Positions 1 through 64,000 of a stretch of 64,000 bases of DNA are shown one piece after another. The notes below the pieces were generated by a model. That model searched no databases, was not told the origin of the DNA, and saw only the letters and a program-made list of their open reading frames with translations. The DNA is from Geodermatophilaceae bacterium NBWT11 (GTDB lineage Bacteria > Actinomycetota > Actinomycetes > Mycobacteriales > Geodermatophilaceae): positions 1,550,001 through 1,614,000 of the forward strand of contig CP043652.1 of NCBI GenBank assembly GCA_014218215.1. The letters are read 5' to 3'. Positions within the stretch are counted from its first letter, which is position 1. Each line of letters opens with the position of its first letter. The position numbers and the translations under genes were made by a program.

Positions 1-378
1 GAGCGCGAGAACGGCAAGGCCGGCGTGCTGCTCGGACTCTCCTTCATCTCCGAGGGCGCCATCCCGTTCGCCGCGGCCGACCCGCTGCGGGTCATCCCCT
101 CGATGATGCTCGGCGGGGCCACCTCCGGCGCCCTCATCGCGGCCTTCGGCACCGAGCTGCGGGCTCCGCACGGCGGCGTGTTCGTCTTCTTCGCGATGAC
201 GAACTTCTTCCTCTTCCTGCTGGCGGTCCTCATCGGTGCCGTGGTCGGCGGCGTGGCCGTCACGCTCGCCAAGAGCGTCGGCCGCACCCCGGAGGCGGCC
301 CCCCCGGCCGCCACCGAGGACGCGATGGTCGGCGCCTCCGCCGGGACCACCCGGAGTGACGCCGTCCGCGCCAGCTGA
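1..378 (+). CDS. fruA: PTS fructose transporter subunit IIC, C-terminal part (5' truncated by window)
   Basis: Membrane domain of a fructose-type phosphotransferase permease, which imports and phosphorylates fructose using phosphate relayed from HPr. The reading frame is open from base 1 and ends in TGA at 376-378, so only the last 125 codons are here. The motif [17 protein letters not shown] is the conserved IIC stretch near the end of the family. It is followed by a segment with an HGG motif and a long final transmembrane helix ([19 protein letters not shown]), then a polar Ala/Pro-rich tail. The next gene, 40 bases on, encodes HPr, so this is the 3' end of a fru-type operon. The missing 5' part probably carries the IIA/IIB domains, but that cannot be seen here. 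Confidence 0.9.
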
Positions 379-418
379 CACGATCACCGACAGAACTCGA
401 CGCAGAGGAGCGCACCGC

Positions 419-679
419 ATGCCCAGCCAGACCGTGACCGTCGGATCCGCCGTAGGCCTGCACGCCCGTCCGGCCGCCCTGATCGCCGAGGCCGTCGGCA
501 AGGCCGGGGTGCCCGTCACCCTGGCCACCGCGGGGGGCAACCCCGTGGACGCCGGCTCGCCCCTGATGATCATGACGCTCGGTGCGAAGAAGGGCGCCGA
601 GGTCACCGTGACCAGCGACGACGAGGCCGTCCTGGCCGACATCGCCGCGATGGTAGAGCGCGACCTCGACGCCGAGTAG
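419..679 (+). CDS. ptsH: HPr phosphocarrier protein of the PTS
   Basis: Small cytosolic phosphocarrier of 86 residues that moves phosphate from enzyme I to sugar-specific IIA domains. The phosphorylated histidine is His15 in the signature GLHARPAA. A second conserved region, near residues 44-55, reads GSPLMIMTLGAKKG and corresponds to the Ser46 region (here in a GSPL context). I chose the ATG at 419 because an AGAGGAG ribosome-binding site sits at 404-410 and the product then has normal HPr length; the frame is open further upstream but that part has no homology. It directly follows the fructose permease and is probably cotranscribed with it. A strong hairpin terminator follows at 691-727. 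Confidence 0.95.
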   Translation: MPSQTVTVGSAVGLHARPAALIAEAVGKAGVPVTLATAGGNPVDAGSPLMIMTLGAKKGAEVTVTSDDEAVLADIAAMVERDLDAE

Positions 680-690
680 CAACGCGCAGC

Positions 691-727
691 GAACGCCCCG
701 TCCCTCTCCTCGAGGGGCGGGGCGTTC
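691..727 (+). terminator. Rho-independent-type terminator hairpin after ptsH
   Basis: The arms GAACGCCCCG (691-700) and CGGGGCGTTC (718-727) are perfectly complementary and enclose a 17-base loop that can partly pair itself. It lies 11 bases after the ptsH stop. There is no long T-run, as is usual in high-GC actinobacteria. Confidence 0.8.
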
Positions 728-746
728 TGCATTCCCGGCCTGGCAG

Positions 747-796
747 AGGAACCTCCACACCCCCTGGGACGCCCGATGGGGGGTGTAGAGGTTCCT
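747..796. repeat. Hairpin element, family A copy 1 (between convergent genes)
   Basis: Left arm 747-763 (AGGAACCTCCACACCCC) pairs with right arm 780-796 (GGGGTGTAGAGGTTCCT) over 17 bp with one G-U wobble in RNA. It sits between ptsH (+) and the AGE gene (-) and so can end transcription from the right. The same arm sequence recurs at 27231-27247 and 27264-27280, which suggests a dispersed hairpin family. Confidence 0.75.
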
Positions 797-803
797 TCGT
801 CGG

Positions 804-1979
804 TCAGGGGAGCAGCGCGGCCGCGAGGCTGCCGCGGACGGGGCGCTCGCGCAGCAGGAGCATCTGGGCCAGGTGGTAGGCGTCGGGCTGGCCGGTCCAG
901 GTGCCGGTGCCGACCTCGCCGGTCGGGGTCAGCTCGTGGTGCCAGGAGCCGGTGGAGCGGTCCAGGAAGTGCGCGTCGCCGTGCGCCTCCCAGGCGTGCT
1001 GCAGGCCGGCGGCCCGCGGGTCACCGGTGACCTCGTGCCGGACGGCGGCCGCCGCCACCGCCTCGCACAGCACCCAGTGCATCCGGGCGGCGACGACGGG
1101 CCGGTCGGACCAGTCCAGCGTGTACGGGAACCCGGGGTGCCCGTCGGCGGCCCAGCCCCGCTCGGTGGCCGCGGTGAACAGCGCATCGGCGTCGGCGCGC
1201 AACCAGCCCGGGGCCCGGTCCCCGAGGACGGCGTCCAGGTGCAGGCACAGCCGGGACCACTCGAACTGGTGCCCGACGGTCACGCCGTAGGGCCGGAACG
1301 GGTCGGCGGGGGCGTCGGCGTTGTACTCCGGCAGCGGGGTCCAGAGGTGCGTGAAGTGCTCGGGCAGCCGCCAGTCGGCGTCCCGGGCGAAGCCGTGCAC
1401 GACCCGTTCGGTGGCCCGCAGCGCGTGGGTGCGCAGCCGGGCGGTGGCCTCCGGGTGGGTGCGGGCCAGCGCGTCGGCCGCGGCGAGCACCGCCTCCACG
1501 CCGTGCATGTTCGCGTTGGCCCCGCGGTAGTCCTCGACCTCGGTCCAATCGGCCGAGAACGACTCCCGGGCCAGGCCGGCGGCGTCGTCCCAGAACCGGT
1601 CCTCCCAGACCGCGAGCGCCTCGGTGAGCAGGGCGCCGGCCCCCGGCACCTCCGCGGTCACCGCGCTGGAGGCGGCCAGCAGCACGAACGCGTGCACGTA
1701 GGCGGCCTTGCCCCGCTCGGCGGTCGAGTCCCCCCACCCGCCGTGCTCGGCGTCGCGCAGCGGGCCGGCCGTCAGCGCCCGCACCCCGTGCTCGGCCAGG
1801 TCGAGGGCCTCGGTCGACCCCAGCAGGGCGGCGAGGGAGAACACGTGGGTCATCCGGGCGCTGATCCACGTCTCGGTGGGGCGCTGCTCGACCTCGCCGT
1901 CGGCCCCCAGGTACCCGAACCCGTCGGGCACCCGGGAGCGCGCGGCGAAGGTGAGCAGCGGCCCGAGCTCGGTCTCCAT
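804..1979 (-). CDS. AGE superfamily sugar isomerase/epimerase (N-acylglucosamine 2-epimerase-like)
   Basis: Cytosolic protein of 391 residues in the alpha6/alpha6-barrel AGE superfamily, which includes N-acylglucosamine 2-epimerase, mannose isomerase, cellobiose epimerase and sulfoquinovose isomerase YihS. Family-like segments are visible in order: WISARMTHVFSLAALLG (about 39-55), HGGWGDS (about 79-85), DYRGANANMHGVEAVLAAAD (about 150-170, histidine-containing) and VGHQFEWSRLCLHLDA (about 235-250, with the conserved H-x-x-EW). These resemble the aldose-ketose isomerase branch (mannose or sulfoquinovose) more than the N-acyl epimerases, so mannose/sulfoquinovose-type isomerisation is the favoured but unproven guess. 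The ATG at 1979 gives normal family length. It ends 10 bases upstream of the 2-oxoacid dehydrogenase E2 gene, whose stop is at 1990, so it could be the last gene of that operon although it is unrelated in function. Confidence 0.8.
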   Translation of the reverse strand: METELGPLLTFAARSRVPDGFGYLGADGEVEQRPTETWISARMTHVFSLAALLGSTEALDLAEHGVRALTAGPLRDAEHGGWGDSTAERGKAAYVHAFVLLAASSAVTAEVPGAGALLTEALAVWEDRFWDDAAGLARESFSADWTEVEDYRGANANMHGVEAVLAAADALARTHPEATARLRTHALRATERVVHGFARDADWRLPEHFTHLWTPLPEYNADAPADPFRPYGVTVGHQFEWSRLCLHLDAVLGDRAPGWLRADADALFTAATERGWAADGHPGFPYTLDWSDRPVVAARMHWVLCEAVAAAAVRHEVTGDPRAAGLQHAWEAHGDAHFLDRSTGSWHHELTPTGEVGTGTWTGQPDAYHLAQMLLLRERPVRGSLAAALLP

Positions 1980-1989
1980 CGCACCGACC

Positions 1990-3507
1990 CTAGAAGGCCA
2001 GGGCGGTCCCCGGGTCGTGCAGCACGGCGCCGATGTCGGCCAGGAACCGCGAGCCGAGCTCGCCGTCGACGATCCGGTGGTCGAAGCTCAACGCCAGCTG
2101 GGTCACCTGCCGGATCCTGATCTTGCCCTTGTGCACCCAGGGCATCTCCCGGACCGCACCGAAGGCCAGGATCGCCGACTCCCCCGGGTTCAGGATCGGG
2201 GTGCCGGTGTCCACGCCGAAGACGCCCACGTTCGTGATCGTGATGGTGCCGCCCGACATCGCGGTCGGGCTGGTCCTCCCCTCCCGCGCGGTGGCGGTCA
2301 GGTCGGCCAGCGCGCCGGCCAGCTCGGCCAGCGACAGCCGCCCGGCGTCCTTCACGTTGGGCACGATCAGCCCGCGCGGGGTGGCCGCGGCGATCCCCAG
2401 GTTCACGTAGTCCTTGACCACGATCTCCTGGGCCGCCTCGTCCCACGAGCTGTTGACCATCGGGTGCCGGTGCGCCGCGAGCAGCAGCGCCTTGGCCACG
2501 AACAGCAGCGGGCTGATCCGCAGCCCGGCGAGCTCGGGGCGGGCGGCGAGCCGGGTGCGCAGCTGCATCGTCCGGGTCACGTCGACGGTGAGGAACTCGG
2601 TGACGTGCGGGGCGGTGAAGGCGCTGGCGACCATGGCGGCCGCGGTGTGCTTGCGGACGCCCTTGACCGGGATGCGCTGCTCACGGCCCTCGGTGCCGGC
2701 GTCGGCGACCGGGAAGCGGACGACCGTGCCGGCCTCGGCGGCCAGCTCGGCCGGGGTGCGGGCACCCGACGGGGCGGCCCCGCTGCGGGCGGCGTCGACG
2801 TCGGCACGGGTGATGACCCCGCCGTCCCCGGTGCCGGTGACGGTGGTCAGGTCGACGCCGCAGTCCTTGGCGTACTTGCGCACCGGCGGCTTGGCCAGCG
2901 GGCGGGGCGCCCGGCGACCGGGGGCGACGGCCTGGCCCGAGGCGGCCTCGGAGTCGGTGGCGTGCTGCTCGGCGGCCCGGCCCATCTCCACGCCCCCGGG
3001 ACGCACCGGCTTGCTGCGCACGTCCGGGGCGGTCGCCAGCAACGGCGGGCGGTCGCTGCCCGAGCCGTAGTCGGCCTCGGGGAGGACCTGGGGAGCGGTG
3101 GCCCTCTCGGCCGCGGCCGCACCGGAGCGGCGCGGGCGACGGACGGCCTCGGTGTTCTTCGGGCCGTAGCCGACCAGCACCGAGGTGCGGCCGCCCGGCG
3201 CGGGGCCGCCGATCAGCCCCGCGGCGGGGGTGTCGTCGGCAGGTGCGTCGTCGGCCGCGGGGCCGCCGATGTCGATGGTGATGATCGGGGCGCCGACGTC
3301 GACCGTCGTCCCCGGCTCGTGCAGCAGCTCGACCACGGTGCCGGCGTAGGGCGAGGGCAGCTCGACGGCGGCCTTCGCCGTCTCCACCTCGCACAGCGGC
3401 TGGTTGGTGGTGACGACGTCGCCCACCGCGACGAGCCACTGCAGGATCTCGCCCTCGGTCAGGCCCTCGCCGACGTCGGGCAGCTTGAACTGACGCAGGT
3501 CGGCCAT
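1990..3507 (-). CDS. bkdC: 2-oxo acid dehydrogenase E2 component (lipoyl acyltransferase)
   Basis: Core acyltransferase of 505 residues that carries acyl groups on a lipoyl arm from E1 to CoA. An N-terminal lipoyl domain (1-75) has the lipoylated Lys45 in VETAKAAVE. A flexible acidic/Ala-Pro linker follows. A peripheral subunit-binding domain lies near 215-250 (VRKYAKDCGVDL, then GDGGVITRADVD). The C-terminal catalytic domain ends with FDHRIVDG, with the active-site His477. The first in-frame ATG is at 3609, but residues upstream of 3507 are the E1beta gene read out of frame, so the ATG at 3507 is right; it follows the E1beta stop by one base. E1alpha, E1beta and E2 form one operon. The two-subunit E1 and the neighbouring Lrp regulator favour branched-chain 2-oxoacid over pyruvate dehydrogenase. 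No E3 gene is present in the window. Confidence 0.88.
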   Translation of the reverse strand: MADLRQFKLPDVGEGLTEGEILQWLVAVGDVVTTNQPLCEVETAKAAVELPSPYAGTVVELLHEPGTTVDVGAPIITIDIGGPAADDAPADDTPAAGLIGGPAPGGRTSVLVGYGPKNTEAVRRPRRSGAAAAERATAPQVLPEADYGSGSDRPPLLATAPDVRSKPVRPGGVEMGRAAEQHATDSEAASGQAVAPGRRAPRPLAKPPVRKYAKDCGVDLTTVTGTGDGGVITRADVDAARSGAAPSGARTPAELAAEAGTVVRFPVADAGTEGREQRIPVKGVRKHTAAAMVASAFTAPHVTEFLTVDVTRTMQLRTRLAARPELAGLRISPLLFVAKALLLAAHRHPMVNSSWDEAAQEIVVKDYVNLGIAAATPRGLIVPNVKDAGRLSLAELAGALADLTATAREGRTSPTAMSGGTITITNVGVFGVDTGTPILNPGESAILAFGAVREMPWVHKGKIRIRQVTQLALSFDHRIVDGELGSRFLADIGAVLHDPGTALAF

Positions 3508-3508
3508 C

Positions 3509-4483
3509 TCAGAACTCCATCGCTCGGTCGACCACGTCCAGCACCCGGTCCAGGTCGGGCAGGTACTCCTCCTCGAGCTTGGACGGCGGGTAGGTGACGT
3601 CGTAGCCACCGACCCGCAGCACCGGGGCCTCCAGGGAGTGGAAGCAGCTCTCGGTCACCCGGGTGGCGATCTCGGCGCCGAGCCCGAGGTTGGTCTGCGC
3701 CTCGTGGACGACGACGCAGCGCCCGGTGCGGCGCACCGACTCCTCGACCGGGCCCAGGTCCAGCGGGGAGAGCGTGCGCAGGTCGATCACCTCGATCGAG
3801 CGGCCCTCCTCCTCGGCGGCCTGCGCGGCCTGCAGGGCCGTCTTCACCATCGGGCCGTAGGCCAGCAGGGTCAGGTCGTCGCCGGCCCGGACCACGCGGG
3901 AGGTGAACAGCGGCGGCGGGGCGACGTCGAGGTCGACGTCGGCCTTGTCCCAGTACCGGCGCTTGGGCTCGAAGAACACCACCGGGTCGGGGCAGGCGAT
4001 GGCCTGCTGCAGCATCCAGTAGGCGTCGGCCGGGTTCGACACCGCGACCACCTTGAGGCCGGTGGTGTGCGCGAAGTAGGCCTCGGGGCTCTCGCTGTGG
4101 TGCTCGACCGCGCCGATGCCCCCGCCGAACGGGATCCGGATGGTGATCGGCATGGGCAGCCGGCCGCGGGAACGGGCGTGGATCTTGGCGACCTGGGTGA
4201 CGATCTGGTTGTAGGCGGGGAAGACGAATCCGTCGAACTGGATCTCGCAGACCGGCCGGTAGCCGCGCATCGCCAGGCCCACCGCGGTGCCGATGATGCC
4301 GGCCTCGGCGAGCGGGGTGTCCACCACGCGCGCCTCGCCGAAGTCCTTCTGCAGGCCGTCGGTGATCCGGAAGACCCCGCCCAGCTTGCCGATGTCCTCG
4401 CCCATGAGCACGACCTTCGGGTCGTCCTCCATGGCCTTGCGCAGGCCGGTGTTGAGGGCCTTGCCCAGCGTCAGGGTGGTCAC
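3509..4483 (-). CDS. bkdB: 2-oxo acid dehydrogenase E1 component, beta subunit
   Basis: Beta subunit (324 residues) of the thiamine diphosphate-dependent decarboxylase that starts oxidation of 2-oxo acids. Conserved features are VVLMGEDIGKLGGVFR (about 24-39), DTPLAEAGIIGTAVGLAMRG (about 55-74), FGGGIGAVEHHSESPEAYFAHTTGLKV (about 117-143) and a C-terminal transketolase-type domain with YGPMVKTAL and EVIDLRTLSPLD. The start is GTG at 4483-4481; its GTGA overlaps the TGA of E1alpha by four bases, indicating translational coupling. The glycine-rich region with EHHSESPEAY is typical of the branched-chain/pyruvate alpha2beta2 type. Substrate (branched-chain versus pyruvate) cannot be settled from sequence alone. 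Confidence 0.9.
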   Translation of the reverse strand: MTTLTLGKALNTGLRKAMEDDPKVVLMGEDIGKLGGVFRITDGLQKDFGEARVVDTPLAEAGIIGTAVGLAMRGYRPVCEIQFDGFVFPAYNQIVTQVAKIHARSRGRLPMPITIRIPFGGGIGAVEHHSESPEAYFAHTTGLKVVAVSNPADAYWMLQQAIACPDPVVFFEPKRRYWDKADVDLDVAPPPLFTSRVVRAGDDLTLLAYGPMVKTALQAAQAAEEEGRSIEVIDLRTLSPLDLGPVEESVRRTGRCVVVHEAQTNLGLGAEIATRVTESCFHSLEAPVLRVGGYDVTYPPSKLEEEYLPDLDRVLDVVDRAMEF

Positions 4484-5610
4484 TGCTCGAACCCCTCGTG
4501 GTAGCTGAGGAACTCCGCGCGCTGCGCGGCGATCTCCTCGGTCTGCTCGGCGTAGACGTGGTCGAACATGTCGGTGCCGGCCGGGTCGGGCATCTCCAGC
4601 GTGCCCTTCCGGATCCGGACGGCGAGCTCGTCGCCCTCGGCGTCGACGGCGGCGAAGAACTCCGGCCCGGCCTTGCCGGACCGGGACAGGTGCGCCTTCA
4701 GGCGGGCGATCGGGTCACGCAGCTTCCACTCCTCCAGCTCCCCGGCCAGCCGGTAGCGGGTGGGGTCGTCGGATGTGGTGTGCGCACCCATCCGGTAGGT
4801 GAACGCCTCGATGAACGTGGGCCCGGAGCCCTCCCGGGCGCGGGCCAGCGCGGCGCGGGTCACGGCGAGGACGGCGAGGACGTCGTTGCCGTCCACCCGG
4901 ACGCCGGGGAAGCCGAACCCCGCGGCGCGCTGGAACAGCGGCACCCGCGACTGGCGCTCGATCGGCACGCTGATCGCGTACTGGTTGTTCTGGCAGAAGA
5001 ACACCACCGGGGCGGAGAAGGTCGCGGCCCAGATGAAGGACTCGTTGACCTCGCCCTGGCTGGTCGCGCCGTCGCCCAGGAAGGCCAGCGCGGCGGCCTC
5101 GGCGTCGTCGCGCTGTATGCCCATCGCGTAGCCCGTGGCGTGCAGGCACTGCGCGCCGATGACCACGGTGTAGAGGTTGAACCGGCGGGCCACCGGGTCC
5201 CAGCCGCCGAGGTCGTTGCCGCGGAACAGGCTGATCACGTGCAGCGGGTCGACGTCGCGGGTCCAGGCCACGCCGTGCTCGCGGTAGGTCGGGAACGCCA
5301 TGTCCCCGGTCCCCATGGCCCGGCCGGCGCCGACCTGGGCGGCCTCCTGGCCCAGCAGCGAGGCCCAGATGCCCAGCTCGCCCTGGCGCTGCAGGGCGGT
5401 GGCCTCGACGTCCCAGCGGCGCACCAGGGCCATGTCCCGGTACAGGGAGCACAGCTCCTCGTCGGTGACGTCCAGGGCGTAGTCGGGGTGCTCGACGCGC
5501 TCGCCCTCCGGCGTCAGGAGCTGCACGAGGTCGGGCTGGGCGGGCAGGTGCGGCTCGCCGGCCCCCGGGACGGGGTCGACGATCTCCTGCATCTCGGGTG
5601 CTGCGGTCAC
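4480..5610 (-). CDS. bkdA: 2-oxo acid dehydrogenase E1 component, alpha subunit
   Basis: Alpha subunit (376 residues) of the E1 decarboxylase. The thiamine diphosphate binding motif runs from GDG (179-181, GDGATSQGEVNES) to CQNNQYAIS (206-214). The N-terminal stretch RRWDVEATALQRQGELG and the C-terminal YRMGAHTTSDDPTRYR are conserved in the family. The start is GTG at 5610-5608, preceded on the minus strand by a GAGGAG ribosome-binding site. It is the first gene of the E1alpha-E1beta-E2 operon. A 182-base gap separates it from the divergent Lrp-type regulator, an arrangement like the bkdR-bkd locus of Pseudomonas, where an Lrp-family protein activates branched-chain 2-oxoacid dehydrogenase. 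By that analogy the function is probably valine/leucine/isoleucine catabolism; pyruvate dehydrogenase remains possible. Confidence 0.88.
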   Translation of the reverse strand: MTAAPEMQEIVDPVPGAGEPHLPAQPDLVQLLTPEGERVEHPDYALDVTDEELCSLYRDMALVRRWDVEATALQRQGELGIWASLLGQEAAQVGAGRAMGTGDMAFPTYREHGVAWTRDVDPLHVISLFRGNDLGGWDPVARRFNLYTVVIGAQCLHATGYAMGIQRDDAEAAALAFLGDGATSQGEVNESFIWAATFSAPVVFFCQNNQYAISVPIERQSRVPLFQRAAGFGFPGVRVDGNDVLAVLAVTRAALARAREGSGPTFIEAFTYRMGAHTTSDDPTRYRLAGELEEWKLRDPIARLKAHLSRSGKAGPEFFAAVDAEGDELAVRIRKGTLEMPDPAGTDMFDHVYAEQTEEIAAQRAEFLSYHEGFEQ

Positions 5611-5680
5611 GACTTCTCCTCGCCGTCTCCCCCGCCCCCGGGATCCCCGTGGGCACGGTCGGTGGACGTCTCACGGCACC

Positions 5681-5699
5681 GTGCAGCGCCGTGTGCAGC
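5681..5699. promoter_or_regulatory. Direct repeat in the bkdA/Lrp divergent promoter region
   Basis: GTGCAGC occurs at 5681-5687 and 5693-5699, 12 bases apart, inside the 182-base gap between bkdA and the Lrp gene. Repeated sites on one helix face are common for Lrp-type regulators, but this is only suggestive. Confidence 0.3.
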
Positions 5700-5792
5700 A
5701 CATCACTGCCGGATCGGAGTGCGCAAGGGGGGTCGTTCGGATTGAGCAGGATGCTCGGTCAGCCCCCGTTGTGGCGTGGCACACTGAGCACC

Positions 5793-6269
5793 GTGCCCGG
5801 CATCGACGCCACCGACGCCCGTCTCCTGCTCGCCCTCTCCGAGGACCCACGGGCGACGGTGATGGCGCTGTCCGCCCAGCTCGGGCTGGCCCGCAACACC
5901 GTGCAGGCCCGGCTGGCGCGCCTGGAGTCCGGCGGGGTGCTGGACCCCTTCGAGCGGCGCGTCCGCCCCGAGGCGCTGGGCTACCGGCTGGGCGCCTACG
6001 TGACCGTCACGGTCACCCAGACCTCGCTCGCCGAGGTCAGCGCGGGCCTGGCCGACATCCCCGAGGTGCTCGAGGTGACCGGGCTGTCCGGTGTGGCCGA
6101 CCTGCTCGTCCAGGTGGTCGCCGTCGACGCCGACGACCTCTGGCGGATCAGCGAGCAGGTGCTGGCCATCCCGGGCGTGCAGCGCACCGACACCAACCTG
6201 GCACTGCGCCGGTTCGTCGACCACCGGATGACCCCGCTCCTCCGCCGCGCCGCGGGCCTGGACGGCTGA
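5793..6269 (+). CDS. Lrp/AsnC family transcriptional regulator
   Basis: DNA-binding regulator of 158 residues. The N-terminal winged helix (about 5-55) has DATDARLLLALSEDPRATVMAL followed by the recognition helix LGLARNTVQARLARLESGGVL. The C-terminal RAM ligand-sensing domain starts near YRLGAYVTVTV and includes VTGLSGVADLLVQVVA. I chose GTG at 5793 because Lrp proteins normally begin a few residues before the D-x-x-D-x-x-LL motif; an in-frame ATG at 5751 would add 14 residues with no homology. It is transcribed away from the 2-oxoacid dehydrogenase operon and most likely controls it in response to an amino acid or oxo acid, like BkdR. That role is inferred from position. Confidence 0.88.
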   Translation: MPGIDATDARLLLALSEDPRATVMALSAQLGLARNTVQARLARLESGGVLDPFERRVRPEALGYRLGAYVTVTVTQTSLAEVSAGLADIPEVLEVTGLSGVADLLVQVVAVDADDLWRISEQVLAIPGVQRTDTNLALRRFVDHRMTPLLRRAAGLDG

Positions 6270-6290
6270 CCTGCACCGTTAAGGTGCGCC

Positions 6291-7781
6291 GTGCGTCCGC
6301 TGCGTGTCCTGCTCCCCGCCCTGCTGCTGCTCACCGGGTGTGCCACCTGGTCGCAGCCCGCGGCCCCGGTGACCGTGGTGTCCGAGGAGCCCTGCGCGGA
6401 CGCCGAGGGCTTCAGCTGCGTGACCCTCGCCGTCCCCACCGACCACTTCGCGGTCGACAGCCCGACGTGGGACGTCACCTTCGCCGTCCACCGGGCCGAG
6501 CAGGAGTCGCGCGGGGTGTTCGTGACCGCGACCGGCGGGCCGGGTTCCAGCGGCATCGCCCTCGCCACGGACTACACCGACGCCATGCCCGCGGAGATCA
6601 CCGACTCCTTCGACGTCGTCTTCTTCGACCAGCGCGGCATCGGGCTCTCCCAGCCCTTCCGGTGCGACGACACCGTCGCCGCGGACACCAGCGCGGGCGT
6701 GGACAGCTCGTCGTCCCCGGAGGAGCGGGACGCCTTCGCCGAGGCCGCCACCGCGTTCGGGGAGGACTGCTTCGCCGAGGCCGGCGTGGACCCGGCCGAG
6801 GCCGCCCGCTACGACACCCGGCAGGCGGTGGAGGACCTGGAGCTGTTCCGCCGGTGGCTGGGCGCGGACACCCTGACGCTCTACGGGGAGAGCTACGGCA
6901 CGCAGTACGTGCAGACCTACGCCGACGCTCACCCCGAGCACGTCGACGGGCTCGTGCTCGACGGCGTGGTGGACCTGAGCACCGAGGTCGAGGACTTCTA
7001 CACCGAGGCGGCGCAGGCCTACAGCGACGCGTTGACCGCGACCCTGTTGGCCTGCGACGAGCAGCGCCGCTGCGCCGACGAGGCCCCGGGTGACTCGCTC
7101 GCCGGCTACGACCAGCTGGCCGAGCAGCTGGCCGCCGAGCCCGTCGATCTGGGGGACGGCGAGGAGTTCGGGCTGGACGGGCTGCAGGCCGCGGCCTTCG
7201 CATCGGTGAGCGACCCCTTCTCCCGCACCGCGCTGCAGGAGGCGCTCAACGAGGGGCTGGCCGGGGAGTTCGGGTCGCTGGCGACCCTGGCCGCGCCGTA
7301 CCCGGTCGACGACTCGTTCTCCGACGCCCTCTTCCTGGCCGTGGAGTGCCAGGACTTCGACTTCGTGCCCCGCGGGGGCGACGGACGCGCCGAGCTGGAC
7401 GACTGGCTGGACACCGCCGCCGAGATCGGCGCGGACGGGATGCGGCTGGGCGCGGTGTTCTACGACCTGAGCTGCCTGTTCTGGCCAGGCGTCGCCGACA
7501 CCGCGGACTTCGACCGGCCGGCGCCGGTGACCGATCCGGCCTACCCGCTGCTCGTGCTCACCGCCGACACCGACCCGAACACCCCGACCCAGAACGCGCT
7601 GCGGGTCTACAGCCGCGTGCTCGACGACGCCTCGCTGGTCACCCAGCAGGGCGGTCCGCACGTGCTCTTCGGCCGCGGGGTCTCCTGCGTGGACGACCTG
7701 GTGGCCGACTTCGTCGCCGACGGCACCCCGCCGCCGACCGAGGTGACCATCTGCGCCGGTGACGTGTCCGACCCCTACTGA
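6291..7781 (+). CDS. Alpha/beta hydrolase lipoprotein with TAP-like C-terminal domain (tripeptidyl aminopeptidase family)
   Basis: Exported lipid-anchored serine hydrolase of 496 residues, related to the SlpD/SlpE and tripeptidyl aminopeptidases of Streptomyces. The signal peptide MRPLRVLLPALLLLTGC carries a lipobox (LLTG-C17), so the mature protein starts at Cys17. The alpha/beta hydrolase fold shows GGPGSSG (oxyanion hole region, about 82-88), FFDQRGIG (about 110-117) and the nucleophile Ser201 in YGESYGTQ. The C-terminal TAP-like domain includes VLTADTDPNTP (acid region) and the catalytic His457 in GGPHVLFG. The GTG start at 6291 follows 21 bases after the Lrp stop. Probably cleaves short peptides or esters outside the membrane; the substrate is unknown. 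Confidence 0.87.
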   Translation: MRPLRVLLPALLLLTGCATWSQPAAPVTVVSEEPCADAEGFSCVTLAVPTDHFAVDSPTWDVTFAVHRAEQESRGVFVTATGGPGSSGIALATDYTDAMPAEITDSFDVVFFDQRGIGLSQPFRCDDTVAADTSAGVDSSSSPEERDAFAEAATAFGEDCFAEAGVDPAEAARYDTRQAVEDLELFRRWLGADTLTLYGESYGTQYVQTYADAHPEHVDGLVLDGVVDLSTEVEDFYTEAAQAYSDALTATLLACDEQRRCADEAPGDSLAGYDQLAEQLAAEPVDLGDGEEFGLDGLQAAAFASVSDPFSRTALQEALNEGLAGEFGSLATLAAPYPVDDSFSDALFLAVECQDFDFVPRGGDGRAELDDWLDTAAEIGADGMRLGAVFYDLSCLFWPGVADTADFDRPAPVTDPAYPLLVLTADTDPNTPTQNALRVYSRVLDDASLVTQQGGPHVLFGRGVSCVDDLVADFVADGTPPPTEVTICAGDVSDPY

Positions 7782-7819
7782 CCGTTTCCGACCCCGCGGA
7801 CGGCGGGTAGCTGCCGCCC

Positions 7820-8338
7820 ATGGCAAAGCAGACCCCCCTGGGTGCGTTCGGCAAGGGCAAGCGCGGCATCTCCACCGGCGGGTGGCTGGTCCGCGGCGCG
7901 GCCGCCGGCGCGACCGGCACGACCGTGCTGAACACGGTGACCTTCCTGGACATGACCGCCCGCGGCCGCGGCACGAGCTCCACCCCCGAGCAGACGGTGG
8001 AGAAGCTGGCCGAGAAGGCGCACGTGGAGATCCCCGGCGAGGGCGACACCCGCGACAACCGGGTCTCCGGCCTCGGCCCGCTGACCGGGATCGTCGCCGG
8101 CGTCGGCGTGGGCGCCCTGGCCGGGCTGGCCCGGGCCCTGGGCTTCCGGCCGAACCCGCTGGTCGGCGGTCTCGTCGCCGGCGTCGGCGCGCTGGTCGCG
8201 GCCAACGGCCCGATGGCGGCCCTGGGCATCAGCGACCCGCGCACCTGGTCGGCCACCGACTGGGCGGCCGACGTCGTCCCGCACCTGGCCTACGGCTTCG
8301 CCACCCACTCCACCCTGGCGGCCCTCGACCGCGCCTGA
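7820..8338 (+). CDS. Conserved hypothetical membrane protein
   Basis: Protein of 172 residues that I do not recognise by function. The N-terminus is basic (MAKQTPLGAFGKGKRG). It is followed by a glycine/alanine-rich hydrophobic stretch (about 20-45), a charged segment with ESTPEQTVEKLAEKAH-like spacing (about 55-80), and two or three hydrophobic helices (GIVAGVGVGALAGLARAL, then LVGGLVAGVGALVAA, and a C-terminal segment near HLAYGFATHSTLAAL). The pattern resembles small actinobacterial membrane proteins of unknown role. The ATG at 7820 is 38 bases after the TAP-like hydrolase stop. A hairpin element (8351-8392) follows the gene. Confidence 0.7.
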   Translation: MAKQTPLGAFGKGKRGISTGGWLVRGAAAGATGTTVLNTVTFLDMTARGRGTSSTPEQTVEKLAEKAHVEIPGEGDTRDNRVSGLGPLTGIVAGVGVGALAGLARALGFRPNPLVGGLVAGVGALVAANGPMAALGISDPRTWSATDWAADVVPHLAYGFATHSTLAALDRA

Positions 8339-8350
8339 CCCCTGCTGCAC

Positions 8351-8392
8351 GAAGCGCCCTTCTCGTCAGGTCTCCTGACGGGGAGGGCGTTT
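8351..8392. repeat. Hairpin element, family B copy 1 (between convergent genes)
   Basis: Inverted repeat: GAAGCGCCCTTCTCGTCAGG (8351-8370) against CCTGACGGGGAGGGCGTTTC (8374-8393) around a three-base loop, with a few mismatches or wobbles. It lies between the hypothetical membrane protein gene (+) and the serine hydrolase gene (-) and can serve as a bidirectional terminator. The arm sequence recurs at 51606-51660 and, as a single arm, at 20053-20067. Confidence 0.75.
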
Positions 8393-8396
8393 CTCG

Positions 8397-9734
8397 TCAG
8401 GGGGTGGGGGTCCAGCCGCGCTCGTCGACGCCGCCGGGGACGGGGGCGGCGGGGTCGTAGGGCTGACGGGTGAAGGTGAAGGTCGCCAGGTCGAGGTGGT
8501 CGGCGGCGATCCGCAGGGTCTCCCCCGCGTAGTAGCCGTCCAGGCCGACCCACGAGCCGTCGGGACGACGGGCGAACCGGCTGGCCCGGCCCCCCCGCCC
8601 GGGCAGCGGGCCCAGGTGCAGCAGCCCGCCGGACTGGGCGCGCAGCACGTGCGGCGTCGGGCCCCAGAACCACAGGCCCAGGTCGGTCAGCGGCACCGGC
8701 GGGGCCTCCGGTGTCCAGGCCTCGACCACCCGGGGCTCGGCGGCCCGCAGGTCGGCCAGCAGCCCGGGCACGAGCGGGTCCAGGCCGCTCGTGGTGTTGG
8801 CCAGCATCACCGCTCCGGTCTGCTCGGCGCGGTCCACGAACACCCCGGCGAGGAAGCCGGGCATCGAACCGCCGTGTCCGACCAGCGTCGCGCCGTCGGC
8901 CCGGAGGACCTGCAGACCCAGCCCGTAGGCCGACCACCCGGCCGACGAGGAGTCCACCCCGGCCGGCTCGCTCATCTCGGCCAGCGTCGCCGGGGAGAGC
9001 ACGTCACCGGTGTCACCGAGCAGGAAGGCCGCGAACCGGCCCAGGTCGGTCAGCGTGGCCCAGAGCTGGCCGGCGGCGTCCATGACGCCGGCGTCGTGCT
9101 CGGGCTCGGGCAGGACGACGTCGGCCCACGGGTGCACCGCGCCGCCCCGGGCGGCGACGCCGGAGGGGCGCGGCGTCGTCCGACTCATCCCCAGGGGGCC
9201 GAGCACCTCCGCGGTGACGGCCTCGGCCCAGGACGTCCCGCGGTGCCGGGCGACGAGCTCGCCGAGCAGGCCGAAGCCGAGGTTGGAGTAGTGGAAGCGG
9301 CGGGCCGCACCGAGCACCACGTGCTCGGGGGCCAGCGCGAGGTCCTCCAACGACCCGCCGGGGACCCGCTCCCACCACCCGCCGGGGCTCTCGCTGGAGG
9401 CCCCGGCCAGGTGCGAGAGCAGCTGGCCGACCGTGCGGTCACCGAACGGGGTGCCGGGGACGTGCGCCTCCAGCGGGTCGTCCAGGCCGAGCCGGCCCTC
9501 GTCGCGCAGCCGCATGACCACGACGGCGGTGACGGTCTTGCTGATGGAGCCGAGCCGGTACTGCACGTCGGTGTGCGGGTCGGCGACGTCCCCGCGGCCG
9601 GCCGACCACGCCAGCCCGCCGTCCCGGACGACACCGGCGACCAGGCTGGGGGCCCGCCCGTCGCGCTGCACCCGGGCGGTGCGGGCCAGCAGGGCGCGGG
9701 CCGTGGTGGGTGCGACGGGGGTGGGCTCGACCAT
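8397..9734 (-). CDS. Serine hydrolase of the beta-lactamase class C / penicillin-binding family
   Basis: Protein of 445 residues in the AmpC/EstB/D-aminopeptidase superfamily. The active-site serine is Ser63 in the S-x-x-K motif SISK (63-66); the Tyr motif is YSN at 149-151; the third motif is HGG at 287-289. The region after about 340 is an extra C-terminal domain as seen in many esterase-like members. There is no signal peptide, which argues for a cytosolic esterase or peptidase rather than a secreted beta-lactamase. The ATG at 9734 starts just before the family homology. It lies 10 bases after the DUF3817 gene on the same strand and may be cotranscribed with it. Substrate not predictable. 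Confidence 0.85.
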   Translation of the reverse strand: MVEPTPVAPTTARALLARTARVQRDGRAPSLVAGVVRDGGLAWSAGRGDVADPHTDVQYRLGSISKTVTAVVVMRLRDEGRLGLDDPLEAHVPGTPFGDRTVGQLLSHLAGASSESPGGWWERVPGGSLEDLALAPEHVVLGAARRFHYSNLGFGLLGELVARHRGTSWAEAVTAEVLGPLGMSRTTPRPSGVAARGGAVHPWADVVLPEPEHDAGVMDAAGQLWATLTDLGRFAAFLLGDTGDVLSPATLAEMSEPAGVDSSSAGWSAYGLGLQVLRADGATLVGHGGSMPGFLAGVFVDRAEQTGAVMLANTTSGLDPLVPGLLADLRAAEPRVVEAWTPEAPPVPLTDLGLWFWGPTPHVLRAQSGGLLHLGPLPGRGGRASRFARRPDGSWVGLDGYYAGETLRIAADHLDLATFTFTRQPYDPAAPVPGGVDERGWTPTP

Positions 9735-9744
9735 GTCCCGCAGG

Positions 9745-10089
9745 CTAGCCAGCCGTGCGCGCGACGGTCTCCCCGAGCGGCAGCCGGCCGGTGCGGGCGG
9801 CCCAGCGCTCGAACCAGATCGTGGTGAACGGCGGGACCGAGGCGATCAGCGCCAGCGCCGCGGTCCGGAGGTCCCAGCGCAGGACCCGCCAGGCCAGGAA
9901 CGACACCGCGACGTAGCCGACGAAGACCGCGCCGTGGATCGGCCCGGCCACCTGGACGCCGACCTCGGAGGTGCCCAGCACCCACTTGACGAACATGCCG
10001 GCCAGCAGCAGCGCCCAGGTCACCGCCTCGGCCAACGCGACGACGCGGAAGAGGCGGGCAACGGTGCGGGGCTCGGTCAGGGCGCTCAC
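9745..10089 (-). CDS. DUF3817 integral membrane protein
   Basis: Small membrane protein of about 114 residues found widely in actinobacteria; biochemical role unknown. The family signature is clear: LFRVVALAEAVTWALLLAGMFVKW, then VQVAGPIHGAVFVGYV with the conserved GPIHG, then RWDLRTAALALIASVPPFTT and FERWAARTG. Three transmembrane helices are apparent. I placed the start at GTG 10089 (SALTEPRTV follows), close to where the family begins. An ATG at 10152 would add 21 residues overlapping the terminator hairpin at 10152-10187, so it is less likely. Confidence 0.85.
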   Translation of the reverse strand: MSALTEPRTVARLFRVVALAEAVTWALLLAGMFVKWVLGTSEVGVQVAGPIHGAVFVGYVAVSFLAWRVLRWDLRTAALALIASVPPFTTIWFERWAARTGRLPLGETVARTAG

Positions 10090-10151
10090 GACAGGTCCCA
10101 ACGGCGCGCAGCCCGGGAGGGTCCCCGGGTGTGACCGACCTCCCGACAGCA

Positions 10152-10187
10152 CACCGCCCCGGTCACCATCAGGTGACCGGGGCGGTG
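10152..10187 (-). terminator. 16-bp perfect hairpin terminator after the NlpC/P60 gene
   Basis: CACCGCCCCGGTCACC (10152-10167) and GGTGACCGGGGCGGTG (10172-10187) pair perfectly around the loop ATCA. It sits 16 bases downstream of the NlpC/P60 gene stop on the minus strand, a clean factor-independent terminator lacking a strong T tract. Confidence 0.88.
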
Positions 10188-10203
10188 AGAGGTGTCGGCT
10201 GGG

Positions 10204-11379
10204 TCAGCCGGCGAGACGACGCATCGCGGTGATGGAGCCCATCGTGTCGATGCTGGCGACCTTGACGACGTCACCCGAGGTGGGCGCGTGCACCATCTGG
10301 CCGTTGCCGATGTAGATGCCGATGTGGCTGACCGGGCTGTAGAACGCGATCAGGTCACCGGGCTGCAGGTCGGCGCGGGAGACGGCCTGGCCCATCGAGG
10401 CCTGCATCCGCGAGGAGTGCGGCAGCGAGATGCCGGCGGCGGCGTAGGCGTACTGCACCAGGCCCGAGCAGTCGAAGCTGTTCGGCCCGGAGGCGGCCCA
10501 CACGTACGGGTCGCCGCGCTGCGCCATGGCGGTGTCGACCGCGATCTGCGCGGCGGCGCTGTTGGCGGTCACCGCACTGCCGCCGGACGCCGAGGAGCTG
10601 GCGGCCGGGGCACTGGCCGAGCTGCTCGAGGACGACGACGAGGTCGAGGACGACGCACTGCTCTCGGTGGTGGCCGGGGCAGCTGCGGCGGCGGCCGCGG
10701 CAGCAGCAGCCGCGGCGGCGGCGGCGGCCTGCTCCTGGGCCGACAGCGCGGCGTACTCGGCCTGGTACTCGGCGATCTGCGCGTTCAGGGACTCCTGCTG
10801 GGCGGTCACGCTGTCCAGCTGGGCCTGGGCGTCGGCCGCGGTCTGCTGCGCGGCGGCCTGGGCCTGCGCGGCGGTGTCGTTGGCGGCCTGCGCCGAGGTG
10901 AGCACGTCGGTGTTGTGGGCGCCGAGGACGTCGAGGGTGGAGACCCGGTCGACGAACTCGCTGGCCGACCCGCTGGTCAGCATCGCCTGCAGCGAGCCGA
11001 GCTGGGTGTCACCGGTGTAGGCGGTGCGCGCCACGCTGGTGACCGACTGCTGGGCCTGGCTGTAGGCGCTCTGCGCGGCCGCGGCGTCGGCGGCGGCCTG
11101 GTCGGCGGCGGCCTGGTCGAGCAGGAGCTCTTCCCGGGCGGTGTTGAAGTCCTCGGTGACGACCTCGAGCTCGTGGCCCTTGTCGGCGATGAGCTGGGCG
11201 GCCTCGGCGGCGGTGGTCGGCTCGGCCGGGGCGGACGAGGTGCTCGGCGCGTCCGTGGTGTCCGGTGCGGCGAGGGCCGGCGTGGAGGTCAGGACGACCC
11301 CGGCAGCGGCGAGGAGGGTGATCGCAGCGCGACGCCCCCGGAGGGCGGGGCGACGCGCGGGCATGCTGGAACTCGCCAT
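10204..11379 (-). CDS. NlpC/P60 peptidoglycan endopeptidase (RipA-like), secreted
   Basis: Secreted cell-wall hydrolase of 391 residues that cleaves stem-peptide bonds in peptidoglycan. The signal peptide has a basic N-terminus and ends near LTSTPALAA (about 37). Residues about 45-220 form a coiled-coil region rich in Ala/Gln, as in RipA-type proteins, which often keeps the enzyme inactive until partners bind. A low-complexity linker follows, with a run of about 18 alanines and then a serine-rich stretch. The C-terminal NlpC/P60 domain has catalytic Cys304 (FDCSGL), His352 (SHIGIYIG) and His364 (MVHAP). The 5' leader contains a predicted c-di-AMP riboswitch, the usual control of such genes in actinobacteria. 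The alanine run is prone to length variation. Confidence 0.93.
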   Translation of the reverse strand: MASSSMPARRPALRGRRAAITLLAAAGVVLTSTPALAAPDTTDAPSTSSAPAEPTTAAEAAQLIADKGHELEVVTEDFNTAREELLLDQAAADQAAADAAAAQSAYSQAQQSVTSVARTAYTGDTQLGSLQAMLTSGSASEFVDRVSTLDVLGAHNTDVLTSAQAANDTAAQAQAAAQQTAADAQAQLDSVTAQQESLNAQIAEYQAEYAALSAQEQAAAAAAAAAAAAAAAAAPATTESSASSSTSSSSSSSSASAPAASSSASGGSAVTANSAAAQIAVDTAMAQRGDPYVWAASGPNSFDCSGLVQYAYAAAGISLPHSSRMQASMGQAVSRADLQPGDLIAFYSPVSHIGIYIGNGQMVHAPTSGDVVKVASIDTMGSITAMRRLAG

Positions 11380-11399
11380 GTGCGGCGGGTGGTCCTTTC

Positions 11400-11545
11400 T
11401 TCCAACGAGCCGCCTACCGGGTTAGCTGACGGATTCGGACGGGAAGTTCGCCCGGCACGTCGACCCTGGGTGGGTCGGTGCGTGCTTCACCCCAGTGCTG
11501 CGGTGGGTCCCCGGTCCGCTGCTCCTCGGTGCGCAGCGGGGGCTG
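11400..11545 (-). ncRNA. c-di-AMP riboswitch (ydaO/yuaA type) upstream of the NlpC/P60 gene
   Basis: The minus-strand leader carries conserved blocks of the ydaO motif. The 5' part has GGGGACCCACC and, slightly later, GGGGTGAAG (within about 11482-11515). The 3' part has CGAATCCGTCAGCTAACC then CGGTAGGCGGC (within about 11405-11447), ending close to a GAAAGGA ribosome-binding site. Such riboswitches typically precede resuscitation and NlpC/P60 cell-wall hydrolase genes in actinobacteria and shut them off when c-di-AMP is high. The exact borders and terminator helix are my estimate; a covariance-model search would settle them. Confidence 0.82.
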
Positions 11546-11749
11546 CGCGGTGGTGCCGGTGGTGCTCACGAGGGGCGTGCGGTTCGGCGGCGTCCGGTCG
11601 GTGTCACCCAGGGGAGGCGACGGAACGATCCGTCCGGACGGGCCGACGGTAGGTGCGTAATACGTTCGTGACAACCGCCGAGACCCCTTTTGTGGACTTC
11701 CGCACCCGGGTCCGGTGAACACGCTCACAACGGGTGAGGAGGTGCCTCC

Positions 11750-12268
11750 GTGCAGGGACTGGCGCGCCGCGAGTTCTGCCTCGTGCTGCTCCGCCGGATG
11801 GCCGACGTGCGGCCCGACCTCGTCGCTGCCGCACTGCCCCGGCTGGGCGCCACCCGGGCGCAGGCGCACGCCGCGCACACCCGGTGGCAGACGCTGCAGC
11901 ACTCGGCCCGGCGGGGTGACCGGCACGCCGCGGTGCTCGGCCCGCCGGAGAGCACCGCCGCGCGTCCCTGGGGGGACCTCGAGCTCGTGGTCCGGCAGTG
12001 GGTGCTCCCGTTGTGGCCGACGCTGCGCTGGGAGGTCGTGTCCGGGCCGGGCGGGCAGGTGCTCCGCGAGCAGCTGGTGCGGGGCCCCGACTCCCCCGCG
12101 CCGTCCGGCCTCCTCGTGTGGGAGCACGTGCTCGACGACGCCGCCGCGGTGGAGGGCGCCGTCCTCGATCCCCCCGACGTCCCCACCCGGGACGTGGTGG
12201 CCCTGCCCGACGGCACCCGGGCGCTCTTCGTCTGGGGGCTGCTGCAGCGGGTCGACCGGGCAGGATGA
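11750..12268 (+). CDS. Conserved hypothetical protein
   Basis: Protein of 172 residues with no domain I can name. It is cytosolic, without a signal peptide or membrane segments, and mixed alpha/beta in appearance: an N-terminal helical region ([30 protein letters not shown]) followed by a beta-rich half ([53 protein letters not shown]). Tryptophans are frequent. The GTG start at 11750 is preceded by a good GAGGAGG ribosome-binding site, which rules out the longer frame. The gap of four bases to the GNAT gene suggests one operon of three genes with the FAD oxidoreductase. About 370 bases separate it from the divergent NlpC/P60 gene, mostly riboswitch and promoters. Confidence 0.7.
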
Positions 12269-12272
12269 CCGG

Positions 12273-12731
12273 GTGCCGACGCTGACCGCCACCACCTGGG
12301 CCGACCCCCGGGTGCAGGCCCTGTCCGACGCCCAGCAGGCCGAGCTGCGCGAGCGGTACGACGGCCGGGGCGAGTCCGGCACCCCGCCCACGGCCGAGGA
12401 CGTCGCGGTGGTCCTGCTGCTGAGCGAGGACGACGGGACCCCGGTCGGCTGCGGGGCGCTGCGCCCGCTGGAGCCCGGTACGGCCGAGCTGAAGCGGATG
12501 TACGTCGTCCCCGCCGCCCGGGGTCGTGGGCTGTCCCGGCTGGTGCTCACCGGGCTCGAGGCGACCGCCGCCGAGCGCGGGTGGCACACGCTGCGCCTGG
12601 AGACCGGCCCGCTGCAGCACGAGGCGATCGCGCTCTACGAGCGGTCGGGCTACCGGCCCATCGAGGCCTTCGGCCACTACCTGGACGAGCCCGACGAGTG
12701 GTCCCGCTACTACGAGAAGGAGCTGCCGTGA
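12273..12731 (+). CDS. GNAT family N-acetyltransferase
   Basis: Acetyl-CoA-dependent acyltransferase of 152 residues. The GNAT core is easy to see: VGCGALRPLEPGTAELKRMYVVPAARGRG (strands 2-4 and the start of the pyrophosphate-binding loop with the R-x-x-G-x-G/S-type RGRGLSR), then HTLRLETGPLQHEAIALYERSGY with the conserved late-fold ALYERSGY motif. The GTG at 12273 gives the normal family length; the longer open frame upstream is the shadow of the preceding gene. Its stop overlaps the start of the next gene in GTGA. The substrate (small amine, antibiotic or peptide) cannot be told. Confidence 0.87.
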   Translation: MPTLTATTWADPRVQALSDAQQAELRERYDGRGESGTPPTAEDVAVVLLLSEDDGTPVGCGALRPLEPGTAELKRMYVVPAARGRGLSRLVLTGLEATAAERGWHTLRLETGPLQHEAIALYERSGYRPIEAFGHYLDEPDEWSRYYEKELP

Positions 12732-14239
12732 CCGCCGCCCGGTACGACGTCGTGGTCGTGGGGGGCGGGCACAACGGCCTGGTCGCCGCTGCCTACCTGG
12801 CCCGCGCGGGCCGCTCGGTGCTGGTGCTGGAACGCCGGGCCGGTCTGGGCGGGGCGGCGGTCAGCGAGCAGGTGTTCCCCGGGGTCGACGTCCGGCTCTC
12901 GGCCTACAGCTACCTGGTCAGCCTGCTGCCCGACCGGATCGCCGCCGACCTGGACCTCGGCCTCACCCTGGCCGACCGGTCGGTGCACTCCGCGACCCTG
13001 CTCGGTGACCGGGCGCTGCTGGTGGAGCCGGACTCCTTCCGGGCACTCACCGGCTCCGACGCCGAGTGGGCCGGCTGGCAGCGCCTCTACGGCCGGCTGA
13101 CCACGCTGGCCGAGGACCTCTCCCCCACCCTCGTCGAGCCGCTGCCGACCCGGGCGGAGCTGGAGTCCCGGCTGCGCGACCCCCAGCTCTACCGCGACCT
13201 GGTCGAGCGCCCGCTCGCCGACGTCGTCGCCGACCACCTCGACCACGACGTCACCCGCGGCGTCGCGCTCACCGACGGGCTGATCGGGACCTTCGCCGAC
13301 GTGCACGCCGCCGACGGCCTCGCCGGGCGCTGCTTCCTCTACCACCTCGTCGGCAACGGGACCGGCCTCTGGCGGGTGCCGGTCGGCGGCATGGGCGCGG
13401 TCAGCGGCGCGATGGCCGCCTCCGCCCGCCGGGCCGGCGCCGAGTTCGCCACCCGGGCGACGGTCACCGCCGTCGAGACCCGGGACGACGGGGCGACCGT
13501 GCACTGGACCGACGACGACGGGACCACGCACGCCGCGGACGCCGGGCACGTGGTCGCCGGCTGCGCCCCCGCGGTGCTCGACGAGCTGACCGGGGCCGCG
13601 CCCGCACCCCGCCCGGCCGGCGCCCAGCTCAAGGTCAACACGGTGCTCACCCGGCTCCCCCGGCTGCGCTCCGGCCTGGACCCCGCGGTGGCCTTCGGGG
13701 GCACCTGCCACGTCGACGAGGCAGCGACCCAGATCGACGCCGCGTACGCGCAGGCCGCTGCCGGTGCGATGCCCGACCTCATCCCGTTCGAGGTCTACTG
13801 CCACTCCCTCACCGACCCCTCGATCGTCGGCGACACCGGGCTGCACACGCTCACCGTGTTCGGGCTGCACACCCCGGCCGACCTGTTCACCGCCGACCCG
13901 GTGGGCACCCGGGACGAGGCCGTGCGCCGGGTCGTCGCGCAGCTCGACGCCCAGCTGGCCGAGCCACTGGCCGACGTGCTCGCCACCGACGCCGAGGGCC
14001 GGCCGTGCCTGCAGGCGTCGTCCCCGCTGGACGTGGAGGCCTCCCTCGCCATGCCGGGCGGGCACATCTTCCACGGCGACCTGGCCTGGCCGGTCGCCAC
14101 CGAGGCCCAGCCCGCAGGCACCTGGGGCGCGGCCACCGGGCACCCCCGGGTCGTCGCGGCGTCGTCCGGCGGCACCGTGCGCGGCGGGGCCGTCAGCGGC
14201 CTGGGCGGGTACGCCGCCGCCCGGCACCTCCTCGGCTGA
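12728..14239 (+). CDS. FAD-dependent oxidoreductase, phytoene desaturase/PYROXD2-like
   Basis: Flavoprotein of 503 residues in the amine-oxidase/phytoene desaturase superfamily. The N-terminal dinucleotide-binding motif is VVVVGGGHNGLVAAAYLARAG (about 8-28), followed by LERRAGLGGAAVS. The late region has MPGGHIFHGDL and the C-terminal FAD-contacting stretch GGTVRGGAVSGLGGYAAARHLL. The MPGGxIFHG pattern points to the PYROXD2-like branch rather than to carotenoid desaturases, whose genes are not nearby. The GTG start overlaps the GNAT stop by four bases, so the three genes from 11750 form an operon. The reaction is unknown. Confidence 0.82.
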   Translation: MTAARYDVVVVGGGHNGLVAAAYLARAGRSVLVLERRAGLGGAAVSEQVFPGVDVRLSAYSYLVSLLPDRIAADLDLGLTLADRSVHSATLLGDRALLVEPDSFRALTGSDAEWAGWQRLYGRLTTLAEDLSPTLVEPLPTRAELESRLRDPQLYRDLVERPLADVVADHLDHDVTRGVALTDGLIGTFADVHAADGLAGRCFLYHLVGNGTGLWRVPVGGMGAVSGAMAASARRAGAEFATRATVTAVETRDDGATVHWTDDDGTTHAADAGHVVAGCAPAVLDELTGAAPAPRPAGAQLKVNTVLTRLPRLRSGLDPAVAFGGTCHVDEAATQIDAAYAQAAAGAMPDLIPFEVYCHSLTDPSIVGDTGLHTLTVFGLHTPADLFTADPVGTRDEAVRRVVAQLDAQLAEPLADVLATDAEGRPCLQASSPLDVEASLAMPGGHIFHGDLAWPVATEAQPAGTWGAATGHPRVVAASSGGTVRGGAVSGLGGYAAARHLLG

Positions 14240-14250
14240 CCCTCCCCCGC

Positions 14251-14350
14251 CCGCGGCGTTGATCAGGGTCGACGACCAGAGTGCGTCCTCCTCCACCGAC
14301 GCCGGTGGCTGAGGACGCACGGTGGTCGTCCCAGCTGATCGACGCCGCGG
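14251..14350. repeat. Long hairpin element, family C copy 1
   Basis: A roughly 100-base imperfect inverted repeat. The outer arms are CCGCGGCGTTGATCAG (14251-14266) and CTGATCGACGCCGCGG (14335-14350, one wobble). Inner arms include GACGACCA/TGGTCGTC and GTGCGTCCTC/GAGGACGCAC around a GC-rich loop. It follows the FAD oxidoreductase gene and can act as a terminator. The 15-mer GCGTTGATCAGGGTC (14256-14270) recurs at 48825-48839 in the second copy. Confidence 0.75.
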
Positions 14351-14353
14351 GGG

Positions 14354-14376
14354 GCGGGGCTGTTAGACACAGCCCC
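14354..14376. promoter_or_regulatory. Small hairpin directly before the NDMA-ADH start codon
   Basis: GGGGCTGT (14356-14363) and ACAGCCCC (14369-14376) pair around TTAGAC-type loop sequence and abut the GTG at 14377. There is no Shine-Dalgarno sequence. The TTAGAC/TAGACA in the loop could be a -10 element of a leaderless message, or the dyad an operator. Both readings are tentative. Confidence 0.4.
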
Positions 14377-15492
14377 GTGGAGACGACCGGCGCGGTGCTG
14401 CGTGGCGAGGGCGGACAGTACGAGCTCGTGACCCTGGAGGTCGGCGATCCCGGGCCGGGCGAGGTGCTGGTCGAGATGGCCTACGCCGGGCTCTGCCACT
14501 CCGACGAGCACCTGCGGCACGCCAACGCCGGTGGCCGGTACCCGATCGTCGGCGGGCACGAGGGGTCCGGCGTCGTCCTGGCGGTGGGGCCGGGCGTGAG
14601 CCGGGTGGCCCCCGGGGACCACGTCGTCGCCAGCTTCCTGCCGGCCTGCGGGATCTGCCGCTGGTGCGAGTCGGGCCGGTCCAACCTGTGCGACCTGGGC
14701 GCCACCATCGCCACCGGTCAGCTGCCCACCGGCACCTGGCCCTTCCGGCTGGACGGCGAACCGCTCGGCGGGTTCTGCATGGTCGGCGCGTTCGCCCGGC
14801 ACTCGCTGCTGAGCGAGGCCTCCTGCATCCGGATCGACCCCTGGCTGCCGCTGGACACCGCGGCCCTGATGGCCTGCAGCGTGCCCACCGGTTGGGGCTC
14901 GGCGGTCTACGCCGGCGGCACCCAGCCCGGGGACACCGTCGTCGTGGTCGGCTGCGGCGGGGTGGGTGCCAACGCGGTGCAGGGCGCGGTGCACGCCGGC
15001 GCCTCGCACGTCATCGCCGTCGACCCGGTCGCCTTCCGCCGCGAGTTCGCCCAGTCCGTCGGGGCCACCCACGCCCTCGAGGACACCCGGTCGGCGTCGA
15101 AGCTCGCCCGCGAGCTCACCCGGGGCAACGGCGCGGACGTCGTCGTCCTCACCGTGGGCGCCCTGGACGCCGACACCACCCGCAGCGCCGTCCGCTGCCT
15201 GGGCAAGGGCGCCACCCTCGTGCTCACCGCGCTCGCCGACCTCGGCACCGACGTCACCGTCGCGCTGATGGGCAACGGGCTGACCGTCTACGAGCAGCGG
15301 GTGCAGGGCGCGCTGTTCGGCAGCTGCAACGCCCACCGCGACGTGCCGATGCTCCTGCGGATGGCCCAGGAGGGGAAGCTCGAGCTCGACCGGATGATCA
15401 CCCGCCGGTACTCCCTGGACCAGCTCGGCCAGGGCTTCGCCCACCAGGCGGCCGGTGAGACGATTCGCGGCCTGCTCGTGCACGCCGACTGA
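14377..15492 (+). CDS. NDMA-dependent alcohol dehydrogenase (MDR family, zinc)
   Basis: Zinc alcohol dehydrogenase of 371 residues of the medium-chain family, in the actinobacterial type with tightly bound NAD(H) whose activity is assayed with N,N-dimethyl-nitrosoaniline. Catalytic zinc ligands are in AGLCHSDEH (about 37-45) and GGHEGSG (about 59-65). The structural zinc lobe is CGICRWCESGRSNLC (about 91-105). The Rossmann fold has VVVVGCGGVGANAVQGAVHAGA (about 189-210). GTG at 14377 is chosen because family homology (TTGAVLRGEGG) begins immediately; the frame extends upstream only through a hairpin element. Physiologically such enzymes oxidise alcohols or aldehydes; the native redox partner is unclear. 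Confidence 0.88.
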   Translation: METTGAVLRGEGGQYELVTLEVGDPGPGEVLVEMAYAGLCHSDEHLRHANAGGRYPIVGGHEGSGVVLAVGPGVSRVAPGDHVVASFLPACGICRWCESGRSNLCDLGATIATGQLPTGTWPFRLDGEPLGGFCMVGAFARHSLLSEASCIRIDPWLPLDTAALMACSVPTGWGSAVYAGGTQPGDTVVVVGCGGVGANAVQGAVHAGASHVIAVDPVAFRREFAQSVGATHALEDTRSASKLARELTRGNGADVVVLTVGALDADTTRSAVRCLGKGATLVLTALADLGTDVTVALMGNGLTVYEQRVQGALFGSCNAHRDVPMLLRMAQEGKLELDRMITRRYSLDQLGQGFAHQAAGETIRGLLVHAD

Positions 15493-15501
15493 GCGCCCGG
15501 G

Positions 15502-16428
15502 TCAGCCCTTGACGCCGCCCTCGTTGGCGCCGGCGACGAAGTAGCGCTGGAAGACGAAGAACACGATCGCGACCGGGATGGTCATCAGGAGCGCCGCACC
15601 CAGGGTCAGCGGGAACTGGTTGCCCGAGCCCAGCTGGCCGGTGGTGAGCGTCGCGACGCCCTTGGTGAGGGTGTAGAGGTCGCGGTCCTGGCTGGCGACG
15701 ATGAAGTGCGGCAGCTCGTTCCAGGAGGCCTGGAAGCTCAGGATCGTCAGGGTGATCAGCGCGGGCCGGGCCATCGGCAGCACCACCGACCAGAACACCC
15801 GGAAGGTGCTGGCGCCGTCGATCCGGGCGGCCTCCTCGATGGAGGCCGGCACCGACTCGAAGAACTGCTTCATGATGAAGACGCCGGCGGCATCGGCGAC
15901 CAGCGGCAGGAACAGCGCCACCGGGGTGTCGTAGATGCCGAGCTGGTTGAGCACCAGGAACTTCGGGATGAGCAGCACGACGCTGGGCACGGCCATGACC
16001 GCCAGGACGGCGGTGAACAGCGCCGACCGACCGCGGAAGCGCAGCCGGGCCAGCGCGTAGCCGGCCAGCGAGCAGAGGAACACCCGCCCGGCGGTGACCA
16101 GCACCGCGACCCACACCGAGTTGAACGCCCACAGCGGGAACTGGGTGTCGAACAGCCGGCTGAACGCCGCGGTGGTGACCGGGTCGGGCAGCAGGGTCAG
16201 CGGGGAGTTGGTCGCGTCGGTGTCGGTCTTGAACGACGTGACGATCTGGATGAGGAACGGGTACAGGTAGACGATCGAGAAGAAGACCAGGACGACGTAG
16301 GCCAGGAAGCGGCCGATCTGCCGGCCCGGTCCGCGGCCGGTGCTCGGGCGGGCCGGCGGGCTGGTGCCGTCGGCGGAGGTGGGCAGGCCCGCGGCGTTGC
16401 CCGGCGTGGTCGGGATCGTGGTGGTCAT
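15502..16428 (-). CDS. Carbohydrate ABC transporter permease (MalG type)
   Basis: Inner-membrane permease of 308 residues. A Pro/Ser-rich cytosolic N-terminus (1-35) is followed by six predicted transmembrane helices. The first is LAYVVLVFFSIVYLYPFLIQIV, and the conserved cytoplasmic EAA loop is EEAARIDGASTFRVFWSVVLPMARPA (about 195-220), which docks on the ATPase. It ends in VFQRYFVAGANEGGVKG, the usual MalG-type ending. It follows the MalF-type gene after seven bases. No ATPase gene is in the operon, so an MsiK-like ATPase encoded elsewhere probably powers it, as is common in actinobacteria. Confidence 0.92.
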   Translation of the reverse strand: MTTTIPTTPGNAAGLPTSADGTSPPARPSTGRGPGRQIGRFLAYVVLVFFSIVYLYPFLIQIVTSFKTDTDATNSPLTLLPDPVTTAAFSRLFDTQFPLWAFNSVWVAVLVTAGRVFLCSLAGYALARLRFRGRSALFTAVLAVMAVPSVVLLIPKFLVLNQLGIYDTPVALFLPLVADAAGVFIMKQFFESVPASIEEAARIDGASTFRVFWSVVLPMARPALITLTILSFQASWNELPHFIVASQDRDLYTLTKGVATLTTGQLGSGNQFPLTLGAALLMTIPVAIVFFVFQRYFVAGANEGGVKG

Positions 16429-16435
16429 CGTCGCC

Positions 16436-17602
16436 TCACCGGCCGGCGTGGAAGAAGGTGGTGCGCGAGGAGGACGACCGGCGGCGCTGGGCGGCCCTGG
16501 CCGCCTTCTTCTCCGCGATCGCGTCCTTGTCGCGCATGACGTAGCGCTGGACCGTGGTGAGCACGACGATGATCGCGAACAGCACGAACGACATCGCCGC
16601 GGCCCGGCCCCACTGCCCGGTCTCGAAGGCCGAGGTGTAGCTCAGGTAGGCCGGGGTCAGGGTCGTCTTGGCCGGGTTGCCCTGGCTGATCAGGTACACC
16701 TGGTCGAACACCTGCCAGGTGCCGATCAGCCCCAGCGTCGTCACCAGGAACAGCGTGGGCCGCAGCGCCGGCAGCGTGACGTTGCGGAACCGCTGCCAGG
16801 CGTTGGCACCGTCCATCCGGGCGGCCTCCTGGACGTCGGCGGGCACGTCCTGCAGCGCGGCCAGGAACATCAGCATGTAGCCACCGGCCGAGGTCCAGAC
16901 CACCAGCAGGATCAGCGCGGCGAGCGCGATCGAGGGGCCGGACAGCCAGTCCCACCAGGAGAGCCCGAGCGGGCCGCCGTCGGTGAGGGCGGCCGGCGGG
17001 TTCGAGGCGTCCCAGAGCCCGAGACCGTCGCCGGCCAGGTGCAGCAGCCCGCGGGGGTCGCTGAACCAGTTGGGCCCGTCGATGCCGACCAGGCCCAGCA
17101 GGCCGTTGACCGCGCCGCCGCCGGTGAACAGGAAGATGAAGACCAGGCTGATGGCGACCGAGCTGGTGACGGTGGGGAAGTAGAACGCCGTCCGGAAGAA
17201 GCTCTTGGCCCGGATCTTGCTGTTGAGCACCAGCGCCAGGCCCAGCGCGATCGCCGTCTGCAGCGGGACGACGAACACCACGTACCAGGCGTTGTTGCGC
17301 AGCGAGGTCATGAAGTCCTGCCGCGGCAGGCCGGGCTCGGTGAGAATCGTGGCGTAGTTGTCGAAGCCGACGAACCCGACCCCGGTGCTGAACGGCGAGC
17401 CGCGGCCGCGCCAGTCGGTGAGGCTGACCCAGAACGCCATCAGGATCGGGATGAGCACGAAGAGCCCGACGAGCACGACCTGCGGGGCGCTGAACGCCCA
17501 GCCGGCGGCGTTCTGGCCCGACGAGCGCTTCGAGCGGGTGCGCCCCGGCTCCCGCACGGGGCTCGTCGCGAGGCCCCCCGCGGGAGCCGGGACGGCGGTC
17601 AT
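16436..17602 (-). CDS. Carbohydrate ABC transporter permease (MalF type)
   Basis: Membrane permease of 388 residues, partner of the MalG-type protein. After a basic N-terminus it has a first helix (VVLVGLFVLIPILMAFWVSL) and further helices, with an unusually long periplasmic insertion (about 170-225, GGGAVNGLLGL to GPLGLSWWDWL). The EAA loop is VQEAARMDGANAWQRFRNVTLPALRP (about 265-290). The C-terminus is basic and serine-rich. The ATG at 17602 overlaps the stop of the binding-protein gene in ATGA, fixing the start; the much longer open frame upstream is a shadow. Belongs to the lacI-SBP-malF-malG operon. Confidence 0.92.
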   Translation of the reverse strand: MTAVPAPAGGLATSPVREPGRTRSKRSSGQNAAGWAFSAPQVVLVGLFVLIPILMAFWVSLTDWRGRGSPFSTGVGFVGFDNYATILTEPGLPRQDFMTSLRNNAWYVVFVVPLQTAIALGLALVLNSKIRAKSFFRTAFYFPTVTSSVAISLVFIFLFTGGGAVNGLLGLVGIDGPNWFSDPRGLLHLAGDGLGLWDASNPPAALTDGGPLGLSWWDWLSGPSIALAALILLVVWTSAGGYMLMFLAALQDVPADVQEAARMDGANAWQRFRNVTLPALRPTLFLVTTLGLIGTWQVFDQVYLISQGNPAKTTLTPAYLSYTSAFETGQWGRAAAMSFVLFAIIVVLTTVQRYVMRDKDAIAEKKAARAAQRRRSSSSRTTFFHAGR

Positions 17603-18837
17603 CCGACGATCGCCTGCTCGAGGTTGGTCTGGGTGGACTCCAGGATCGCCTGCGGGTCGCCGGTGGCCAGGCCGCCGAGCTGGCTGTCGAAGTCGATCAG
17701 CACCTGCTCCACGCCGGGGGCGTTGACCGGGCCCTGGGCGAACTCGGCGCCGTCGACGTAGGCCTGCCGCTCGGGGAACTGCTCGAGGTAGGCATCGGCC
17801 AGGGACTGCCGGGAGGGCAGCACACCGGTGTCCTGGGTCAGCGCGGTCATCGCGTCCGCGCTGGTCAGGTAGGTGGCCAGGTCGACCGCGGCGTCCTGCG
17901 CGTCGCTGTCGGCAGCGACCGCCAGGCAGTTGGTGAAGGACAGGGTGCCGGCGCCGCCGGGGCCCTCGGGCAGCGGGACGACGGTGTAGCCGACGTCGGG
18001 GTAGTCGGCTTCCATCGCACCGACCAGCCAGTTGCCCTCGATGGTCATCGCGGCCTTGCCGGTGCCGAAGGCCTCGCCGCCCCAGCCCGCGTCGACCGCG
18101 CTCGGGTAGGCGAAGGAGCCCGCGGCCAGGTTCTCCTGCACGTACTGCAGCGCCTCGAGGTTCTCCGGGCTGTCGGTGGTGACCTCGCTGCCGTCCTCGT
18201 TGAGGAACCAGCCCCCGGCCTGGGTCATGAAGGCCCCGACCCGGTCCCGGGTGTCGCCGATGACCAGGCCGGTCTGCCCGCCGGTGGTGAGCGTCTGGGC
18301 GACCGTGGACAGCTCCTCCCACGTGGTCGGGTAGTCGGCCTCGGTGAGCCCGGCGGCCGACCACGCGGCGTCGTTGATCTCCAGGGCGAGGGTGGAGAAG
18401 TCCTTGGGCAGGCAGTACTGGGTGCCGTCGTAGGTGAACGCGTCGACCAGGTTCGGGTAGAAGTCGTCGAGGTCGTCGACCTGGTCCAGGTAGGGGTACA
18501 GGTTGCCGGCGTCGGCCTGGTCGGCCAGTCGGCTGGCGTCGAGGTAGAACACGTCGGGCGGGTTGCCGCCGGCGAAGCCCTGGGCGAGCTCCTGGGAGAG
18601 GTCGGCGGCGACCTGCAGGTCCACGGTGTTGCCCGACTCCTGCTCGTAGGCGTCCACCTGGGCCTGCACGGCCTGGGTCTCGGCGTCCCCGGAGCTGGCG
18701 ATGAGCATGGTGAGCGAGGCGCTGCCGGAGTCCTGCTGCTCGGCGGAGTCGTCGAACCCGCCACCGCAGGCGGCGGCCAGGCTCAGGGTGGCGACGGCGA
18801 CGGCCGCCTGCGCGGACCGGCGGATGGGGTGTCTCAC
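17599..18837 (-). CDS. Extracellular sugar-binding lipoprotein of an ABC transporter
   Basis: Family 1 solute-binding lipoprotein of 412 residues that captures a sugar outside the membrane. The signal peptide ends in the lipobox LAAA-C24, followed by a flexible acidic linker (GGGFDDSAEQQDSGS). The fold shows LTMLIASSGDAETQAVQAQVDAYEQ at the start, DVFYLDASRLADQADAGNLYP (about 95-115) and a C-terminus with tryptophans and ALTQDTGVLPSRQSLADAY, all typical of the MalE/UgpB group. The start is GTG at 18837. It lies 54 bases after the LacI gene, with a hairpin between them that may raise or lower its expression relative to lacI. The sugar is not identifiable; an oligo-glucoside is plausible from the neighbouring debranching-type enzyme. 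Confidence 0.9.
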   Translation of the reverse strand: MRHPIRRSAQAAVAVATLSLAAACGGGFDDSAEQQDSGSASLTMLIASSGDAETQAVQAQVDAYEQESGNTVDLQVAADLSQELAQGFAGGNPPDVFYLDASRLADQADAGNLYPYLDQVDDLDDFYPNLVDAFTYDGTQYCLPKDFSTLALEINDAAWSAAGLTEADYPTTWEELSTVAQTLTTGGQTGLVIGDTRDRVGAFMTQAGGWFLNEDGSEVTTDSPENLEALQYVQENLAAGSFAYPSAVDAGWGGEAFGTGKAAMTIEGNWLVGAMEADYPDVGYTVVPLPEGPGGAGTLSFTNCLAVAADSDAQDAAVDLATYLTSADAMTALTQDTGVLPSRQSLADAYLEQFPERQAYVDGAEFAQGPVNAPGVEQVLIDFDSQLGGLATGDPQAILESTQTNLEQAIVG

Positions 18838-18862
18838 TCGGGGGTTCCTCCTCGTCGAGGGG

Positions 18863-18884
18863 CCGGCGGCATCGGTGCCGCCGG
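18863..18884 (-). other. Intercistronic hairpin between lacI-type gene and binding-protein gene
   Basis: CCGGCGGCA (18863-18871) and TGCCGCCGG (18876-18884) pair perfectly around TCGG. It lies between two codirectional genes and may be an mRNA-stabilising or attenuating hairpin that sets unequal expression of regulator and binding protein. Confidence 0.55.
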
Positions 18885-18891
18885 TCGGGGG

Positions 18892-19962
18892 TCAGGGAGC
18901 GGGCAGGACCGGTGGGGTGGCGGTGGGCGCCGACCCGGCACCGCGGACCGAGGACGCCCGGACGACGAGGCGCGGTGCCAGCAGCACCGGTTCGTCGGTC
19001 GCGGCGTCCCCCGGGCCCGGGTCGAGCTGGGCACGGAGCAGGTCGATGCAGGCCGCGGCGGCCGCGGCGACCGGCTGGGCGATCGAGGACAGCCCGATGG
19101 CGGCGGCGACCGGGCTGTCGTCGAACCCGACGACGGCCACGTCGGTGCCGGGCTCGCGGCCCAGTTCGCGGACGGCGCCCAGGGCGCCGAGGGCCAGGGA
19201 GTCCGAGGCGCAGACCAGCGCGGTGACGCCGCGGGCGGCGACGAGGCCCAGCGCCGCGGCCTGGGCGACGGCCGGGTCGTCGGGGAGCCCGGCGTCCAGG
19301 CCGGTGGTGGACAGGCCGGCCGAGGACATCGCGTCCGCCCAGCCGGCCCGCCGGTCGTCGCCGGTGCCCGAGCCGACGGGCCAGCCGAGGAAGGCGATCC
19401 GGGTGTGGCCCTGCGCCAGGAGGTGCTCGACGGCGGCGCGGGTGCCGGCGGCTCCGTCGATGTCGACCCAGCTGCGCCCCGCGGCGTCGTCCCAGGGCCG
19501 GCCGAAGCTGGCCACCGGCAGCCGGCGGCGGCGCAGCCAGGCGGTGCGCGGGTCGCCGTGCGAGGTGCCGGTGAGCACGAAGGCGTCGACGGCGAAGGAG
19601 GCGACCAGCTCGTCGTAGGCGGCGACCTCGGCCTCGGCGTGCCCGGCGGTGAACAGCACCAGGCGGTGCCCGGACTCCTCGGCGCTGGCGGTCAGCGCGT
19701 GCAGGAACTGGTCCAGGACGATGCCGCCGATGCCCTCGCGGACCGGCTCGATGCGCATGCCGATCAGCTGGGAGCGGTTGCTGCGCATCTGCTGGGCCGC
19801 GCGCAGCGGGCGGTAGCCGACCTCGTCGATCACGCCCTGCACCCGCTCCAGGGTCGACTCGCTGACCAGGTGCGGGGCGTTGAGCACGTTGCTGACGGTC
19901 TGCTTGGAGACCTGGGCGGCCGCAGCGACCGACGCCAGGGTGGGCCGGTGGTCCTCGTGCAT
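18892..19962 (-). CDS. LacI family transcriptional regulator
   Basis: Repressor of 356 residues. The N-terminal helix-turn-helix and hinge are clear: TLASVAAAAQVSKQTVSNVLN (about 8-28), SESTLERVQGVIDEVGYRP and RAAQQMRSNRSQLIGM. The periplasmic-binding-like sensor domain follows (about 65-335), with FGRPWDDAAGRSWVDIDG, VCASDSLALGALGAVRELG and VAVVGFDDSPVAAAIGLSSI. It is the first gene of an operon with a sugar ABC transporter and is divergent from a debranching-type enzyme, so it probably represses both units until its sugar is present. A partial dyad TTGGAACGGTCTAA at 19989-20002 is the likely operator. Confidence 0.92.
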   Translation of the reverse strand: MHEDHRPTLASVAAAAQVSKQTVSNVLNAPHLVSESTLERVQGVIDEVGYRPLRAAQQMRSNRSQLIGMRIEPVREGIGGIVLDQFLHALTASAEESGHRLVLFTAGHAEAEVAAYDELVASFAVDAFVLTGTSHGDPRTAWLRRRRLPVASFGRPWDDAAGRSWVDIDGAAGTRAAVEHLLAQGHTRIAFLGWPVGSGTGDDRRAGWADAMSSAGLSTTGLDAGLPDDPAVAQAAALGLVAARGVTALVCASDSLALGALGAVRELGREPGTDVAVVGFDDSPVAAAIGLSSIAQPVAAAAAACIDLLRAQLDPGPGDAATDEPVLLAPRLVVRASSVRGAGSAPTATPPVLPAP

Positions 19963-19988
19963 CGGATCCGACTCCCTCCGCGGACGTA

Positions 19989-20002
19989 TTGGAACGGTCT
20001 AA
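19989..20002. promoter_or_regulatory. Candidate LacI-type operator
   Basis: The 14-base TTGGAACGGTCTAA is an imperfect palindrome with the central CG that LacI-family regulators favour; 10 of 14 positions are symmetric. It lies in the 146-base divergent region, 27 bases before the regulator start. Confidence 0.5.
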
Positions 20003-20052
20003 GTGACCGCTGGCACAGTGCGCCCCGGTGAACACCGCTGTCAAGTGCGGCC

Positions 20053-20070
20053 CTGACGAGAAGGGCGTTT
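20053..20070. repeat. Solo arm of hairpin family B
   Basis: CTGACGAGAAGGGCG (20053-20067) equals the reverse complement of the family B left arm at 8355-8369, but no partner arm is found nearby. It lies in the leader of the debranching-type gene and looks like a remnant or half copy. Confidence 0.6.
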
Positions 20071-20108
20071 GTTGCACCCTGCGGGGCGGGTCGGGTTGGA
20101 TCGGTCGA

Positions 20109-22139
20109 ATGACGAGCACCCCGGGTCTGCAGCCGACCGTGCACGAGCTCGACGTGTGCCTGCGGGCCCCGGTCACCGTGCTGTCGGCCCGGGACGGCGC
20201 GGTGCGCGGGCAGGGCGCCGAGGGCGTGTTCTGCGGCGACGTCCGGGCGCTGTCGGTGCGCACCGTGACCGTCGCCGGGCTGGTCCCCGACGGCATCGGG
20301 GGCGGCAGCACGGCGCCCGGGCACAGCCGGCACGTCGCCGTCCTCCGCGGGCTGGGGGACGCCGGGCCCGACCCGACCGTGCGACTGGAGACCAGCCGGG
20401 TGCTCACCGCCGACGGGCTCACCGAGACCCTGCGGCTGGTGTCCACGGCGGCCGAGCCGGTGGCGGCCGAGGTGGTGCTGACCCTGGGCACCGACCTGGC
20501 CACCGTCGAGGAGGTCAAGAGCGGTTCCGCGCGCTCCCTGGTCGCGCCGTCGGGCAGCGGGTGGGCCGGGCGCGGGGTGCAGGTCGAGGTGCCGGGGCTG
20601 GAGCCGGCCGGGGACGTGGGCGAGCTGCGCTGGTCGGTCGTCGTCCCCCCGCGGGACGCCGTGGAGGTGACCTGGTCGCTCACCGTCACCGACCCCGGGG
20701 GCGTGACCGCCGCCCCGCCCACCGCACACAGCTGGGCCACCCCGACGGTGACCGCCGACGACCACCGGCTGGCCACCCTGCTCACGCAGTCGCTGGAGGA
20801 CCTGGCCGGGCTGCGGATGGTCACGACCACCGCACCGGAGGACGTCTTCACCGCCGCCGGGGCGCCCTGGTACCTGACCCTCTTCGGCCGGGACAGCCTG
20901 TGGACGGCGCGGTTGCTGCTGCCGCTGGGCACCGAGCTGGCCGCCGGGACGCTGCGCACGCTGGCCGCCCGGCAGGGCACCCGCCGCGACGACGCCACCG
21001 GGGAGGAGCCGGGGAAGATCCTGCACGAGATCCGCCGGCCCCCGGTGGCCGAGGAGGGCACGACGCCGTTCCTGCCGCCGGTCTACTTCGGGACCATCGA
21101 CGCCACCCCGCTGTGGGTCTGCCTGCTGCACGACGCCTGGCGCTGGGGTCTGGACCCCGCGGTGGTCACCGAGCTGCTCGACCCGCTCGAGCGCGCCCTG
21201 GACTGGCTGGCCACCGACGGCGACCCGGACGGCGACGGCTTCCTGGAGTACCTGGACCGCTCCGGGGCGGGGCTGGCCAACCAGGGCTGGAAGGACAGCC
21301 ACGACTCGGTGCGCTTCGCCGACGGCCGGATCGCCGAGGGGCCGATCGCGCTGTGCGAGGCACAGGCCTACGCGCACGAGGCGGCGCTGGGCGGGGCGGC
21401 GCTGCTGGAGGCCTTCGGCCGGCCCGGCGCCGACCGGTGGCGGGCCTACGCCGCCGACCTGGCCAAGCGGTTCCGCGAGGCGTTCTGGGTCGCCGACGAC
21501 GATGGCCCCTACCCGGCGATCGCGCTGGACGGCACCAAGACCCCGGTCGACGCCCCGACCTCCAACATCGCCCACCTGCTCGGCTCGGGGCTGCTGGACG
21601 CCGCGGAGTCCGCCGCGGTGGCCGCCCGGGTCGGCTCGGCGTCGATGGACTCCGGGTTCGGGCTGCGCACCATGGCCACCACCGCCGGCGGCTACGGCCC
21701 GCTGACCTACCACTGCGGCTCGGTCTGGCCGCACGACACCGCGATCGCGATCACCGGGCTGGCCCGCGACGGGCACGGCGCGGTCGCCGGGTCGCTGGCC
21801 CGGGGGGTGCTGGCGGCCGGGGAGTCCTTCGACTGGCGGCTGCCCGAGCTGTTCGCCGGGGACTCCTCCGCCGACGTCCGGCACGCGCTGGCCTACCCGG
21901 CGTCCTGCCGCCCGCAGGCCTGGTCGGCCGCGGCCGCGGTGGCGGTGCTGTCCGCGGTGCTCGGGCTGCGCCCCGACGTGCCGGCCGGGCGGTTGACCGT
22001 GGCCCCGCTGCGCCCGGCACCGCTGGGTGCGGTGCGGGTCGAGGGCCTGCGCGTCGGGGACGACGCGGTGACCGTGGCCGTCACGGCGTCCGGCGAGGTC
22101 GAGGTGGCCGGCTTCTCCGGTGAGGTCGTCCTGGGCTGA
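20109..22139 (+). CDS. Glycogen-debranching-type amylo-alpha-1,6-glucosidase family protein
   Basis: Protein of 676 residues with two parts. The N-terminal beta-rich domain (about 10-215; ARDGAVRGQGAEGVFCGDVRALS, then ETSRVLTADGLTETLRL) matches glycogen debranching N-terminal domains. The (alpha/alpha)6-barrel glycosidase part (about 250-620) has PWYLTLFGRDSLWTARLLLPLG, LANQGWKDSHDSVRFADGR, SNIAHLLGSGLL and a late YHCGSVWPHDTAIAI. Asp/Glu candidates for catalysis lie in GRDS and WKDS. The ATG at 20109 fits; a GTG at 20028 would translate through the family B remnant. It is divergent from the lacI-ABC operon, so it probably acts on the imported oligoglucoside inside the cell. True specificity (alpha-1,6 or another glucosyl link) is not shown. 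Confidence 0.85.
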   Translation: MTSTPGLQPTVHELDVCLRAPVTVLSARDGAVRGQGAEGVFCGDVRALSVRTVTVAGLVPDGIGGGSTAPGHSRHVAVLRGLGDAGPDPTVRLETSRVLTADGLTETLRLVSTAAEPVAAEVVLTLGTDLATVEEVKSGSARSLVAPSGSGWAGRGVQVEVPGLEPAGDVGELRWSVVVPPRDAVEVTWSLTVTDPGGVTAAPPTAHSWATPTVTADDHRLATLLTQSLEDLAGLRMVTTTAPEDVFTAAGAPWYLTLFGRDSLWTARLLLPLGTELAAGTLRTLAARQGTRRDDATGEEPGKILHEIRRPPVAEEGTTPFLPPVYFGTIDATPLWVCLLHDAWRWGLDPAVVTELLDPLERALDWLATDGDPDGDGFLEYLDRSGAGLANQGWKDSHDSVRFADGRIAEGPIALCEAQAYAHEAALGGAALLEAFGRPGADRWRAYAADLAKRFREAFWVADDDGPYPAIALDGTKTPVDAPTSNIAHLLGSGLLDAAESAAVAARVGSASMDSGFGLRTMATTAGGYGPLTYHCGSVWPHDTAIAITGLARDGHGAVAGSLARGVLAAGESFDWRLPELFAGDSSADVRHALAYPASCRPQAWSAAAAVAVLSAVLGLRPDVPAGRLTVAPLRPAPLGAVRVEGLRVGDDAVTVAVTASGEVEVAGFSGEVVLG

Positions 22140-22185
22140 CCCGTTCGCTGGGCGCCGCCGGGCGCGGGGTGGTGGAGTGGACACG

Positions 22186-23031
22186 ATGACCACCGGCCCG
22201 TCCTGGCACGCCCGGTGGCGCAGCGAGGCCGACTTCCTCATGCGCTCGGTCCGGCGCGGGCTGCGCGGGCGCGACCTGTCGCTGATCGCGGCGGGGCTGA
22301 CCTTCTACGCCGGGATCTCCGTCGTCCCGCTGTTGCTGCTGGCGCTGGCGCTGACCTCGCTGTGGACCAGCCCGGAGGCCGTGCGCGGCTACCTGGCCGA
22401 GCTGGGCGGCATCCTCCCGGACGAGCTGGGCGCCCCGGACGCCCTGGCCCGCCTGGCCGAGGCCGGCACCCAGCTCAGCCTGCTGGGCGGGGTGCTCGCG
22501 CTCATCCCGATGACCTTCTACGGCGAGGGCCTGCGCCGCGCGCTGCTGCGCTTCACCGACGAGCGCGACACCTTCACCGGGTGGCGGGGCCGGCTGGCCG
22601 TCGTCCCGCTGCTGCTGGTGACCCCGGTGCTGCTCTACCCGTTGCTGCTGGTGGTCCCGGTGCTGGCCGACCTGCAGCGGACCGGTGGGTTCGGGGCCGG
22701 TCTGGCGTCGGTCGCCGTCGGCTTCTACGCAGTGCTGTTCGTCCTGGTCGGCCCCCTGGTCTGGGGGTTCCGGGTGGTGGCGGCCGGGATGCTGCCCTGG
22801 CGGGCGGTGCTCGTCGGGGCGTTCTTCACCGCGGCGTCGCTCTCGGGCTTCCTGCAGGGGTTCACCCTGTTCCTGGCCCTCCCGCTGTCGCTGGGCGCGC
22901 CGTTCGGCGGGCTCGAGGTGATCGGCGGGATGGTCGCGCTGGGGCTGTGGCTGTTCCTGCTGCACCTGGTGGTCATCGCCGGGTGGCTGTTCACCCAGGC
23001 GCTGGACCGCCGGCTGGCACTGGTCGACTGA
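22186..23031 (+). CDS. YihY/virulence factor BrkB family inner-membrane protein
   Basis: Membrane protein of 281 residues, role unknown in spite of old names (ribonuclease BN, BrkB). About six transmembrane helices are visible, starting with LSLIAAGLTFYAGISVVPLLLLALAL, where FYAxxSxxPLLL is the family signature. Others are LLGGVLALIPMTFY, LAVVPLLLVTPVLLYPLLLVVPVLA, VAVGFYAVLFVLVGPLVWGF and LLHLVVIAGWLF. An in-frame GTG at 22177 is an alternative start adding three residues. The 3' end overlaps the convergent GAF regulator gene by 41 bases. Confidence 0.87.
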   Translation: MTTGPSWHARWRSEADFLMRSVRRGLRGRDLSLIAAGLTFYAGISVVPLLLLALALTSLWTSPEAVRGYLAELGGILPDELGAPDALARLAEAGTQLSLLGGVLALIPMTFYGEGLRRALLRFTDERDTFTGWRGRLAVVPLLLVTPVLLYPLLLVVPVLADLQRTGGFGAGLASVAVGFYAVLFVLVGPLVWGFRVVAAGMLPWRAVLVGAFFTAASLSGFLQGFTLFLALPLSLGAPFGGLEVIGGMVALGLWLFLLHLVVIAGWLFTQALDRRLALVD

Positions 23032-24184
23032 GCCGCTCCCGGGCCACCACCGGGGCCACCGAGCCGGGCAGCAGCGTGGACGGGTCGGCGGGCCGGAGGA
23101 CCTCCGCCACGACCCCCTCGGCCAACCGGTAGGGCCGGGTCGCCAGCACCGGGCCGGCGGTGCGCCGCAACCGGGACACCTCGGCCCGCACGGTGACCGT
23201 GCGGGTGGGGTCGGCGAACAGGTCGTCGGCGAGCTCGGCGGCCGACCGGCCCAGCGGCGCGCGGGCCAGGGCCAGCAGCATCTCCGCGTGCCGCAGCCCG
23301 AGCACGTCCTGCCAGGAGCCCGATCCCGCCGCCACGGTCAGCCGCGGACGGGTCCCGGTGAGGTCCAGCGTGAGCCGGGTGGCCGGCATCTCGTCCTCGG
23401 CGTCGTCCAGCCGGACCAGCCAGCCACCGGGCAGCGGCTCGACGCGGCACAGCCCCAGCGCGGGCAGCAGCAGCCGACCGGCGTCCAGGGTCTCGGGCAG
23501 GTGCACCCGGGGCGGACCGCTGAAGCCGGTCACCGCCGCGGTGGCGCCGTCCGGACCCACGACCAGCGCCCGGCCGCCCACCCGGGCCAGCACCGGGGCG
23601 GCCACCCGACGCAGCTGCTCCAGCGACCGGTCGTGGGCGGCCCGCAGCTCGTGTTCGGCCAGCGAGGCGACGGCGGCGACCAGCGCGACGGTGCCGGGGT
23701 GCGCCGTCCTGGCGGGCCCGGACAGGTCGACCACGCCCAGCAGCTCCCCGCCCACCGGGTCGCGCAGCGGGGCAGCCGCGCAGGTCCAGCGCTGGTGGCC
23801 GTCGACGAAGTGCTCGTCGCCGTGCACGCCCACCGGGGCACCGAGCACCAGGCAGGTGCCGATCGCGTTGGTGCCCACCGACCGCTCGCCCCAGGCAGCG
23901 CCGGGCACGAAGCCCAGTGCGTCCGCCCCGCGCCGGATCTCCGGGGCCCCCGCCTGCCACAGCACCCGCCCGTCGACGTCGGTGACCACCAGGATCTGGC
24001 CACAGGCCCGCGCCACCGGTTCCAGGCGGTCGCGCAGCACCGGGATCATCGGCGCGAGCGGTCCGGCAGCCACCCGGCGGGCGACCTCGGCGCCGGGGAG
24101 CACGGCCGGCGCCGTCGTCCCCCCGCGGTCCACCCCGGCCGCCGCGACCCGGCGCCACGACGCGTCGATGAGGGGGCGGGTCAC
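22991..24184 (-). CDS. GAF-domain transcriptional regulator (AcoR-like input, no sigma-54 domain)
   Basis: Regulator of 397 residues. The start (PLIDASWRRV) and the GAF domain (about 55-195: LEPVARACGQILVVTDVDGRVLW, WGERSVGTNAIGTCLV, HFVDGHQRWTCAAAPLRDP, LLGVVDLSG) match the sensor half of AcoR-type activators of acetoin metabolism. The AAA+ sigma-54 ATPase is absent. Instead the C-terminus (about 300-375) looks like a winged helix: LRHAEMLLALARAPLGRSAAELADDLF then TVTVRAEVSRLRR. The start is GTG at 24184. It is divergent from a flavin monooxygenase and a 2,3-butanediol dehydrogenase, which it probably regulates. The tail overlaps the convergent YihY gene by 41 bases. Confidence 0.82.
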   Translation of the reverse strand: MTRPLIDASWRRVAAAGVDRGGTTAPAVLPGAEVARRVAAGPLAPMIPVLRDRLEPVARACGQILVVTDVDGRVLWQAGAPEIRRGADALGFVPGAAWGERSVGTNAIGTCLVLGAPVGVHGDEHFVDGHQRWTCAAAPLRDPVGGELLGVVDLSGPARTAHPGTVALVAAVASLAEHELRAAHDRSLEQLRRVAAPVLARVGGRALVVGPDGATAAVTGFSGPPRVHLPETLDAGRLLLPALGLCRVEPLPGGWLVRLDDAEDEMPATRLTLDLTGTRPRLTVAAGSGSWQDVLGLRHAEMLLALARAPLGRSAAELADDLFADPTRTVTVRAEVSRLRRTAGPVLATRPYRLAEGVVAEVLRPADPSTLLPGSVAPVVARERLSRPVPAGGPAPG

Positions 24185-24216
24185 CCCACCAGGGTGTGAC
24201 CCCGGCCACCTCCGGC

Positions 24217-24233
24217 GCAACCCCCTGCAACCC
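24217..24233. promoter_or_regulatory. Direct repeat in the GAF regulator/monooxygenase promoter region
   Basis: GCAACCC occurs at 24217-24223 and 24227-24233, exactly one helical turn (10 bases) apart, in the 121-base divergent region. It is a candidate binding site for the GAF regulator. Confidence 0.35.
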
Positions 24234-24305
24234 TCCCGGCGACGTCCCCGAACCGGTGCACTGCCTCCTGAGGGCGGCAGCGTGGCCGCCGAGACGGAGG
24301 ACGGC

Positions 24306-26126
24306 ATGACCCAGACGCTCCAGCGCCCATCCGGTACGCAGACCCCGGCCGAGCGGGTGCAGGCCTGGCTGGAGGCGTTCCAGACCGCGCTCACCGCCCG
24401 CGACGTCGACGCAGCGGTCGAGCTCTTCGCCGCCACCTGCTTCTGGCGCGACCTGGTCTCCTTCACCTGGAACATCACCACCGCCGAGGGCCAGGACGCC
24501 GTCCGGGCGCGGCTGACCGAGGTCCTCGACCGGGTCGACCCCACCGGGTTCCGGGTGGCCGACGGCGAGGAACCGACCGGGGCCGACGGCGTCGACGAGG
24601 CCTGGATCGAGTTCGAGACCTCGGTCGGGCGGGGCCGCGGGCACCTGCGCCTGACCGACGGACGGGCCTGGACGCTGCTCACGACGCTCCACGAGCTGAC
24701 CGGCCACGAGGAGCGGTCCGGCGCCCACCGGCCGCGCGGGGCCGAGCACGGTGCGAACAAGGAGCGCCGCACCTGGCTCGAGGAGCGCGACGCCGAGTTC
24801 GCCGAGCTGGGCCGCACCCGCCAGCCGTACGTGCTGGTGATCGGCGGCGGTCAGGGCGGCATCGCGCTGGGCGCCCGGCTGCGGCAGCTCGACGTCCCCA
24901 CCATCGTGGTGGACCGCTACGAGCGCCCCGGGGACCAGTGGCGCAGCCGCTACAAGTCCCTCTGCCTGCACGACCCGGTCTGGTACGACCACCTGCCCTA
25001 CCTGCCGTTCCCGGCGAACTGGCCGGTGTTCGCCCCCAAGGACAAGATCGCCGACTGGCTCGAGATGTACGTCCGGGTGATGGAGATCGACTACTGGGCC
25101 TCGACCACCGTCGACGCGGCGTCCTACGACGAGGCCGCGGGCACGTGGACCGTCCGGCTCACCCGGGACGGCGAGCAGCTGACGATGCACCCCACCGAGC
25201 TGGTCTTCGCCACCGGCATGAGCGGCAAGGCCCGGATGCCCCACTTCCCCGGGACGGACCGCTTCCGCGGCGAGCAGCAGCACTCCTCGGCCCACCCAGG
25301 TCCGGAGGCCTACCGCGGGAAGAGGGTCGTCGTCGTCGGGTCGAACAACTCCGCGCACGACATCTGCGCCGCGCTCTGGGAGAACGGCGCCGACGTGACG
25401 ATGGTGCAGCGCAGCTCCACGCACATCGTCACCAGCCACTCGCTGCTGGGCACGATGGAGGGGCTGTACTCCGAGAGCGCGGCCGCGGCCGGGGTGACGA
25501 CCACCAAGGCCGACCTGACCTTCGCGTCGCTGCCCTACCGGATCATGGGCGAGTTCCAGAAGCCGCTCTACGACCAGATCCGCATCGACGACGCGGACTT
25601 CTACGCCCGGCTGGAGGCTGCGGGCTTCCAGCTGGACTTCGGGGACGACGACAGCGGCCTGTTCCTCAAGTACCTGCGCCGCGGCTCGGGCTACTACATC
25701 GACGTGGGTGCCTCCGAGCTCATCGCCGACGGCTCGGTGCACCTGGTGGCCGGCCAGGTGCGCGAGCTGACCGAGGACGCCGTCGTGCTCGAGGACGGCA
25801 CCGAGCTGCCGGCGGACCTGGTCGTCTACGCCACCGGCTACGACTCGATGAACGGCTGGGTCGCCGATCTCGTCGACCAGGAGACCGCCGACCGGCTCGG
25901 CAAGGTCTGGGGACTCGGGTCGGACACGACCAAGGACCCCGGTCCGTGGGAGGGCGAGCAGCGCAACATGTGGAAGCCCACCGCCGTCCCGCACCTGTGG
26001 ATGCACGGCGGCAACCTGCACCAGTCCCGGCACTACTCCCTCTACCTGGCCCTGCAGCTCAAGGCGCGGTACGAGGGCATCCCGACACCGGTGTCCGAGC
26101 CGGCCGCCGTGCACCACACGAGCTGA
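24306..26126 (+). CDS. Flavin-dependent monooxygenase with N-terminal NTF2-like domain
   Basis: Two-domain enzyme of 606 residues. Residues about 15-135 form an NTF2/SnoaL-like domain (WLEAFQTALTARDVDAAVELFAATCFWRDLV). Residues about 174-600 are a class B flavin monooxygenase: FAD motif GGGQGG at 180-185 (YVLVIGGGQGGIALGARL), then RYKSLCLHDPVWYDHLPYLPFP, PKDKIADWLEMYVRVM, a second dinucleotide motif near 341-350 (VVVVGSNNSAHD) and VVYATGYDSM. The ATG at 24306 has a GGAGG site before it. The next gene, 10 bases on, is a 2,3-butanediol dehydrogenase, and the GAF regulator is divergent. Similar fused proteins occur in actinobacteria, but the substrate is unknown; a ketone or alcohol-derived carbonyl is plausible. 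Confidence 0.87.
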   Translation: MTQTLQRPSGTQTPAERVQAWLEAFQTALTARDVDAAVELFAATCFWRDLVSFTWNITTAEGQDAVRARLTEVLDRVDPTGFRVADGEEPTGADGVDEAWIEFETSVGRGRGHLRLTDGRAWTLLTTLHELTGHEERSGAHRPRGAEHGANKERRTWLEERDAEFAELGRTRQPYVLVIGGGQGGIALGARLRQLDVPTIVVDRYERPGDQWRSRYKSLCLHDPVWYDHLPYLPFPANWPVFAPKDKIADWLEMYVRVMEIDYWASTTVDAASYDEAAGTWTVRLTRDGEQLTMHPTELVFATGMSGKARMPHFPGTDRFRGEQQHSSAHPGPEAYRGKRVVVVGSNNSAHDICAALWENGADVTMVQRSSTHIVTSHSLLGTMEGLYSESAAAAGVTTTKADLTFASLPYRIMGEFQKPLYDQIRIDDADFYARLEAAGFQLDFGDDDSGLFLKYLRRGSGYYIDVGASELIADGSVHLVAGQVRELTEDAVVLEDGTELPADLVVYATGYDSMNGWVADLVDQETADRLGKVWGLGSDTTKDPGPWEGEQRNMWKPTAVPHLWMHGGNLHQSRHYSLYLALQLKARYEGIPTPVSEPAAVHHTS

Positions 26127-26136
26127 GGAGCACACG

Positions 26137-27192
26137 ATGAGGGCAGCACGCTGGCACGGCCGCGAGGACATCCGGGTCGAGGACGTCCCCGAGCCGCAGC
26201 TGCAGCCGGGGCACGTGGCGATCGACGTCGCCTGGTGCGGTATCTGCGGCAGCGACCTGCACGAGTACCTGGAGGGGCCGATCTTCATCCCGCCGGCCGG
26301 GCACCCGCACCCGGTCTCGGGCGAGAGCGCGCCGATCACGATGGGCCACGAGTTCTCCGGCACGGTGAGCGCCCTCGGCGAGGGCGTCACCGACCTCGCC
26401 GTGGGTGACGCCGTGGTCGTGGAGCCCTACGTCATCGCCGACGGCGTCGACACCACGCCCGGGCAGTCCTACCAGCTGTCGAAGGACATGAACTTCATCG
26501 GGCTGGGCGGCCGGGGCGGCGGGCTGAGCGAGAAGGTCGTCGTCGCGAGGCGGTGGGTGCACCCGGTCGGGGACATCCCGCTGGACCAGGCCGCGCTGAT
26601 CGAGCCGCTGGCGGTCGGCCACCACGCCTACCGGCGCAGCGGCGCCGTCGCCGGGGACGTCGCGCTCATCGGCGGCGCCGGCCCGATCGGGCTGCTGCTG
26701 GCCGCCGTGCTCACCGCCGAGGGGCTCACCGTGGTGGTCACCGAGGTCAGCGCCGCCCGGAAGGCCAAGGCACGCGAGACCGGGGTCGCCGCGCACGTGC
26801 TGGACCCGACCGAGGGGTCCGTGGGCGACCGGGTCCGGGAGCTGACCGGCGGCCGGGGGGCCGACGTCGCCTTCGAGTGCTCCAGCGTGGACGCCGTCCT
26901 GGACACGCTCCTGGACGCCGTGAAGCCGACCGCGGTGGTCGTGAACGTGTCCATCTGGGGCCACCGACCCGCCGTGGACCTGCAGAAGCTGGTGCTGAAG
27001 GAGATCGACCTGCGCGGCACGATCGCCTACGCCGGTGACCACCCCGCGACGATCGAGCTGGTCCGCAGCGGGAAGGTCGACCTGGCCCCCTTCATCACCG
27101 CCCGGATCGACCTCGGCGACCTGGTGGAGCAGGGCTTCCAGACCCTGGTGCACCACAACGACACCCAGGTGAAGATCCTCGTCCACCCCTGA
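26137..27192 (+). CDS. bdhA: 2,3-butanediol dehydrogenase (MDR family)
   Basis: NAD-dependent alcohol dehydrogenase of 351 residues that interconverts acetoin and 2,3-butanediol or related vicinal diols. The N-terminus AARWHGREDIRVEDVPEP and the block CGICGSDLHEYLEGPIFIP (about 31-49), with HPHPVSGESAPITMGHEFSG after it, are diagnostic of the BdhA group and supply the catalytic zinc ligands. The four-cysteine structural zinc lobe is absent (EPYVIADGVDTTPGQSYQLS instead), as in Bacillus BdhA. The Rossmann motif is IGGAGPIGLLLAAVL (about 182-196). It ends in the family tail QVKILVHP. Part of the unit with the NTF2-FMO gene under the divergent GAF regulator. Confidence 0.9.
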   Translation: MRAARWHGREDIRVEDVPEPQLQPGHVAIDVAWCGICGSDLHEYLEGPIFIPPAGHPHPVSGESAPITMGHEFSGTVSALGEGVTDLAVGDAVVVEPYVIADGVDTTPGQSYQLSKDMNFIGLGGRGGGLSEKVVVARRWVHPVGDIPLDQAALIEPLAVGHHAYRRSGAVAGDVALIGGAGPIGLLLAAVLTAEGLTVVVTEVSAARKAKARETGVAAHVLDPTEGSVGDRVRELTGGRGADVAFECSSVDAVLDTLLDAVKPTAVVVNVSIWGHRPAVDLQKLVLKEIDLRGTIAYAGDHPATIELVRSGKVDLAPFITARIDLGDLVEQGFQTLVHHNDTQVKILVHP

Positions 27193-27219
27193 CGCACCCC
27201 GGGGGTGGAGGTGGGTCCG

Positions 27220-27291
27220 CCCCCCGACGAAGGAACCTCTGCACCCCCTCTGAGCCTCGTCAGGGGGTGTGGAGGTTCCTTCGTCGGGGGG
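27220..27291. repeat. 30-bp hairpin element, family A copy 2 (bidirectional terminator)
   Basis: Left arm 27220-27249 and right arm 27262-27291 are complementary along 30 bases with two G-U wobbles; the core AGGAACCTC(T/C)..CACCCC equals that of the copy at 747-796. It lies between bdhA (+) and the penicillin-binding protein gene (-), three bases after the latter's stop. Confidence 0.85.
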
Positions 27292-27294
27292 GGG

Positions 27295-29613
27295 TCAGGC
27301 GGTGGGCGGGGCCGGGATGCCCGGCGGGAGCTCGACCGGTGGGGCCGGGCCGGGGACGGGGGCCGGCGCGGGTGCCGGGACGGGGGCCGGCGCTGGCGGG
27401 ACGTAGGACGCGCCGTTGCTGACCAGGATCGACACCACCTGCCCGGCGACGGCGCGCCCGCCGGCCCGCGGGCTGGTGCCCAGCAGCGACCCGGACGGGC
27501 TGCTGCCCTCGACCCGGACCACCTGCGGCACGAAGCCCGCCCCCGACAGCGCCGCCTGGCAGCGGGACACCGACGAGCAGCCCGGCACCGGACGGGTGTT
27601 GCCGTTCATCACCGTGGGGTCGGCGGGCGGGAACTCCCCGCTCCCGCGGGCGTCCAGGATCGGCGCCATGGCCGCACGCCAGATGGTCGCGGGCTTGTTG
27701 CCGCCGAAGCCGCCGACGTCCTGGTTCTGCTTGGGGTTGAGCACCATGACGCTGGCGGCGATCTCGGGGGTGTAGCCGACGAAGGCGGCGGAGAAGTTGT
27801 CCTGCGACGTCCCGGTCTTGCCCGCGATCTGGTGGCCGGGCACGTAGGCGCGTGACCCGGTCTGGCCGGGGTTCCCGGGTTCGACGTCCCGGCGCAGGAT
27901 CTGGTTCATCGTCGTGGCCACCCCGGACGGGATCGCCTCGGCGGTGCACTGGTCGCCCGTCACCAGGGGCTGCCCGGCGTCGTCGAGCAGCGGCTGGCCG
28001 GCGCGGTCCAGGACGGCGGTGACCGGGGTGACCAGGCAGCGGGTGCCGCTGGCGGCGAAGGTCGAGTAGGCGCTGGCCAGGCCGAGCGGGCTGGTCTCCT
28101 CGGCGCCGAAGGTGAACGAGCCGCGGTTCTCGTCGATCACCTGCTGGGCCAGTCCCGGCCGGCTGAACTGGAAGAGCCCGGCCGCCTCGGCCATCCGCAC
28201 CGGGCCCTCGACGCTGCCGAGGGCGTCCTCCAGGGCGAGGAAGTAGGTGTTGGAGGACTGGTAGAGCGCCGTGGACAGGTCCAGCGTGGCCCCGTACCGC
28301 CCGGCGTTGCGCACGTCGTAGGGCTCGCTGCCGTCGCGGTAGACCCGGGAGACGTAGGGGTCGGACGTGGTGAGCGTGTAGTAGGCGGAGAACTGCCTGC
28401 TCAGCGCAGCCGCCGCGGTGAACACCTTGTAGGTCGACCCCGAGCCCTGGCTGGCCGCGACGTTGAGGTTGTAGGACTCCTGCGCCGGGTCGTCCACGTC
28501 GTAGCCGAAGACCCGGTTCACGCTCATCGCCAGCAGGTGCCCGGTGCCGGGCTGGACGGCGGTGAACATGCCGGCCAGCGAGTCGCCCATCGGCAGGGTG
28601 CCCAGCACCGCGGCGTCCCCGGCGCGCTGCAGCTCGGGGTCCAGCGTGGTCTGGATCGTCAGGCCGTCGTGCTCGAGCTGCTCCTGGGTGAGACCGAGGG
28701 TCTGGGTGAGGTACCGCTGCACGAAGTCGCAGACGAAGGGCCCGACGGAGGCCTGCACGCAGCCCCGTGGCGGGGCGGCCCCGAGCACCAGACCCAGCGG
28801 GGCGGCCTGGGCGGCGGCGGCCTCGGCGGCGGTGACCATCCCCTGCTCGGCCATCCGGTCGAGCACCTGGTCGCGCCGGGTGGTGGCCGCCTCCGGGTCC
28901 ACGGTGGGGTCGTCGCTGGTGGGGCTCTGGGCCAACCCGGCCAGCATCGCGGCCTGGGGCAGGGTGAGTGCGATCGCGTCGACGCTGAAGTAGGCCCGCG
29001 CCGCCGGCTGGATGCCGTAGGCGTTCTGCCCGAAGTACACGATGTTCAGGTAGCGGGTGAGGATCTCGTCCTTGGAGTACGTCTCCTCCAGCGCCAGGGC
29101 GAGCCTGGCCTCGCGGATCTTGCGCTCGAGGGTCTGCTCGACCGCGGCGGCAGCCTCCTCGGGGGTCTCCGCCGTCTGCAGCAGGGTCTGCTTGACCAGC
29201 TGCTGGGTCAGCGTCGAGCCACCCTCCTGGACGTCGCCGGAGGCCAGGTTGGTCACCAGCGCACGCAGGGTGCCCTGCACGTCCAGGCCGTTGTGGGAGT
29301 AGAACCGGGCGTCCTCGATGGCCACCATCGCGTCCTTCATCACCGGCGCGATCGCCTCCGGGCCGACCGGGGCGCGGTTCTCGTCGTAGAACCCGGTGAT
29401 CGGCTCCCCGTTCGCAGCCAGGAGCACGGTGTTGCCCGGCGGGGTCGCGTCGGTGAGCTCGACCGGCAGGGCGTCGAGCAGGGACGCCGAACTCCGCGCC
29501 ACCGCACCCGCACCGCCGACCAGGGGGAACAACACCCCGGCGACGAGCACCCCGGCCAGCGCGACGGCCCCCAGCAACTGGGCCACCGTGCCGATCCGGC
29601 GGGCCGCGCTCAT
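27295..29613 (-). CDS. Class A penicillin-binding protein with PASTA domain (bifunctional transglycosylase/transpeptidase)
   Basis: Membrane-anchored cell-wall synthase of 772 residues. One transmembrane helix lies at about 12-36. The GT51 glycosyltransferase domain (about 65-250) has the catalytic Glu100 in AIEDARFYSHNG and GGSTLTQQLVKQ (131-142). The transpeptidase domain (about 350-660) has Ser393 in STYK (393-396), SSN (453-455) and KTG (599-601). One PASTA domain follows (about 675-740, VVRVEGSSPSGSLLGTSPRAGGRAVAGQVV), then a Pro/Ala-rich tail of about 30 residues. The ATG at 29613 is preferred since the 52 residues upstream are Arg-rich and non-homologous. Comparable to PonA-type enzymes of actinobacteria, but the single-copy status is not known. 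Confidence 0.93.
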   Translation of the reverse strand: MSAARRIGTVAQLLGAVALAGVLVAGVLFPLVGGAGAVARSSASLLDALPVELTDATPPGNTVLLAANGEPITGFYDENRAPVGPEAIAPVMKDAMVAIEDARFYSHNGLDVQGTLRALVTNLASGDVQEGGSTLTQQLVKQTLLQTAETPEEAAAAVEQTLERKIREARLALALEETYSKDEILTRYLNIVYFGQNAYGIQPAARAYFSVDAIALTLPQAAMLAGLAQSPTSDDPTVDPEAATTRRDQVLDRMAEQGMVTAAEAAAAQAAPLGLVLGAAPPRGCVQASVGPFVCDFVQRYLTQTLGLTQEQLEHDGLTIQTTLDPELQRAGDAAVLGTLPMGDSLAGMFTAVQPGTGHLLAMSVNRVFGYDVDDPAQESYNLNVAASQGSGSTYKVFTAAAALSRQFSAYYTLTTSDPYVSRVYRDGSEPYDVRNAGRYGATLDLSTALYQSSNTYFLALEDALGSVEGPVRMAEAAGLFQFSRPGLAQQVIDENRGSFTFGAEETSPLGLASAYSTFAASGTRCLVTPVTAVLDRAGQPLLDDAGQPLVTGDQCTAEAIPSGVATTMNQILRRDVEPGNPGQTGSRAYVPGHQIAGKTGTSQDNFSAAFVGYTPEIAASVMVLNPKQNQDVGGFGGNKPATIWRAAMAPILDARGSGEFPPADPTVMNGNTRPVPGCSSVSRCQAALSGAGFVPQVVRVEGSSPSGSLLGTSPRAGGRAVAGQVVSILVSNGASYVPPAPAPVPAPAPAPVPGPAPPVELPPGIPAPPTA

Positions 29614-29695
29614 CCGGGCCTCCGCCCCTGGTGTCCCGTGCGTCACAGGAAGTGGATCAGAGAACACCCGGTCCTGCAACGACCTGCACTCCGGT

Positions 29696-29718
29696 CGGCG
29701 ACGTGCTCCGCGTCGCCG
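29696..29718 (+). other. Leader hairpin upstream of xdhA
   Basis: CGGCGACG (29696-29703) and CGTCGCCG (29711-29718) form an 8-bp stem about 70 bases before the xdhA start, in the 176-base gap shared with the divergent penicillin-binding protein gene. No function is assigned; nothing else stands out in that gap. Confidence 0.35.
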
Positions 29719-29789
29719 AGACCTGCACGCAACCTCGAGCAGGCACCCTGGTGCACCACCGCACCGCACCCGACGAGGAGTCGCCCCCC

Positions 29790-31225
29790 ATGCAGTCCCC
29801 CAGCGTCACCGTGAACGGGCAGGCCGCCCCCCTCGACGGCGTCCCCGCGCACACCACGGCGCTCGACTGGCTGCGCGGCCGCGGACTGGTCGGGGCCAAG
29901 GAGGGCTGCGCAGAGGGCGAGTGCGGCGCCTGCTCGGTGCTCGTCGCCCGCCCGGGGACGACGACGCCCACCCGCTGGACGGCGCTGAACGCCTGCCTGG
30001 TGCCGGTGCTGGCCCTCGACGGCCAGGAGGTGGTGACCGCCGAGGGGCTGGGCACCCCGGCCGACCTGCACCCGGTGCAGCGCGAGATGGCGGTGCGCGG
30101 GGGCTCCCAGTGCGGCTACTGCACCCCGGGCTTCGTCTGCAGCATGGCGGCGGAGTTCTACCGGCCGGGACGGGGTGGCGCCGCCCCGGTGGACGTCGTC
30201 GGCAGCACCCAGCCCTCCCACGAGCACGGCCCCAACGGCTTCGACCTGCACGCGCTCAGCGGCAACCTCTGCCGGTGCACCGGCTACCGGCCGATCCGGG
30301 ACGCCGCCTACGCCCTGGACGCCCCGGCCGACGGCGACCCGCTGGCGGCCCGCCAGCAGGAGCCGGTGCCACCGGCCAGGGAGACCCGGACGCCGGCGTT
30401 CGTCCGCCCGGCCGACCTGGCCGCGACCCTCCAGCTGATCGGCGAGCGGCCCGACGCGGCGGTGGTCGCCGGCTCGACCGACTGGGGCGTCGAGGTCAAC
30501 CTGCGCGGCGTGCGTGCTCCGCTGGTGGTGGCGATCGACCGCCTGCCCGAGCTGCGCGGGCTCACCGTCGGCGCGGACGTCGTCGAGATCGGCGCCGCGG
30601 TCACCCTGAGCGAGATCGCGCTGCGGCTGGACGGCGCCGTCCCGCTGCTGGACCTGCTGCTCCCCCAGTTCGCGTCGGTGCTGATCCGCAACGGCGCCAC
30701 GCTGGGCGGCAACCTGGGCACCGGCTCCCCCATCGGCGACACCGCCCCCGGCCTGCTGGCCCTGGGCGCCTCGCTGGTGCTCGTCTCCGCCGGCGGGGAG
30801 CGGGAGGTGCCGCTGGCCGACTACTTCACCGGCTACCGGCGCAGCGTGCGGACCGCGGGCGAGCTGATCCGCGCCGTCCGCATCCCGCAGCCCCAGCCCG
30901 GGCTGGTCGGCTTCACCAAGATCGCCAAGCGGCGGTTCGACGACATCTCCAGCGTCGCCGTGGCCTTCGGCCTGGACGTCGTCGACGGCGTCGTCGCGGC
31001 CGCCAGGATCGGGCTGGGCGGGGTGGCGGCGACGCCGATCCGGGCCCTGGCCACCGAGGAGGCCCTGGTCGGCCGCCCCTGGGGCGACGTGACCGCGGCC
31101 GCCGACGTGCTGGGCGCCGAGGGCACCCCGCTCGACGACCACCGGGCCAGTGCCGCCTACCGCGCCGCGATGCTGCGCCAGGCCCTGCTGAAGTTCGCCA
31201 CCGAGAACACGCTGGAGGCAGCCCG

Positions 31226-31229
<4 letters not shown>
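29790..31229 (+). CDS. xdhA: Xanthine dehydrogenase small subunit (2Fe-2S and FAD domains)
   Basis: Electron-transfer subunit of 479 residues of a molybdenum hydroxylase. The plant-type 2Fe-2S cluster is bound by Cys40, Cys45, Cys48 and Cys69; the second cluster by Cys108, Cys111, Cys161 and Cys163. The insert between Cys111 and Cys161 is longer than usual (VDVVGSTQPSHEHGPNGFDLHAL). The FAD domain spans about 190-470 with FVRPADLAATLQLIGERPDAAVVAGSTDWG and ASVLIRNGATLGGNLGTGSPIGDTAP. The ATG at 29790 has GACGAGGAG upstream. The stop overlaps the start of xdhB in ATGA. With xdhB it forms an oxidoreductase that takes hypoxanthine to xanthine to urate. Confidence 0.93.
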
Positions 31230-34442
<3,213 letters not shown>

Positions 34443-34446
<4 letters not shown>

Positions 34447-35699
34447 CGGTCTACCGCGGGACGTTCCTGGACACCCCGGCCGCCGGTGAGCTGCGGGTCG
34501 AGCTGGACGGCGGGGTGCGGGTCCGCGACGGCGCGATCGTGGCGCGCGGGCCGTTCGCCGAGCTGTCGGGGGACGACGAGGTCGTCGACCTGCGCGGCGG
34601 GCTCGTGCTGCCCGGGTTCGTCGACACCCACGTGCACTACCCCCAGGTCCGGGCGATCGGCGGGCTGGGCATGCCGCTGCTGGACTGGCTCGAGCGGTGC
34701 GCGCTGCCCGAGGAGTGCCGCCTCGCCGACCTGGACTACGCCCGCACGGTGGCCGCGGAGTTCGTCGACGGCCTGGCCCGCGCCGGGACGACGTCCGCGC
34801 TGGTGTTCGGCTCGCACTTCGCCCCGGCGGTGGACGCGCTGTTCACCGAGGCCGACCGGGTCGGGCTGCGGGTGACCTCGGGGCTGGTGGTCAGCGACCG
34901 GCTGCTGCCCGAGGCGCTGCTGACCTCGCCGTCCCGGGCCCTGGAGGAGGGGCGGGCGCTGGCCGAGCGCTGGCACGGCGTGCGGCGGTCGCGGTACGCG
35001 GTGACGCCGCGGTTCTCGCTGTCCTGCACGACCGAGATGCTGGACTCCTGCGCCGACCTGCTGGCCTCGGTGGACGGTGCGTTCTTCACCTCGCACGTGA
35101 ACGAGAACCCGGCCGAGGTGGCCGCGGTCGCCGAGCTGTTCGGCGGCTCCTACGTCGACACCTACGACAAGCCGGGGCTGCTGGGGACGCGGTCGGTGCT
35201 CGCGCACGACGTGCACCCCACCGACGGCGAGCTCGACGTCCTGGCCCTGCGCGGCACGGCCGTGGCGCACTGCCCGACCTCGAACGCGGCGCTGGGCAGC
35301 GGCCTGTTCCCGCTGCGCCGGCACCGCGCGGCCGGGGTGCGGGTCGCGCTGGGCTCCGACGTCGGCGCCGGCACCGGCTTCTCGCTGCTCAAGGAGGGCC
35401 TGCAGGCGTACTTCGGCCAGCAGCTGCTGGGCGACGAGGGCGAGCCGCTGACCCCGGCGGACCTGTTGCACCTGGCGACAGCGGCCGGTGCCGACGCCCT
35501 GGGGCTCTCCGACGTCGGCCACCTGTCGGTGGGCACGCGGTTCGACGCCGTCTGGCTGCGCCCGTCCGCCGGATCGACCCTGGACGTCGTCCTGCGGTCG
35601 GCGGCCGGCCCCGAGGACGCGCTGGCCAAGGCCTTCGCCCTCGGCGGCCCGGCCGACGTGGCCGCCGTCTGGGTGGACGGGGGCCGGATCAGGGGCTGA
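34443..35699 (+). CDS. guaD: Guanine deaminase
   Basis: Zinc amidohydrolase of 418 residues that converts guanine to xanthine, the substrate of the upstream dehydrogenase. Metal ligands are in FVDTHVHYPQ (about 60-69), SHVNENPAE (His about 218), LAHDVHPTDGEL (His about 255) and GSDVGAGTG (Asp about 304). The motif THVHYPQ and the CALPEE region (about 84-90) fit bacterial GuaD. The start GTG at 34443 overlaps the xdhC stop in GTGA. Last gene of the xdhABC-guaD operon; only three bases separate it from the convergent PPK2 gene. No urate oxidase or allantoin genes follow, so urate use must be encoded elsewhere. Confidence 0.92.
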
Positions 35700-35702
35700 G
35701 CC

Positions 35703-36548
35703 TCAGTCGGCCTCGTCGATCAGCCGGTCGCGCTGGGCGTCGACGTCGTAGTCCCCGGGCGGGAAGCGCGGCGCGAGGTCGGTGGTGGCCTCCAGCAGCA
35801 GCCGGCCGACGGCCCAGTTGCGGTACCACTTGCGGTCGCTGGGGACGACGTACCAGGGGTTGGCGTCGGTGCTGGTGCGCTCCAGCACGGTCTCGTAGGC
35901 CCGCTGGTAGGGCTCCCACAGCTGGCGCTCGTCGATGTCGCCGGGGTTGAACTTCCAGCGCTTCGTCGAGTCGTCGAGGCGGGCCAGCAGCCGCTGCTTC
36001 TGCTCCCACTTCGACACGTGCAGGAAGCACTTCACGATGGTGACGCCGGCGGCGGTGAGCTGGTCCTCGAAGCGGACGATCTCCCGGTAGCGGCGCTCGA
36101 CCACCTCGGGGGTGACCAGCTCACGCACCTTCCCGATGAGCACGTCCTCGTAGTGCGACCGGTCGAAGACCCCGATCATCCCGGGCGCGGGCACGGCCCG
36201 GCGCACCCGCCAGAGGAACGAGTGCCGCAGCTCGGTGGGCGTGGGCTTCTTGAAGCTGGTGATCGACACGCCCTGCGGGTTCACCGCCCCCGCCACGGAC
36301 TTGATCACCCCGCCCTTGCCGCTGGTGTCCATGCCCTGCAGGACCAGCAGCACCCGCCGCTGCCCGCCGGAGACGCCCTCGGCGTAGAGCCGCTCCTGCA
36401 GCCCGGACAGCGCCTGGCCGTCCAGGGTCATCTGGTCCTTGGTCTCGTCCTTGTCCCCGGGGGCTGACGGCTTGCCGTGCGGGTCGATGTCGGCCAGCAC
36501 CACGGGGGAGGACGGCGCGCGGAGCACCTCGCGCAGGGAGTGGGCCAT
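35703..36548 (-). CDS. ppk2: Polyphosphate kinase 2 family protein
   Basis: Soluble kinase of 281 residues that transfers phosphate between polyphosphate and nucleotides. The Walker A-like motif GMDTSGKGG lies at 72-80 (LVLQGMDTSGKGGVIKSV). The second key motif is GVFDRSHYEDVL (Asp129, Arg130), followed by the lid with HVSKWEQKQRLLARLDDSTKRWKFNPGDIDERQLW. A single PPK2 domain of this length fits class I or III; the class (ADP or AMP as acceptor) cannot be called confidently. ATG at 36548 gives standard length. It is divergent from the YetF-type gene with only 43 bases between starts. Confidence 0.88.
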   Translation of the reverse strand: MAHSLREVLRAPSSPVVLADIDPHGKPSAPGDKDETKDQMTLDGQALSGLQERLYAEGVSGGQRRVLLVLQGMDTSGKGGVIKSVAGAVNPQGVSITSFKKPTPTELRHSFLWRVRRAVPAPGMIGVFDRSHYEDVLIGKVRELVTPEVVERRYREIVRFEDQLTAAGVTIVKCFLHVSKWEQKQRLLARLDDSTKRWKFNPGDIDERQLWEPYQRAYETVLERTSTDANPWYVVPSDRKWYRNWAVGRLLLEATTDLAPRFPPGDYDVDAQRDRLIDEAD

Positions 36549-36591
36549 GGGGCGCAGCCTAGAGACCACCCCAGACCGCGGAGGACCTCCC

Positions 36592-37194
36592 ATGTGGCAC
36601 GACCTGTTCGTCCAGCAGCTGCCGTGGACCGAGAAGGTGCTGCGCACCGTGCTGGTCTACGCGCTGCTGGTGGTGCTGTTCCGGCTCACCGGCAAGCGCG
36701 GGCTGGCCTCGATGAACACCTTCGACGTGATCGTGGTGTTCATGCTGGGCAACGTCGTGCAGAACGCGGTCATCGGCAACGACGACTCGGTGACCGGCGG
36801 GGCGATCGGCGCGGTCACCCTGGTCGCGGTGAACGCGCTGGTCAACCGGCTGGTGGTGGTCAGCCCGCTGGCCCAGCGGCTGTTCGAGGGCACCCCGACC
36901 ACGGTGATCCGGGACGGTCGGGTGCTGCCCGGGGCGCTGCGCCGGCTGGGGCTGCAGCGCACCGAGCTCGAGCACGCCGTCCGGGTGCAGAACGGCGACG
37001 ACGTCGCCCAGGTCGACCACGCCGAGCTCGAACCCGGCGGCCAGCTCCTGCTGACGCTCAAGGACGACGAGCAGGGCGCCACCAAGGCCGACGTCGCCGA
37101 GCTGCTGGCCCGGCTGGCCCGGGTGGAGGACCTGCTCACCGCACGGCCAGCGCCGCCGGGAGCTCCCCCCGGTGCAGGACGACGAGACTGCTGA
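36592..37194 (+). CDS. DUF421 (YetF/YcaP family) membrane protein
   Basis: Membrane protein of 200 residues; function unknown, related to Bacillus YetF/YrbG, which affect spore or envelope properties. Three transmembrane helices (TVLVYALLVVLFRLTG, TFDVIVVFMLGNVVQNAVIG, AIGAVTLVAVNALVNRLVVV) are followed by the cytosolic DUF421 domain with FEGTPTTVIRDGRVLPGALRRLGLQRTELEHAVRVQNGDDVAQVDHAELEP-type content. RTGKRGLASM in the first loop is typical (here RLTGKRGLASMNTFD). ATG at 36592. The last 59 bases overlap the convergent helicase gene, giving a Pro/Gly-rich tail that is probably not conserved. Confidence 0.87.
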   Translation: MWHDLFVQQLPWTEKVLRTVLVYALLVVLFRLTGKRGLASMNTFDVIVVFMLGNVVQNAVIGNDDSVTGGAIGAVTLVAVNALVNRLVVVSPLAQRLFEGTPTTVIRDGRVLPGALRRLGLQRTELEHAVRVQNGDDVAQVDHAELEPGGQLLLTLKDDEQGATKADVAELLARLARVEDLLTARPAPPGAPPGAGRRDC

Positions 37195-39130
37195 CCGCCC
37201 GGGTCAGGGCGACGTAGAGCCGGTGCAGCCCGCGCGGCTCGGCGGCGACGATGGCGGCGGGCTCGACGACCACGACGTGGTCGAACTCCAGGCCCTTCAC
37301 CAGCGACGCGGGGACGACGGCGACCCGGGCGGCCTCGGCGTCGTCGGTGAGCGCCGGCGCGTCGAGTCCACCGGCGGCCAGCAGGGCGACCAGCGCCGGC
37401 ACGTCGGCGTCCGCGCAGACCACCCCGGTCGAGCCCGCCGTGCCGGACAGCTCCGTCACGACCTCCACCAGCGGCTCGGCCAGCGCGGTCACCCGGCGCA
37501 CCTGCAGCGCACCGGGGTCCGAGCGCACCGCGGTCGCCGGCGGCAGACCGGGCGCGATGGTCGGCAGCAACCGGTTGGCGAACGCCAGCACCTCCCCGGG
37601 CACCCGGTACCCGCGGGTCAGCGGCCGGACGACGGTGTCCGGGCGGCCCAGCGCGGCCAGCGTCTGCGACCAGTCGGCGACCGCCCACGGGCTGGTCGCC
37701 TGGGCCAGGTCACCCAGCACGGTCAGCGACCCGGCGCCCAGCCGGCGCGCGATGGCCCGGCACTGCATCGGGGACAGGTCCTGCGCCTCGTCGACGACCA
37801 CGTGCCCGTGACCCGCCGTCCGCTCCAGCAGCCCGGCGACCTCGTCGACCAGCACCGCGTCGGCCTCGGTCCAGCGGGAGGCGCGCACCGAGCGGGCCGC
37901 CGGCCGCAGGAGCAGCGCCTGCTCGGCGTCCTCCAGCACCCCCCGGCCGGCCCGGGCGAGCAGGTCGGGGTCCGACAGCACCCGGGCGACCAGCCCCGCG
38001 GGGTCGACCGGGGGCCAGTGCGCGTCGCAGAACGCCCGCACCTCGGGTGACCGGGCCGCCGTCCGGGTCTCGGCGTCGGTGGGGCTGCCGCCGGCCGCCT
38101 CCTTCTGCCGGCGGGCGTCCTCGGCCAGGGTCAGGGCCAGTCGTTCCCGGCCGGCGGCGTAGTGCACGACGTCCCCGGTGCCCGAGCCCGAGCGGCGCAG
38201 GTCGTCCACGTGCCGCTTGAGCCGGTCCACCTCGATCCGGTACCGGCGGCCGGTGAGCGTCACCTGGATGGACTCCGTCGGCTTCACCACCCCGCGCCAC
38301 AGCGCCCGGCGCAGCACCTCGGCCATCCGCTCGTCGCCCTTCAGGACGGCGACGGCGGGGGCGTCGACCGCACGCACCGGCACCCGGTCGACCAGGTCGG
38401 CGACCGTGGCCTGCTCCACCTCGACCTCGCCGAGGGTGGGCAGCACCTGCTCGATGTAGCGCAGGAACGCCCGGTTGGGGCCGACGACCAGGACGCCGGT
38501 GCGACCCAGCTGGGCGCCGTGTGTGTAGAGCAGGTAGGCCGCACGGTGCAGCCCCACGGCGGTCTTGCCGGTGCCCGGGGCGCCCTGCACGCAGATCGAC
38601 TCGGCCAGCGGGGCGCGGACGACGTCGTCCTGGTCGGGCTGGATGGTGGCCACGATGTCGCGCATCGGACCGGAGCGCGGCCGCTCGACCTCCTGCCGCA
38701 GCAGGTCCGAGGGACCGTCGTCGGCGGCCAGCGACTCGTCCTCGTAGGAGGTGAGCAGGCCCTCGCTGAACCCGAACCGGCGACGGCGCTCCAGACCCTG
38801 CGGGTCGGCGGCACTGGCCTGGTAGAACGGCCGGCTCATCGGCGCCCGCCAGTCGATGACCACCGGGTCACCGGCGACGTCGCGCACGTGCCGCCGGCCG
38901 ACGTGGAAGGACTCGACGCCGGAGTCGGTGCGGCCGAAGAACGGGGGCGCGCCCGGGTCGGCGGCCAGGGAGCGCAGCCGCTGCACGCGGGCGGCGCCCA
39001 GCCGCTCCGACGCCCAGGCGTCGACCCCGGCGTCGGCGGTCGCGCGGGTGGCCGCGTGCATCACCTGCAGGCAGGCGGCGGCGTGCTCGAGGTGGGCCCG
39101 CTCGGCGGCCAGGACGGGATCGGGGGACAC
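37136..39130 (-). CDS. HelD-like UvrD/Rep family helicase (RNA polymerase-recycling type)
   Basis: Superfamily 1 ATPase of 664 residues resembling actinobacterial HelD, a protein that frees stalled RNA polymerase from DNA. Visible parts: an N-terminal helical segment (1-60), the DWRAPMSRPFYQAS motif (about 93-106), Walker A GAPGTGKT (183-190) with the HelD signature GLHRAAYLLY after it, motif II VVVDEAQDLSPMQ (about 445-457), QAT-type motif III region and late SLVKGLEFDHVVVVEP and RLYVALTRA. The start is GTG at 39130, and the N-terminus begins with SPDPVLAAERAHLEHA. No rifamycin-associated element is seen upstream. It overlaps DUF421 by 59 bases at the tail. Function in RNAP recycling is inferred from family. 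Confidence 0.87.
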   Translation of the reverse strand: MSPDPVLAAERAHLEHAAACLQVMHAATRATADAGVDAWASERLGAARVQRLRSLAADPGAPPFFGRTDSGVESFHVGRRHVRDVAGDPVVIDWRAPMSRPFYQASAADPQGLERRRRFGFSEGLLTSYEDESLAADDGPSDLLRQEVERPRSGPMRDIVATIQPDQDDVVRAPLAESICVQGAPGTGKTAVGLHRAAYLLYTHGAQLGRTGVLVVGPNRAFLRYIEQVLPTLGEVEVEQATVADLVDRVPVRAVDAPAVAVLKGDERMAEVLRRALWRGVVKPTESIQVTLTGRRYRIEVDRLKRHVDDLRRSGSGTGDVVHYAAGRERLALTLAEDARRQKEAAGGSPTDAETRTAARSPEVRAFCDAHWPPVDPAGLVARVLSDPDLLARAGRGVLEDAEQALLLRPAARSVRASRWTEADAVLVDEVAGLLERTAGHGHVVVDEAQDLSPMQCRAIARRLGAGSLTVLGDLAQATSPWAVADWSQTLAALGRPDTVVRPLTRGYRVPGEVLAFANRLLPTIAPGLPPATAVRSDPGALQVRRVTALAEPLVEVVTELSGTAGSTGVVCADADVPALVALLAAGGLDAPALTDDAEAARVAVVPASLVKGLEFDHVVVVEPAAIVAAEPRGLHRLYVALTRAVSSLVVLHRGELPAALAVR

Positions 39131-39160
39131 GATCGCGCGACGCTACGCCTCCCGCTGCCC

Positions 39161-39166
39161 TACCGT
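39161..39166 (+). promoter_or_regulatory. -10 element (TACCGT) of a leaderless message
   Basis: TACCGT matches the actinobacterial TAnnnT -10 consensus. It lies six bases before the ATG at 39173, the spacing expected for a leaderless transcript, and no ribosome-binding site is present. Located in the 42-base gap to the divergent HelD-like gene. Confidence 0.65.
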
Positions 39167-39172
39167 GCGGCC

Positions 39173-39352
39173 ATGGAGATCGCACTGCTCGCGGTGGGTG
39201 CTCTGTCGGCGGGCCTGCTGGTCAGGGCGCTGCGCCGGCGTCGGGACGGCTGGTACGCCGACGGGGACGACCCGCCGGCCACCGATGCCCGCGGCGCGGT
39301 GGACCGGAACAGCTGGATGCTCGGCGGCGGTGGGGGTGGCGGCGGGGGCTGA
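39173..39352 (+). CDS. Predicted leaderless miniprotein with one N-terminal membrane helix
   Basis: Open frame for 59 residues that I do not recognise. It starts with a hydrophobic helix (MEIALLAVGALSAGLLVRAL), then RRRRDG, an acidic stretch and a terminal run of nine glycines after MLGG. The N-in arrangement and Arg cluster fit a single-pass small membrane protein. Its start lies six bases after a TACCGT -10 element, so translation of a leaderless message is likely. It is divergent from the HelD-like helicase, and its stop is three bases from the convergent hydrolase gene. Whether it is made needs transcript or ribosome-profiling data. Confidence 0.55.
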   Translation: MEIALLAVGALSAGLLVRALRRRRDGWYADGDDPPATDARGAVDRNSWMLGGGGGGGGG

Positions 39353-39355
39353 GCG

Positions 39356-40084
39356 TCAGCCCACCGCGCGGACCAACTCCACGACGGCGTCGGGCGCGGT
39401 GACCATCAGGTCGTGCCCGACGTCGAGGGAGACGGTGCGCCAGGCCGGGTCCGCGGCGGCCCGGGCCAGCAGGTGGTCGGCGAAGGGCTGCGCCCAGCGG
39501 GTCGCCCGCACGTAGGTGCGCGGCGCCGCCGAGGGCCCGAACGCCAGGGGCTCGGCCCAGACCGCGAGGGAGTCGTCGGTCAGCCGGGCGTCCACCCAGG
39601 CCCGGTCGGCCGGGTCCTCGACGCCCAGGTCGGCGGCCCGGGAGCGGTCGGGGGTCAGCCGCCAGCGCTCCCCGGGGAAGCCCGGCTGCGCGCGGCGGGC
39701 CCGGCGCCGGGCGACGACGTCGTCGGGCTCGCCCTGGTCGAGGACGTCCAGGTGCGACTGGCCCGGCAGCGGGACCACCGCGTCCAGGTACAGCAGGTGC
39801 CGCACCCGGTCGGGGAGCCGGTCGGCCACCCCGGTGGTGACCATCCCGCCGGCGCTGTGCCCGACCAGGACGACGTCGCGGAGGTCCTCCAGCTCGACCA
39901 GCCGGACCACGGCGGTCACCCGGTCGGCCAGCGTCGTCGCCGCGGTGAGCAGGTGGGCGTGCTCACCGGCCCCGGACAGGCTCGGCGCGTGCACCGTCCA
40001 GCCCGCGGCGCGCAGCGGGGCGGCGACCCGCTGCCAGCACCAGCCGCCGTGGAAGCCCCCGTGCACCAGGACGGCGGTGGGCAC
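39356..40084 (-). CDS. Alpha/beta hydrolase (salicylate esterase/hydroxynitrile lyase-like)
   Basis: Cytosolic hydrolase of 242 residues. N-terminal oxyanion motif LVHGGFHGGWCWQRVA (about 6-21), nucleophile serine in VGHSAGG (Ser about 78), LYLDAVVPLPG (about 100) and a C-terminal histidine in DVGHDLMV (about 225) give the full triad region. The length and HGxxHGxWCW motif place it with the plant-MES/HNL-like group of bacterial esterases. The start is GTG at 40084; it follows the enoyl-CoA hydratase-family gene by four bases, so the genes 41953-39356 likely form one operon. Substrate unknown, perhaps an ester linked to acyl-CoA metabolism. Confidence 0.85.
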   Translation of the reverse strand: MPTAVLVHGGFHGGWCWQRVAAPLRAAGWTVHAPSLSGAGEHAHLLTAATTLADRVTAVVRLVELEDLRDVVLVGHSAGGMVTTGVADRLPDRVRHLLYLDAVVPLPGQSHLDVLDQGEPDDVVARRRARRAQPGFPGERWRLTPDRSRAADLGVEDPADRAWVDARLTDDSLAVWAEPLAFGPSAAPRTYVRATRWAQPFADHLLARAAADPAWRTVSLDVGHDLMVTAPDAVVELVRAVG

Positions 40085-40088
40085 CGAC

Positions 40089-41102
40089 TCAGAGCTCCAG
40101 GTCGTCGGCCCGGGGCGCGAGGTGGCGGGCCACCTCGCCCGGGTCCACCCCGGCCAGGCTCGCGGGCCGCCAGTGCGGGTCGCGGGTCTTCTCCACCACC
40201 TGGGCCCGGATGCCCTCGGCGACGTCGGGCCGACCCAGGCTCGCCGAGGAGATCCGGTACTCCTGCACCAGCGCCTCGGGCAGGGTCATGGTCGCCGCCG
40301 AGCGCACCGCGGCGAGGGTGACGGCGACCGCGGTCGGGCTCTTGGTGCCGATCAGCTCCCCGGCCTCCCGGGCGGCGGGCACGTCGGAGGCCAGCAGCCG
40401 CTCGACGACCACGGCGGCGTCGTCCCCGGCGTAGCAGGCGTCGATCCAGCCGCGGTCGAGCTCGGGTGGTCCCGGGTCGACCGCCGCGGCCCGGACGGCC
40501 GACTCCAGGGAGGCCCACGTGGTCGGCGCGTCCAGGCCGTCGAGGGAGGAGACGCACACGTCGGCCAGCCCGCAGGCGATCGCGTCGGCCGGCCCGGCCG
40601 AGGTCCCGGTGAGCGCCAGGTGGGTGCCCAGCTCGCCCGGGGCGTGCGCCAGCAGGTGGGTGCCGCCGACGTCGGGCACCAGCCCGATGGTCACCTCCGG
40701 CATCCCCAGCCGGGACGACGACGTCACCACCCGCAGCGAGGCGTGGCAGCCCAGCCCGACCCCGCCGCCCAGCACGATCCCGGGCAGCAGGGTCACCACC
40801 GGCTTGGGGTAGGCGCCGATCCGGGCGTTCATCCGGTACTCGTCACGCCACAGGGCCCGGGCGGCCACACCGTCCCCGAGCGCGGACTCCCGGATCGCCT
40901 TGACGTCGCCGCCGGCGCAGAACCCGCGGTCGCCCTCGCTGTCGACGAGCACGCACTCGACGGCGTCGTCCTGCGCCCAGGCGGCGAGCGCGGCGTCGAC
41001 CGCGGCGATCATCGGGTGGGTCAGGGCGTTGATCGCCCGCGGTCGGGTGAGGGTGATCCGCCCGACGGCGCCCTGCAGGCCGATCCGGACGTCGTCGGTC
41101 AC
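40089..41102 (-). CDS. Enoyl-CoA hydratase/isomerase family, 3-hydroxyisobutyryl-CoA hydrolase-like
   Basis: Crotonase-superfamily protein of 337 residues. The length, beyond the ~260 of ordinary hydratases, and the C-terminal extension (SKTRDPHW-type motif, here VVEKTRDPHWRP) match 3-hydroxyisobutyryl-CoA hydrolase of valine catabolism. Oxyanion-hole motifs are RGFCAGGDVKAIRE (about 60-73) and LPGIVLGGGVGLGCHASLRVV (about 100-121); the catalytic acidic residue lies in GMPEVTIGLVPDVGG (Glu about 133, Asp about 141). The GTG start at 41102 shares its first base with the stop of the upstream dehydrogenase gene. Together with that gene and IcmF opposite it suggests valine/isobutyryl-CoA metabolism. 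Confidence 0.85.
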   Translation of the reverse strand: MTDDVRIGLQGAVGRITLTRPRAINALTHPMIAAVDAALAAWAQDDAVECVLVDSEGDRGFCAGGDVKAIRESALGDGVAARALWRDEYRMNARIGAYPKPVVTLLPGIVLGGGVGLGCHASLRVVTSSSRLGMPEVTIGLVPDVGGTHLLAHAPGELGTHLALTGTSAGPADAIACGLADVCVSSLDGLDAPTTWASLESAVRAAAVDPGPPELDRGWIDACYAGDDAAVVVERLLASDVPAAREAGELIGTKSPTAVAVTLAAVRSAATMTLPEALVQEYRISSASLGRPDVAEGIRAQVVEKTRDPHWRPASLAGVDPGEVARHLAPRADDLEL

Positions 41103-41953
41103 TACTTCGCGTAGGGGAAGAAGCCCCGGCCGGTCTTCCGGCCGAGCAGACCCGCGTCGACCATCCGCAGCAGCAGCGGCGGCGGGGCGTACAGCGGCTC
41201 CTTGAACTCCGCGTACATCGACTGCGCGACGGCCGCGGTGGTGTCCAGCCCGATCAGGTCGGCCAGGGCGAGGGGGCCCTGCGGGTGGGCGCAGCCCTGC
41301 ACCATGCCGGCGTCGATGTCCTCGGCGGAGGCGAAGCCGGACTCCATCATCCGGATCGCGCTCAGCACGTAGGGGATGAGCAGGGCGTTCACGATGAACC
41401 CGGCCCGGTCCTTGGAGCGGATCGTGGTCTTGCCCAGCTGGGTCTCGGCGAAGTCGGTGACCGTCGCGAGCGTCTCGTCGCTGGTCAGCAGGCTGGCCAC
41501 GATCTCCACCAGCGGCAGCACGGGCGCGGGGTTGAAGAAGTGCACCCCGACGACCTTGTCCGGCCGCTTGGTGACGCTGGCCATCTTCACCAGCGGGATG
41601 GAGGAGGTGTTCGAGGCCAGGATCGCGTCCGGCGGGAGGATCTCGTCGAGCTTGCGGAACAGGTCGAGCTTGAGCTCCTCGATCTCCGGCGCGGCCTCGA
41701 TGACCAGCTCGGAGTGCACGACGGCCTGCAGCGAGGTGGCGACGTCGACCCGGGCGAACGCGGCGTCGGCGTCCTCCTGGGAGATCCGGCCCGAGGTCGC
41801 CGCGCGCTGCAGCGACTTCTCCATCCGGGCCCGGAACCGCTCGGCGCCGGCCTCGTCGGCCTCGACCACGACGACGTCGCAGCCCGCCCGGGCGCTGACC
41901 TCGGCGATGCCGGCCCCCATGGTGCCGCCACCGATGACTGCGATGCGCTGCAT
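41102..41953 (-). CDS. 3-hydroxyacyl-CoA (3-hydroxybutyryl-CoA) dehydrogenase
   Basis: NAD-dependent dehydrogenase of 283 residues. Rossmann motif IAVIGGGTMGAGIAEVSARAG (about 4-24), then VIEAAPEIEELKLDLFRKLD, LASNTSSIPL and VGVHFFNPAPVLPLVEIV (with the active-site His about 138 in HFFNP). A C-terminal helical domain with SKDRAGFIVNALLIPYVLSAIRMME and HPQGPLALADLIGLD ends in GRKTGRGFF. The ATG at 41953 has a GGAGGAG site upstream. It reads away from the IcmF operon across a divergent region with paired TGGACGTCCA palindromes. Short-chain specificity (PaaH/Hbd type) is likely from length. Confidence 0.9.
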   Translation of the reverse strand: MQRIAVIGGGTMGAGIAEVSARAGCDVVVVEADEAGAERFRARMEKSLQRAATSGRISQEDADAAFARVDVATSLQAVVHSELVIEAAPEIEELKLDLFRKLDEILPPDAILASNTSSIPLVKMASVTKRPDKVVGVHFFNPAPVLPLVEIVASLLTSDETLATVTDFAETQLGKTTIRSKDRAGFIVNALLIPYVLSAIRMMESGFASAEDIDAGMVQGCAHPQGPLALADLIGLDTTAAVAQSMYAEFKEPLYAPPPLLLRMVDAGLLGRKTGRGFFPYAK

Positions 41954-42002
41954 CCCCAACTCCTCCTGCTCGACGGGACCCCACGGTGTCACGACGACGA
42001 TG

Positions 42003-42048
42003 CGTGGACGTCCAAGTACTTCCGGCGTAGGTTACGTGGACGTCCAAG
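42003..42048. promoter_or_regulatory. Paired palindromic operators CGTGGACGTCCAAG
   Basis: The 14-mer CGTGGACGTCCAAG occurs at 42003-42016 and 42035-42048. Each contains the perfect 10-bp palindrome TGGACGTCCA, and the two copies are 32 bases apart (about three helical turns). They lie in the divergent promoter of the dehydrogenase operon and icmF. The MarR protein in the icmF operon is the natural candidate ligand-binder. Confidence 0.75.
42005..42033 (+). promoter_or_regulatory. Predicted icmF promoter
   Basis: TGGACG (42005-42010) as -35 and TAGGTT (42028-42033) as -10 are separated by 17 bases. The first operator copy overlaps the -35 and the second lies over the start region, so a bound regulator would block it. 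Confidence 0.6.
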
Positions 42049-42092
42049 CACCTCCGCGCCGCACCCCGGCACCGTCGCCGTCTGGAGCCCCC

Positions 42093-45000
42093 ATGGCCGA
42101 CCTCCACGTCCCCGCGAACCCGGTCCGGTTCGTCACCGCCGCGAGCCTGTTCGACGGCCACGACGCCGCGATCAACGTGATGCGGCGGCTGCTGCAGGCC
42201 CAGGGCGCCGAGGTCGTGCACCTCGGGCACGACCGCAGCGTGGCCACCGTCGTCCGCGCGGCGATGGAGGAGGACGCCCAGGGCATCGCGCTGAGCTCCT
42301 ACCAGGGCGGGCACGTCGAGTACTTCAGCTACCTGGTCGAGGAGCTGGAGCGGCACGGCGCCGGGCACGTGCAGGTGTTCGGCGGGGGCGGCGGCGTGAT
42401 CGTCCCCGAGGAGATCGCCACCCTCCGCGAGCGCGGTGTGAAGATCTTCGCCCCCGAGGACGGCCAGAAGCTCGGCCTGCCCGGGATGATCAACACCCTC
42501 ATCGAGGCCTGCGACGTCGACCTGGCCGGTGCCGGGCCGGACGTCGAGGCGCTGCTCACCGGCGACCCGGCCGCCCTGGCCCGGGCGATCACCGTGCTCG
42601 AGGCCGGCCGCTCCCCCGAGCTCGCCGAGCGGGTGACGAAGGAGGCGGCGCAGCGGCACGTCCCCGTCCTGGGCATCACCGGCACCGGCGGCTCGGGCAA
42701 GTCCTCGCTGACCGACGAGCTGCTCCGCCGGCTCCGGCTGGACCAGGAGGACAAGCTCCGCATCGCCGTCCTCGCCGTCGACCCGTCCCGTCGCCGCGGC
42801 GGCGGTGCACTGCTGGGCGACCGGATCCGGATGAACGCGCTGGAGACCGGCGACCGCAACTCCACGTTCTTCCGCTCGCTGGCCACCCGCACCGCCGGTG
42901 CTCAGGTGCCCGAGCACCTCGACCACGTCATCTCCGCGGTCAAGGCCGCCGGATACGACCTGGTGATCGTGGAGACCCCGGGCATCGGCCAGGGCGATGC
43001 CGCGATCCTCCCGTACAGCGACGTCTCGCTGTACGTGATGACGCCGGAGTTCGGCGCCGCCTCACAGCTGGAGAAGATCGACATGCTCGACTTCGCCGAC
43101 GTCGTCGCGGTGAACAAGTTCGAGCGCCGCGGCGCCGAGGACGCCCGCCGCGACGTGGCCCGGCAGATGGTCCGCAACCGCGAGGCGTTCGGGCAGAGCT
43201 GGGACACCATGCCGGTCTTCGGCACCAGCGCCGCCCGGTTCAACGACGACGGCGTCACCGCGCTGTTCCAGGAGCTCAAGACGCTGCTGGCCGCCAAGGG
43301 CCTGGCGCTGGGCTCGGGCGTGCTGCCGCACGTCGACGTCCGGGCGTCGTCCGGGCTGACCAGCGTCGTCCCCTCGTCGAAGGCCCGGTACCTGGCCGAC
43401 GTCGCCGACACCGTGCGCGCCTACCACCGGACGACGGCCGAGCAGGCCGCCCTGGTGCGCCAGCGTCAGCACCTCACCACCGCCGCGCAGCTGCTGGACG
43501 GCGAGGCCGCACAGGCCGCCGCCGCCAAGGCCGCCGCGGTCGAGGGCGAGCTGCTGCCCGCGGTCAAGCACCTGCTCGACGAGTGGCCGGCCCGGGTCGA
43601 GGAGTACTCCGGCGACGAGCTGGTCTACACCGTGCGCGGCAAGGAGATCCACACCCCGCTGACCCGGGAGACCCTCAGCGGCAACAAGGTGCGCCGGGTG
43701 GCCCTGCCGCGCACCGACGACGACGCCCAGCTGGTCGGCTGGCTGCGTCGGGAGAACGTCCCCGGCCACTTCCCGTACACCGCCGGCGTCTTCCCGTTCA
43801 AGCGGCAGGGCGAGGCCCCGGCCCGGATGTTCGCCGGCGAGGGCGACGCGTTCCGCACCAACAAGCGCTTCCAGATGCTGTCGGCGGGCAACGAGGCCAC
43901 CCGGCTGTCGACCGCCTTCGACTCGGTGACCCTCTACGGCCGCGACCCCGAGCTGCGCCCCGACGTCTACGGCAAGGTCGGCACCTCAGGTGTCTCCATC
44001 GCCACCGTCGACGACATGAAGGTGCTCTACGACGGCTTCGACCTCTGCGCGCCGAGCACCTCGGTGTCGATGACCATCAACGGCCCCGCGCCGGCGATCC
44101 TGGCCATGTTCATGAACACCGCGATCGACCAGCGGCTGGACCGCTTCCGGTCCGACGAGGGCCGCGAGCCCACCGGGGACGAGGTCGCCGAGACCCGCGC
44201 GTGGGTGCTGGCCAACGTCCGCGGCACGGTGCAGGCCGACATCCTCAAGGAGGACCAGGGCCAGAACACCTGCATCTTCTCCACCGAGTTCGCGCTGCGC
44301 TGCATGGCCGACATCCAGGAGTGGTTCATCCAGGAGAAGGTGCGCAACTTCTACTCGGTCTCGATCTCCGGCTACCACATCGCCGAGGCCGGGGCGAACC
44401 CCATCAGCCAGCTGGCCTTCACGCTGGCCAACGGGTTCACCTACGTCGAGGCCTACCTGGCCCGCGGCATGAGCATCGACGACTTCGCGCCCAACCTGAG
44501 CTTCTTCTTCTCCAACGGGATGGACGCCGAGTACACCGTCATCGGCCGGGTGGCCCGCCGGATCTGGGCGGTGGCCATGAAGGAGCGCTACGGCGCCAAC
44601 CCCCGGGCCCAGCAGCTGAAGTACCACGTGCAGACGTCGGGCCGCTCCCTGCACGCCCAGGAGATGGACTTCAACGACATCCGGACGTCGCTGCAGGCGC
44701 TGTGCGCGATCTACGACAACGCCAACTCCCTGCACACCAACGCCTACGACGAGGCCGTGACCACCCCCTCGGCGCACTCGGTGCGCCGCGCGCTGGCCAT
44801 CCAGATGATCATCGACCGGGAGTGGGGCCTGGCGATGAACGAGAACCCGCTGCAGGGCTCGTTCGTCGTCGACGAGCTGACCGAGCTGGTCGAGGAGGCC
44901 GTGCTGGCCGAGTTCGACCGCATCGCCGAGCGCGGCGGGGTGCTGGGCGCCATGGAGACCGGCTACCAGCGCGGTCGCATCCAGGACGAGTCGATGCTCT

Positions 45001-45323
45001 ACGAGCACCGCAAGCACGACGGCTCGCTGCCGATCATCGGGGTCAACACCTGGCTGGACCCGAACGCCGGGCAGCAGGAGCCGCAGACCGTCGAGCTGGC
45101 CCGGGCCACCGAGTCGGAGAAGCAGTCCCAGCTGGACCGCCTCGCCGACTTCCACGCCCGGCACGCCGCCGAGGCCCCCGAGGCCCTGGCGAAGCTGCAG
45201 GACGCGGCCATGCACGGCGGCAACGTCTTCGACGCGCTCATGGAGGCCGTGCGGACCTGCTCGCTCGGGCAGATCAGCGAGGCGTTCTTCGAGGTGGGCG
45301 GGCAGTACCGCCGCAACGTCTGA
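42093..45323 (+). CDS. icmF: Fused isobutyryl-CoA mutase (IcmF)
   Basis: Single-chain adenosylcobalamin mutase of 1076 residues that interconverts isobutyryl-CoA and butyryl-CoA. In order: B12-binding domain (about 10-145) with cofactor-ligating His23 in SLFDGHDAA and the conserved SSYQGGHVEYF and GGGGGVIVPEEI; a G3E-type GTPase chaperone (about 190-450) with P-loop GTGGSGKS (197-204) and VETPGIGQGD and VVAVNKFERRGAED; and the substrate-binding TIM barrel (about 520-1076) with LYGRDPELRPDVYGKVGTSGVS, CAPSTSVSMTINGPAP and the late NTWLDPNAG. This order (B12-GTPase-mutase) defines IcmF. The first gene of an operon with MarR, BtuF-like and MBL-fold genes. Valine, isobutyrate or branched-acid use is implied; related substrates such as pivalyl-CoA cannot be excluded. 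Confidence 0.95.
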   Translation: MADLHVPANPVRFVTAASLFDGHDAAINVMRRLLQAQGAEVVHLGHDRSVATVVRAAMEEDAQGIALSSYQGGHVEYFSYLVEELERHGAGHVQVFGGGGGVIVPEEIATLRERGVKIFAPEDGQKLGLPGMINTLIEACDVDLAGAGPDVEALLTGDPAALARAITVLEAGRSPELAERVTKEAAQRHVPVLGITGTGGSGKSSLTDELLRRLRLDQEDKLRIAVLAVDPSRRRGGGALLGDRIRMNALETGDRNSTFFRSLATRTAGAQVPEHLDHVISAVKAAGYDLVIVETPGIGQGDAAILPYSDVSLYVMTPEFGAASQLEKIDMLDFADVVAVNKFERRGAEDARRDVARQMVRNREAFGQSWDTMPVFGTSAARFNDDGVTALFQELKTLLAAKGLALGSGVLPHVDVRASSGLTSVVPSSKARYLADVADTVRAYHRTTAEQAALVRQRQHLTTAAQLLDGEAAQAAAAKAAAVEGELLPAVKHLLDEWPARVEEYSGDELVYTVRGKEIHTPLTRETLSGNKVRRVALPRTDDDAQLVGWLRRENVPGHFPYTAGVFPFKRQGEAPARMFAGEGDAFRTNKRFQMLSAGNEATRLSTAFDSVTLYGRDPELRPDVYGKVGTSGVSIATVDDMKVLYDGFDLCAPSTSVSMTINGPAPAILAMFMNTAIDQRLDRFRSDEGREPTGDEVAETRAWVLANVRGTVQADILKEDQGQNTCIFSTEFALRCMADIQEWFIQEKVRNFYSVSISGYHIAEAGANPISQLAFTLANGFTYVEAYLARGMSIDDFAPNLSFFFSNGMDAEYTVIGRVARRIWAVAMKERYGANPRAQQLKYHVQTSGRSLHAQEMDFNDIRTSLQALCAIYDNANSLHTNAYDEAVTTPSAHSVRRALAIQMIIDREWGLAMNENPLQGSFVVDELTELVEEAVLAEFDRIAERGGVLGAMETGYQRGRIQDESMLYEHRKHDGSLPIIGVNTWLDPNAGQQEPQTVELARATESEKQSQLDRLADFHARHAAEAPEALAKLQDAAMHGGNVFDALMEAVRTCSLGQISEAFFEVGGQYRRNV

Positions 45324-45820
45324 TGGCGCTGCCCTTCGACCCGGTGGCGGAGGCCGCGCGCCAGTGGCGGGAGCACGGGTGGGAGGACGCCGCCGACGGG
45401 ATGACCGCGGTCACCTCGATCATGCGGGCCCAGGCGATCGTGCTGGCCCGGGTGGAGGAGGTGCTCCGGCCGCTGGGGCTCTCCTTCGCCCGGTACGAGC
45501 TGCTGCAGCTGCTGAGCTTCACCCGGTCCGGGTCGCTGCCGATGGCCCGGGCCGGGGCGCTCCTGCAGGTGCACCCCGCCTCGGTCACCAACGCCGCGAC
45601 CCGGCTGGAGGCAGCCGGGTTCGTGCAGCGGCGGCCACACCCCGACGACGGCCGGGCCGTGCTGGTGGAGATCACCGAGCAGGGCCGGTCGGTGGCGGCC
45701 AAGGCCACCGACGAGCTCAACGCCGGGGTCTTCCGTCGCCCCGGGCTGTCGGCGGACTCGGTCCGCACGCTGGTAGACGTCGTCCGGGAGCTGCGGGCCG
45801 ACGCCGGGGACTTCGCGTGA
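45323..45820 (+). CDS. MarR family transcriptional regulator
   Basis: Winged-helix regulator of 165 residues. After an N-terminal helix (WREHGWEDAADGMTAVTSIMRAQAIVLARVEEVLRPLGLSFARYELLQLL), the recognition helix region is MARAGALLQVHPASVTNAATRLEAAG and the wing has VQRRPHPDDGRAVLVEITEQG with the D-x-R motif (DDGRA). The start ATG overlaps the icmF stop as TGATG, and its stop overlaps the next gene in GTGA. It likely senses an acyl-CoA or organic acid and binds the paired TGGACGTCCA sites in front of icmF, giving autoregulation. That pairing is inferred. Confidence 0.9.
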   Translation: MALPFDPVAEAARQWREHGWEDAADGMTAVTSIMRAQAIVLARVEEVLRPLGLSFARYELLQLLSFTRSGSLPMARAGALLQVHPASVTNAATRLEAAGFVQRRPHPDDGRAVLVEITEQGRSVAAKATDELNAGVFRRPGLSADSVRTLVDVVRELRADAGDFA

Positions 45821-46569
45821 GGACCCTGGACGACGACCTCGGCACCCCCGTGGTCCTCCCCCGCCCGCCGCGCCGCATCGTCTCCCTGGTGCCCTCGCTG
45901 ACCGAGGCGTTCGCGGTGACCGTGCCCGACCGGCTCGTCGGGGCCACCGACTGGTGCACCCACCCCGCCGACCTCGACGTCACCCGGGTGCGCGGCACCA
46001 AGAACCCCGACCGGGCAGCGATCGCCGCCCTCGAGCCGGACCTCGTGGTGTGCAACCAGGAGGAGAACCGCCAGCTGGACGTCGAACGGCTGCGATCGGC
46101 CGGCACCGCCGTCTGGGTCACCGCGATCGAGACCCTGGACGGCGCGCTGACCTCGATGGACCGGCTGTTCACCGAGGTGCTCGACGTCGGCACCCCGGAC
46201 TGGCTGGCCACCGCCCGCAGCGCCTGGGCCGCCCCGGCTGCCCCCGGGCCACGCGTCGCCGTCCCGATCTGGCGTGACCCGTGGATGTGGGTGGGCGCCC
46301 GCACCTTCACCGGCGACATGCTGACCCGCCTCGGCCTGGTCAACGCCGTGTCCGAGGAGCGTTACCCGAAGGCCGAGCCCGCCGACGTGGACGCCGAGCT
46401 GTTCCTGCTGCCCGACGAGCCCTACGTCTTCACCGCCGACGACGGGCCCGATGCCTTCCCTGGCCGTGCGACCGCGCTGGTCAGCGGCCGGCTGCTCACC
46501 TGGTACGGCCCGTCCCTGGCCACCGCTCGTGCCGACCTGACCGCCGCCCTGCAGAGAGGGAACCCGTGA
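45817..46569 (+). CDS. BtuF-like helical-backbone metal receptor without signal peptide
   Basis: Protein of 250 residues related to the cobalamin/siderophore-binding (BtuF/FhuD-type) fold: PPRRIVSLVPSLTEAFAVTVPDRLVGATDWC (about 16-46), VRGTKNPDRAAIAALEPDLVVCNQEENRQLDVERL (about 58-93) and a second lobe with WVGARTFTGDMLTRLGLVNAV and DAELFLLPDEPYVF. No signal peptide or lipobox is present with the GTG start at 45817, which is fixed by a GTGA overlap with the MarR gene, so the protein should stay in the cytoplasm. In an IcmF operon it could buffer or deliver B12 to the mutase, but that role is only suggested by context. Confidence 0.82.
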   Translation: MRTLDDDLGTPVVLPRPPRRIVSLVPSLTEAFAVTVPDRLVGATDWCTHPADLDVTRVRGTKNPDRAAIAALEPDLVVCNQEENRQLDVERLRSAGTAVWVTAIETLDGALTSMDRLFTEVLDVGTPDWLATARSAWAAPAAPGPRVAVPIWRDPWMWVGARTFTGDMLTRLGLVNAVSEERYPKAEPADVDAELFLLPDEPYVFTADDGPDAFPGRATALVSGRLLTWYGPSLATARADLTAALQRGNP

Positions 46570-47504
46570 GCTCCACGACGACCGACCCCGTGCTCCCCCC
46601 GCCCGTGCTGCAGGAGGTCGCCGACGGCGTCTTCGCCTACGTGCAGCCCGACGGCACCTGGTGGGTGAACAACACCGGCCTGCTGGTCGGCCGCCGCGGT
46701 GCCGCGATCGTGGACACCTGCTCCACCGAGAAGCGCACCCGGGCCTTCCGGGACACCATCGCCACGGTCACCGACCAGCCGGTGCGCACCCTGGTGAACA
46801 CCCACCACCACGGCGACCACACGCACGGCAACTGGCTGTTCGGCGGGGCCACCGTGGTCGGCCACGAGGGCACCCGGGAGGGCGTGCTCGCCGCCGGGAT
46901 CCCCGGCGACCAGCCGTTCTGGACCCCGTTCGAGATCGGCGAGGTCGTCCTGGAGCCGCCGTTCCTCACCTACACCGACGGCGTCACCCTCTGGGTCAAC
47001 GACCGCCGGGTCGAGGTCACACACGTCGGCACCCCGGCGCACACCACCAACGACTCGGTCGTGTGGCTGCCCGAGCAGAAGACGCTGTTCGCCGGCGACC
47101 TGCTCTTCGCCGGTGGCACCCCGTTCCTGGTGATGGGCTCGCTGGCCGGTGCGATCGAGGTGCTGGAGCAGGTCGTCACCCCGCTGGGGGCCCAGACGAT
47201 CGTCCCCGGCCACGGGCCGGTGGCCGGCCCCGAGCTGGTGACGCAGATCCTGGGCTACCTGCACTGGCTCGACGGCGTCGCCCGCGACTCCTTCGCCGCC
47301 GGGGTCGCGCCCCTGGAGGCCGCCCGCAGCGTCGACCTGGGCGAGTACGCCGGGTGGAGCGACGCCGAACGGATCGTGGGCAACCTGCACCGGGCGCACG
47401 CCGAGCTCGCCGGGGGCGCGCGGGGCTGCAGGATCGACGTCCCCGCCGCACTGGCCGACATGGTCACCTACAACGGCGGGCAGCGGCTGACCTGCATCGC
47501 GTGA
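46566..47504 (+). CDS. Metallo-beta-lactamase fold hydrolase
   Basis: Cytosolic protein of 312 residues. The binuclear metal site is given by THHHGDHTHGN (about 78-88, H-x-H-x-D-H), HTTND after a first strand set (His about 159), AGDLLF (Asp about 178) and VPGHGP (His about 217). Substrate could be a thioester, lactone or glutathione thioester, as in other MBL-fold enzymes; no closer match is visible. The C-terminal part (about 225-312) is helical and includes LHWLDGVARDSFAAG. The GTG at 46566 overlaps the preceding stop. Last gene of the IcmF operon. Confidence 0.87.
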   Translation: MSSTTTDPVLPPPVLQEVADGVFAYVQPDGTWWVNNTGLLVGRRGAAIVDTCSTEKRTRAFRDTIATVTDQPVRTLVNTHHHGDHTHGNWLFGGATVVGHEGTREGVLAAGIPGDQPFWTPFEIGEVVLEPPFLTYTDGVTLWVNDRRVEVTHVGTPAHTTNDSVVWLPEQKTLFAGDLLFAGGTPFLVMGSLAGAIEVLEQVVTPLGAQTIVPGHGPVAGPELVTQILGYLHWLDGVARDSFAAGVAPLEAARSVDLGEYAGWSDAERIVGNLHRAHAELAGGARGCRIDVPAALADMVTYNGGQRLTCIA

Positions 47505-47593
47505 CGTCCGGCCGCCGCGGCGGTTACGGTCAGGGCTGACCGTCGACGTCGGCCCTTGCGTCCGAGCACCGCGCAGGCGACGATGGCCGCTGA

Positions 47594-47611
47594 GTCAACT
47601 CATGTGTTGAC
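47594..47611. promoter_or_regulatory. GTCAAC-N6-GTTGAC operator, copy 1 (thiolase promoter)
   Basis: GTCAAC TCATGT GTTGAC, a perfect inverted repeat 51 bases before the thiolase ATG. One of five such sites, all upstream of genes in this island. Confidence 0.85.
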
Positions 47612-47617
47612 GACGGT

Positions 47618-47635
47618 CCCGGCAGAGCTGCCGGG
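47618..47635 (+). other. Leader hairpin of the thiolase gene
   Basis: CCCGGCAG (47618-47625) and CTGCCGGG (47628-47635) form a perfect small stem about 10 bases before the ribosome-binding site (GAGAGGAG at 47646-47653). It could fine-tune translation; function unknown. Confidence 0.4.
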
Positions 47636-47661
47636 CCCCTGTGACCGAGAGGAGTCGCGAC

Positions 47662-48804
47662 ATGCGCGACGCAGTCATCGTCGAGGCCGTCCGCACGCCC
47701 GTCGGCAAGCGCAACGGGGGCCTGTCCGGCGTCCACCCCACCGAGCTGTCGGCCCACGTGCTGAAGTCCCTCGTCTCCCGCGCCGGGGTCGACCCGGTGC
47801 TGGTCGACGACGTGATCTGGGGCTGTGTCTCCCAGGTCGGTGAGCAGACCTACGACATCGCCCGCAACGCGGTGCTCTCCGCCGGCTGGCCCGAGAGCGT
47901 CCCCGGCACCACCGTGGACCGCCAGTGCGGCTCCTCCCAGCAGGCCGTGCACTTCGCCGCCGCCGGGCTGGTCGCCGGGCACTACGACGTCGTCGTCGCC
48001 GGTGGTGTGGAGTCGATGTCCCGCGTGCCGATGGGCTCCTCCACCCAGGGCCAGGACCCGCTGGGCCAGGTCTACCGCGACCGCTACGACGGCGTGTCCC
48101 CCAACCAGGGCGTCGGCGCGGAGCTGATCGCCGAGAAGTGGGGCCTGTCGCGCACCCAGCTCGACGAGTTCGCCATCCGTTCGCACGAGCGCGCCGCCAC
48201 CGCCCAGGACGAGGGCCGCTTCGACGCCCAGATCGCCCCGGTCGACGCCCCTGAGGGCCGGGTGACCCAGGACGAGGGCATCCGCCGCGGCGGCACCGTC
48301 GAGGGCCTCGCCGGGCTCAAGACCCCCTTCAAGGAGGACGGCGTCGTCTCCGCGGGCAACGCCAGCCAGATCTCCGACGGCTCGGCCGCGCTGCTCATGA
48401 TGACCGCCGAGAAGGCCGCCGAGCTGGGCCTGAAGCCCATCGCCCGGGTGCACAGCGTCGCGCTGGCCGGCGACGACCCGGTCAAGATGCTCACCGCCCC
48501 CATCCCGGCGACCAAGAAGGTGCTCGAGCGCTCCGGCCTGCGGCTGGACGAGATCGGCGTCTTCGAGATCAACGAGGCCTTCGCCCCCGTCCCGCTGGCC
48601 TGGCAGGCCGAGATCGGCGGCGACGAGAAGCTGCTCAACCCCCTCGGCGGCGCCATCGCCCTGGGCCACCCCCTGGGCGGCTCCGGCGCCCGCATCATGA
48701 CCACGATGCTGTTCCACATGCGCGACAACGGGATCCGCTACGGCCTGCAGTCGATGTGCGAGGGCGGCGGCCAGGCCAACGCCACCGTGCTCGAGCTCCT
48801 CTGA
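47662..48804 (+). CDS. Thiolase (acetyl-CoA C-acyltransferase)
   Basis: Thiolase of 380 residues that cleaves 3-oxoacyl-CoA in beta-oxidation. Acylated Cys89 is in DRQCGSSQQA; a second active-site triad region is FEINEAFAPVPLAW (about 306-320), ALGHPLGGSGAR (His about 337) and a C-terminal Cys in MCEGGGQA (about 370). The signature IARNAVLSAGWPESVPG and GGVESMSRVPMG place it in the degradative FadA/acyl-CoA acyltransferase group rather than the sterol carrier type. ATG at 47662 is preferred over a GTG at 47641 because a GAGAGGAG site precedes it and homology begins there (MRDAVIVEA). It is preceded by a GTCAAC-N6-GTTGAC operator. Confidence 0.92.
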   Translation: MRDAVIVEAVRTPVGKRNGGLSGVHPTELSAHVLKSLVSRAGVDPVLVDDVIWGCVSQVGEQTYDIARNAVLSAGWPESVPGTTVDRQCGSSQQAVHFAAAGLVAGHYDVVVAGGVESMSRVPMGSSTQGQDPLGQVYRDRYDGVSPNQGVGAELIAEKWGLSRTQLDEFAIRSHERAATAQDEGRFDAQIAPVDAPEGRVTQDEGIRRGGTVEGLAGLKTPFKEDGVVSAGNASQISDGSAALLMMTAEKAAELGLKPIARVHSVALAGDDPVKMLTAPIPATKKVLERSGLRLDEIGVFEINEAFAPVPLAWQAEIGGDEKLLNPLGGAIALGHPLGGSGARIMTTMLFHMRDNGIRYGLQSMCEGGGQANATVLELL

Positions 48805-48822
48805 CCGCCTCCACCGCGCCGT

Positions 48823-48916
48823 GAGCGTTGATCAGGGTCCCTGATCGAAGTCCGTCCTCCCCCACGATCGTTCACGGGGGAGGACGGACTTCTGTGCAGG
48901 ACCCTGATCAACGCTC
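48823..48916. repeat. Long hairpin element, family C copy 2 (bidirectional terminator)
   Basis: Outer arms GAGCGTTGATCAGGGTCC (48823-48840) and GGACCCTGATCAACGCTC (48899-48916) are perfect over 18 bp; inner arms AAGTCCGTCCTCCCCC (48848-48863) and GGGGGAGGACGGACTT (48876-48891) are perfect over 16 bp. It separates convergent thiolase and esterase genes. The arm 15-mer GCGTTGATCAGGGTC is shared with 14256-14270. Confidence 0.85.
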
Positions 48917-48919
48917 CGG

Positions 48920-49861
48920 TCAGGCGAGCACGGCGCGAAGGTGCGTCCCGAGCCAGGCGGTGAGCTCGGCGGCCTCGGGCAGGGCGCCGGCCATCCACCA
49001 GAAGCCGTGGATCGTGCCCGGGACGGCGTGCAGCGTGACCGGCACCCCGGCGGCCTCCAGGGCGTGCGCGTAGTCCACGCCCTCGTCGCGCAGCGGGTCG
49101 AACTCCGCCACCACCAGCGTCGTCGGCGGCAGCCCGGCCAGGTCGGTGGCCAGCAGCGGGGCGGCCTCCGGGGTCGCCGGGGCGCCGGCGAGGTGGTGGT
49201 CCCAGAACCAGTCCAGCGACGCCGTCGTCATGGAGAAGTCCGCGGCGTTGTCGACCAGCGAGGGCGTCGTGCGCCCGCGGGGTGGCGCCAGCGTCGGGTA
49301 GACGAGCAGCTGGCGGACGACGGCCGGCCCGCCGCGGTCCCGCAGCGTCCGGCTGGTGCTCGCGGCCAGGGTCGCGCCGGCACTGTCGCCGGCCAGCACC
49401 AGCCGGTCGGGGTCGGCGCCCAGCTCGGCGGCGTGCGCGACCGCCCAGCGGACGGCGGCCACGCAGTCCTCCTGCGGCCCGGGGAACGGCGTCTCCGGGG
49501 AGAGCCGGTACTCCACCGACACCACGACCACCCCCGCGGCGACGGCCAGTCCGCGACAGGCCCGGTCGGCCACCGCGACGCCGCCGGCCACGAAGCCACC
49601 GCCGTGGAAGTAGACGACCAGCGGCAGCGGGGACCCCGGCGACGGGTGGTAGACCCGCACGGGGAGCCGACCCTCCACCAGCAGGTCGCGGACGTCGGCC
49701 ACCTCGGTGCGCGGGCCGCCGATCCGGGTCGAGGCCGACACCGAGACCCGGGCCTGCAGCACGCTCATCCGGTCGAAGGGCTGCACGCCCTGGGCCGCGA
49801 AGGCCTCCAGCAGGGCGCGCACCCCGGCGTTGGGCGTCCCGGACCAGTCCACAGCGACCAC
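48920..49861 (-). CDS. HSL-family alpha/beta hydrolase (carboxylesterase)
   Basis: Esterase of 313 residues from the hormone-sensitive lipase family. The HGGGF oxyanion motif is at 86-90; nucleophile Ser160 is in AGDSAGA; the acid lies in VAEFDPLRDEG (Asp about 255) and the histidine in TIHGFWWM (about 286). No signal peptide. The start GTG at 49861 lies 14 bases from the edge of a GTCAAC-N6-GTTGAC operator, and the gene is divergent from the Baeyer-Villiger monooxygenase. It is the natural candidate to hydrolyse the ester or lactone formed by that monooxygenase. Confidence 0.9.
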   Translation of the reverse strand: MVAVDWSGTPNAGVRALLEAFAAQGVQPFDRMSVLQARVSVSASTRIGGPRTEVADVRDLLVEGRLPVRVYHPSPGSPLPLVVYFHGGGFVAGGVAVADRACRGLAVAAGVVVVSVEYRLSPETPFPGPQEDCVAAVRWAVAHAAELGADPDRLVLAGDSAGATLAASTSRTLRDRGGPAVVRQLLVYPTLAPPRGRTTPSLVDNAADFSMTTASLDWFWDHHLAGAPATPEAAPLLATDLAGLPPTTLVVAEFDPLRDEGVDYAHALEAAGVPVTLHAVPGTIHGFWWMAGALPEAAELTAWLGTHLRAVLA

Positions 49862-49875
49862 CTGTCTCCGATTGC

Positions 49876-49893
49876 GTCAACACCTACGTTGAC
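49876..49893. promoter_or_regulatory. GTCAAC-N6-GTTGAC operator, copy 2 (esterase/BVMO divergent region)
   Basis: GTCAAC ACCTAC GTTGAC. Its right half forms the -35 (TTGACA, 49889-49894) of the monooxygenase promoter. Confidence 0.88.
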
Positions 49894-49917
49894 ACTGCTC
49901 GTGCGCCACCTTACCGT
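49889..49917 (+). promoter_or_regulatory. Predicted BVMO promoter with consensus elements
   Basis: TTGACA (49889-49894), a 17-base spacer and TACCGT (49912-49917), the ideal actinobacterial vegetative arrangement. The -35 hexamer is part of operator copy 2, so repressor binding would exclude RNA polymerase. The ATG lies 39 bases after the -10. Confidence 0.82.
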
Positions 49918-49955
49918 CGGCGGTGCACCAACGGAGCAGACGACGGGAGCACCCC

Positions 49956-51596
49956 ATGAGCAGCACCCAGACCCACCACGACGTCGACGTCGTGGTGGTC
50001 GGCGCCGGGTTCGCCGGCCTCGCCATGCTCCGCGAGCTGCGCGACGAACGCGGGATGAGCGTGCGGGTCCTGGAGGCCGGCGACGACGTCGGCGGCGTCT
50101 GGTACTGGAACCGCTACCCCGGTGCCCGCTGCGACGTGGACTCCACCGACTACAGCTACACCTTCTCCCCCGAGCTGGACGAGGAGTGGAACTGGTCCGA
50201 GCGCTACGCCACGCAGCCGGAGATCCTCCGCTACGTGCACCACGTCGCCGACCGGTTCGACCTGCGTCGCGACGTCACCACCGGGGCCCGCGTCGCCACC
50301 GCCACCTGGGACGACGACACCGCCCACTGGGACGTGACCTGCGAGGACGGCACCACCGCCCGTGGCCGCTACCTGGTGATGGCCACCGGCTGCCTGTCGG
50401 CGGTCAAGCGGCCCCAGGTCGAGGGCATCGAGGACTTCACCGGCCAGGTGCTGCACACCGCCGACTGGCCGCGCGAGCCCGTGGACCTGGCCGGCAAGCG
50501 GGTCGGCGTGATCGGCACCGGGTCCTCCGGCATCCAGGTCATCCCGCGCATCGCCCCCGAGGTGGCGGAGCTGGTGGTCTTCCAGCGCACCCCCGCCTTC
50601 AGCGTGCCGGCCCACCACCAGGTGCTCACCGACGCCGAGCGGGCGGCGCTGAAGCTCTCGCTGCCCGAGCGCCGGGAGATGCTGCGCAACAGCCCCACCG
50701 GGCTGTCGGTGCCGGTCACCCGCCGCGGCGCCCTGGACGACGACGACGCCACCCGCGAGCAGCACTACGAGGAGCAGTGGCACTCCGCCGGCTTCGGGTT
50801 CCTGCTGGCCTACAACGACCTGCTCATCAGCCACGAGGCCAACCGGACGGCGTCGGACTTCATCCGCGGCAAGATCGCCGAGCGCGTCACCGACCCGGCG
50901 CTGGCCGAGAAGCTGTCGCCGCACACCTACCCCTACGGCGCCAAGCGGCCGTGCGTGGACACCGGCTACTACGAGACGTTCAACCGGGAGAACGTCACCC
51001 TGGTCGACATCGCCGCGGCGCCGCTGACCCGGGCGACGGCCACCACGCTGGAGACGACGGACGCCGCGTACGACCTCGACGTCATCGTCTTCGCCACGGG
51101 CTTCGACGCGATGACCGGCTCGCTGCTCAAGCCGACCATCACCGGCCGGGACGGCGTCACGCTTCAGGAGCACTGGGCCGGCGGACCGCTGACCTACCTG
51201 GGCCTGATGACCGCCGGCTTCCCGAACATGTTCGTCATCGCCGGGCCCGGGTCGCCGTCCCTGCTGGGCAACGTGATGGTCTCCATCGAGCAGCACGTCG
51301 ACTGGGTCTCGGCCCTGCTGGTGGACTCCGAGGCCGCGGGCACCCCGGTCATCGAGGCTACCGAGGAGGCCGAGCGCGCCTGGGTCGACCGCGTCAACGC
51401 CGCAGCCGCCCCGACCCTCTACATGGAGGCCGCGTCGTACTACCTGGGCGCGGAGATCGAGGGCAAGCCGCGGGTGTTCATGCCCTACGCCGGTGGCCTG
51501 CGCCGCTACCGCCGGGAGTGCGACGAGGTGGCCCGCGAGGGCTACCGCGGCTTCCGCCGCAGCCCCGAGCCCAGCACGGACCTCCAGCCGGCCTGA
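49956..51596 (+). CDS. Type I Baeyer-Villiger monooxygenase
   Basis: FAD- and NADPH-dependent monooxygenase of 546 residues that inserts oxygen beside a carbonyl, turning ketones into esters or lactones. First dinucleotide motif GAGFAGL (16-22), second GTGSSG near 187-192, and between them the BVMO fingerprint F-x-G-x-x-x-H-x-x-x-W-P at 161-172 (FTGQVLHTADWP). The conserved RYPGARCDVDS (about 54-64) and VIVFATGFDAMTG (about 372-384) agree with cyclohexanone monooxygenase-type enzymes. The ATG at 49956 follows a GACGGGAG site. Regulated with the divergent esterase through an operator and a strong promoter. The specific ketone is unknown. Confidence 0.93.
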   Translation: MSSTQTHHDVDVVVVGAGFAGLAMLRELRDERGMSVRVLEAGDDVGGVWYWNRYPGARCDVDSTDYSYTFSPELDEEWNWSERYATQPEILRYVHHVADRFDLRRDVTTGARVATATWDDDTAHWDVTCEDGTTARGRYLVMATGCLSAVKRPQVEGIEDFTGQVLHTADWPREPVDLAGKRVGVIGTGSSGIQVIPRIAPEVAELVVFQRTPAFSVPAHHQVLTDAERAALKLSLPERREMLRNSPTGLSVPVTRRGALDDDDATREQHYEEQWHSAGFGFLLAYNDLLISHEANRTASDFIRGKIAERVTDPALAEKLSPHTYPYGAKRPCVDTGYYETFNRENVTLVDIAAAPLTRATATTLETTDAAYDLDVIVFATGFDAMTGSLLKPTITGRDGVTLQEHWAGGPLTYLGLMTAGFPNMFVIAGPGSPSLLGNVMVSIEQHVDWVSALLVDSEAAGTPVIEATEEAERAWVDRVNAAAAPTLYMEAASYYLGAEIEGKPRVFMPYAGGLRRYRRECDEVAREGYRGFRRSPEPSTDLQPA

Positions 51597-51605
51597 CCGG
51601 CCCAC

Positions 51606-51660
51606 CGACGAGAAGCGCCCTTCCTGTCAGGAGTCCTGACAGGAAGGGCGCTCCTCGTCG
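51606..51660. repeat. 27-bp hairpin element, family B copy 2 (bidirectional terminator)
   Basis: Left arm 51606-51632 and right arm 51634-51660 are complementary with one mismatch (CGACGAGAAGCGCCCTTCCT.. against its reverse complement), an unusually long stem. It lies between the convergent BVMO and livF genes. Shares arms with 8351-8392 and the solo arm at 20053-20067. Confidence 0.85.
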
Positions 51661-51674
51661 TGCTGGGGGGTGGG

Positions 51675-52433
51675 TCAGGCGCCGAGGTAGGCGTCGACCA
51701 GGTTGCCGCCGCGCATCTCCTCGGCGGTGCCCTCGAGGACGATCCGGCCCTGGCGGAGCACGAAGGCGCGCTCCACGACCTCCAGGGCCAGGCCGGCGTT
51801 CTGCTCGACCAGGACCACGCTCATGCCGCCGGCGGCGATCAGCTCGCGGAGGGCGTCGAACAGCGAGGCCACGATGGCCGGGGCCAGGCCGGTGGAGGGC
51901 TCGTCGAGCAGCAGCAGCGACGGGTCGGTCATCAGGGCCCGGCCGAAGGCCAGCATCTGCTGCTCACCGCCGGACATCGAGCCGGCCCGGCGGTCGAGCA
52001 TCGCCGACAGCGCCGGGAAGAGCTCGAGCACCCGGCTGCGCAGCTCGGCGGCCCGGGCAGCCGGCAGCGCCTGGCCGCCCATGGCCAGGTTGTCCTCCAC
52101 GCTCATGTCGGCGAACAGCTCGCGGCCGCTGGGCACGTGGCCCACGCCGGCGCGGGTCATCGCGTGGTCGGGCAGCCCGGTGACGTCGCGGCCGAGCAGG
52201 GTGACGGTGCCGCCCTGGGGCCGGACGACGCCGGCGATCGCACGCAGCAGGGTGGTCTTGCCGGCCCCGTTGGCGCCCAGGACCCCGACCACCTCGTTGC
52301 GGGCCACGCTCAGCGAGACCTCGTGGAGCACCCGGAGGGCGCCGTAGCCGGCGGTGAGGCCGGCGACCTCGAGGGCCGGGCCGGTGCCGGAGGTGTCCCG
52401 CTCGCGGGTGGCCCCGCCGCCGAAGAGCTTCAC
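51675..52433 (-). CDS. livF: Branched-chain amino acid-type ABC transporter ATPase (LivF type)
   Basis: ABC ATPase of 252 residues. Walker A GANGAGKTT (about 54-62), the Q-loop, the signature MSGGEQQMLAFGRAL (about 152-166), Walker B SLLLLDEPSTGLAP (about 170-183) and the H-loop region VVLVEQNAGLALE (about 202-214) are all present. AxxEQNxxLAL and the short length identify LivF. A 20-residue N-terminal extension precedes the family start; the GTG at 52433 overlaps the upstream stop by four bases. It works with the permease-ATPase fusion, LivH-type permease and binding protein of the same operon. The substrate may be an organic acid or ketone-related compound rather than an amino acid, given the neighbours. 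Confidence 0.92.
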   Translation of the reverse strand: MKLFGGGATRERDTSGTGPALEVAGLTAGYGALRVLHEVSLSVARNEVVGVLGANGAGKTTLLRAIAGVVRPQGGTVTLLGRDVTGLPDHAMTRAGVGHVPSGRELFADMSVEDNLAMGGQALPAARAAELRSRVLELFPALSAMLDRRAGSMSGGEQQMLAFGRALMTDPSLLLLDEPSTGLAPAIVASLFDALRELIAAGGMSVVLVEQNAGLALEVVERAFVLRQGRIVLEGTAEEMRGGNLVDAYLGA

Positions 52434-54313
52434 GGGGTCACGTCCTCGGGGACGTCGGCCGAGCCGACACCCAGGCCCACGCCGGAGCCCAGGTAGGCCC
52501 GGATCACCTCGGGATGCCGCAGGACCTCGGTGGGTGCGCCGGTGAGAATGGTGGCTCCTCTGTCCATGACGACGATCTCGTCGGCCAGGTCGACGATGGC
52601 CTTGATGACGTGCTCGATGCCGGCGACGGCGTCGACCCCGAACGCGGGCATCCGGCGGATGGCGTCCCGGACGACCTCGAGCTCCTCGTCGCTCATCCCG
52701 GCCATGACCTCGTCGAGCAGGATCAGCGACGGGCCCAGCGCCAGGGCGCGGCCGAGCTCGACCATCCGGCGGTGCCCGACGGCCAGGGTGTCCGAGGCGT
52801 GGAAGCGGATCTCCTCCAGCCCCAGCACCTGCACCACCCAGGCCGCCTGCTCCTGGGCCTGGCCGCGGTGCCGGCCGCCCAGGGCTGCCAGGTACACGTT
52901 CTCCCAGACGGTCATCGAGGCGAAGGGCCGCGGGATCTGGAAGGTGCGGGCCAGGCCGCGGCGGGCGAGCCGGTGCGCCGGGGCGCCGCCGACGACGGGC
53001 TGGCCGTCGAAGACGATCGAGCCCTTCGACGGGGTGACGACGCCGGCGATCGCGTTGAACAGGGTGGTCTTGCCGGCGCCGTTGGCCCCGATGATGAACA
53101 CCGTCTGGCCGCGGCGGACGGTGAAGTCGACCTCGCGCAGCGCCTGCACGCCGCCGAAGGTGACCCCCACGTCGCGGCAGACCAGCAGCTCGGCGTCGGT
53201 GTCGGCCGGGCTGCGGTGGGCGTGCGCCGCGGTGAGCCGCTTCTCCAGCTCCGCCTCGGTCGGCAGGTCGGTGGTCCCGCGGACGATCTCCCGGCGCAGC
53301 CAGCCGACCTTGTTGGCCAGCGAGACGATGCCGCCGGGCAGGAAGACGGTGACCAGCACGATGAGCAGGCCGAACAGGGCCAGCTGGTAGTCGGGGAACG
53401 CGCTGGCGAGCTGGTCGCTGACGATCGTCAGCACGACCGCACCGATCAGCGGACCCCACAGCGTGCCGATGCCCCCGGCGAGCACCAGCACGATGACCTG
53501 CAGGTCCAGCGCCGGGTTGAACACCGTGGAGGTGTCGATGAAGGCCCGGTTGTAGGCGACCATGCCGCCGACGAGGGCGGGCATCAGGGCGCTGAGCGTG
53601 AAGGTGACGACCTTGACCCGGGTGGTGGCCACGCCCATCGCCTCGGCGACCTGCTCGTCGTCCCGCACCGCCATCGCGCGCAGGCCGAACGGCGAGCGGG
53701 CCATGAAGGCGTTCACCGCGAAGGCCAGGACGGCGACGCCGGTGATGCCCAGCAGGACCGGCTTCTGGGCGATGACGCCGGGCACGACCAGACCGGTGGA
53801 GCCACCGGTCAGCTCCCACTGGGACAGCAGCAGCGAGACGATGTAGGCCAGCCCGAACATGCCGAGGGCGAAGTAGATGCCCTGCAGCCGGAGCATGACC
53901 CAGCCGATGGGCACGGCGACGACGGCGCCGCCGATGCCGCCGAGCACCGCGGCCAGGAACCAGGGCACGTCCGCGTGGATGATCAACAGCGCGGTGGCGA
54001 ACGCCCCGAAGCCGAAGAAGACCACCTGGCCGAAGCTGATGTAGCCGGTGAACCCGCTGATGATGTTGAAGGCGTACGCCAGCGCCACGAACATCGCGAC
54101 GTCGATCGCCAGCTGGTTCTGCGACAGCGAGCCCAGCAGCCCCCAGGACAGGAACGCCGCGACGAGGACGGCGAGCAGCCCGATCTGGAGGACGTCGCTG
54201 CGGGTGGAGGGCAGCCGTCCGCCGGTGTGCCGGGGCCCGCGGGACCGGCTCATCAGCCCGGCGACCAGGGAGCCGCCGGCGGGGCGGTCGGTGGAGGGGG
54301 TCGGGTCGGTCAT
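52430..54313 (-). CDS. livMG: Fused branched-chain-type ABC permease-ATPase (LivM-LivG)
   Basis: Single 627-residue polypeptide joining two proteins that are often separate. Residues about 40-325 are a LivM permease with about eight to ten helices and the signature LAYAFNIISGFTGYISFGQVVFFGFGAFATALL. Residues about 370-600 are a LivG ATPase with Walker A GANGAGKTT (about 406-414), AHRLARRGLARTFQIPRPFASMTVWENV, the weak signature LAVGHRRMVELGRALA and Walker B SLILLDEVMAGMSDEEL. The linker (about 325-370) is charged. ATG at 54313 overlaps the livH stop in ATGA. The LSGGQ position reads VGHRR, a divergence from the usual motif seen also in other LivG members. Confidence 0.9.
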   Translation of the reverse strand: MTDPTPSTDRPAGGSLVAGLMSRSRGPRHTGGRLPSTRSDVLQIGLLAVLVAAFLSWGLLGSLSQNQLAIDVAMFVALAYAFNIISGFTGYISFGQVVFFGFGAFATALLIIHADVPWFLAAVLGGIGGAVVAVPIGWVMLRLQGIYFALGMFGLAYIVSLLLSQWELTGGSTGLVVPGVIAQKPVLLGITGVAVLAFAVNAFMARSPFGLRAMAVRDDEQVAEAMGVATTRVKVVTFTLSALMPALVGGMVAYNRAFIDTSTVFNPALDLQVIVLVLAGGIGTLWGPLIGAVVLTIVSDQLASAFPDYQLALFGLLIVLVTVFLPGGIVSLANKVGWLRREIVRGTTDLPTEAELEKRLTAAHAHRSPADTDAELLVCRDVGVTFGGVQALREVDFTVRRGQTVFIIGANGAGKTTLFNAIAGVVTPSKGSIVFDGQPVVGGAPAHRLARRGLARTFQIPRPFASMTVWENVYLAALGGRHRGQAQEQAAWVVQVLGLEEIRFHASDTLAVGHRRMVELGRALALGPSLILLDEVMAGMSDEELEVVRDAIRRMPAFGVDAVAGIEHVIKAIVDLADEIVVMDRGATILTGAPTEVLRHPEVIRAYLGSGVGLGVGSADVPEDVTP

Positions 54314-55176
54314 GCCGAGGCCTTCCTCGAGAGCAGCCCGGCAGGCTTGAACAGCATCACCAGGATGAGCATCAGGTAGGGCGCCGCCGCCTGGACCACG
54401 GCGCCGAGCTCGTAGCCGGACACCGTCTGGACGACGCCGACCAGGAGCGCGCCGACGGCGGCCCCCTTGTAGTTGCCGAGCCCGCCCAGGGCGATGACCA
54501 CGAACGCCACGATGGTGAAGTTGGTGGCCGCCTGGGGGGCGATCGGCTGGGTCATCACCAGGAGCATCCCGGCGGCCGCGGCGACGGCCGCACCCACGCT
54601 GAAGCCGACGAGCCGGAGCCTGCGGGGGTTGATCCCGCAGGCCCCGGCCCCGAGCGGGCTCTGCGCCTGCGCCCGGAGGCTGGTGCCCGACCGGGTGCGG
54701 GTGAGCCAGAACGCGATGCCCAGGGTGATGACCGCGGCGAGCACGACGCCGACGATCAGCGCCAGGGAGAACCGGAGGGGACCCACCACGACCGCCGACT
54801 GGAGGAAGTCGATGGTGCGGTAGTCCGAGCCCCAGTACTGCTGGCCGAGGTTGATCAGGATGTAGGACAGGCCGAACGTGGCCATCAGGGTCAGCAGCTC
54901 GTGCTGCTTCGCCGTCCCCTTGATCCGCTCGATGACCGCCCACTGCACGAACGCGCCGAGGGCGGCAGCGGCCACCATCACGACCACCAGCCCGAGGAAC
55001 GGGTTGACCCCGGCGCCGTACAGGCTCCAGACCCCGAGCCCGCCGAGGACGATGAACGCCCCGTGGGCCAGGTTGACGATGCCCATGACACCGAAGACCA
55101 GGTTCAGCCCCTGCGCCATGAGCAGGTAGAAGCCACCCAGCAGGATGCCGTTGAGCACCACCTGTACGTACGTCAC
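54310..55176 (-). CDS. livH: Branched-chain amino acid-type ABC transporter permease (LivH)
   Basis: Inner-membrane permease of 288 residues with about eight helices. Family signature QVVLNGILLGGFYLLMAQGLNLVFGVMGIVNLAHGAFIVLGG at the start (helix with NxVFGVMGxxNxAHG), WxxR-type loop, and the conserved GLGNYKGAAVGALLVGVVQTV near residue 230. Start is GTG at 55176, 32 bases after the binding-protein stop. Forms the transmembrane pore with the LivM half of the next gene. Confidence 0.92.
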   Translation of the reverse strand: MTYVQVVLNGILLGGFYLLMAQGLNLVFGVMGIVNLAHGAFIVLGGLGVWSLYGAGVNPFLGLVVVMVAAAALGAFVQWAVIERIKGTAKQHELLTLMATFGLSYILINLGQQYWGSDYRTIDFLQSAVVVGPLRFSLALIVGVVLAAVITLGIAFWLTRTRSGTSLRAQAQSPLGAGACGINPRRLRLVGFSVGAAVAAAAGMLLVMTQPIAPQAATNFTIVAFVVIALGGLGNYKGAAVGALLVGVVQTVSGYELGAVVQAAAPYLMLILVMLFKPAGLLSRKASA

Positions 55177-55208
55177 GACCCGGTCCTCCTCAGCTCACGC
55201 GGTGCGGG

Positions 55209-56399
55209 TCAGTAGGGCAGCTGTGCGGCGACGGCACCCGCCTCGTCGGAGGGGAAGACCACCGCCTGGGCGCCGTCCTGGTACTGGAAGAGGATCGGGG
55301 AGTAGCCGGTCTGGACGCCGGTCTCGTCGACGGAGTAGGTGCCGATGACCGTGTCGAACGAGCCGTCGTGGAGCGCGGTGTTGACGGCCTCCTTGTCGGT
55401 GCTGCCGGCCTCCTCGATGGCGGCGGCGAGCACCTGGACCGTGGCGTACGCGCCGGCGGCCTGGCTGTTCACCGGGGTGTCGTAGGCCTCGTCGTAGCCC
55501 TGCACGAACTCCTCGCTGCCCTCGAAGCCCAGGCTCTCGGAGAACTCGCTGTAGCCGATGGCACGGGCCGACAGCTCACCGAGGGAGTCGGCGAAGGCCG
55601 GGTCCGAGGCGGTGGGCGAGGCGATGATCGCGGGGCGGAAGCCGCCCTGGTCCATGGCCCGGGTGAGGCCGATGGAGTCCTGGATCGCGGAGCACTCGAC
55701 GACGACCTCGGGGTCGCCCTCGGCGATGCGCAGCGCGGTGGAGGAGAAGTCGCTGGTGGAGGCGGCGTACTCGATGCGGTCGACCAGCGTGCCGCCGGCG
55801 TCCTCGATGCCGTCCTCGACGCCGTCGCAGATCGCGGAGAAGGCGTCCAGGTCGTTGTTGACCAGCGTGATCCGGGTGTAGCCGTTCTCCGCGGCGAAGG
55901 CCGGGACGTCGGCCAGGACGGTGTAGCCCGGGGTGAGACCGGCCATCACGTTCCACTCGGTGCCCTCGAACACCGCCGGGGAGGACGTCTGGCTGTGCGC
56001 CATGGGGGTCTGGTACCGCTCGGCGAGCTGCGCGGCCGGGCCGCCGAGGGCGCTGCCGTAGGGGCTGAGCAGGGCGTCGACCTCGTCGGTGCCGAGGAAC
56101 TCGGTGTAGAGCCGACCGACGACGGCGGCGTCGCTCTGGTCGTCCTGCAGGTCGAGCTCGAGCTGACGGCCGAGCACCCCACCGTCGGCGTTGATCTGGT
56201 CCACGGCCAGCTGGTAGCCGTTGGAGACGTTGGTGCCCGAGGAGGCGTAGGCGCCGGTCAGGGAGACGGTGGCCCCGATGGTGATGGGCTCGTCGGACGA
56301 GCCGCCCCCTGCGGAGCCGTCGTCGGACCCACCGCCGCACCCCGCGAGGACGGTGGCGGAGACCGCGATGCCGACGGCGACCTTCGTGGACCTGCTCAT
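55209..56399 (-). CDS. Branched-chain amino acid-type ABC substrate-binding lipoprotein (LivK-like)
   Basis: Type I periplasmic-binding lipoprotein of 396 residues. Lipobox VLAG-C21, then a Gly/Ser-rich linker. The fold has TIGATVSLTGAYASSGTNVSNGYQLAVDQINADGGVLGRQLELDLQDDQSD-type opening (positions about 42-90), TPMAHSQTSSPAVFEGTEW and a C-terminal IGTYSVDETGVQTGYSPILFQYQDGAQAVV. ATG at 56399 is preferred: AGGAG precedes it at proper distance and the signal peptide starts there. First gene of the importer operon. Ligand unknown: Liv-type binders also take aromatic acids, amides or urea. Confidence 0.92.
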   Translation of the reverse strand: MSRSTKVAVGIAVSATVLAGCGGGSDDGSAGGGSSDEPITIGATVSLTGAYASSGTNVSNGYQLAVDQINADGGVLGRQLELDLQDDQSDAAVVGRLYTEFLGTDEVDALLSPYGSALGGPAAQLAERYQTPMAHSQTSSPAVFEGTEWNVMAGLTPGYTVLADVPAFAAENGYTRITLVNNDLDAFSAICDGVEDGIEDAGGTLVDRIEYAASTSDFSSTALRIAEGDPEVVVECSAIQDSIGLTRAMDQGGFRPAIIASPTASDPAFADSLGELSARAIGYSEFSESLGFEGSEEFVQGYDEAYDTPVNSQAAGAYATVQVLAAAIEEAGSTDKEAVNTALHDGSFDTVIGTYSVDETGVQTGYSPILFQYQDGAQAVVFPSDEAGAVAAQLPY

Positions 56400-56539
56400 G
56401 GACTGCTCCTGGGGTGCTGGCCCGGCGACGGTGCCGGGTCGGGTGGGGGGTGGGGGCGTGCTGGTGGAGGTGGTCCGAGTCTCTGGGGCGGGCCACCGGG
56501 AGGTCAAGGAGTTCTTCGAGTTAAACGTAGTGCACTTCG

Positions 56540-56551
56540 GTTTCCCGAAAC
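56540..56551. promoter_or_regulatory. Small dyad GTTTCCCGAAAC in the livK/SDR gap
   Basis: GTTTC and GAAAC flank CC in a 154-base gap between the binding-protein start (56399) and the SDR stop (56554). It could be a regulatory site of the importer operon; the rest of the gap shows nothing clear. Confidence 0.3.
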
Positions 56552-56553
56552 AG

Positions 56554-57381
56554 TCAGAGACCGGCTGCCGCGACCTCGGCGGCCGAGGGGGAGGCGATCG
56601 AGGCGTCGCCGGCGGTCATCCCGCCGTCGACGGGCAGGACCTGGCCGGTGAGGTAGGCCGCGTCGTCGGACAGCAGGAAGGCGATGACCCGGCCGACGTC
56701 GTCGGGGGTGCCGAAGCGGCCCATCGGGGTGCGGGCGAGGACGGCGTCGCGGAAGCGGGGCACCGAGAAGGTGCGGCGGGTCATCCCGGTCTCGATGTAG
56801 CCGGGGCTGACCGCGTTGACCCGGATGCCCTGCGGGGCCAGCTCGAGGGCAGCGACCCGGGTGAGCATGGCGACCCCGCCCTTGGACGCGGCGTAGGAGG
56901 CCACGTTGAGGGTGGCGAAGTGGGCCATCACCGAGGCCAGGTTGACGATCGAGCCGGTCGCACCGCGGGCGAGCAGTTCCCTCGCCAGCAGCTGGGTCAT
57001 GGTCGTCGTGCCGGTCAGGTTGACCGCGATGACCCGGTCCCACTCGTCGTCGGGCATGTCGGTGAAGGCGACCCGGCTGGCCACGCCGGCGCTGTTCACC
57101 AGGCCGTCGACGAGGACCCCGCGCCCGCGCAGGCCGTCGAAGAGCGCCTGCGCCGCGGCCCGGTCGGTGACGTCGACCTCGACCGCCTCGGCCGAGCCGC
57201 CGGCGGCGGTGGCCGCCTCGGCGACGGCGGTGGCGCCGTCGAGGTCACGGTCGGCGACGACGACGTGCGCCCCCCGGGCGGCGAGCACCACGACGGCACC
57301 GGCACCGATCCCAGACGCTCCCCCGGTCACGAGCACGGTGCGCCCGTCGAGGGACGGCGCGGTCGGGCCGGGCTGGCTCAT
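56554..57381 (-). CDS. Short-chain dehydrogenase/reductase
   Basis: NAD(P)-dependent oxidoreductase of 275 residues. Cofactor motif TGGASGIGAG (about 19-28), acidic residue after the second strand (VADRDLDG, suggesting NAD preference), NSAGV (about 95-99), catalytic serine in LASVMAH (about 147), then Tyr-x-x-x-Lys in SYAASKGG (about 161-168) and the PGYIETGMT tail. The ATG at 57381 has GAGGAG upstream. It has its own promoter and a GTCAAC-N6-GTTGAC operator 86 bases before the start. It may oxidise the hydroxy product released by the BVMO/esterase pair or reduce the carbonyl substrate. Confidence 0.9.
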   Translation of the reverse strand: MSQPGPTAPSLDGRTVLVTGGASGIGAGAVVVLAARGAHVVVADRDLDGATAVAEAATAAGGSAEAVEVDVTDRAAAQALFDGLRGRGVLVDGLVNSAGVASRVAFTDMPDDEWDRVIAVNLTGTTTMTQLLARELLARGATGSIVNLASVMAHFATLNVASYAASKGGVAMLTRVAALELAPQGIRVNAVSPGYIETGMTRRTFSVPRFRDAVLARTPMGRFGTPDDVGRVIAFLLSDDAAYLTGQVLPVDGGMTAGDASIASPSAAEVAAAGL

Positions 57382-57441
57382 CGGGGTCTCCTCGTCGTCC
57401 GCAGGGTGCTCAGGCGTGGCTCAGGTCCTCCACTGCGGAGC

Positions 57442-57471
57442 AAGCTAGGTGACCCGGACCACGCCCGTCAA
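57442..57471 (-). promoter_or_regulatory. Predicted SDR promoter overlapping operator copy 3
   Basis: On the minus strand TTGACG (57471-57466) and TAGCTT (57447-57442) are separated by 18 bases. The -35 lies within the operator 57467-57484. Confidence 0.68.
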
Positions 57472-57484
57472 CCCTCCTGTTGAC
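57467..57484. promoter_or_regulatory. GTCAAC-N6-GTTGAC operator, copy 3 (SDR promoter)
   Basis: GTCAAC CCTCCT GTTGAC, 86 bases upstream of the SDR start. Confidence 0.85.
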
Positions 57485-57527
57485 AGCCGGCGGGATCGTT
57501 CCCGGGCCGTGACCCGAACGTCGGGCA

Positions 57528-57568
57528 CGACGAGGGGCCGGACGACCCGCAGGTCGTCCGGCTCGTCG
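57528..57568 (-). terminator. Hairpin terminator after the acyl-CoA dehydrogenase operon
   Basis: GCCGGACGACC (57537-57547) and GGTCGTCCGGC (57552-57562) pair perfectly around CGCA, extended by CGACGA/TCGTCG outside. It lies 12 bases downstream of the tandem NTF2-like gene stop at 57580 on the minus strand. Confidence 0.8.
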
Positions 57569-57579
57569 GAGCGGGGTCG

Positions 57580-58343
57580 TCAGCGCCGGCTGCGGGACCT
57601 CAGCAGGCCGTGCCGGTCGCTGACCACGACGCCGCCGGAGACGACGCCGTCGGCCACCGTGACCAGCCCGGCCAGGCCGAGACGGACCGGTCCCCCGTCG
57701 GCCGGCAGCTCGTCGGTGCCCAGGAACTCCCCGGTCTGGGTCGCGGCGAACGCGACCGTGGAGCCGGCGGAGAACAGCTCGGCGACCTCCAGCCCCCGGG
57801 GTCGCACCAGCGCAGCCGTCAGCCCGTCGTCCCAGGTCACGCTGTCGAAGCCGGGCTGGGCCGACCCCAGCCAGGCCCGGACGACGTCCTCGGCGGCCGG
57901 GTCGGGCGCCGCCGGCTGCGTCGTCCAGGGCGCCACCATCGGCGGGCCCACGGTGTCGGGCACCCCGTCGGCGAGCTGCCGCCGGCGGGCCGCGTAGTCC
58001 TCCTGGGTCCAGTTCTCGGTGAGCACCTCGCCGTCCCAGGCGAACAGCGCGACACCGGTCCAGGCCGCCCCGCGCAGGTCGTGCCGCACCGAGGCGCCGT
58101 GCTCGGTGAAGTGCAGCGCGAGCCGGTCCTCGGTGAGCACCAGGGAGTGCACCGTCAGCTGCAGGCCGGGGAACTGCTCGAGCTGGCCGACCGTGGCCGG
58201 GGTGTAGGCCCCGAGCCCGTCGAGCTCGACGTCCCCGATGTGCACCTGGTAGCCCGGCGCCATGATCTGCGGCGGCACCGTGGCATCGGCCCGGTCCAGC
58301 CAGTCGATCGTGAACCGCTGGGCCAGTCTCGCGAGGTCGTGCA

Positions 58344-58344
<1 letters not shown>
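57580..58344 (-). CDS. Protein with two NTF2/SnoaL-like domains
   Basis: Protein of 254 residues. The first half (about 1-130; ARLAQRFTIDWLDRADATVPPQIMAPGYQVHIG, then AWDGEVLTENWTQEDY) is a SnoaL/ester-cyclase-like NTF2 fold. The second half (about 145-250) repeats the pattern (EDVVRAWLGSAQPGFDSVTW, LVTVADGVVSGGVVVSDR). Such folds bind hydrophobic molecules and include ketosteroid isomerase and cyclases. The ATG start shares a base with the acyl-CoA synthetase stop (TGATG), so it is translated with it. A role in isomerising or binding an acyl substrate is possible but not shown; no catalytic Asp can be assigned. Confidence 0.78.
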
Positions 58345-59879
<1,535 letters not shown>

Positions 59880-59882
59880 GCC

Positions 59883-61079
59883 TCAGTAGCTCTTGGGCAG
59901 GCCCAGGCTGTGCTGGGCGACGTGGTTGAGGACCATCTCGCGGCTCACCGGGGCCGTCTTGAACATCCGCGCGACGAACCACAGGTCGGCCAGGCCGTAC
60001 TCGTAGCTCAGCCCGTTGCCGCCGTGCACCTGGATGGCCTGGTCGAGGGCCTTCACCGCGGCGTCACCGGCGGCGAACTTGGCGATGTTGGAGGCCTCGG
60101 CGGCGTCCAGCCCGGCGTCGGACATCTCGGCGGCGCGCATGGTCATCAGCCGGGCGAGCTCGACGGCGATGTAGGACTCGGCCAGCGGGTGGGCCACGCC
60201 CTGGTGCGCCCCGATCGGGGTCTTCCAGACGGTGCGCTCGTTGGCGTACTGCGCACCCTTGGCCAGGGCGTACCGGGCGATGCCGTTGGCCATGCAGGCC
60301 GCGGCGACGCGCTCGGGGTTCAGCCCGGCGAAGACCTGCTTGAGCCCCTCGCCCTCGGTGCCGACCAGGCCGGCGCGCTCCACCGGGACGTCGTCGAAGA
60401 ACGTCATGAACTGCTTCTCGGGCAGCTGCAGCGCCGAGTCCAGCTGCTGGAAGGTCAGCCCGGGGGCATCGGTGTCGCAGATGAACAGCGACAGCGTGTG
60501 CCGGCCGTCGGGACCGGGCTCGGCGTCGCGGGCCACCACCAGCAGCGCCTGGCACTCGTCCACGCCCGAGGTCCAGTACTTCTGACCGCGCAGCCGCCAG
60601 CCGCCGTCGCCGTCCTTGTGCGCGGTGGTGGTGATCTTGTGGGTGTTGGAGCCGGCGTCGGGCTCGGTGATGGCGAAGGCCATCCGGAACGTGCCGTCGG
60701 CGATCCCGGGCAGGTACTTCTGCTTCTGCTCGGGCGTGCCGTGCGCGGTGAGCACGGTGCCGGCGATGGCCGGGCTGATCACGACCATGAACATCGGGCA
60801 GCCCTGGCTGGCCATCTCCTCGATGACCACCGCCAGGTCGGCCAGCCCGCCGCCCCCGCCGCCGTACTCCTCGGGCAGGTGGACGCCGAGGAACCCGGCC
60901 TTGCCCATGTCCGACCAGAGCGCGTCGGCCTTCTCGCCCTTGCCGACGACCTCCTGGAAGTAGGACCGGCCGTAGCTGCCGACGAGCTGCCCGACGGCCT
61001 CGCGGAGGTCCCGGCGCTCCTGGGTGGTGTCGCTGATCCGCGAGCCCTTGCCGGGCAGACCGACCGGGGTTCCGTTCAC
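59883..61079 (-). CDS. Acyl-CoA dehydrogenase
   Basis: FAD enzyme of 398 residues that introduces the first double bond in an acyl-CoA. N-terminal helical domain with LGVHLPEEYGGGGGGLADLAVVIEEMA (about 65-90), middle beta domain with AFAITEPDAGSN (about 134-145) and HKITTTAHKDGDGGWRLRGQKYWTSG, and a C-terminal helical domain with AIQVHGGNGLSYEYGLADLWFVAR (about 355-378). The usual EGTSE-type catalytic loop reads FKTAPVSREMV here, as in a branch of FadE proteins. The start is GTG at 61079 with GAGGAG upstream. Promoter -35/-10 and an operator lie just before it. First gene of a three-gene operon with the CoA ligase and the tandem NTF2 protein. Confidence 0.92.
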   Translation of the reverse strand: MNGTPVGLPGKGSRISDTTQERRDLREAVGQLVGSYGRSYFQEVVGKGEKADALWSDMGKAGFLGVHLPEEYGGGGGGLADLAVVIEEMASQGCPMFMVVISPAIAGTVLTAHGTPEQKQKYLPGIADGTFRMAFAITEPDAGSNTHKITTTAHKDGDGGWRLRGQKYWTSGVDECQALLVVARDAEPGPDGRHTLSLFICDTDAPGLTFQQLDSALQLPEKQFMTFFDDVPVERAGLVGTEGEGLKQVFAGLNPERVAAACMANGIARYALAKGAQYANERTVWKTPIGAHQGVAHPLAESYIAVELARLMTMRAAEMSDAGLDAAEASNIAKFAAGDAAVKALDQAIQVHGGNGLSYEYGLADLWFVARMFKTAPVSREMVLNHVAQHSLGLPKSY

Positions 61080-61100
61080 GGGGTGCTCCTCTGTTGGTTC

Positions 61101-61118
61101 GTCAACGCTGCCGTTGAC
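61101..61118. promoter_or_regulatory. GTCAAC-N6-GTTGAC operator, copy 4 (acyl-CoA dehydrogenase promoter)
   Basis: GTCAAC GCTGCC GTTGAC, 22 bases from the start codon, overlapping the -10 element and predicted transcription start. Confidence 0.88.
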
Positions 61119-61145
61119 GGTAGGGAGTGGCCTGGGCCACGTCAA
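61117..61145 (-). promoter_or_regulatory. Predicted promoter of the acyl-CoA dehydrogenase operon
   Basis: Minus-strand TTGACG (61145-61140), 17-base spacer, TACCGT (61122-61117). The -10 touches operator copy 4, so repression would be by steric block. Confidence 0.82.
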
Positions 61146-61274
61146 GCGATGACATCGCGGTCCTCCGGACCGCACCGCACCAGGTGCCGGGTGGCGTGCG
61201 CCGAGCGGGACGGCCACTCCTGGTCGGGAGACCCTGCGGGCCCCCGCGCCTGCGGAGCGGCGGCGCTCCGCGCA

Positions 61275-62120
61275 TCACCAGTCGTAGAAGCCCCGGCCGG
61301 ACTTCACGCCCAGCTCGCCGGCGGCGACCTTGTCCACGAGCAGCTGCGGCGGGGCGAACTGCGGGCCCAGCGCGTTCTCCAGGTTGCGGGCGATGTGCAG
61401 CCGGACGTCGAGGCCCACGATGTCGGTGAGCCGCAGCGGACCGACCGGGTGCCGGTAGGCCAGCTGGATCGCGCGGTCGATGTCGGCGGGCTCGCCGACG
61501 CCCTGCTCGACCATCCGGATGGCCTCCAGCGCGGCGACGACGTCCAGCCGGCTGGTGGCGAAGCCCGGGGCGTCGGCGACGACGGCGGACTCCTTCCCGA
61601 TGCCGGCCACCGCGGCCAGCGCCGTCTCCAGCGTGGCGGGGCTGGTGCGCGCGCCGCGGACCACCTCGACCACCGGGATGGACCAGACCGGGTTGAAGAA
61701 GTGCAGGCCGAGGAAGTCCTCGGGCCGGGCCAGGTCGGCGGCCAGGGTGTCGATGGACAGCGCACTGGTGTTGCTGGCCAGCACCGCGGGCCGGCGGGCC
61801 TCGCAGGCGGCCAGCACCCGGCGCTTGAGGTCCAGGTCCTCCGGCACGGTCTCCACGACCAGGTCCAGGCCCTCGGGCAGCCGGTCGGCCGAGGTCACGT
61901 GCTCGATCGCGGCGTCGAGGCCGGCGGCGGTCTCCTCCGACAGCTTGCCGCGGCGGACCCCGGCGGCCGCGGCATCGGCGATCTCCCGGCGGACCGCGGC
62001 CATCCGGTCGGCGTCGGGCTCGACCACCGTCGTCCGGGCCCCGGTGACGGCGAAGACGTAGGCGATGCCCACCCCCATCGTCCCGGCGCCGACGACGCCC
62101 ACCCCCTGCTGCGCTGCCAC
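61275..62120 (-). CDS. 3-hydroxyacyl-CoA dehydrogenase family protein
   Basis: NAD-dependent dehydrogenase of 281 residues, similar in build to the protein at 41102-41953. Motifs: GVVGAGTMGVGIAYVFAVTGA (about 7-27), VVETVPEDLDLKRRVL, LASNTSALSI (about 112-121), LGLHFFNPVWSIPVVEVV (active-site His about 138) and the helical tail with DAPGFATSRLDVVAALEAIRMVEQGVG and HPVGPLRLTDIVGLD, ending in KSGRGFYDW. GTG at 62120 is preferred over an ATG at 62168: a GAGGAGG site precedes it and the Rossmann motif then starts near residue 6. Divergent from the enoyl-CoA hydratase with operator copy 5 between. Confidence 0.9.
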   Translation of the reverse strand: MAAQQGVGVVGAGTMGVGIAYVFAVTGARTTVVEPDADRMAAVRREIADAAAAGVRRGKLSEETAAGLDAAIEHVTSADRLPEGLDLVVETVPEDLDLKRRVLAACEARRPAVLASNTSALSIDTLAADLARPEDFLGLHFFNPVWSIPVVEVVRGARTSPATLETALAAVAGIGKESAVVADAPGFATSRLDVVAALEAIRMVEQGVGEPADIDRAIQLAYRHPVGPLRLTDIVGLDVRLHIARNLENALGPQFAPPQLLVDKVAAGELGVKSGRGFYDW

Positions 62121-62156
62121 CTGGTCCTCCTCGTCGAGCCCTGGCTGTACCGTCGC

Positions 62157-62174
62157 GTCAACGTACACGTTGAC
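62157..62174. promoter_or_regulatory. GTCAAC-N6-GTTGAC operator, copy 5 (hydratase/dehydrogenase divergent region)
   Basis: GTCAAC GTACAC GTTGAC in the 89-base divergent gap; TACCGT at 62148-62153 is a possible plus-strand -10 just beside it. Confidence 0.87.
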
Positions 62175-62209
62175 GCCGCCCCCGGGCAGCGTCCTCGAGG
62201 AGGTCTGCG

Positions 62210-62974
62210 ATGAGCGAGACGGTCCGCGTCGACCGGCACGGCCCGGTGCTGGTGATCACACTGGACCGGCCTGCCAAGCGCAACGCGGTGGACGGCGCGA
62301 TGGCCCGCTCGCTGGCCGCCGCCGTCGACTCCCTCGACGCCGACCCCACGCTCACCGTCGGCGTGCTCACCGGCGCCGGGGGCACCTTCTGCGCCGGGAT
62401 GGACCTGGGGGCGTTCCTCACCGGCGACCTCCCCGAGCTGCCCGGTCGGGGCTTCGGCGGCATCACCCGCACCCCGCCGGCCACCCCGCTCATCGCCGCC
62501 GTCGAGGGCTACGCGCTGGCCGGGGGCTGCGAGCTGGTGCTGGCCTGCGACCTGGTGGTCGCCGCCGAGGACGCGGTGTTCGGCATCCCCGAGGTCACCC
62601 GCGGGCTGTTCGCCGGCGCCGGGGGCCTGATCCGGCTCCCGAAGCGCATCCCGCCGGCCATCGCGCTGGAGCACGCGCTCACCGGCGACCCGCTGCCGGC
62701 CACCGAGGCCGCCCGCTGGGGGCTGGTCAACCGGCTCACCGCCCCGGGCGGCGCACTCGAGGGCGCGCTGGACCTGGCCGGCCGGATCGCCCGCAACGGA
62801 CCGCTGGCCGTCCGGGTCACCAAGCAGGTCGTGCAGACCTCGCCGGACTGGCCGGTCGAGGAGCTGTGGGACCGCCAGCAGGTGCTGCTGGACCAGGTGC
62901 TGGCCTCCGCCGACGCCCGCGAGGGCGCCCGGGCCTTCGCCGAGAAGCGCCCGCCGGAGTGGACCGGGAACTGA
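62210..62974 (+). CDS. Enoyl-CoA hydratase/isomerase
   Basis: Crotonase-family enzyme of 254 residues for the hydration step of beta-oxidation. Oxyanion-hole motifs GTFCAGMDLGAF (about 62-73) and EGYALAGGCELVLACDLVVAAEDA (about 100-123); catalytic acids are the glutamate of GGCELV (about 108) and that of GIPEVTRG (about 127), both retained. ATG at 62210 is preceded by GAGGAGG. Only four bases separate its stop from the convergent TetR gene. Divergent from the 3-hydroxyacyl-CoA dehydrogenase, which carries out the next reaction. Confidence 0.92.
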   Translation: MSETVRVDRHGPVLVITLDRPAKRNAVDGAMARSLAAAVDSLDADPTLTVGVLTGAGGTFCAGMDLGAFLTGDLPELPGRGFGGITRTPPATPLIAAVEGYALAGGCELVLACDLVVAAEDAVFGIPEVTRGLFAGAGGLIRLPKRIPPAIALEHALTGDPLPATEAARWGLVNRLTAPGGALEGALDLAGRIARNGPLAVRVTKQVVQTSPDWPVEELWDRQQVLLDQVLASADAREGARAFAEKRPPEWTGN

Positions 62975-62978
62975 GCCC

Positions 62979-63635
62979 TCAGCGGGCGCGGAGCCCGTCC
63001 AGCACCACGTCGGCGTAGGCCCGGCCGATGGTCGCGGCGTCCACGTCGGACTTCGTCGGGTTGAACCAGCGGTTGGTCCAGCCGACCATGCCGATCAGCC
63101 CGTAGGCCAGCACCCACGGCTCGGCCACCGGGCGGACGGTGCCCTCGGCGATGCCCGCGGTGATGATGTCGACCACGCACTCCTGGTAGGCCCGGTTGAG
63201 TTCACGCATCTCGTGCGACCACTCGCTGCGCTTCTCCCCGACGTGGCTCAGGTTCTCCTGGATGAACACGTAGAGGAAGGGATAGGACGCCGCGTAGGAG
63301 TCCATCAGCTCGGTGACCAGGCGGGCCAGCTTGTCCGGAGCCTCGCCCGCGCCGTCCCGGATGGCCTGCGCCCGGGCGACGTTGGCCCGCACCGCGTCGC
63401 TGACCACCTCGTCGAACAGCTCTTCCTTGCTGCCCACGTAGTAGTAGAGCGTCGCGCGGTCGGTGTTCATCGCCTCGGCGATCTGGCCGATGCTGGTGCC
63501 CCGGAAGCCGTGCGTCTTGAACAGCCCCGCGGCCGCGGCGATGATCTCGTCGCGCCGCTCCTTGTAGGCGGTCCGCGCCTCACCCTGCGCGGCGGCGCGC
63601 CGCCGGCCGATGGCGCTGGGCTGGTCCTCGGTCAT
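62979..63635 (-). CDS. TetR/AcrR family regulator, candidate master of the catabolic island
   Basis: Repressor of 218 residues. The N-terminal helix-turn-helix runs about 25-75: RRDEIIAAAAGLFKTHGFRGTSIGQIAEAMNTDRATLYYYVGSKEELF. The C-terminal helical domain has SYPFLYVFIQENLSHVGEKRSEWSHEMRELN and WVLAYGLIGMVGWTNRWFNP, resembling the KstR2/FadR-type and PaaR-type lipid or acyl-CoA-responsive regulators. ATG at 63635. It sits at the end of the island, and the five GTCAAC-N6-GTTGAC sites in the window are its most likely operators. No such site lies in front of its own gene, so it is probably not autoregulated. Confidence 0.87.
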   Translation of the reverse strand: MTEDQPSAIGRRRAAAQGEARTAYKERRDEIIAAAAGLFKTHGFRGTSIGQIAEAMNTDRATLYYYVGSKEELFDEVVSDAVRANVARAQAIRDGAGEAPDKLARLVTELMDSYAASYPFLYVFIQENLSHVGEKRSEWSHEMRELNRAYQECVVDIITAGIAEGTVRPVAEPWVLAYGLIGMVGWTNRWFNPTKSDVDAATIGRAYADVVLDGLRAR

Positions 63636-63644
63636 CCCCGGACC

Positions 63645-64000
63645 CTATGTGCTCGTCGCCCGGTCACCAGGCTCCACCAGGTGCACACGCACCGCGCGCA
63701 GCTGGGCCGCGGCCTCGAGCAGCACGACCTTGGTGGGCTCCCCGACGTCCAGCGGGTCGGTGCGGGGCAGGGCCGCGACCGGGGCCAGCCGGGGGTCGGC
63801 GAGCACCTCGGCGACCAGCCCGCGGTCGCCCCCGGTGGCCAGGGCCGCACAGCCGGCGGCGTGCGGCAGCAGGACCCGGACGGCGGTCTCCACCGCGTGG
63901 TCGACGACGGCGTCGGTCTGGTTGCCGCGCCGGCGGGCGAACCGCTGCTGGGACCACCCACCGGCCGCGGTGCGCCCCTGCACCTGGCGGGCGTCGACCT
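63645..64000 (-). CDS. acVLRF1 family peptidyl-tRNA hydrolase, C-terminal part (5' truncated by window)
   Basis: Carboxy-terminal 118 residues of an actinobacterial Vms1/release-factor-1-like hydrolase that frees the nascent chain from tRNA on stalled ribosomes. The conserved QGRTAAGGWSQQRFARRR with the catalytic GGWSQQ (GGxxQ-like) motif is visible near the window edge. GGDRGLVAEVLADPRL and ALPRTDPLDVGEPTKVVL follow, as in the eRF1-like domain 2/3 region. The frame is open to base 64000, and the GTG at 63983 is an internal valine, not a start. Ten bases separate it from the TetR start on the same strand, so the two may be cotranscribed. Family call rests on the signature only. Confidence 0.82.
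   Translation of the reverse strand, partial: VDARQVQGRTAAGGWSQQRFARRRGNQTDAVVDHAVETAVRVLLPHAAGCAALATGGDRGLVAEVLADPRLAPVAALPRTDPLDVGEPTKVVLLEAAAQLRAVRVHLVEPGDRATST

What the first reader, a model, noticed from the sequence alone, without database searches (positions are those of the whole stretch)
47594..62174. Five perfect GTCAAC-N6-GTTGAC palindromes define a previously unmarked regulon
Copies lie at 47594-47611, 49876-49893, 57467-57484, 61101-61118 and 62157-62174. All are intergenic and upstream of genes of one catabolic island: thiolase, esterase/Baeyer-Villiger monooxygenase, SDR, acyl-CoA dehydrogenase-CoA ligase-tandem NTF2, and 3-hydroxyacyl-CoA dehydrogenase/enoyl-CoA hydratase. 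A fixed 12-base pattern should appear by chance about 0.004 times in 64 kb of uniform composition, so five intergenic hits are not random. I found none elsewhere in the window. A single TetR gene (62979-63635) ends the island, making it the likely binder. I know of no described operator with exactly this form, but I could not search.
Basis: partly seen in the sequence, partly recalled or inferred. Interest (0 to 1): 0.93.

Follow-up and report, generated by a model that had tools for sequence, protein, structure and literature searches.

The report
TetR regulon sharing one DNA operator
A soil bacterium carries a scattered set of breakdown genes, each preceded by the same 18-letter DNA switch, and the switch appears together with one kind of repressor protein in unrelated bacteria, which points to an undescribed shared control circuit for a catabolic pathway.

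Summary
Five perfect GTCAAC-N6-GTTGAC palindromes lie at the stated coordinates (shuffle mean 0.01). The 4.59 Mb genome (genus Klenkia) holds only seven; the two outside the window precede a second acyl-CoA dehydrogenase/CoA-ligase pair and a remote luciferase-like monooxygenase. Among 298 genomes of the order, 11 of 13 with the TetR have three or more perfect sites, against 2 of 285 without. The pairing recurs beside TetRs only 36-57% identical in Frankiaceae, Acidimicrobiales, Halieaceae, sphingomonad and Rhodococcus plasmids. It fades at about 35% identity, where recognition-helix residue D59 also stops (37 of 37 rows against 0 of 27). New here: the half-site GTTGAC doubles as a -35 box; a TANNNT -10 box follows at promoter spacing on 29 site sides against 1.5 expected. 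At other sites the operator overlaps a -10 box; half the sites fit neither. Best reading: a steric TetR repressor, probably released by a pathway acyl-CoA, controlling oxidation and beta-oxidation of an unidentified substrate. Binding and inducer are untested. No paper found describes this operator.

The parts
47594..47611 (.). operator 1, upstream of the thiolase gene; fits neither strict promoter geometry
   Evidence: perfect match; thiolase downstream
47662..48804 (+). thiolase (acetyl-CoA C-acyltransferase); ORF opens at 47641, ATG with ribosome-binding site at 47662
   Evidence: Pfam Thiolase_N/C; sequence
48920..49861 (-). alpha/beta-hydrolase esterase (hormone-sensitive lipase type)
   Evidence: Pfam Abhydrolase_3
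49876..49893 (.). operator 2 between divergent esterase and BVMO genes; outward half-site is the -35 box of a BVMO promoter (TTGACA-17-TACCGT)
49956..51596 (+). Baeyer-Villiger monooxygenase, closest solved relatives phenylacetone and steroid monooxygenases; start chosen by eye
   Evidence: Pfam FMO-like; PDB 1w4x 1e-175, 4ap3 2e-168
51675..52400 (-). LivF-type ABC ATPase, start approximate
   Evidence: Pfam ABC_tran in the ORF 51675-53819; this stretch matches at 85% in L023
52430..54319 (-). LivM permease and LivG ATPase in one reading frame, start approximate
   Evidence: Pfam BPD_transp_2 and ABC_tran in one ORF
54310..55176 (-). LivH-type permease (name by position)
   Evidence: 89-95% identical frame at the same place in L037, L039, L040 and L023; not run against Pfam
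55209..56399 (-). ABC substrate-binding protein (Peripla_BP_6), start chosen by eye
   Evidence: weak PDB matches, several to Leu/Ile/Val-binding proteins
56554..57381 (-). short-chain dehydrogenase, first gene of the transporter operon
   Evidence: Pfam adh_short
57467..57484 (.). operator 3 upstream of SDR-ABC operon; half-site is -35 (TTGACG-18-TAGCTT on - strand)
57580..58347 (-). SnoaL/NTF2-like protein (first half matches SnoaL; second half unmatched), start approximate
   Evidence: Pfam SnoaL; no PDB match at E 0.01
58344..59879 (-). AMP-forming acyl-CoA ligase
   Evidence: Pfam AMP-binding
59883..61079 (-). acyl-CoA dehydrogenase (start set at GTG with ribosome-binding site)
   Evidence: Pfam Acyl-CoA_dh; sequence
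61101..61118 (.). operator 4; left edge completes the -10 box of an acyl-CoA dehydrogenase promoter (TTGACG-17-TACCGT on - strand)
61275..62120 (-). 3-hydroxyacyl-CoA dehydrogenase (start set at GTG with ribosome-binding site)
   Evidence: Pfam 3HCDH; sequence
62157..62174 (.). operator 5 between divergent HCDH and ECH genes; fits neither strict promoter geometry
62210..62974 (+). enoyl-CoA hydratase
   Evidence: Pfam ECH_1
62979..63635 (-). TetR-family regulator, proposed binder of all sites
   Evidence: Pfam TetR_N and TetR_C_24; co-occurrence, recognition helix, tree, model mean pLDDT 84

Best explanation
A TetR repressor (62979-63635) binds as a dimer to GTCAAC-N6-GTTGAC operators and blocks RNA polymerase. 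Many operators are built into a promoter: either the outward GTTGAC half is the -35 box, or the operator's edge completes the -10 box. Seven operators in this genome switch about nine transcription units together: thiolase; esterase; Baeyer-Villiger monooxygenase; SDR plus Liv-type importer; acyl-CoA dehydrogenase-CoA ligase-SnoaL; 3-hydroxyacyl-CoA dehydrogenase; enoyl-CoA hydratase; a second acyl-CoA dehydrogenase-CoA ligase pair; and a remote LLM monooxygenase. Inferred: a CoA thioester made by the regulated ligases releases the repressor. The pathway would take up a compound, oxidise an alcohol to a ketone (SDR), insert oxygen (BVMO), hydrolyse the ester or lactone (esterase), and degrade the acid by beta-oxidation. 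Shown by sequence: sites, co-occurrence, promoter overlap at about half the sites, helix signature. Inferred: binding, repression, inducer, substrate.
For: Co-occurrence: 3 or more perfect sites in 11 of 13 TetR-positive and 2 of 285 TetR-negative genomes (Fisher 1.8e-16, genomes not independent); the 13 hold 50 perfect sites and 1 reversed control. A site with at most 1 mismatch within 1.5 kb of the regulator: 24 of 37 loci at 35% identity or more, 1 of 28 below. Same motif beside 36-57% homologues in Frankiaceae, Acidimicrobiales (4 of 6 loci have it on the contig), Halieaceae, Sphingopyxis, Sphingobium and Rhodococcus plasmids. Recognition helix: D59 in 37 of 37 rows against 0 of 27, R60 36 against 7, A61 35 against 2. 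One clade, support 98/96. Promoter geometry: TANNNT at 17-21 nt after GTTGAC on 29 sides, 1.5 expected; 26 of the 29 point to a regulon homologue; 9 further sites complete a -10 box whose -35 is TTGAC at normal spacing. The remote LLM is supported independently: in G290 its 81% relative lies in the TetR cluster behind its own site (L114:4625). Fold neighbours include acyl-CoA-bound regulators: FadR with stearoyl-CoA, AibR with isovaleryl-CoA, and KstR2.
Against: No binding data. G005 keeps TetR and thiolase but no site. L045's genome has a 52% TetR and no perfect site. G293 has two 35-37% homologues and its only site is on another contig. 13 of 37 loci had no site within 1.5 kb; 7 of these 13 have a perfect one 1.9-7 kb off, the rest none, mismatched ones, or one farther off or on another contig. 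In some distant genomes the perfect counts barely exceed the reversed control (G052 2 against 1, G053 1 against 1, G054 4 against 2). No site with two or fewer mismatches lies upstream of the TetR gene here, so autoregulation is not visible. 35 of 69 sites, including three of this genome's seven, fit neither strict promoter geometry. A second TetR of the clade could share the sites. Fold neighbours also include regulators with other ligands, such as DarR and AmtR, so the acyl-CoA inducer is weakly supported.
Confidence: 0.82

Rival explanations
1. The palindromes are bound by the second TetR of the same clade (G000:C1:2239439-2240077, 49% identical), alone or together with the island's TetR.
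For: It keeps a DRASLY recognition helix and sits beside a second BVMO gene with a one-mismatch site whose spacer equals that of window operator 2. Both may recognise one operator.
Against: In one search, 8 of 13 TetR-positive genomes list a single match, and 7 of those 8 still have three or more sites (G005 has none). Its own locus has only a degenerate site.
Confidence: 0.1
2. The palindromes are only back-to-back -35 boxes of divergent promoters, with no repressor involved.
For: TTGAC is the usual -35 sequence (recalled) and is read on both strands; two of five window sites lie between divergent genes.
Against: Only 1 of 69 sites has a -10 box on both sides. Three of five window sites are not between divergent genes, the unused half is still perfect, N6 spacing is fixed in this genome, and sites track one TetR. 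Because sites were selected as perfect, the perfection of the unused half is partly by construction; the spacing and TetR evidence is not.
Confidence: 0.03
3. The TetR is an activator, or the sites serve a different class of regulator that travels with the cluster.
For: Co-occurrence alone does not show who binds or in which sense; other regulators lie near some clusters (MerR and another TetR on Sphingobium pSH1; LysR on Sphingopyxis pSFD01).
Against: I saw no other regulator shared by the clusters, though not every gene of every cluster was identified. The TetR's recognition helix tracks the motif, and an operator overlapping -35 or -10 fits repression.
Confidence: 0.06

Closest known systems
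KstR2 (Rv3557c), TetR repressor of steroid ring catabolism in mycobacteria
   Same: Among the nearest folds (4w97, 24% identity) and sequences; controls CoA-dependent catabolic genes (recalled).
   Different: Operator recalled as AnCAAGnnCTTGnT, 14 bp with a two-base centre, not 6-6-6 (recalled, no call). About a quarter identical. Target genes of the window island are not the KstR2 set as recalled.
PfmR of Thermus thermophilus (3vpr) and FadR of Bacillus (3whb/3whc)
   Same: TetR regulators with similar sequence or fold; FadR is solved with stearoyl-CoA.
   Different: The 3vpr recognition helix lacks D-R-A in the alignment; operators differ (recalled).
AibR (5k7h, 5k7z), isovaleryl-CoA-responsive TetR
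   Same: Acyl-CoA effector, operator-bound structure, similar fold.
   Different: 20% identity; other pathway (recalled).
BkaR of mycobacteria (PMC3920632)
   Same: TetR repressor with a palindrome near CoA-catabolism genes.
   Different: Operator core GTTA(N)T(N4)A(N)TAAC (passages read).
EdcR of Caenibius (PMC8700777) and PA3973 of Pseudomonas (PMC9736018)
   Same: TetR regulators whose palindromes overlap or encompass a -10 box.
   Different: Operators TnnCnnTACnAnTnGTAnnGnnA and TGAATCC-GGATTCA (passages read).

Membership tests
TetR family regulators | TetR_N helix-turn-helix | tested here: met
   PF00440 1.5e-13, 50.8 bits above cutoff 24; all-helical model matching TetR-family structures
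TetR family regulators | palindromic operator bound by a dimer | not testable with these tools
   palindromes found; binding not testable
TetR_C_24 domain type | Pfam score above cutoff | tested here: met
   PF17932 60.6 bits, cutoff 26.4; that this type includes KstR2 is recalled
KstR2 orthologue | high identity to KstR2 | tested here: not met
   24% identity to 4w97 and 4w1u; three other TetRs score better by sequence
KstR2 orthologue | KstR2 operator | not tested
   KstR2 operator known only from recall; not searched
NCBIfam TetR equivalogs (SACE_7040, ScbR, FadR, FasR, MftR and others) | score above the curated cutoff | tested here: not met
   19 families listed, none reaches its cutoff (best 45.6 bits against 250)
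acyl-CoA-responsive repressor | binds a CoA thioester that releases DNA | not testable with these tools
   only fold similarity to FadR, AibR and KstR2, among others

The most novel reading that the evidence does not exclude
A deep TetR clade marked by a D-R-A-[ST]-LYYY recognition helix has kept one operator, GTCAAC-N6-GTTGAC, across Actinomycetota and Pseudomonadota while its target genes changed. Because the operator's outer half is itself a near-consensus -35 box, the regulator and its sites behave as a portable promoter-repressor module that can be placed before many different CoA-dependent catabolic genes, and the motif alone can predict such regulons in genomes that carry the clade.
Probability: 0.6. 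Interest if true: 0.62.

Novelty: new member of a known kind. Interest (0 to 1): 0.52.

Why it matters
It gives a testable operator, regulator and gene list for an uncharacterised catabolic pathway that contains a phenylacetone-monooxygenase-like BVMO, and it finds members (a second ACAD-ligase pair, a remote LLM monooxygenase) that gene neighbourhood would miss. More widely, it offers a protein-DNA specificity code (D59-R60-A61 with GTCAAC) that holds at 36-57% identity and across two phyla, so regulons of many unannotated TetRs could be read from sequence. The embedded -35 box would make the operator a ready-made repressible promoter for actinobacteria.

Tried and rejected
Mce3R was considered because its paper surfaced for both half-site strings; the strings proved to lie in PCR primers and no consensus is given (passages of PMC2277422). 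The motif Lcin1 of Nocardioides simplex (TCCCGGT[C/G]ACCGGGA; passages of PMC7593942) differs; its Lcin2 logo and the motifs of PMC7807495 (passages; detail in supplements) were not seen. PMC3511530 passages list other operators. AtuR of Pseudomonas has 13 bp inverted repeats by title only (reference seen); its sequence was not seen, so it is not excluded. Six one-string spellings of the motif gave 0 papers and six helix strings 0 papers. Searches returned listings (6 to 20 papers shown) in which I recognised no paper describing it. Only openly licensed PubMed Central text was searched; most subscription papers and RegPrecise-type resources were not.

The substrate could not be fixed: binding protein, ligase and ACAD gave general matches and SnoaL none. 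One-mismatch sites in the genome were listed (25 matches, 7 perfect and 18 with one mismatch, against 8 for the reversed control), but their genes were not examined apart from the site by the second TetR. Of 8 plasmid records with a TetR match I looked at the best 4, not at the four of 27-33% identity. The two TetR-negative genomes with three sites (G160, G251) were not studied beyond positions. A site in G023, which lacks the TetR, lies beside an ArsR-type gene and looks unrelated. TANNNT inside the N6 spacer was frequent, but one of its bases is fixed by the motif, so I gave it no weight. The de novo repeat listing was flooded by runs of N and largely cut; only visible rows were used. One search wrote a helper file and printed nothing.
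Full report
Observation. Five perfect GTCAAC-N6-GTTGAC palindromes are at 47594, 49876, 57467, 61101 and 62157 and nowhere else in the window (mean 0.01 in 100 shuffles). The window is G000:C1:1550001-1614000 of a 4,594,226-base genome, which holds seven perfect copies and none of the reversed control pattern. With spacers of 0 to 20 the genome has 12 matches, 7 of them at N6, and the control 1. Named relatives at 84-100% TetR identity place the genus as Klenkia, Geodermatophilaceae.

Genes. By Pfam the island has: thiolase; Abhydrolase_3 esterase; Baeyer-Villiger monooxygenase, closest to phenylacetone and steroid monooxygenases among solved structures; a Liv-type importer with SDR in front; acyl-CoA dehydrogenase (ACAD), AMP-forming CoA ligase and SnoaL; 3-hydroxyacyl-CoA dehydrogenase (HCDH); enoyl-CoA hydratase (ECH); and a TetR with a TetR_C_24 domain. 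The sixth site (G000 1626854) is 28 bp from a second ACAD, followed by a CoA ligase 48% identical to the first. The seventh (3922613) is 64 bp from a luciferase-like monooxygenase. In G290 an 81% relative of that monooxygenase lies inside the TetR cluster with its own site, which supports its membership.

Does the motif follow the TetR? In the genus, G001, G004, G007 and G008 (a 73% complete near-copy of this genome) have the TetR and 3 to 5 sites; G002, G003 and G006 have neither. G005 keeps the TetR (82%) next to the thiolase, but the rest of the island is absent and no site remains. In 298 genomes drawn from the order, the TetR (E at most 1e-25, 10 candidates scored per genome) is in 13. 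Of these, 11 have three or more perfect sites, as do 2 of the other 285 (means 3.85 and 0.27). The 13 hold 50 perfect sites and 1 reversed control. The two negatives with three sites are G160 and G251. Of 16 genomes reached through, 15 have at least one perfect site and 9 have three or more; four of the 16 show the same site positions as G001, G004, G007 and G008, so they are not independent. L045's genome has none. In some distant ones the count is close to the control: G052 2 against 1, G053 1 against 1, G054 4 against 2, G055 3 against 1. The TetR is rare: in 396 genomes of the phylum, besides this genome, only G674 and G696 have a relative at about 50% identity, and the remaining hits are at 34% or less. 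In 140 genomes of the Halieaceae record's family, 3 have it.

How far does it hold? I compared 65 TetR loci. A site with at most one mismatch within 1.5 kb was found at 24 of 37 loci with identity 35% or more and at 1 of 28 below. Of the 13 misses, 7 have a perfect site 1.9 to 7 kb off. The set contains two pairs of identical rows, so counts are slightly inflated. The motif occurs beside TetRs in Protofrankia and Frankia (57, 56%); in 4 of 6 Acidimicrobiales loci (48-50%), a fifth having sites only on another contig and the sixth none; in Halieaceae (49%, one of the two with one-mismatch sites, and a third genome with a perfect site); on a Rhodococcus ruber plasmid (41%); on Rhodococcus pR8L1 (40%, the perfect site lying in the last codons of the annotated TetR and before an ACAD); and on Sphingobium pSH1 (36%). 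On Sphingopyxis pSFD01 the best-matching TetR (47%) has no site within 1.5 kb, but a second TetR of the clade on the same stretch (43%) has a one-mismatch site just upstream and a perfect one 0.8 kb away. Conexibacter has only sites with one or two mismatches near its TetR. The targets vary but many are CoA-type catabolic genes; ACAD, ligase, SnoaL, HCDH and ECH recur most (which looked only for relatives of this island's proteins).

Protein side. In an alignment of 37 rows at 36% or more and 27 rows below 35% (one 35% row, L073, in neither set), D59 is in 37 against 0, R60 in 36 against 7, A61 in 35 against 2, F74 in 36 against 0, Y24 in 35 against 1. D59 to A61 open the recognition helix (model helix 60-66). 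A tree makes the 38 rows at about 35% and over one side of a branch with support 98/96, with the Halieaceae and Sphingopyxis rows nested among Acidimicrobiales, which suggests transfer between phyla (some long branches are flagged there). The AlphaFold model (mean pLDDT 84, 17-row alignment) is nearest to 3dcf, KstR2 and PfmR, with FadR, DarR, AmtR and AibR further down.

How it works. In 69 perfect sites from TetR-bearing loci and this genome, TANNNT starts 17 to 21 nt after the outward GTTGAC on 29 oriented sides; 1.5 were expected from the other positions (134 oriented sides with full flanks). Sites are related, so the Poisson value of 8e-27 overstates. That is TTGACN, a 16 to 20 bp spacer, then TANNNT, so the half-site reads as a -35 box. 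28 of 69 sites show it, 27 on one side and 1 on both, and 26 of the 29 sides point to a homologue of a regulon gene. With spacers of 16 to 19, 25 of 69 sites qualify. At 9 further sites, 8 of them ACAD promoters including window 61101, the operator's edge completes a -10 box (TANNGT) whose own -35 TTGAC is 17 or 18 bp upstream. So 34 of 69 sites fit one of two strict geometries and 35 fit neither. In this genome four of seven fit (49876, 57467, 61101 and the sixth site) and three do not (47594, 62157 and the seventh). In both geometries a bound dimer would cover a core promoter element, which argues for steric repression.

Inducer and substrate are inference. Some of the nearest solved regulators bind acyl-CoA, others do not, and two CoA ligases are in the regulon, so a CoA thioester of the pathway is the likelier inducer (about 0.6). 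SDR, BVMO, esterase, ligase and beta-oxidation genes together suggest a secondary alcohol or ketone, possibly cyclic; nothing here identifies it.

Literature. Searches and what was seen of each paper are listed under Tried and rejected. No paper seen describes this operator or this TetR clade; the held library is openly licensed PubMed Central only, so absence there is weak evidence.

On recount I corrected the number of single-TetR genomes in rival 1 (8 of 13), the overlap among genomes (four), the statement on start sites of operators 4 and 5, and added the near-control counts; the confidence was lowered from 0.83 to 0.82 for the last two.

Noticed in passing
G005:C24 (L054 10933-12842): A natural deletion: thiolase and TetR (82%) adjoin, the rest of the island and every perfect operator are gone. 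It is a ready strain for asking what the orphan TetR still does.
   Followed up: partly
G000:C1:2238445-2240077 (L056 9446-11084): A second TetR of the same clade (49%) with an enoyl-CoA hydratase and a second BVMO; its site GTCAACACCTACGTTGGC is followed directly by another GTTGAC.
   Followed up: partly
G198:C51:174852-175397 (L072): A second, broken TetR copy of the clade (three in-frame stops, changed recognition helix) with a perfect site about 1.1 kb away.
   Followed up: no
L058 3767-15597 (Sphingopyxis sp. FD7 plasmid pSFD01): Two TetRs of the clade (47% and 43%) flank one catabolic cluster with BVMO, SDR, ECH and ligase genes and several perfect or near-perfect sites; an LLM gene lies just outside.
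   Followed up: partly
window 41376-45323: One ORF with B12-binding, MeaB and methylmalonyl-CoA mutase domains, the layout of fused isobutyryl-CoA mutase (IcmF, name recalled). G005 has a long ORF on the same side of its thiolase, not compared.
   Followed up: no
window 52430-54319: LivM permease and LivG ATPase domains are in one reading frame, an apparent fusion.
   Followed up: no
L027 9258-9321: G023 (same family, no such TetR) has a perfect and a one-mismatch palindrome 46 bp apart at the start of an ArsR-type gene; probably a different regulator with a similar sequence.
   Followed up: partly
L018 646-2424: Directly upstream of the TetR and on its strand lie a VLRF1 release-factor-like gene, a rhodanese and a cysteine dioxygenase; the TetR may be transcribed with them, which would explain the missing autoregulatory site.
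   Followed up: no
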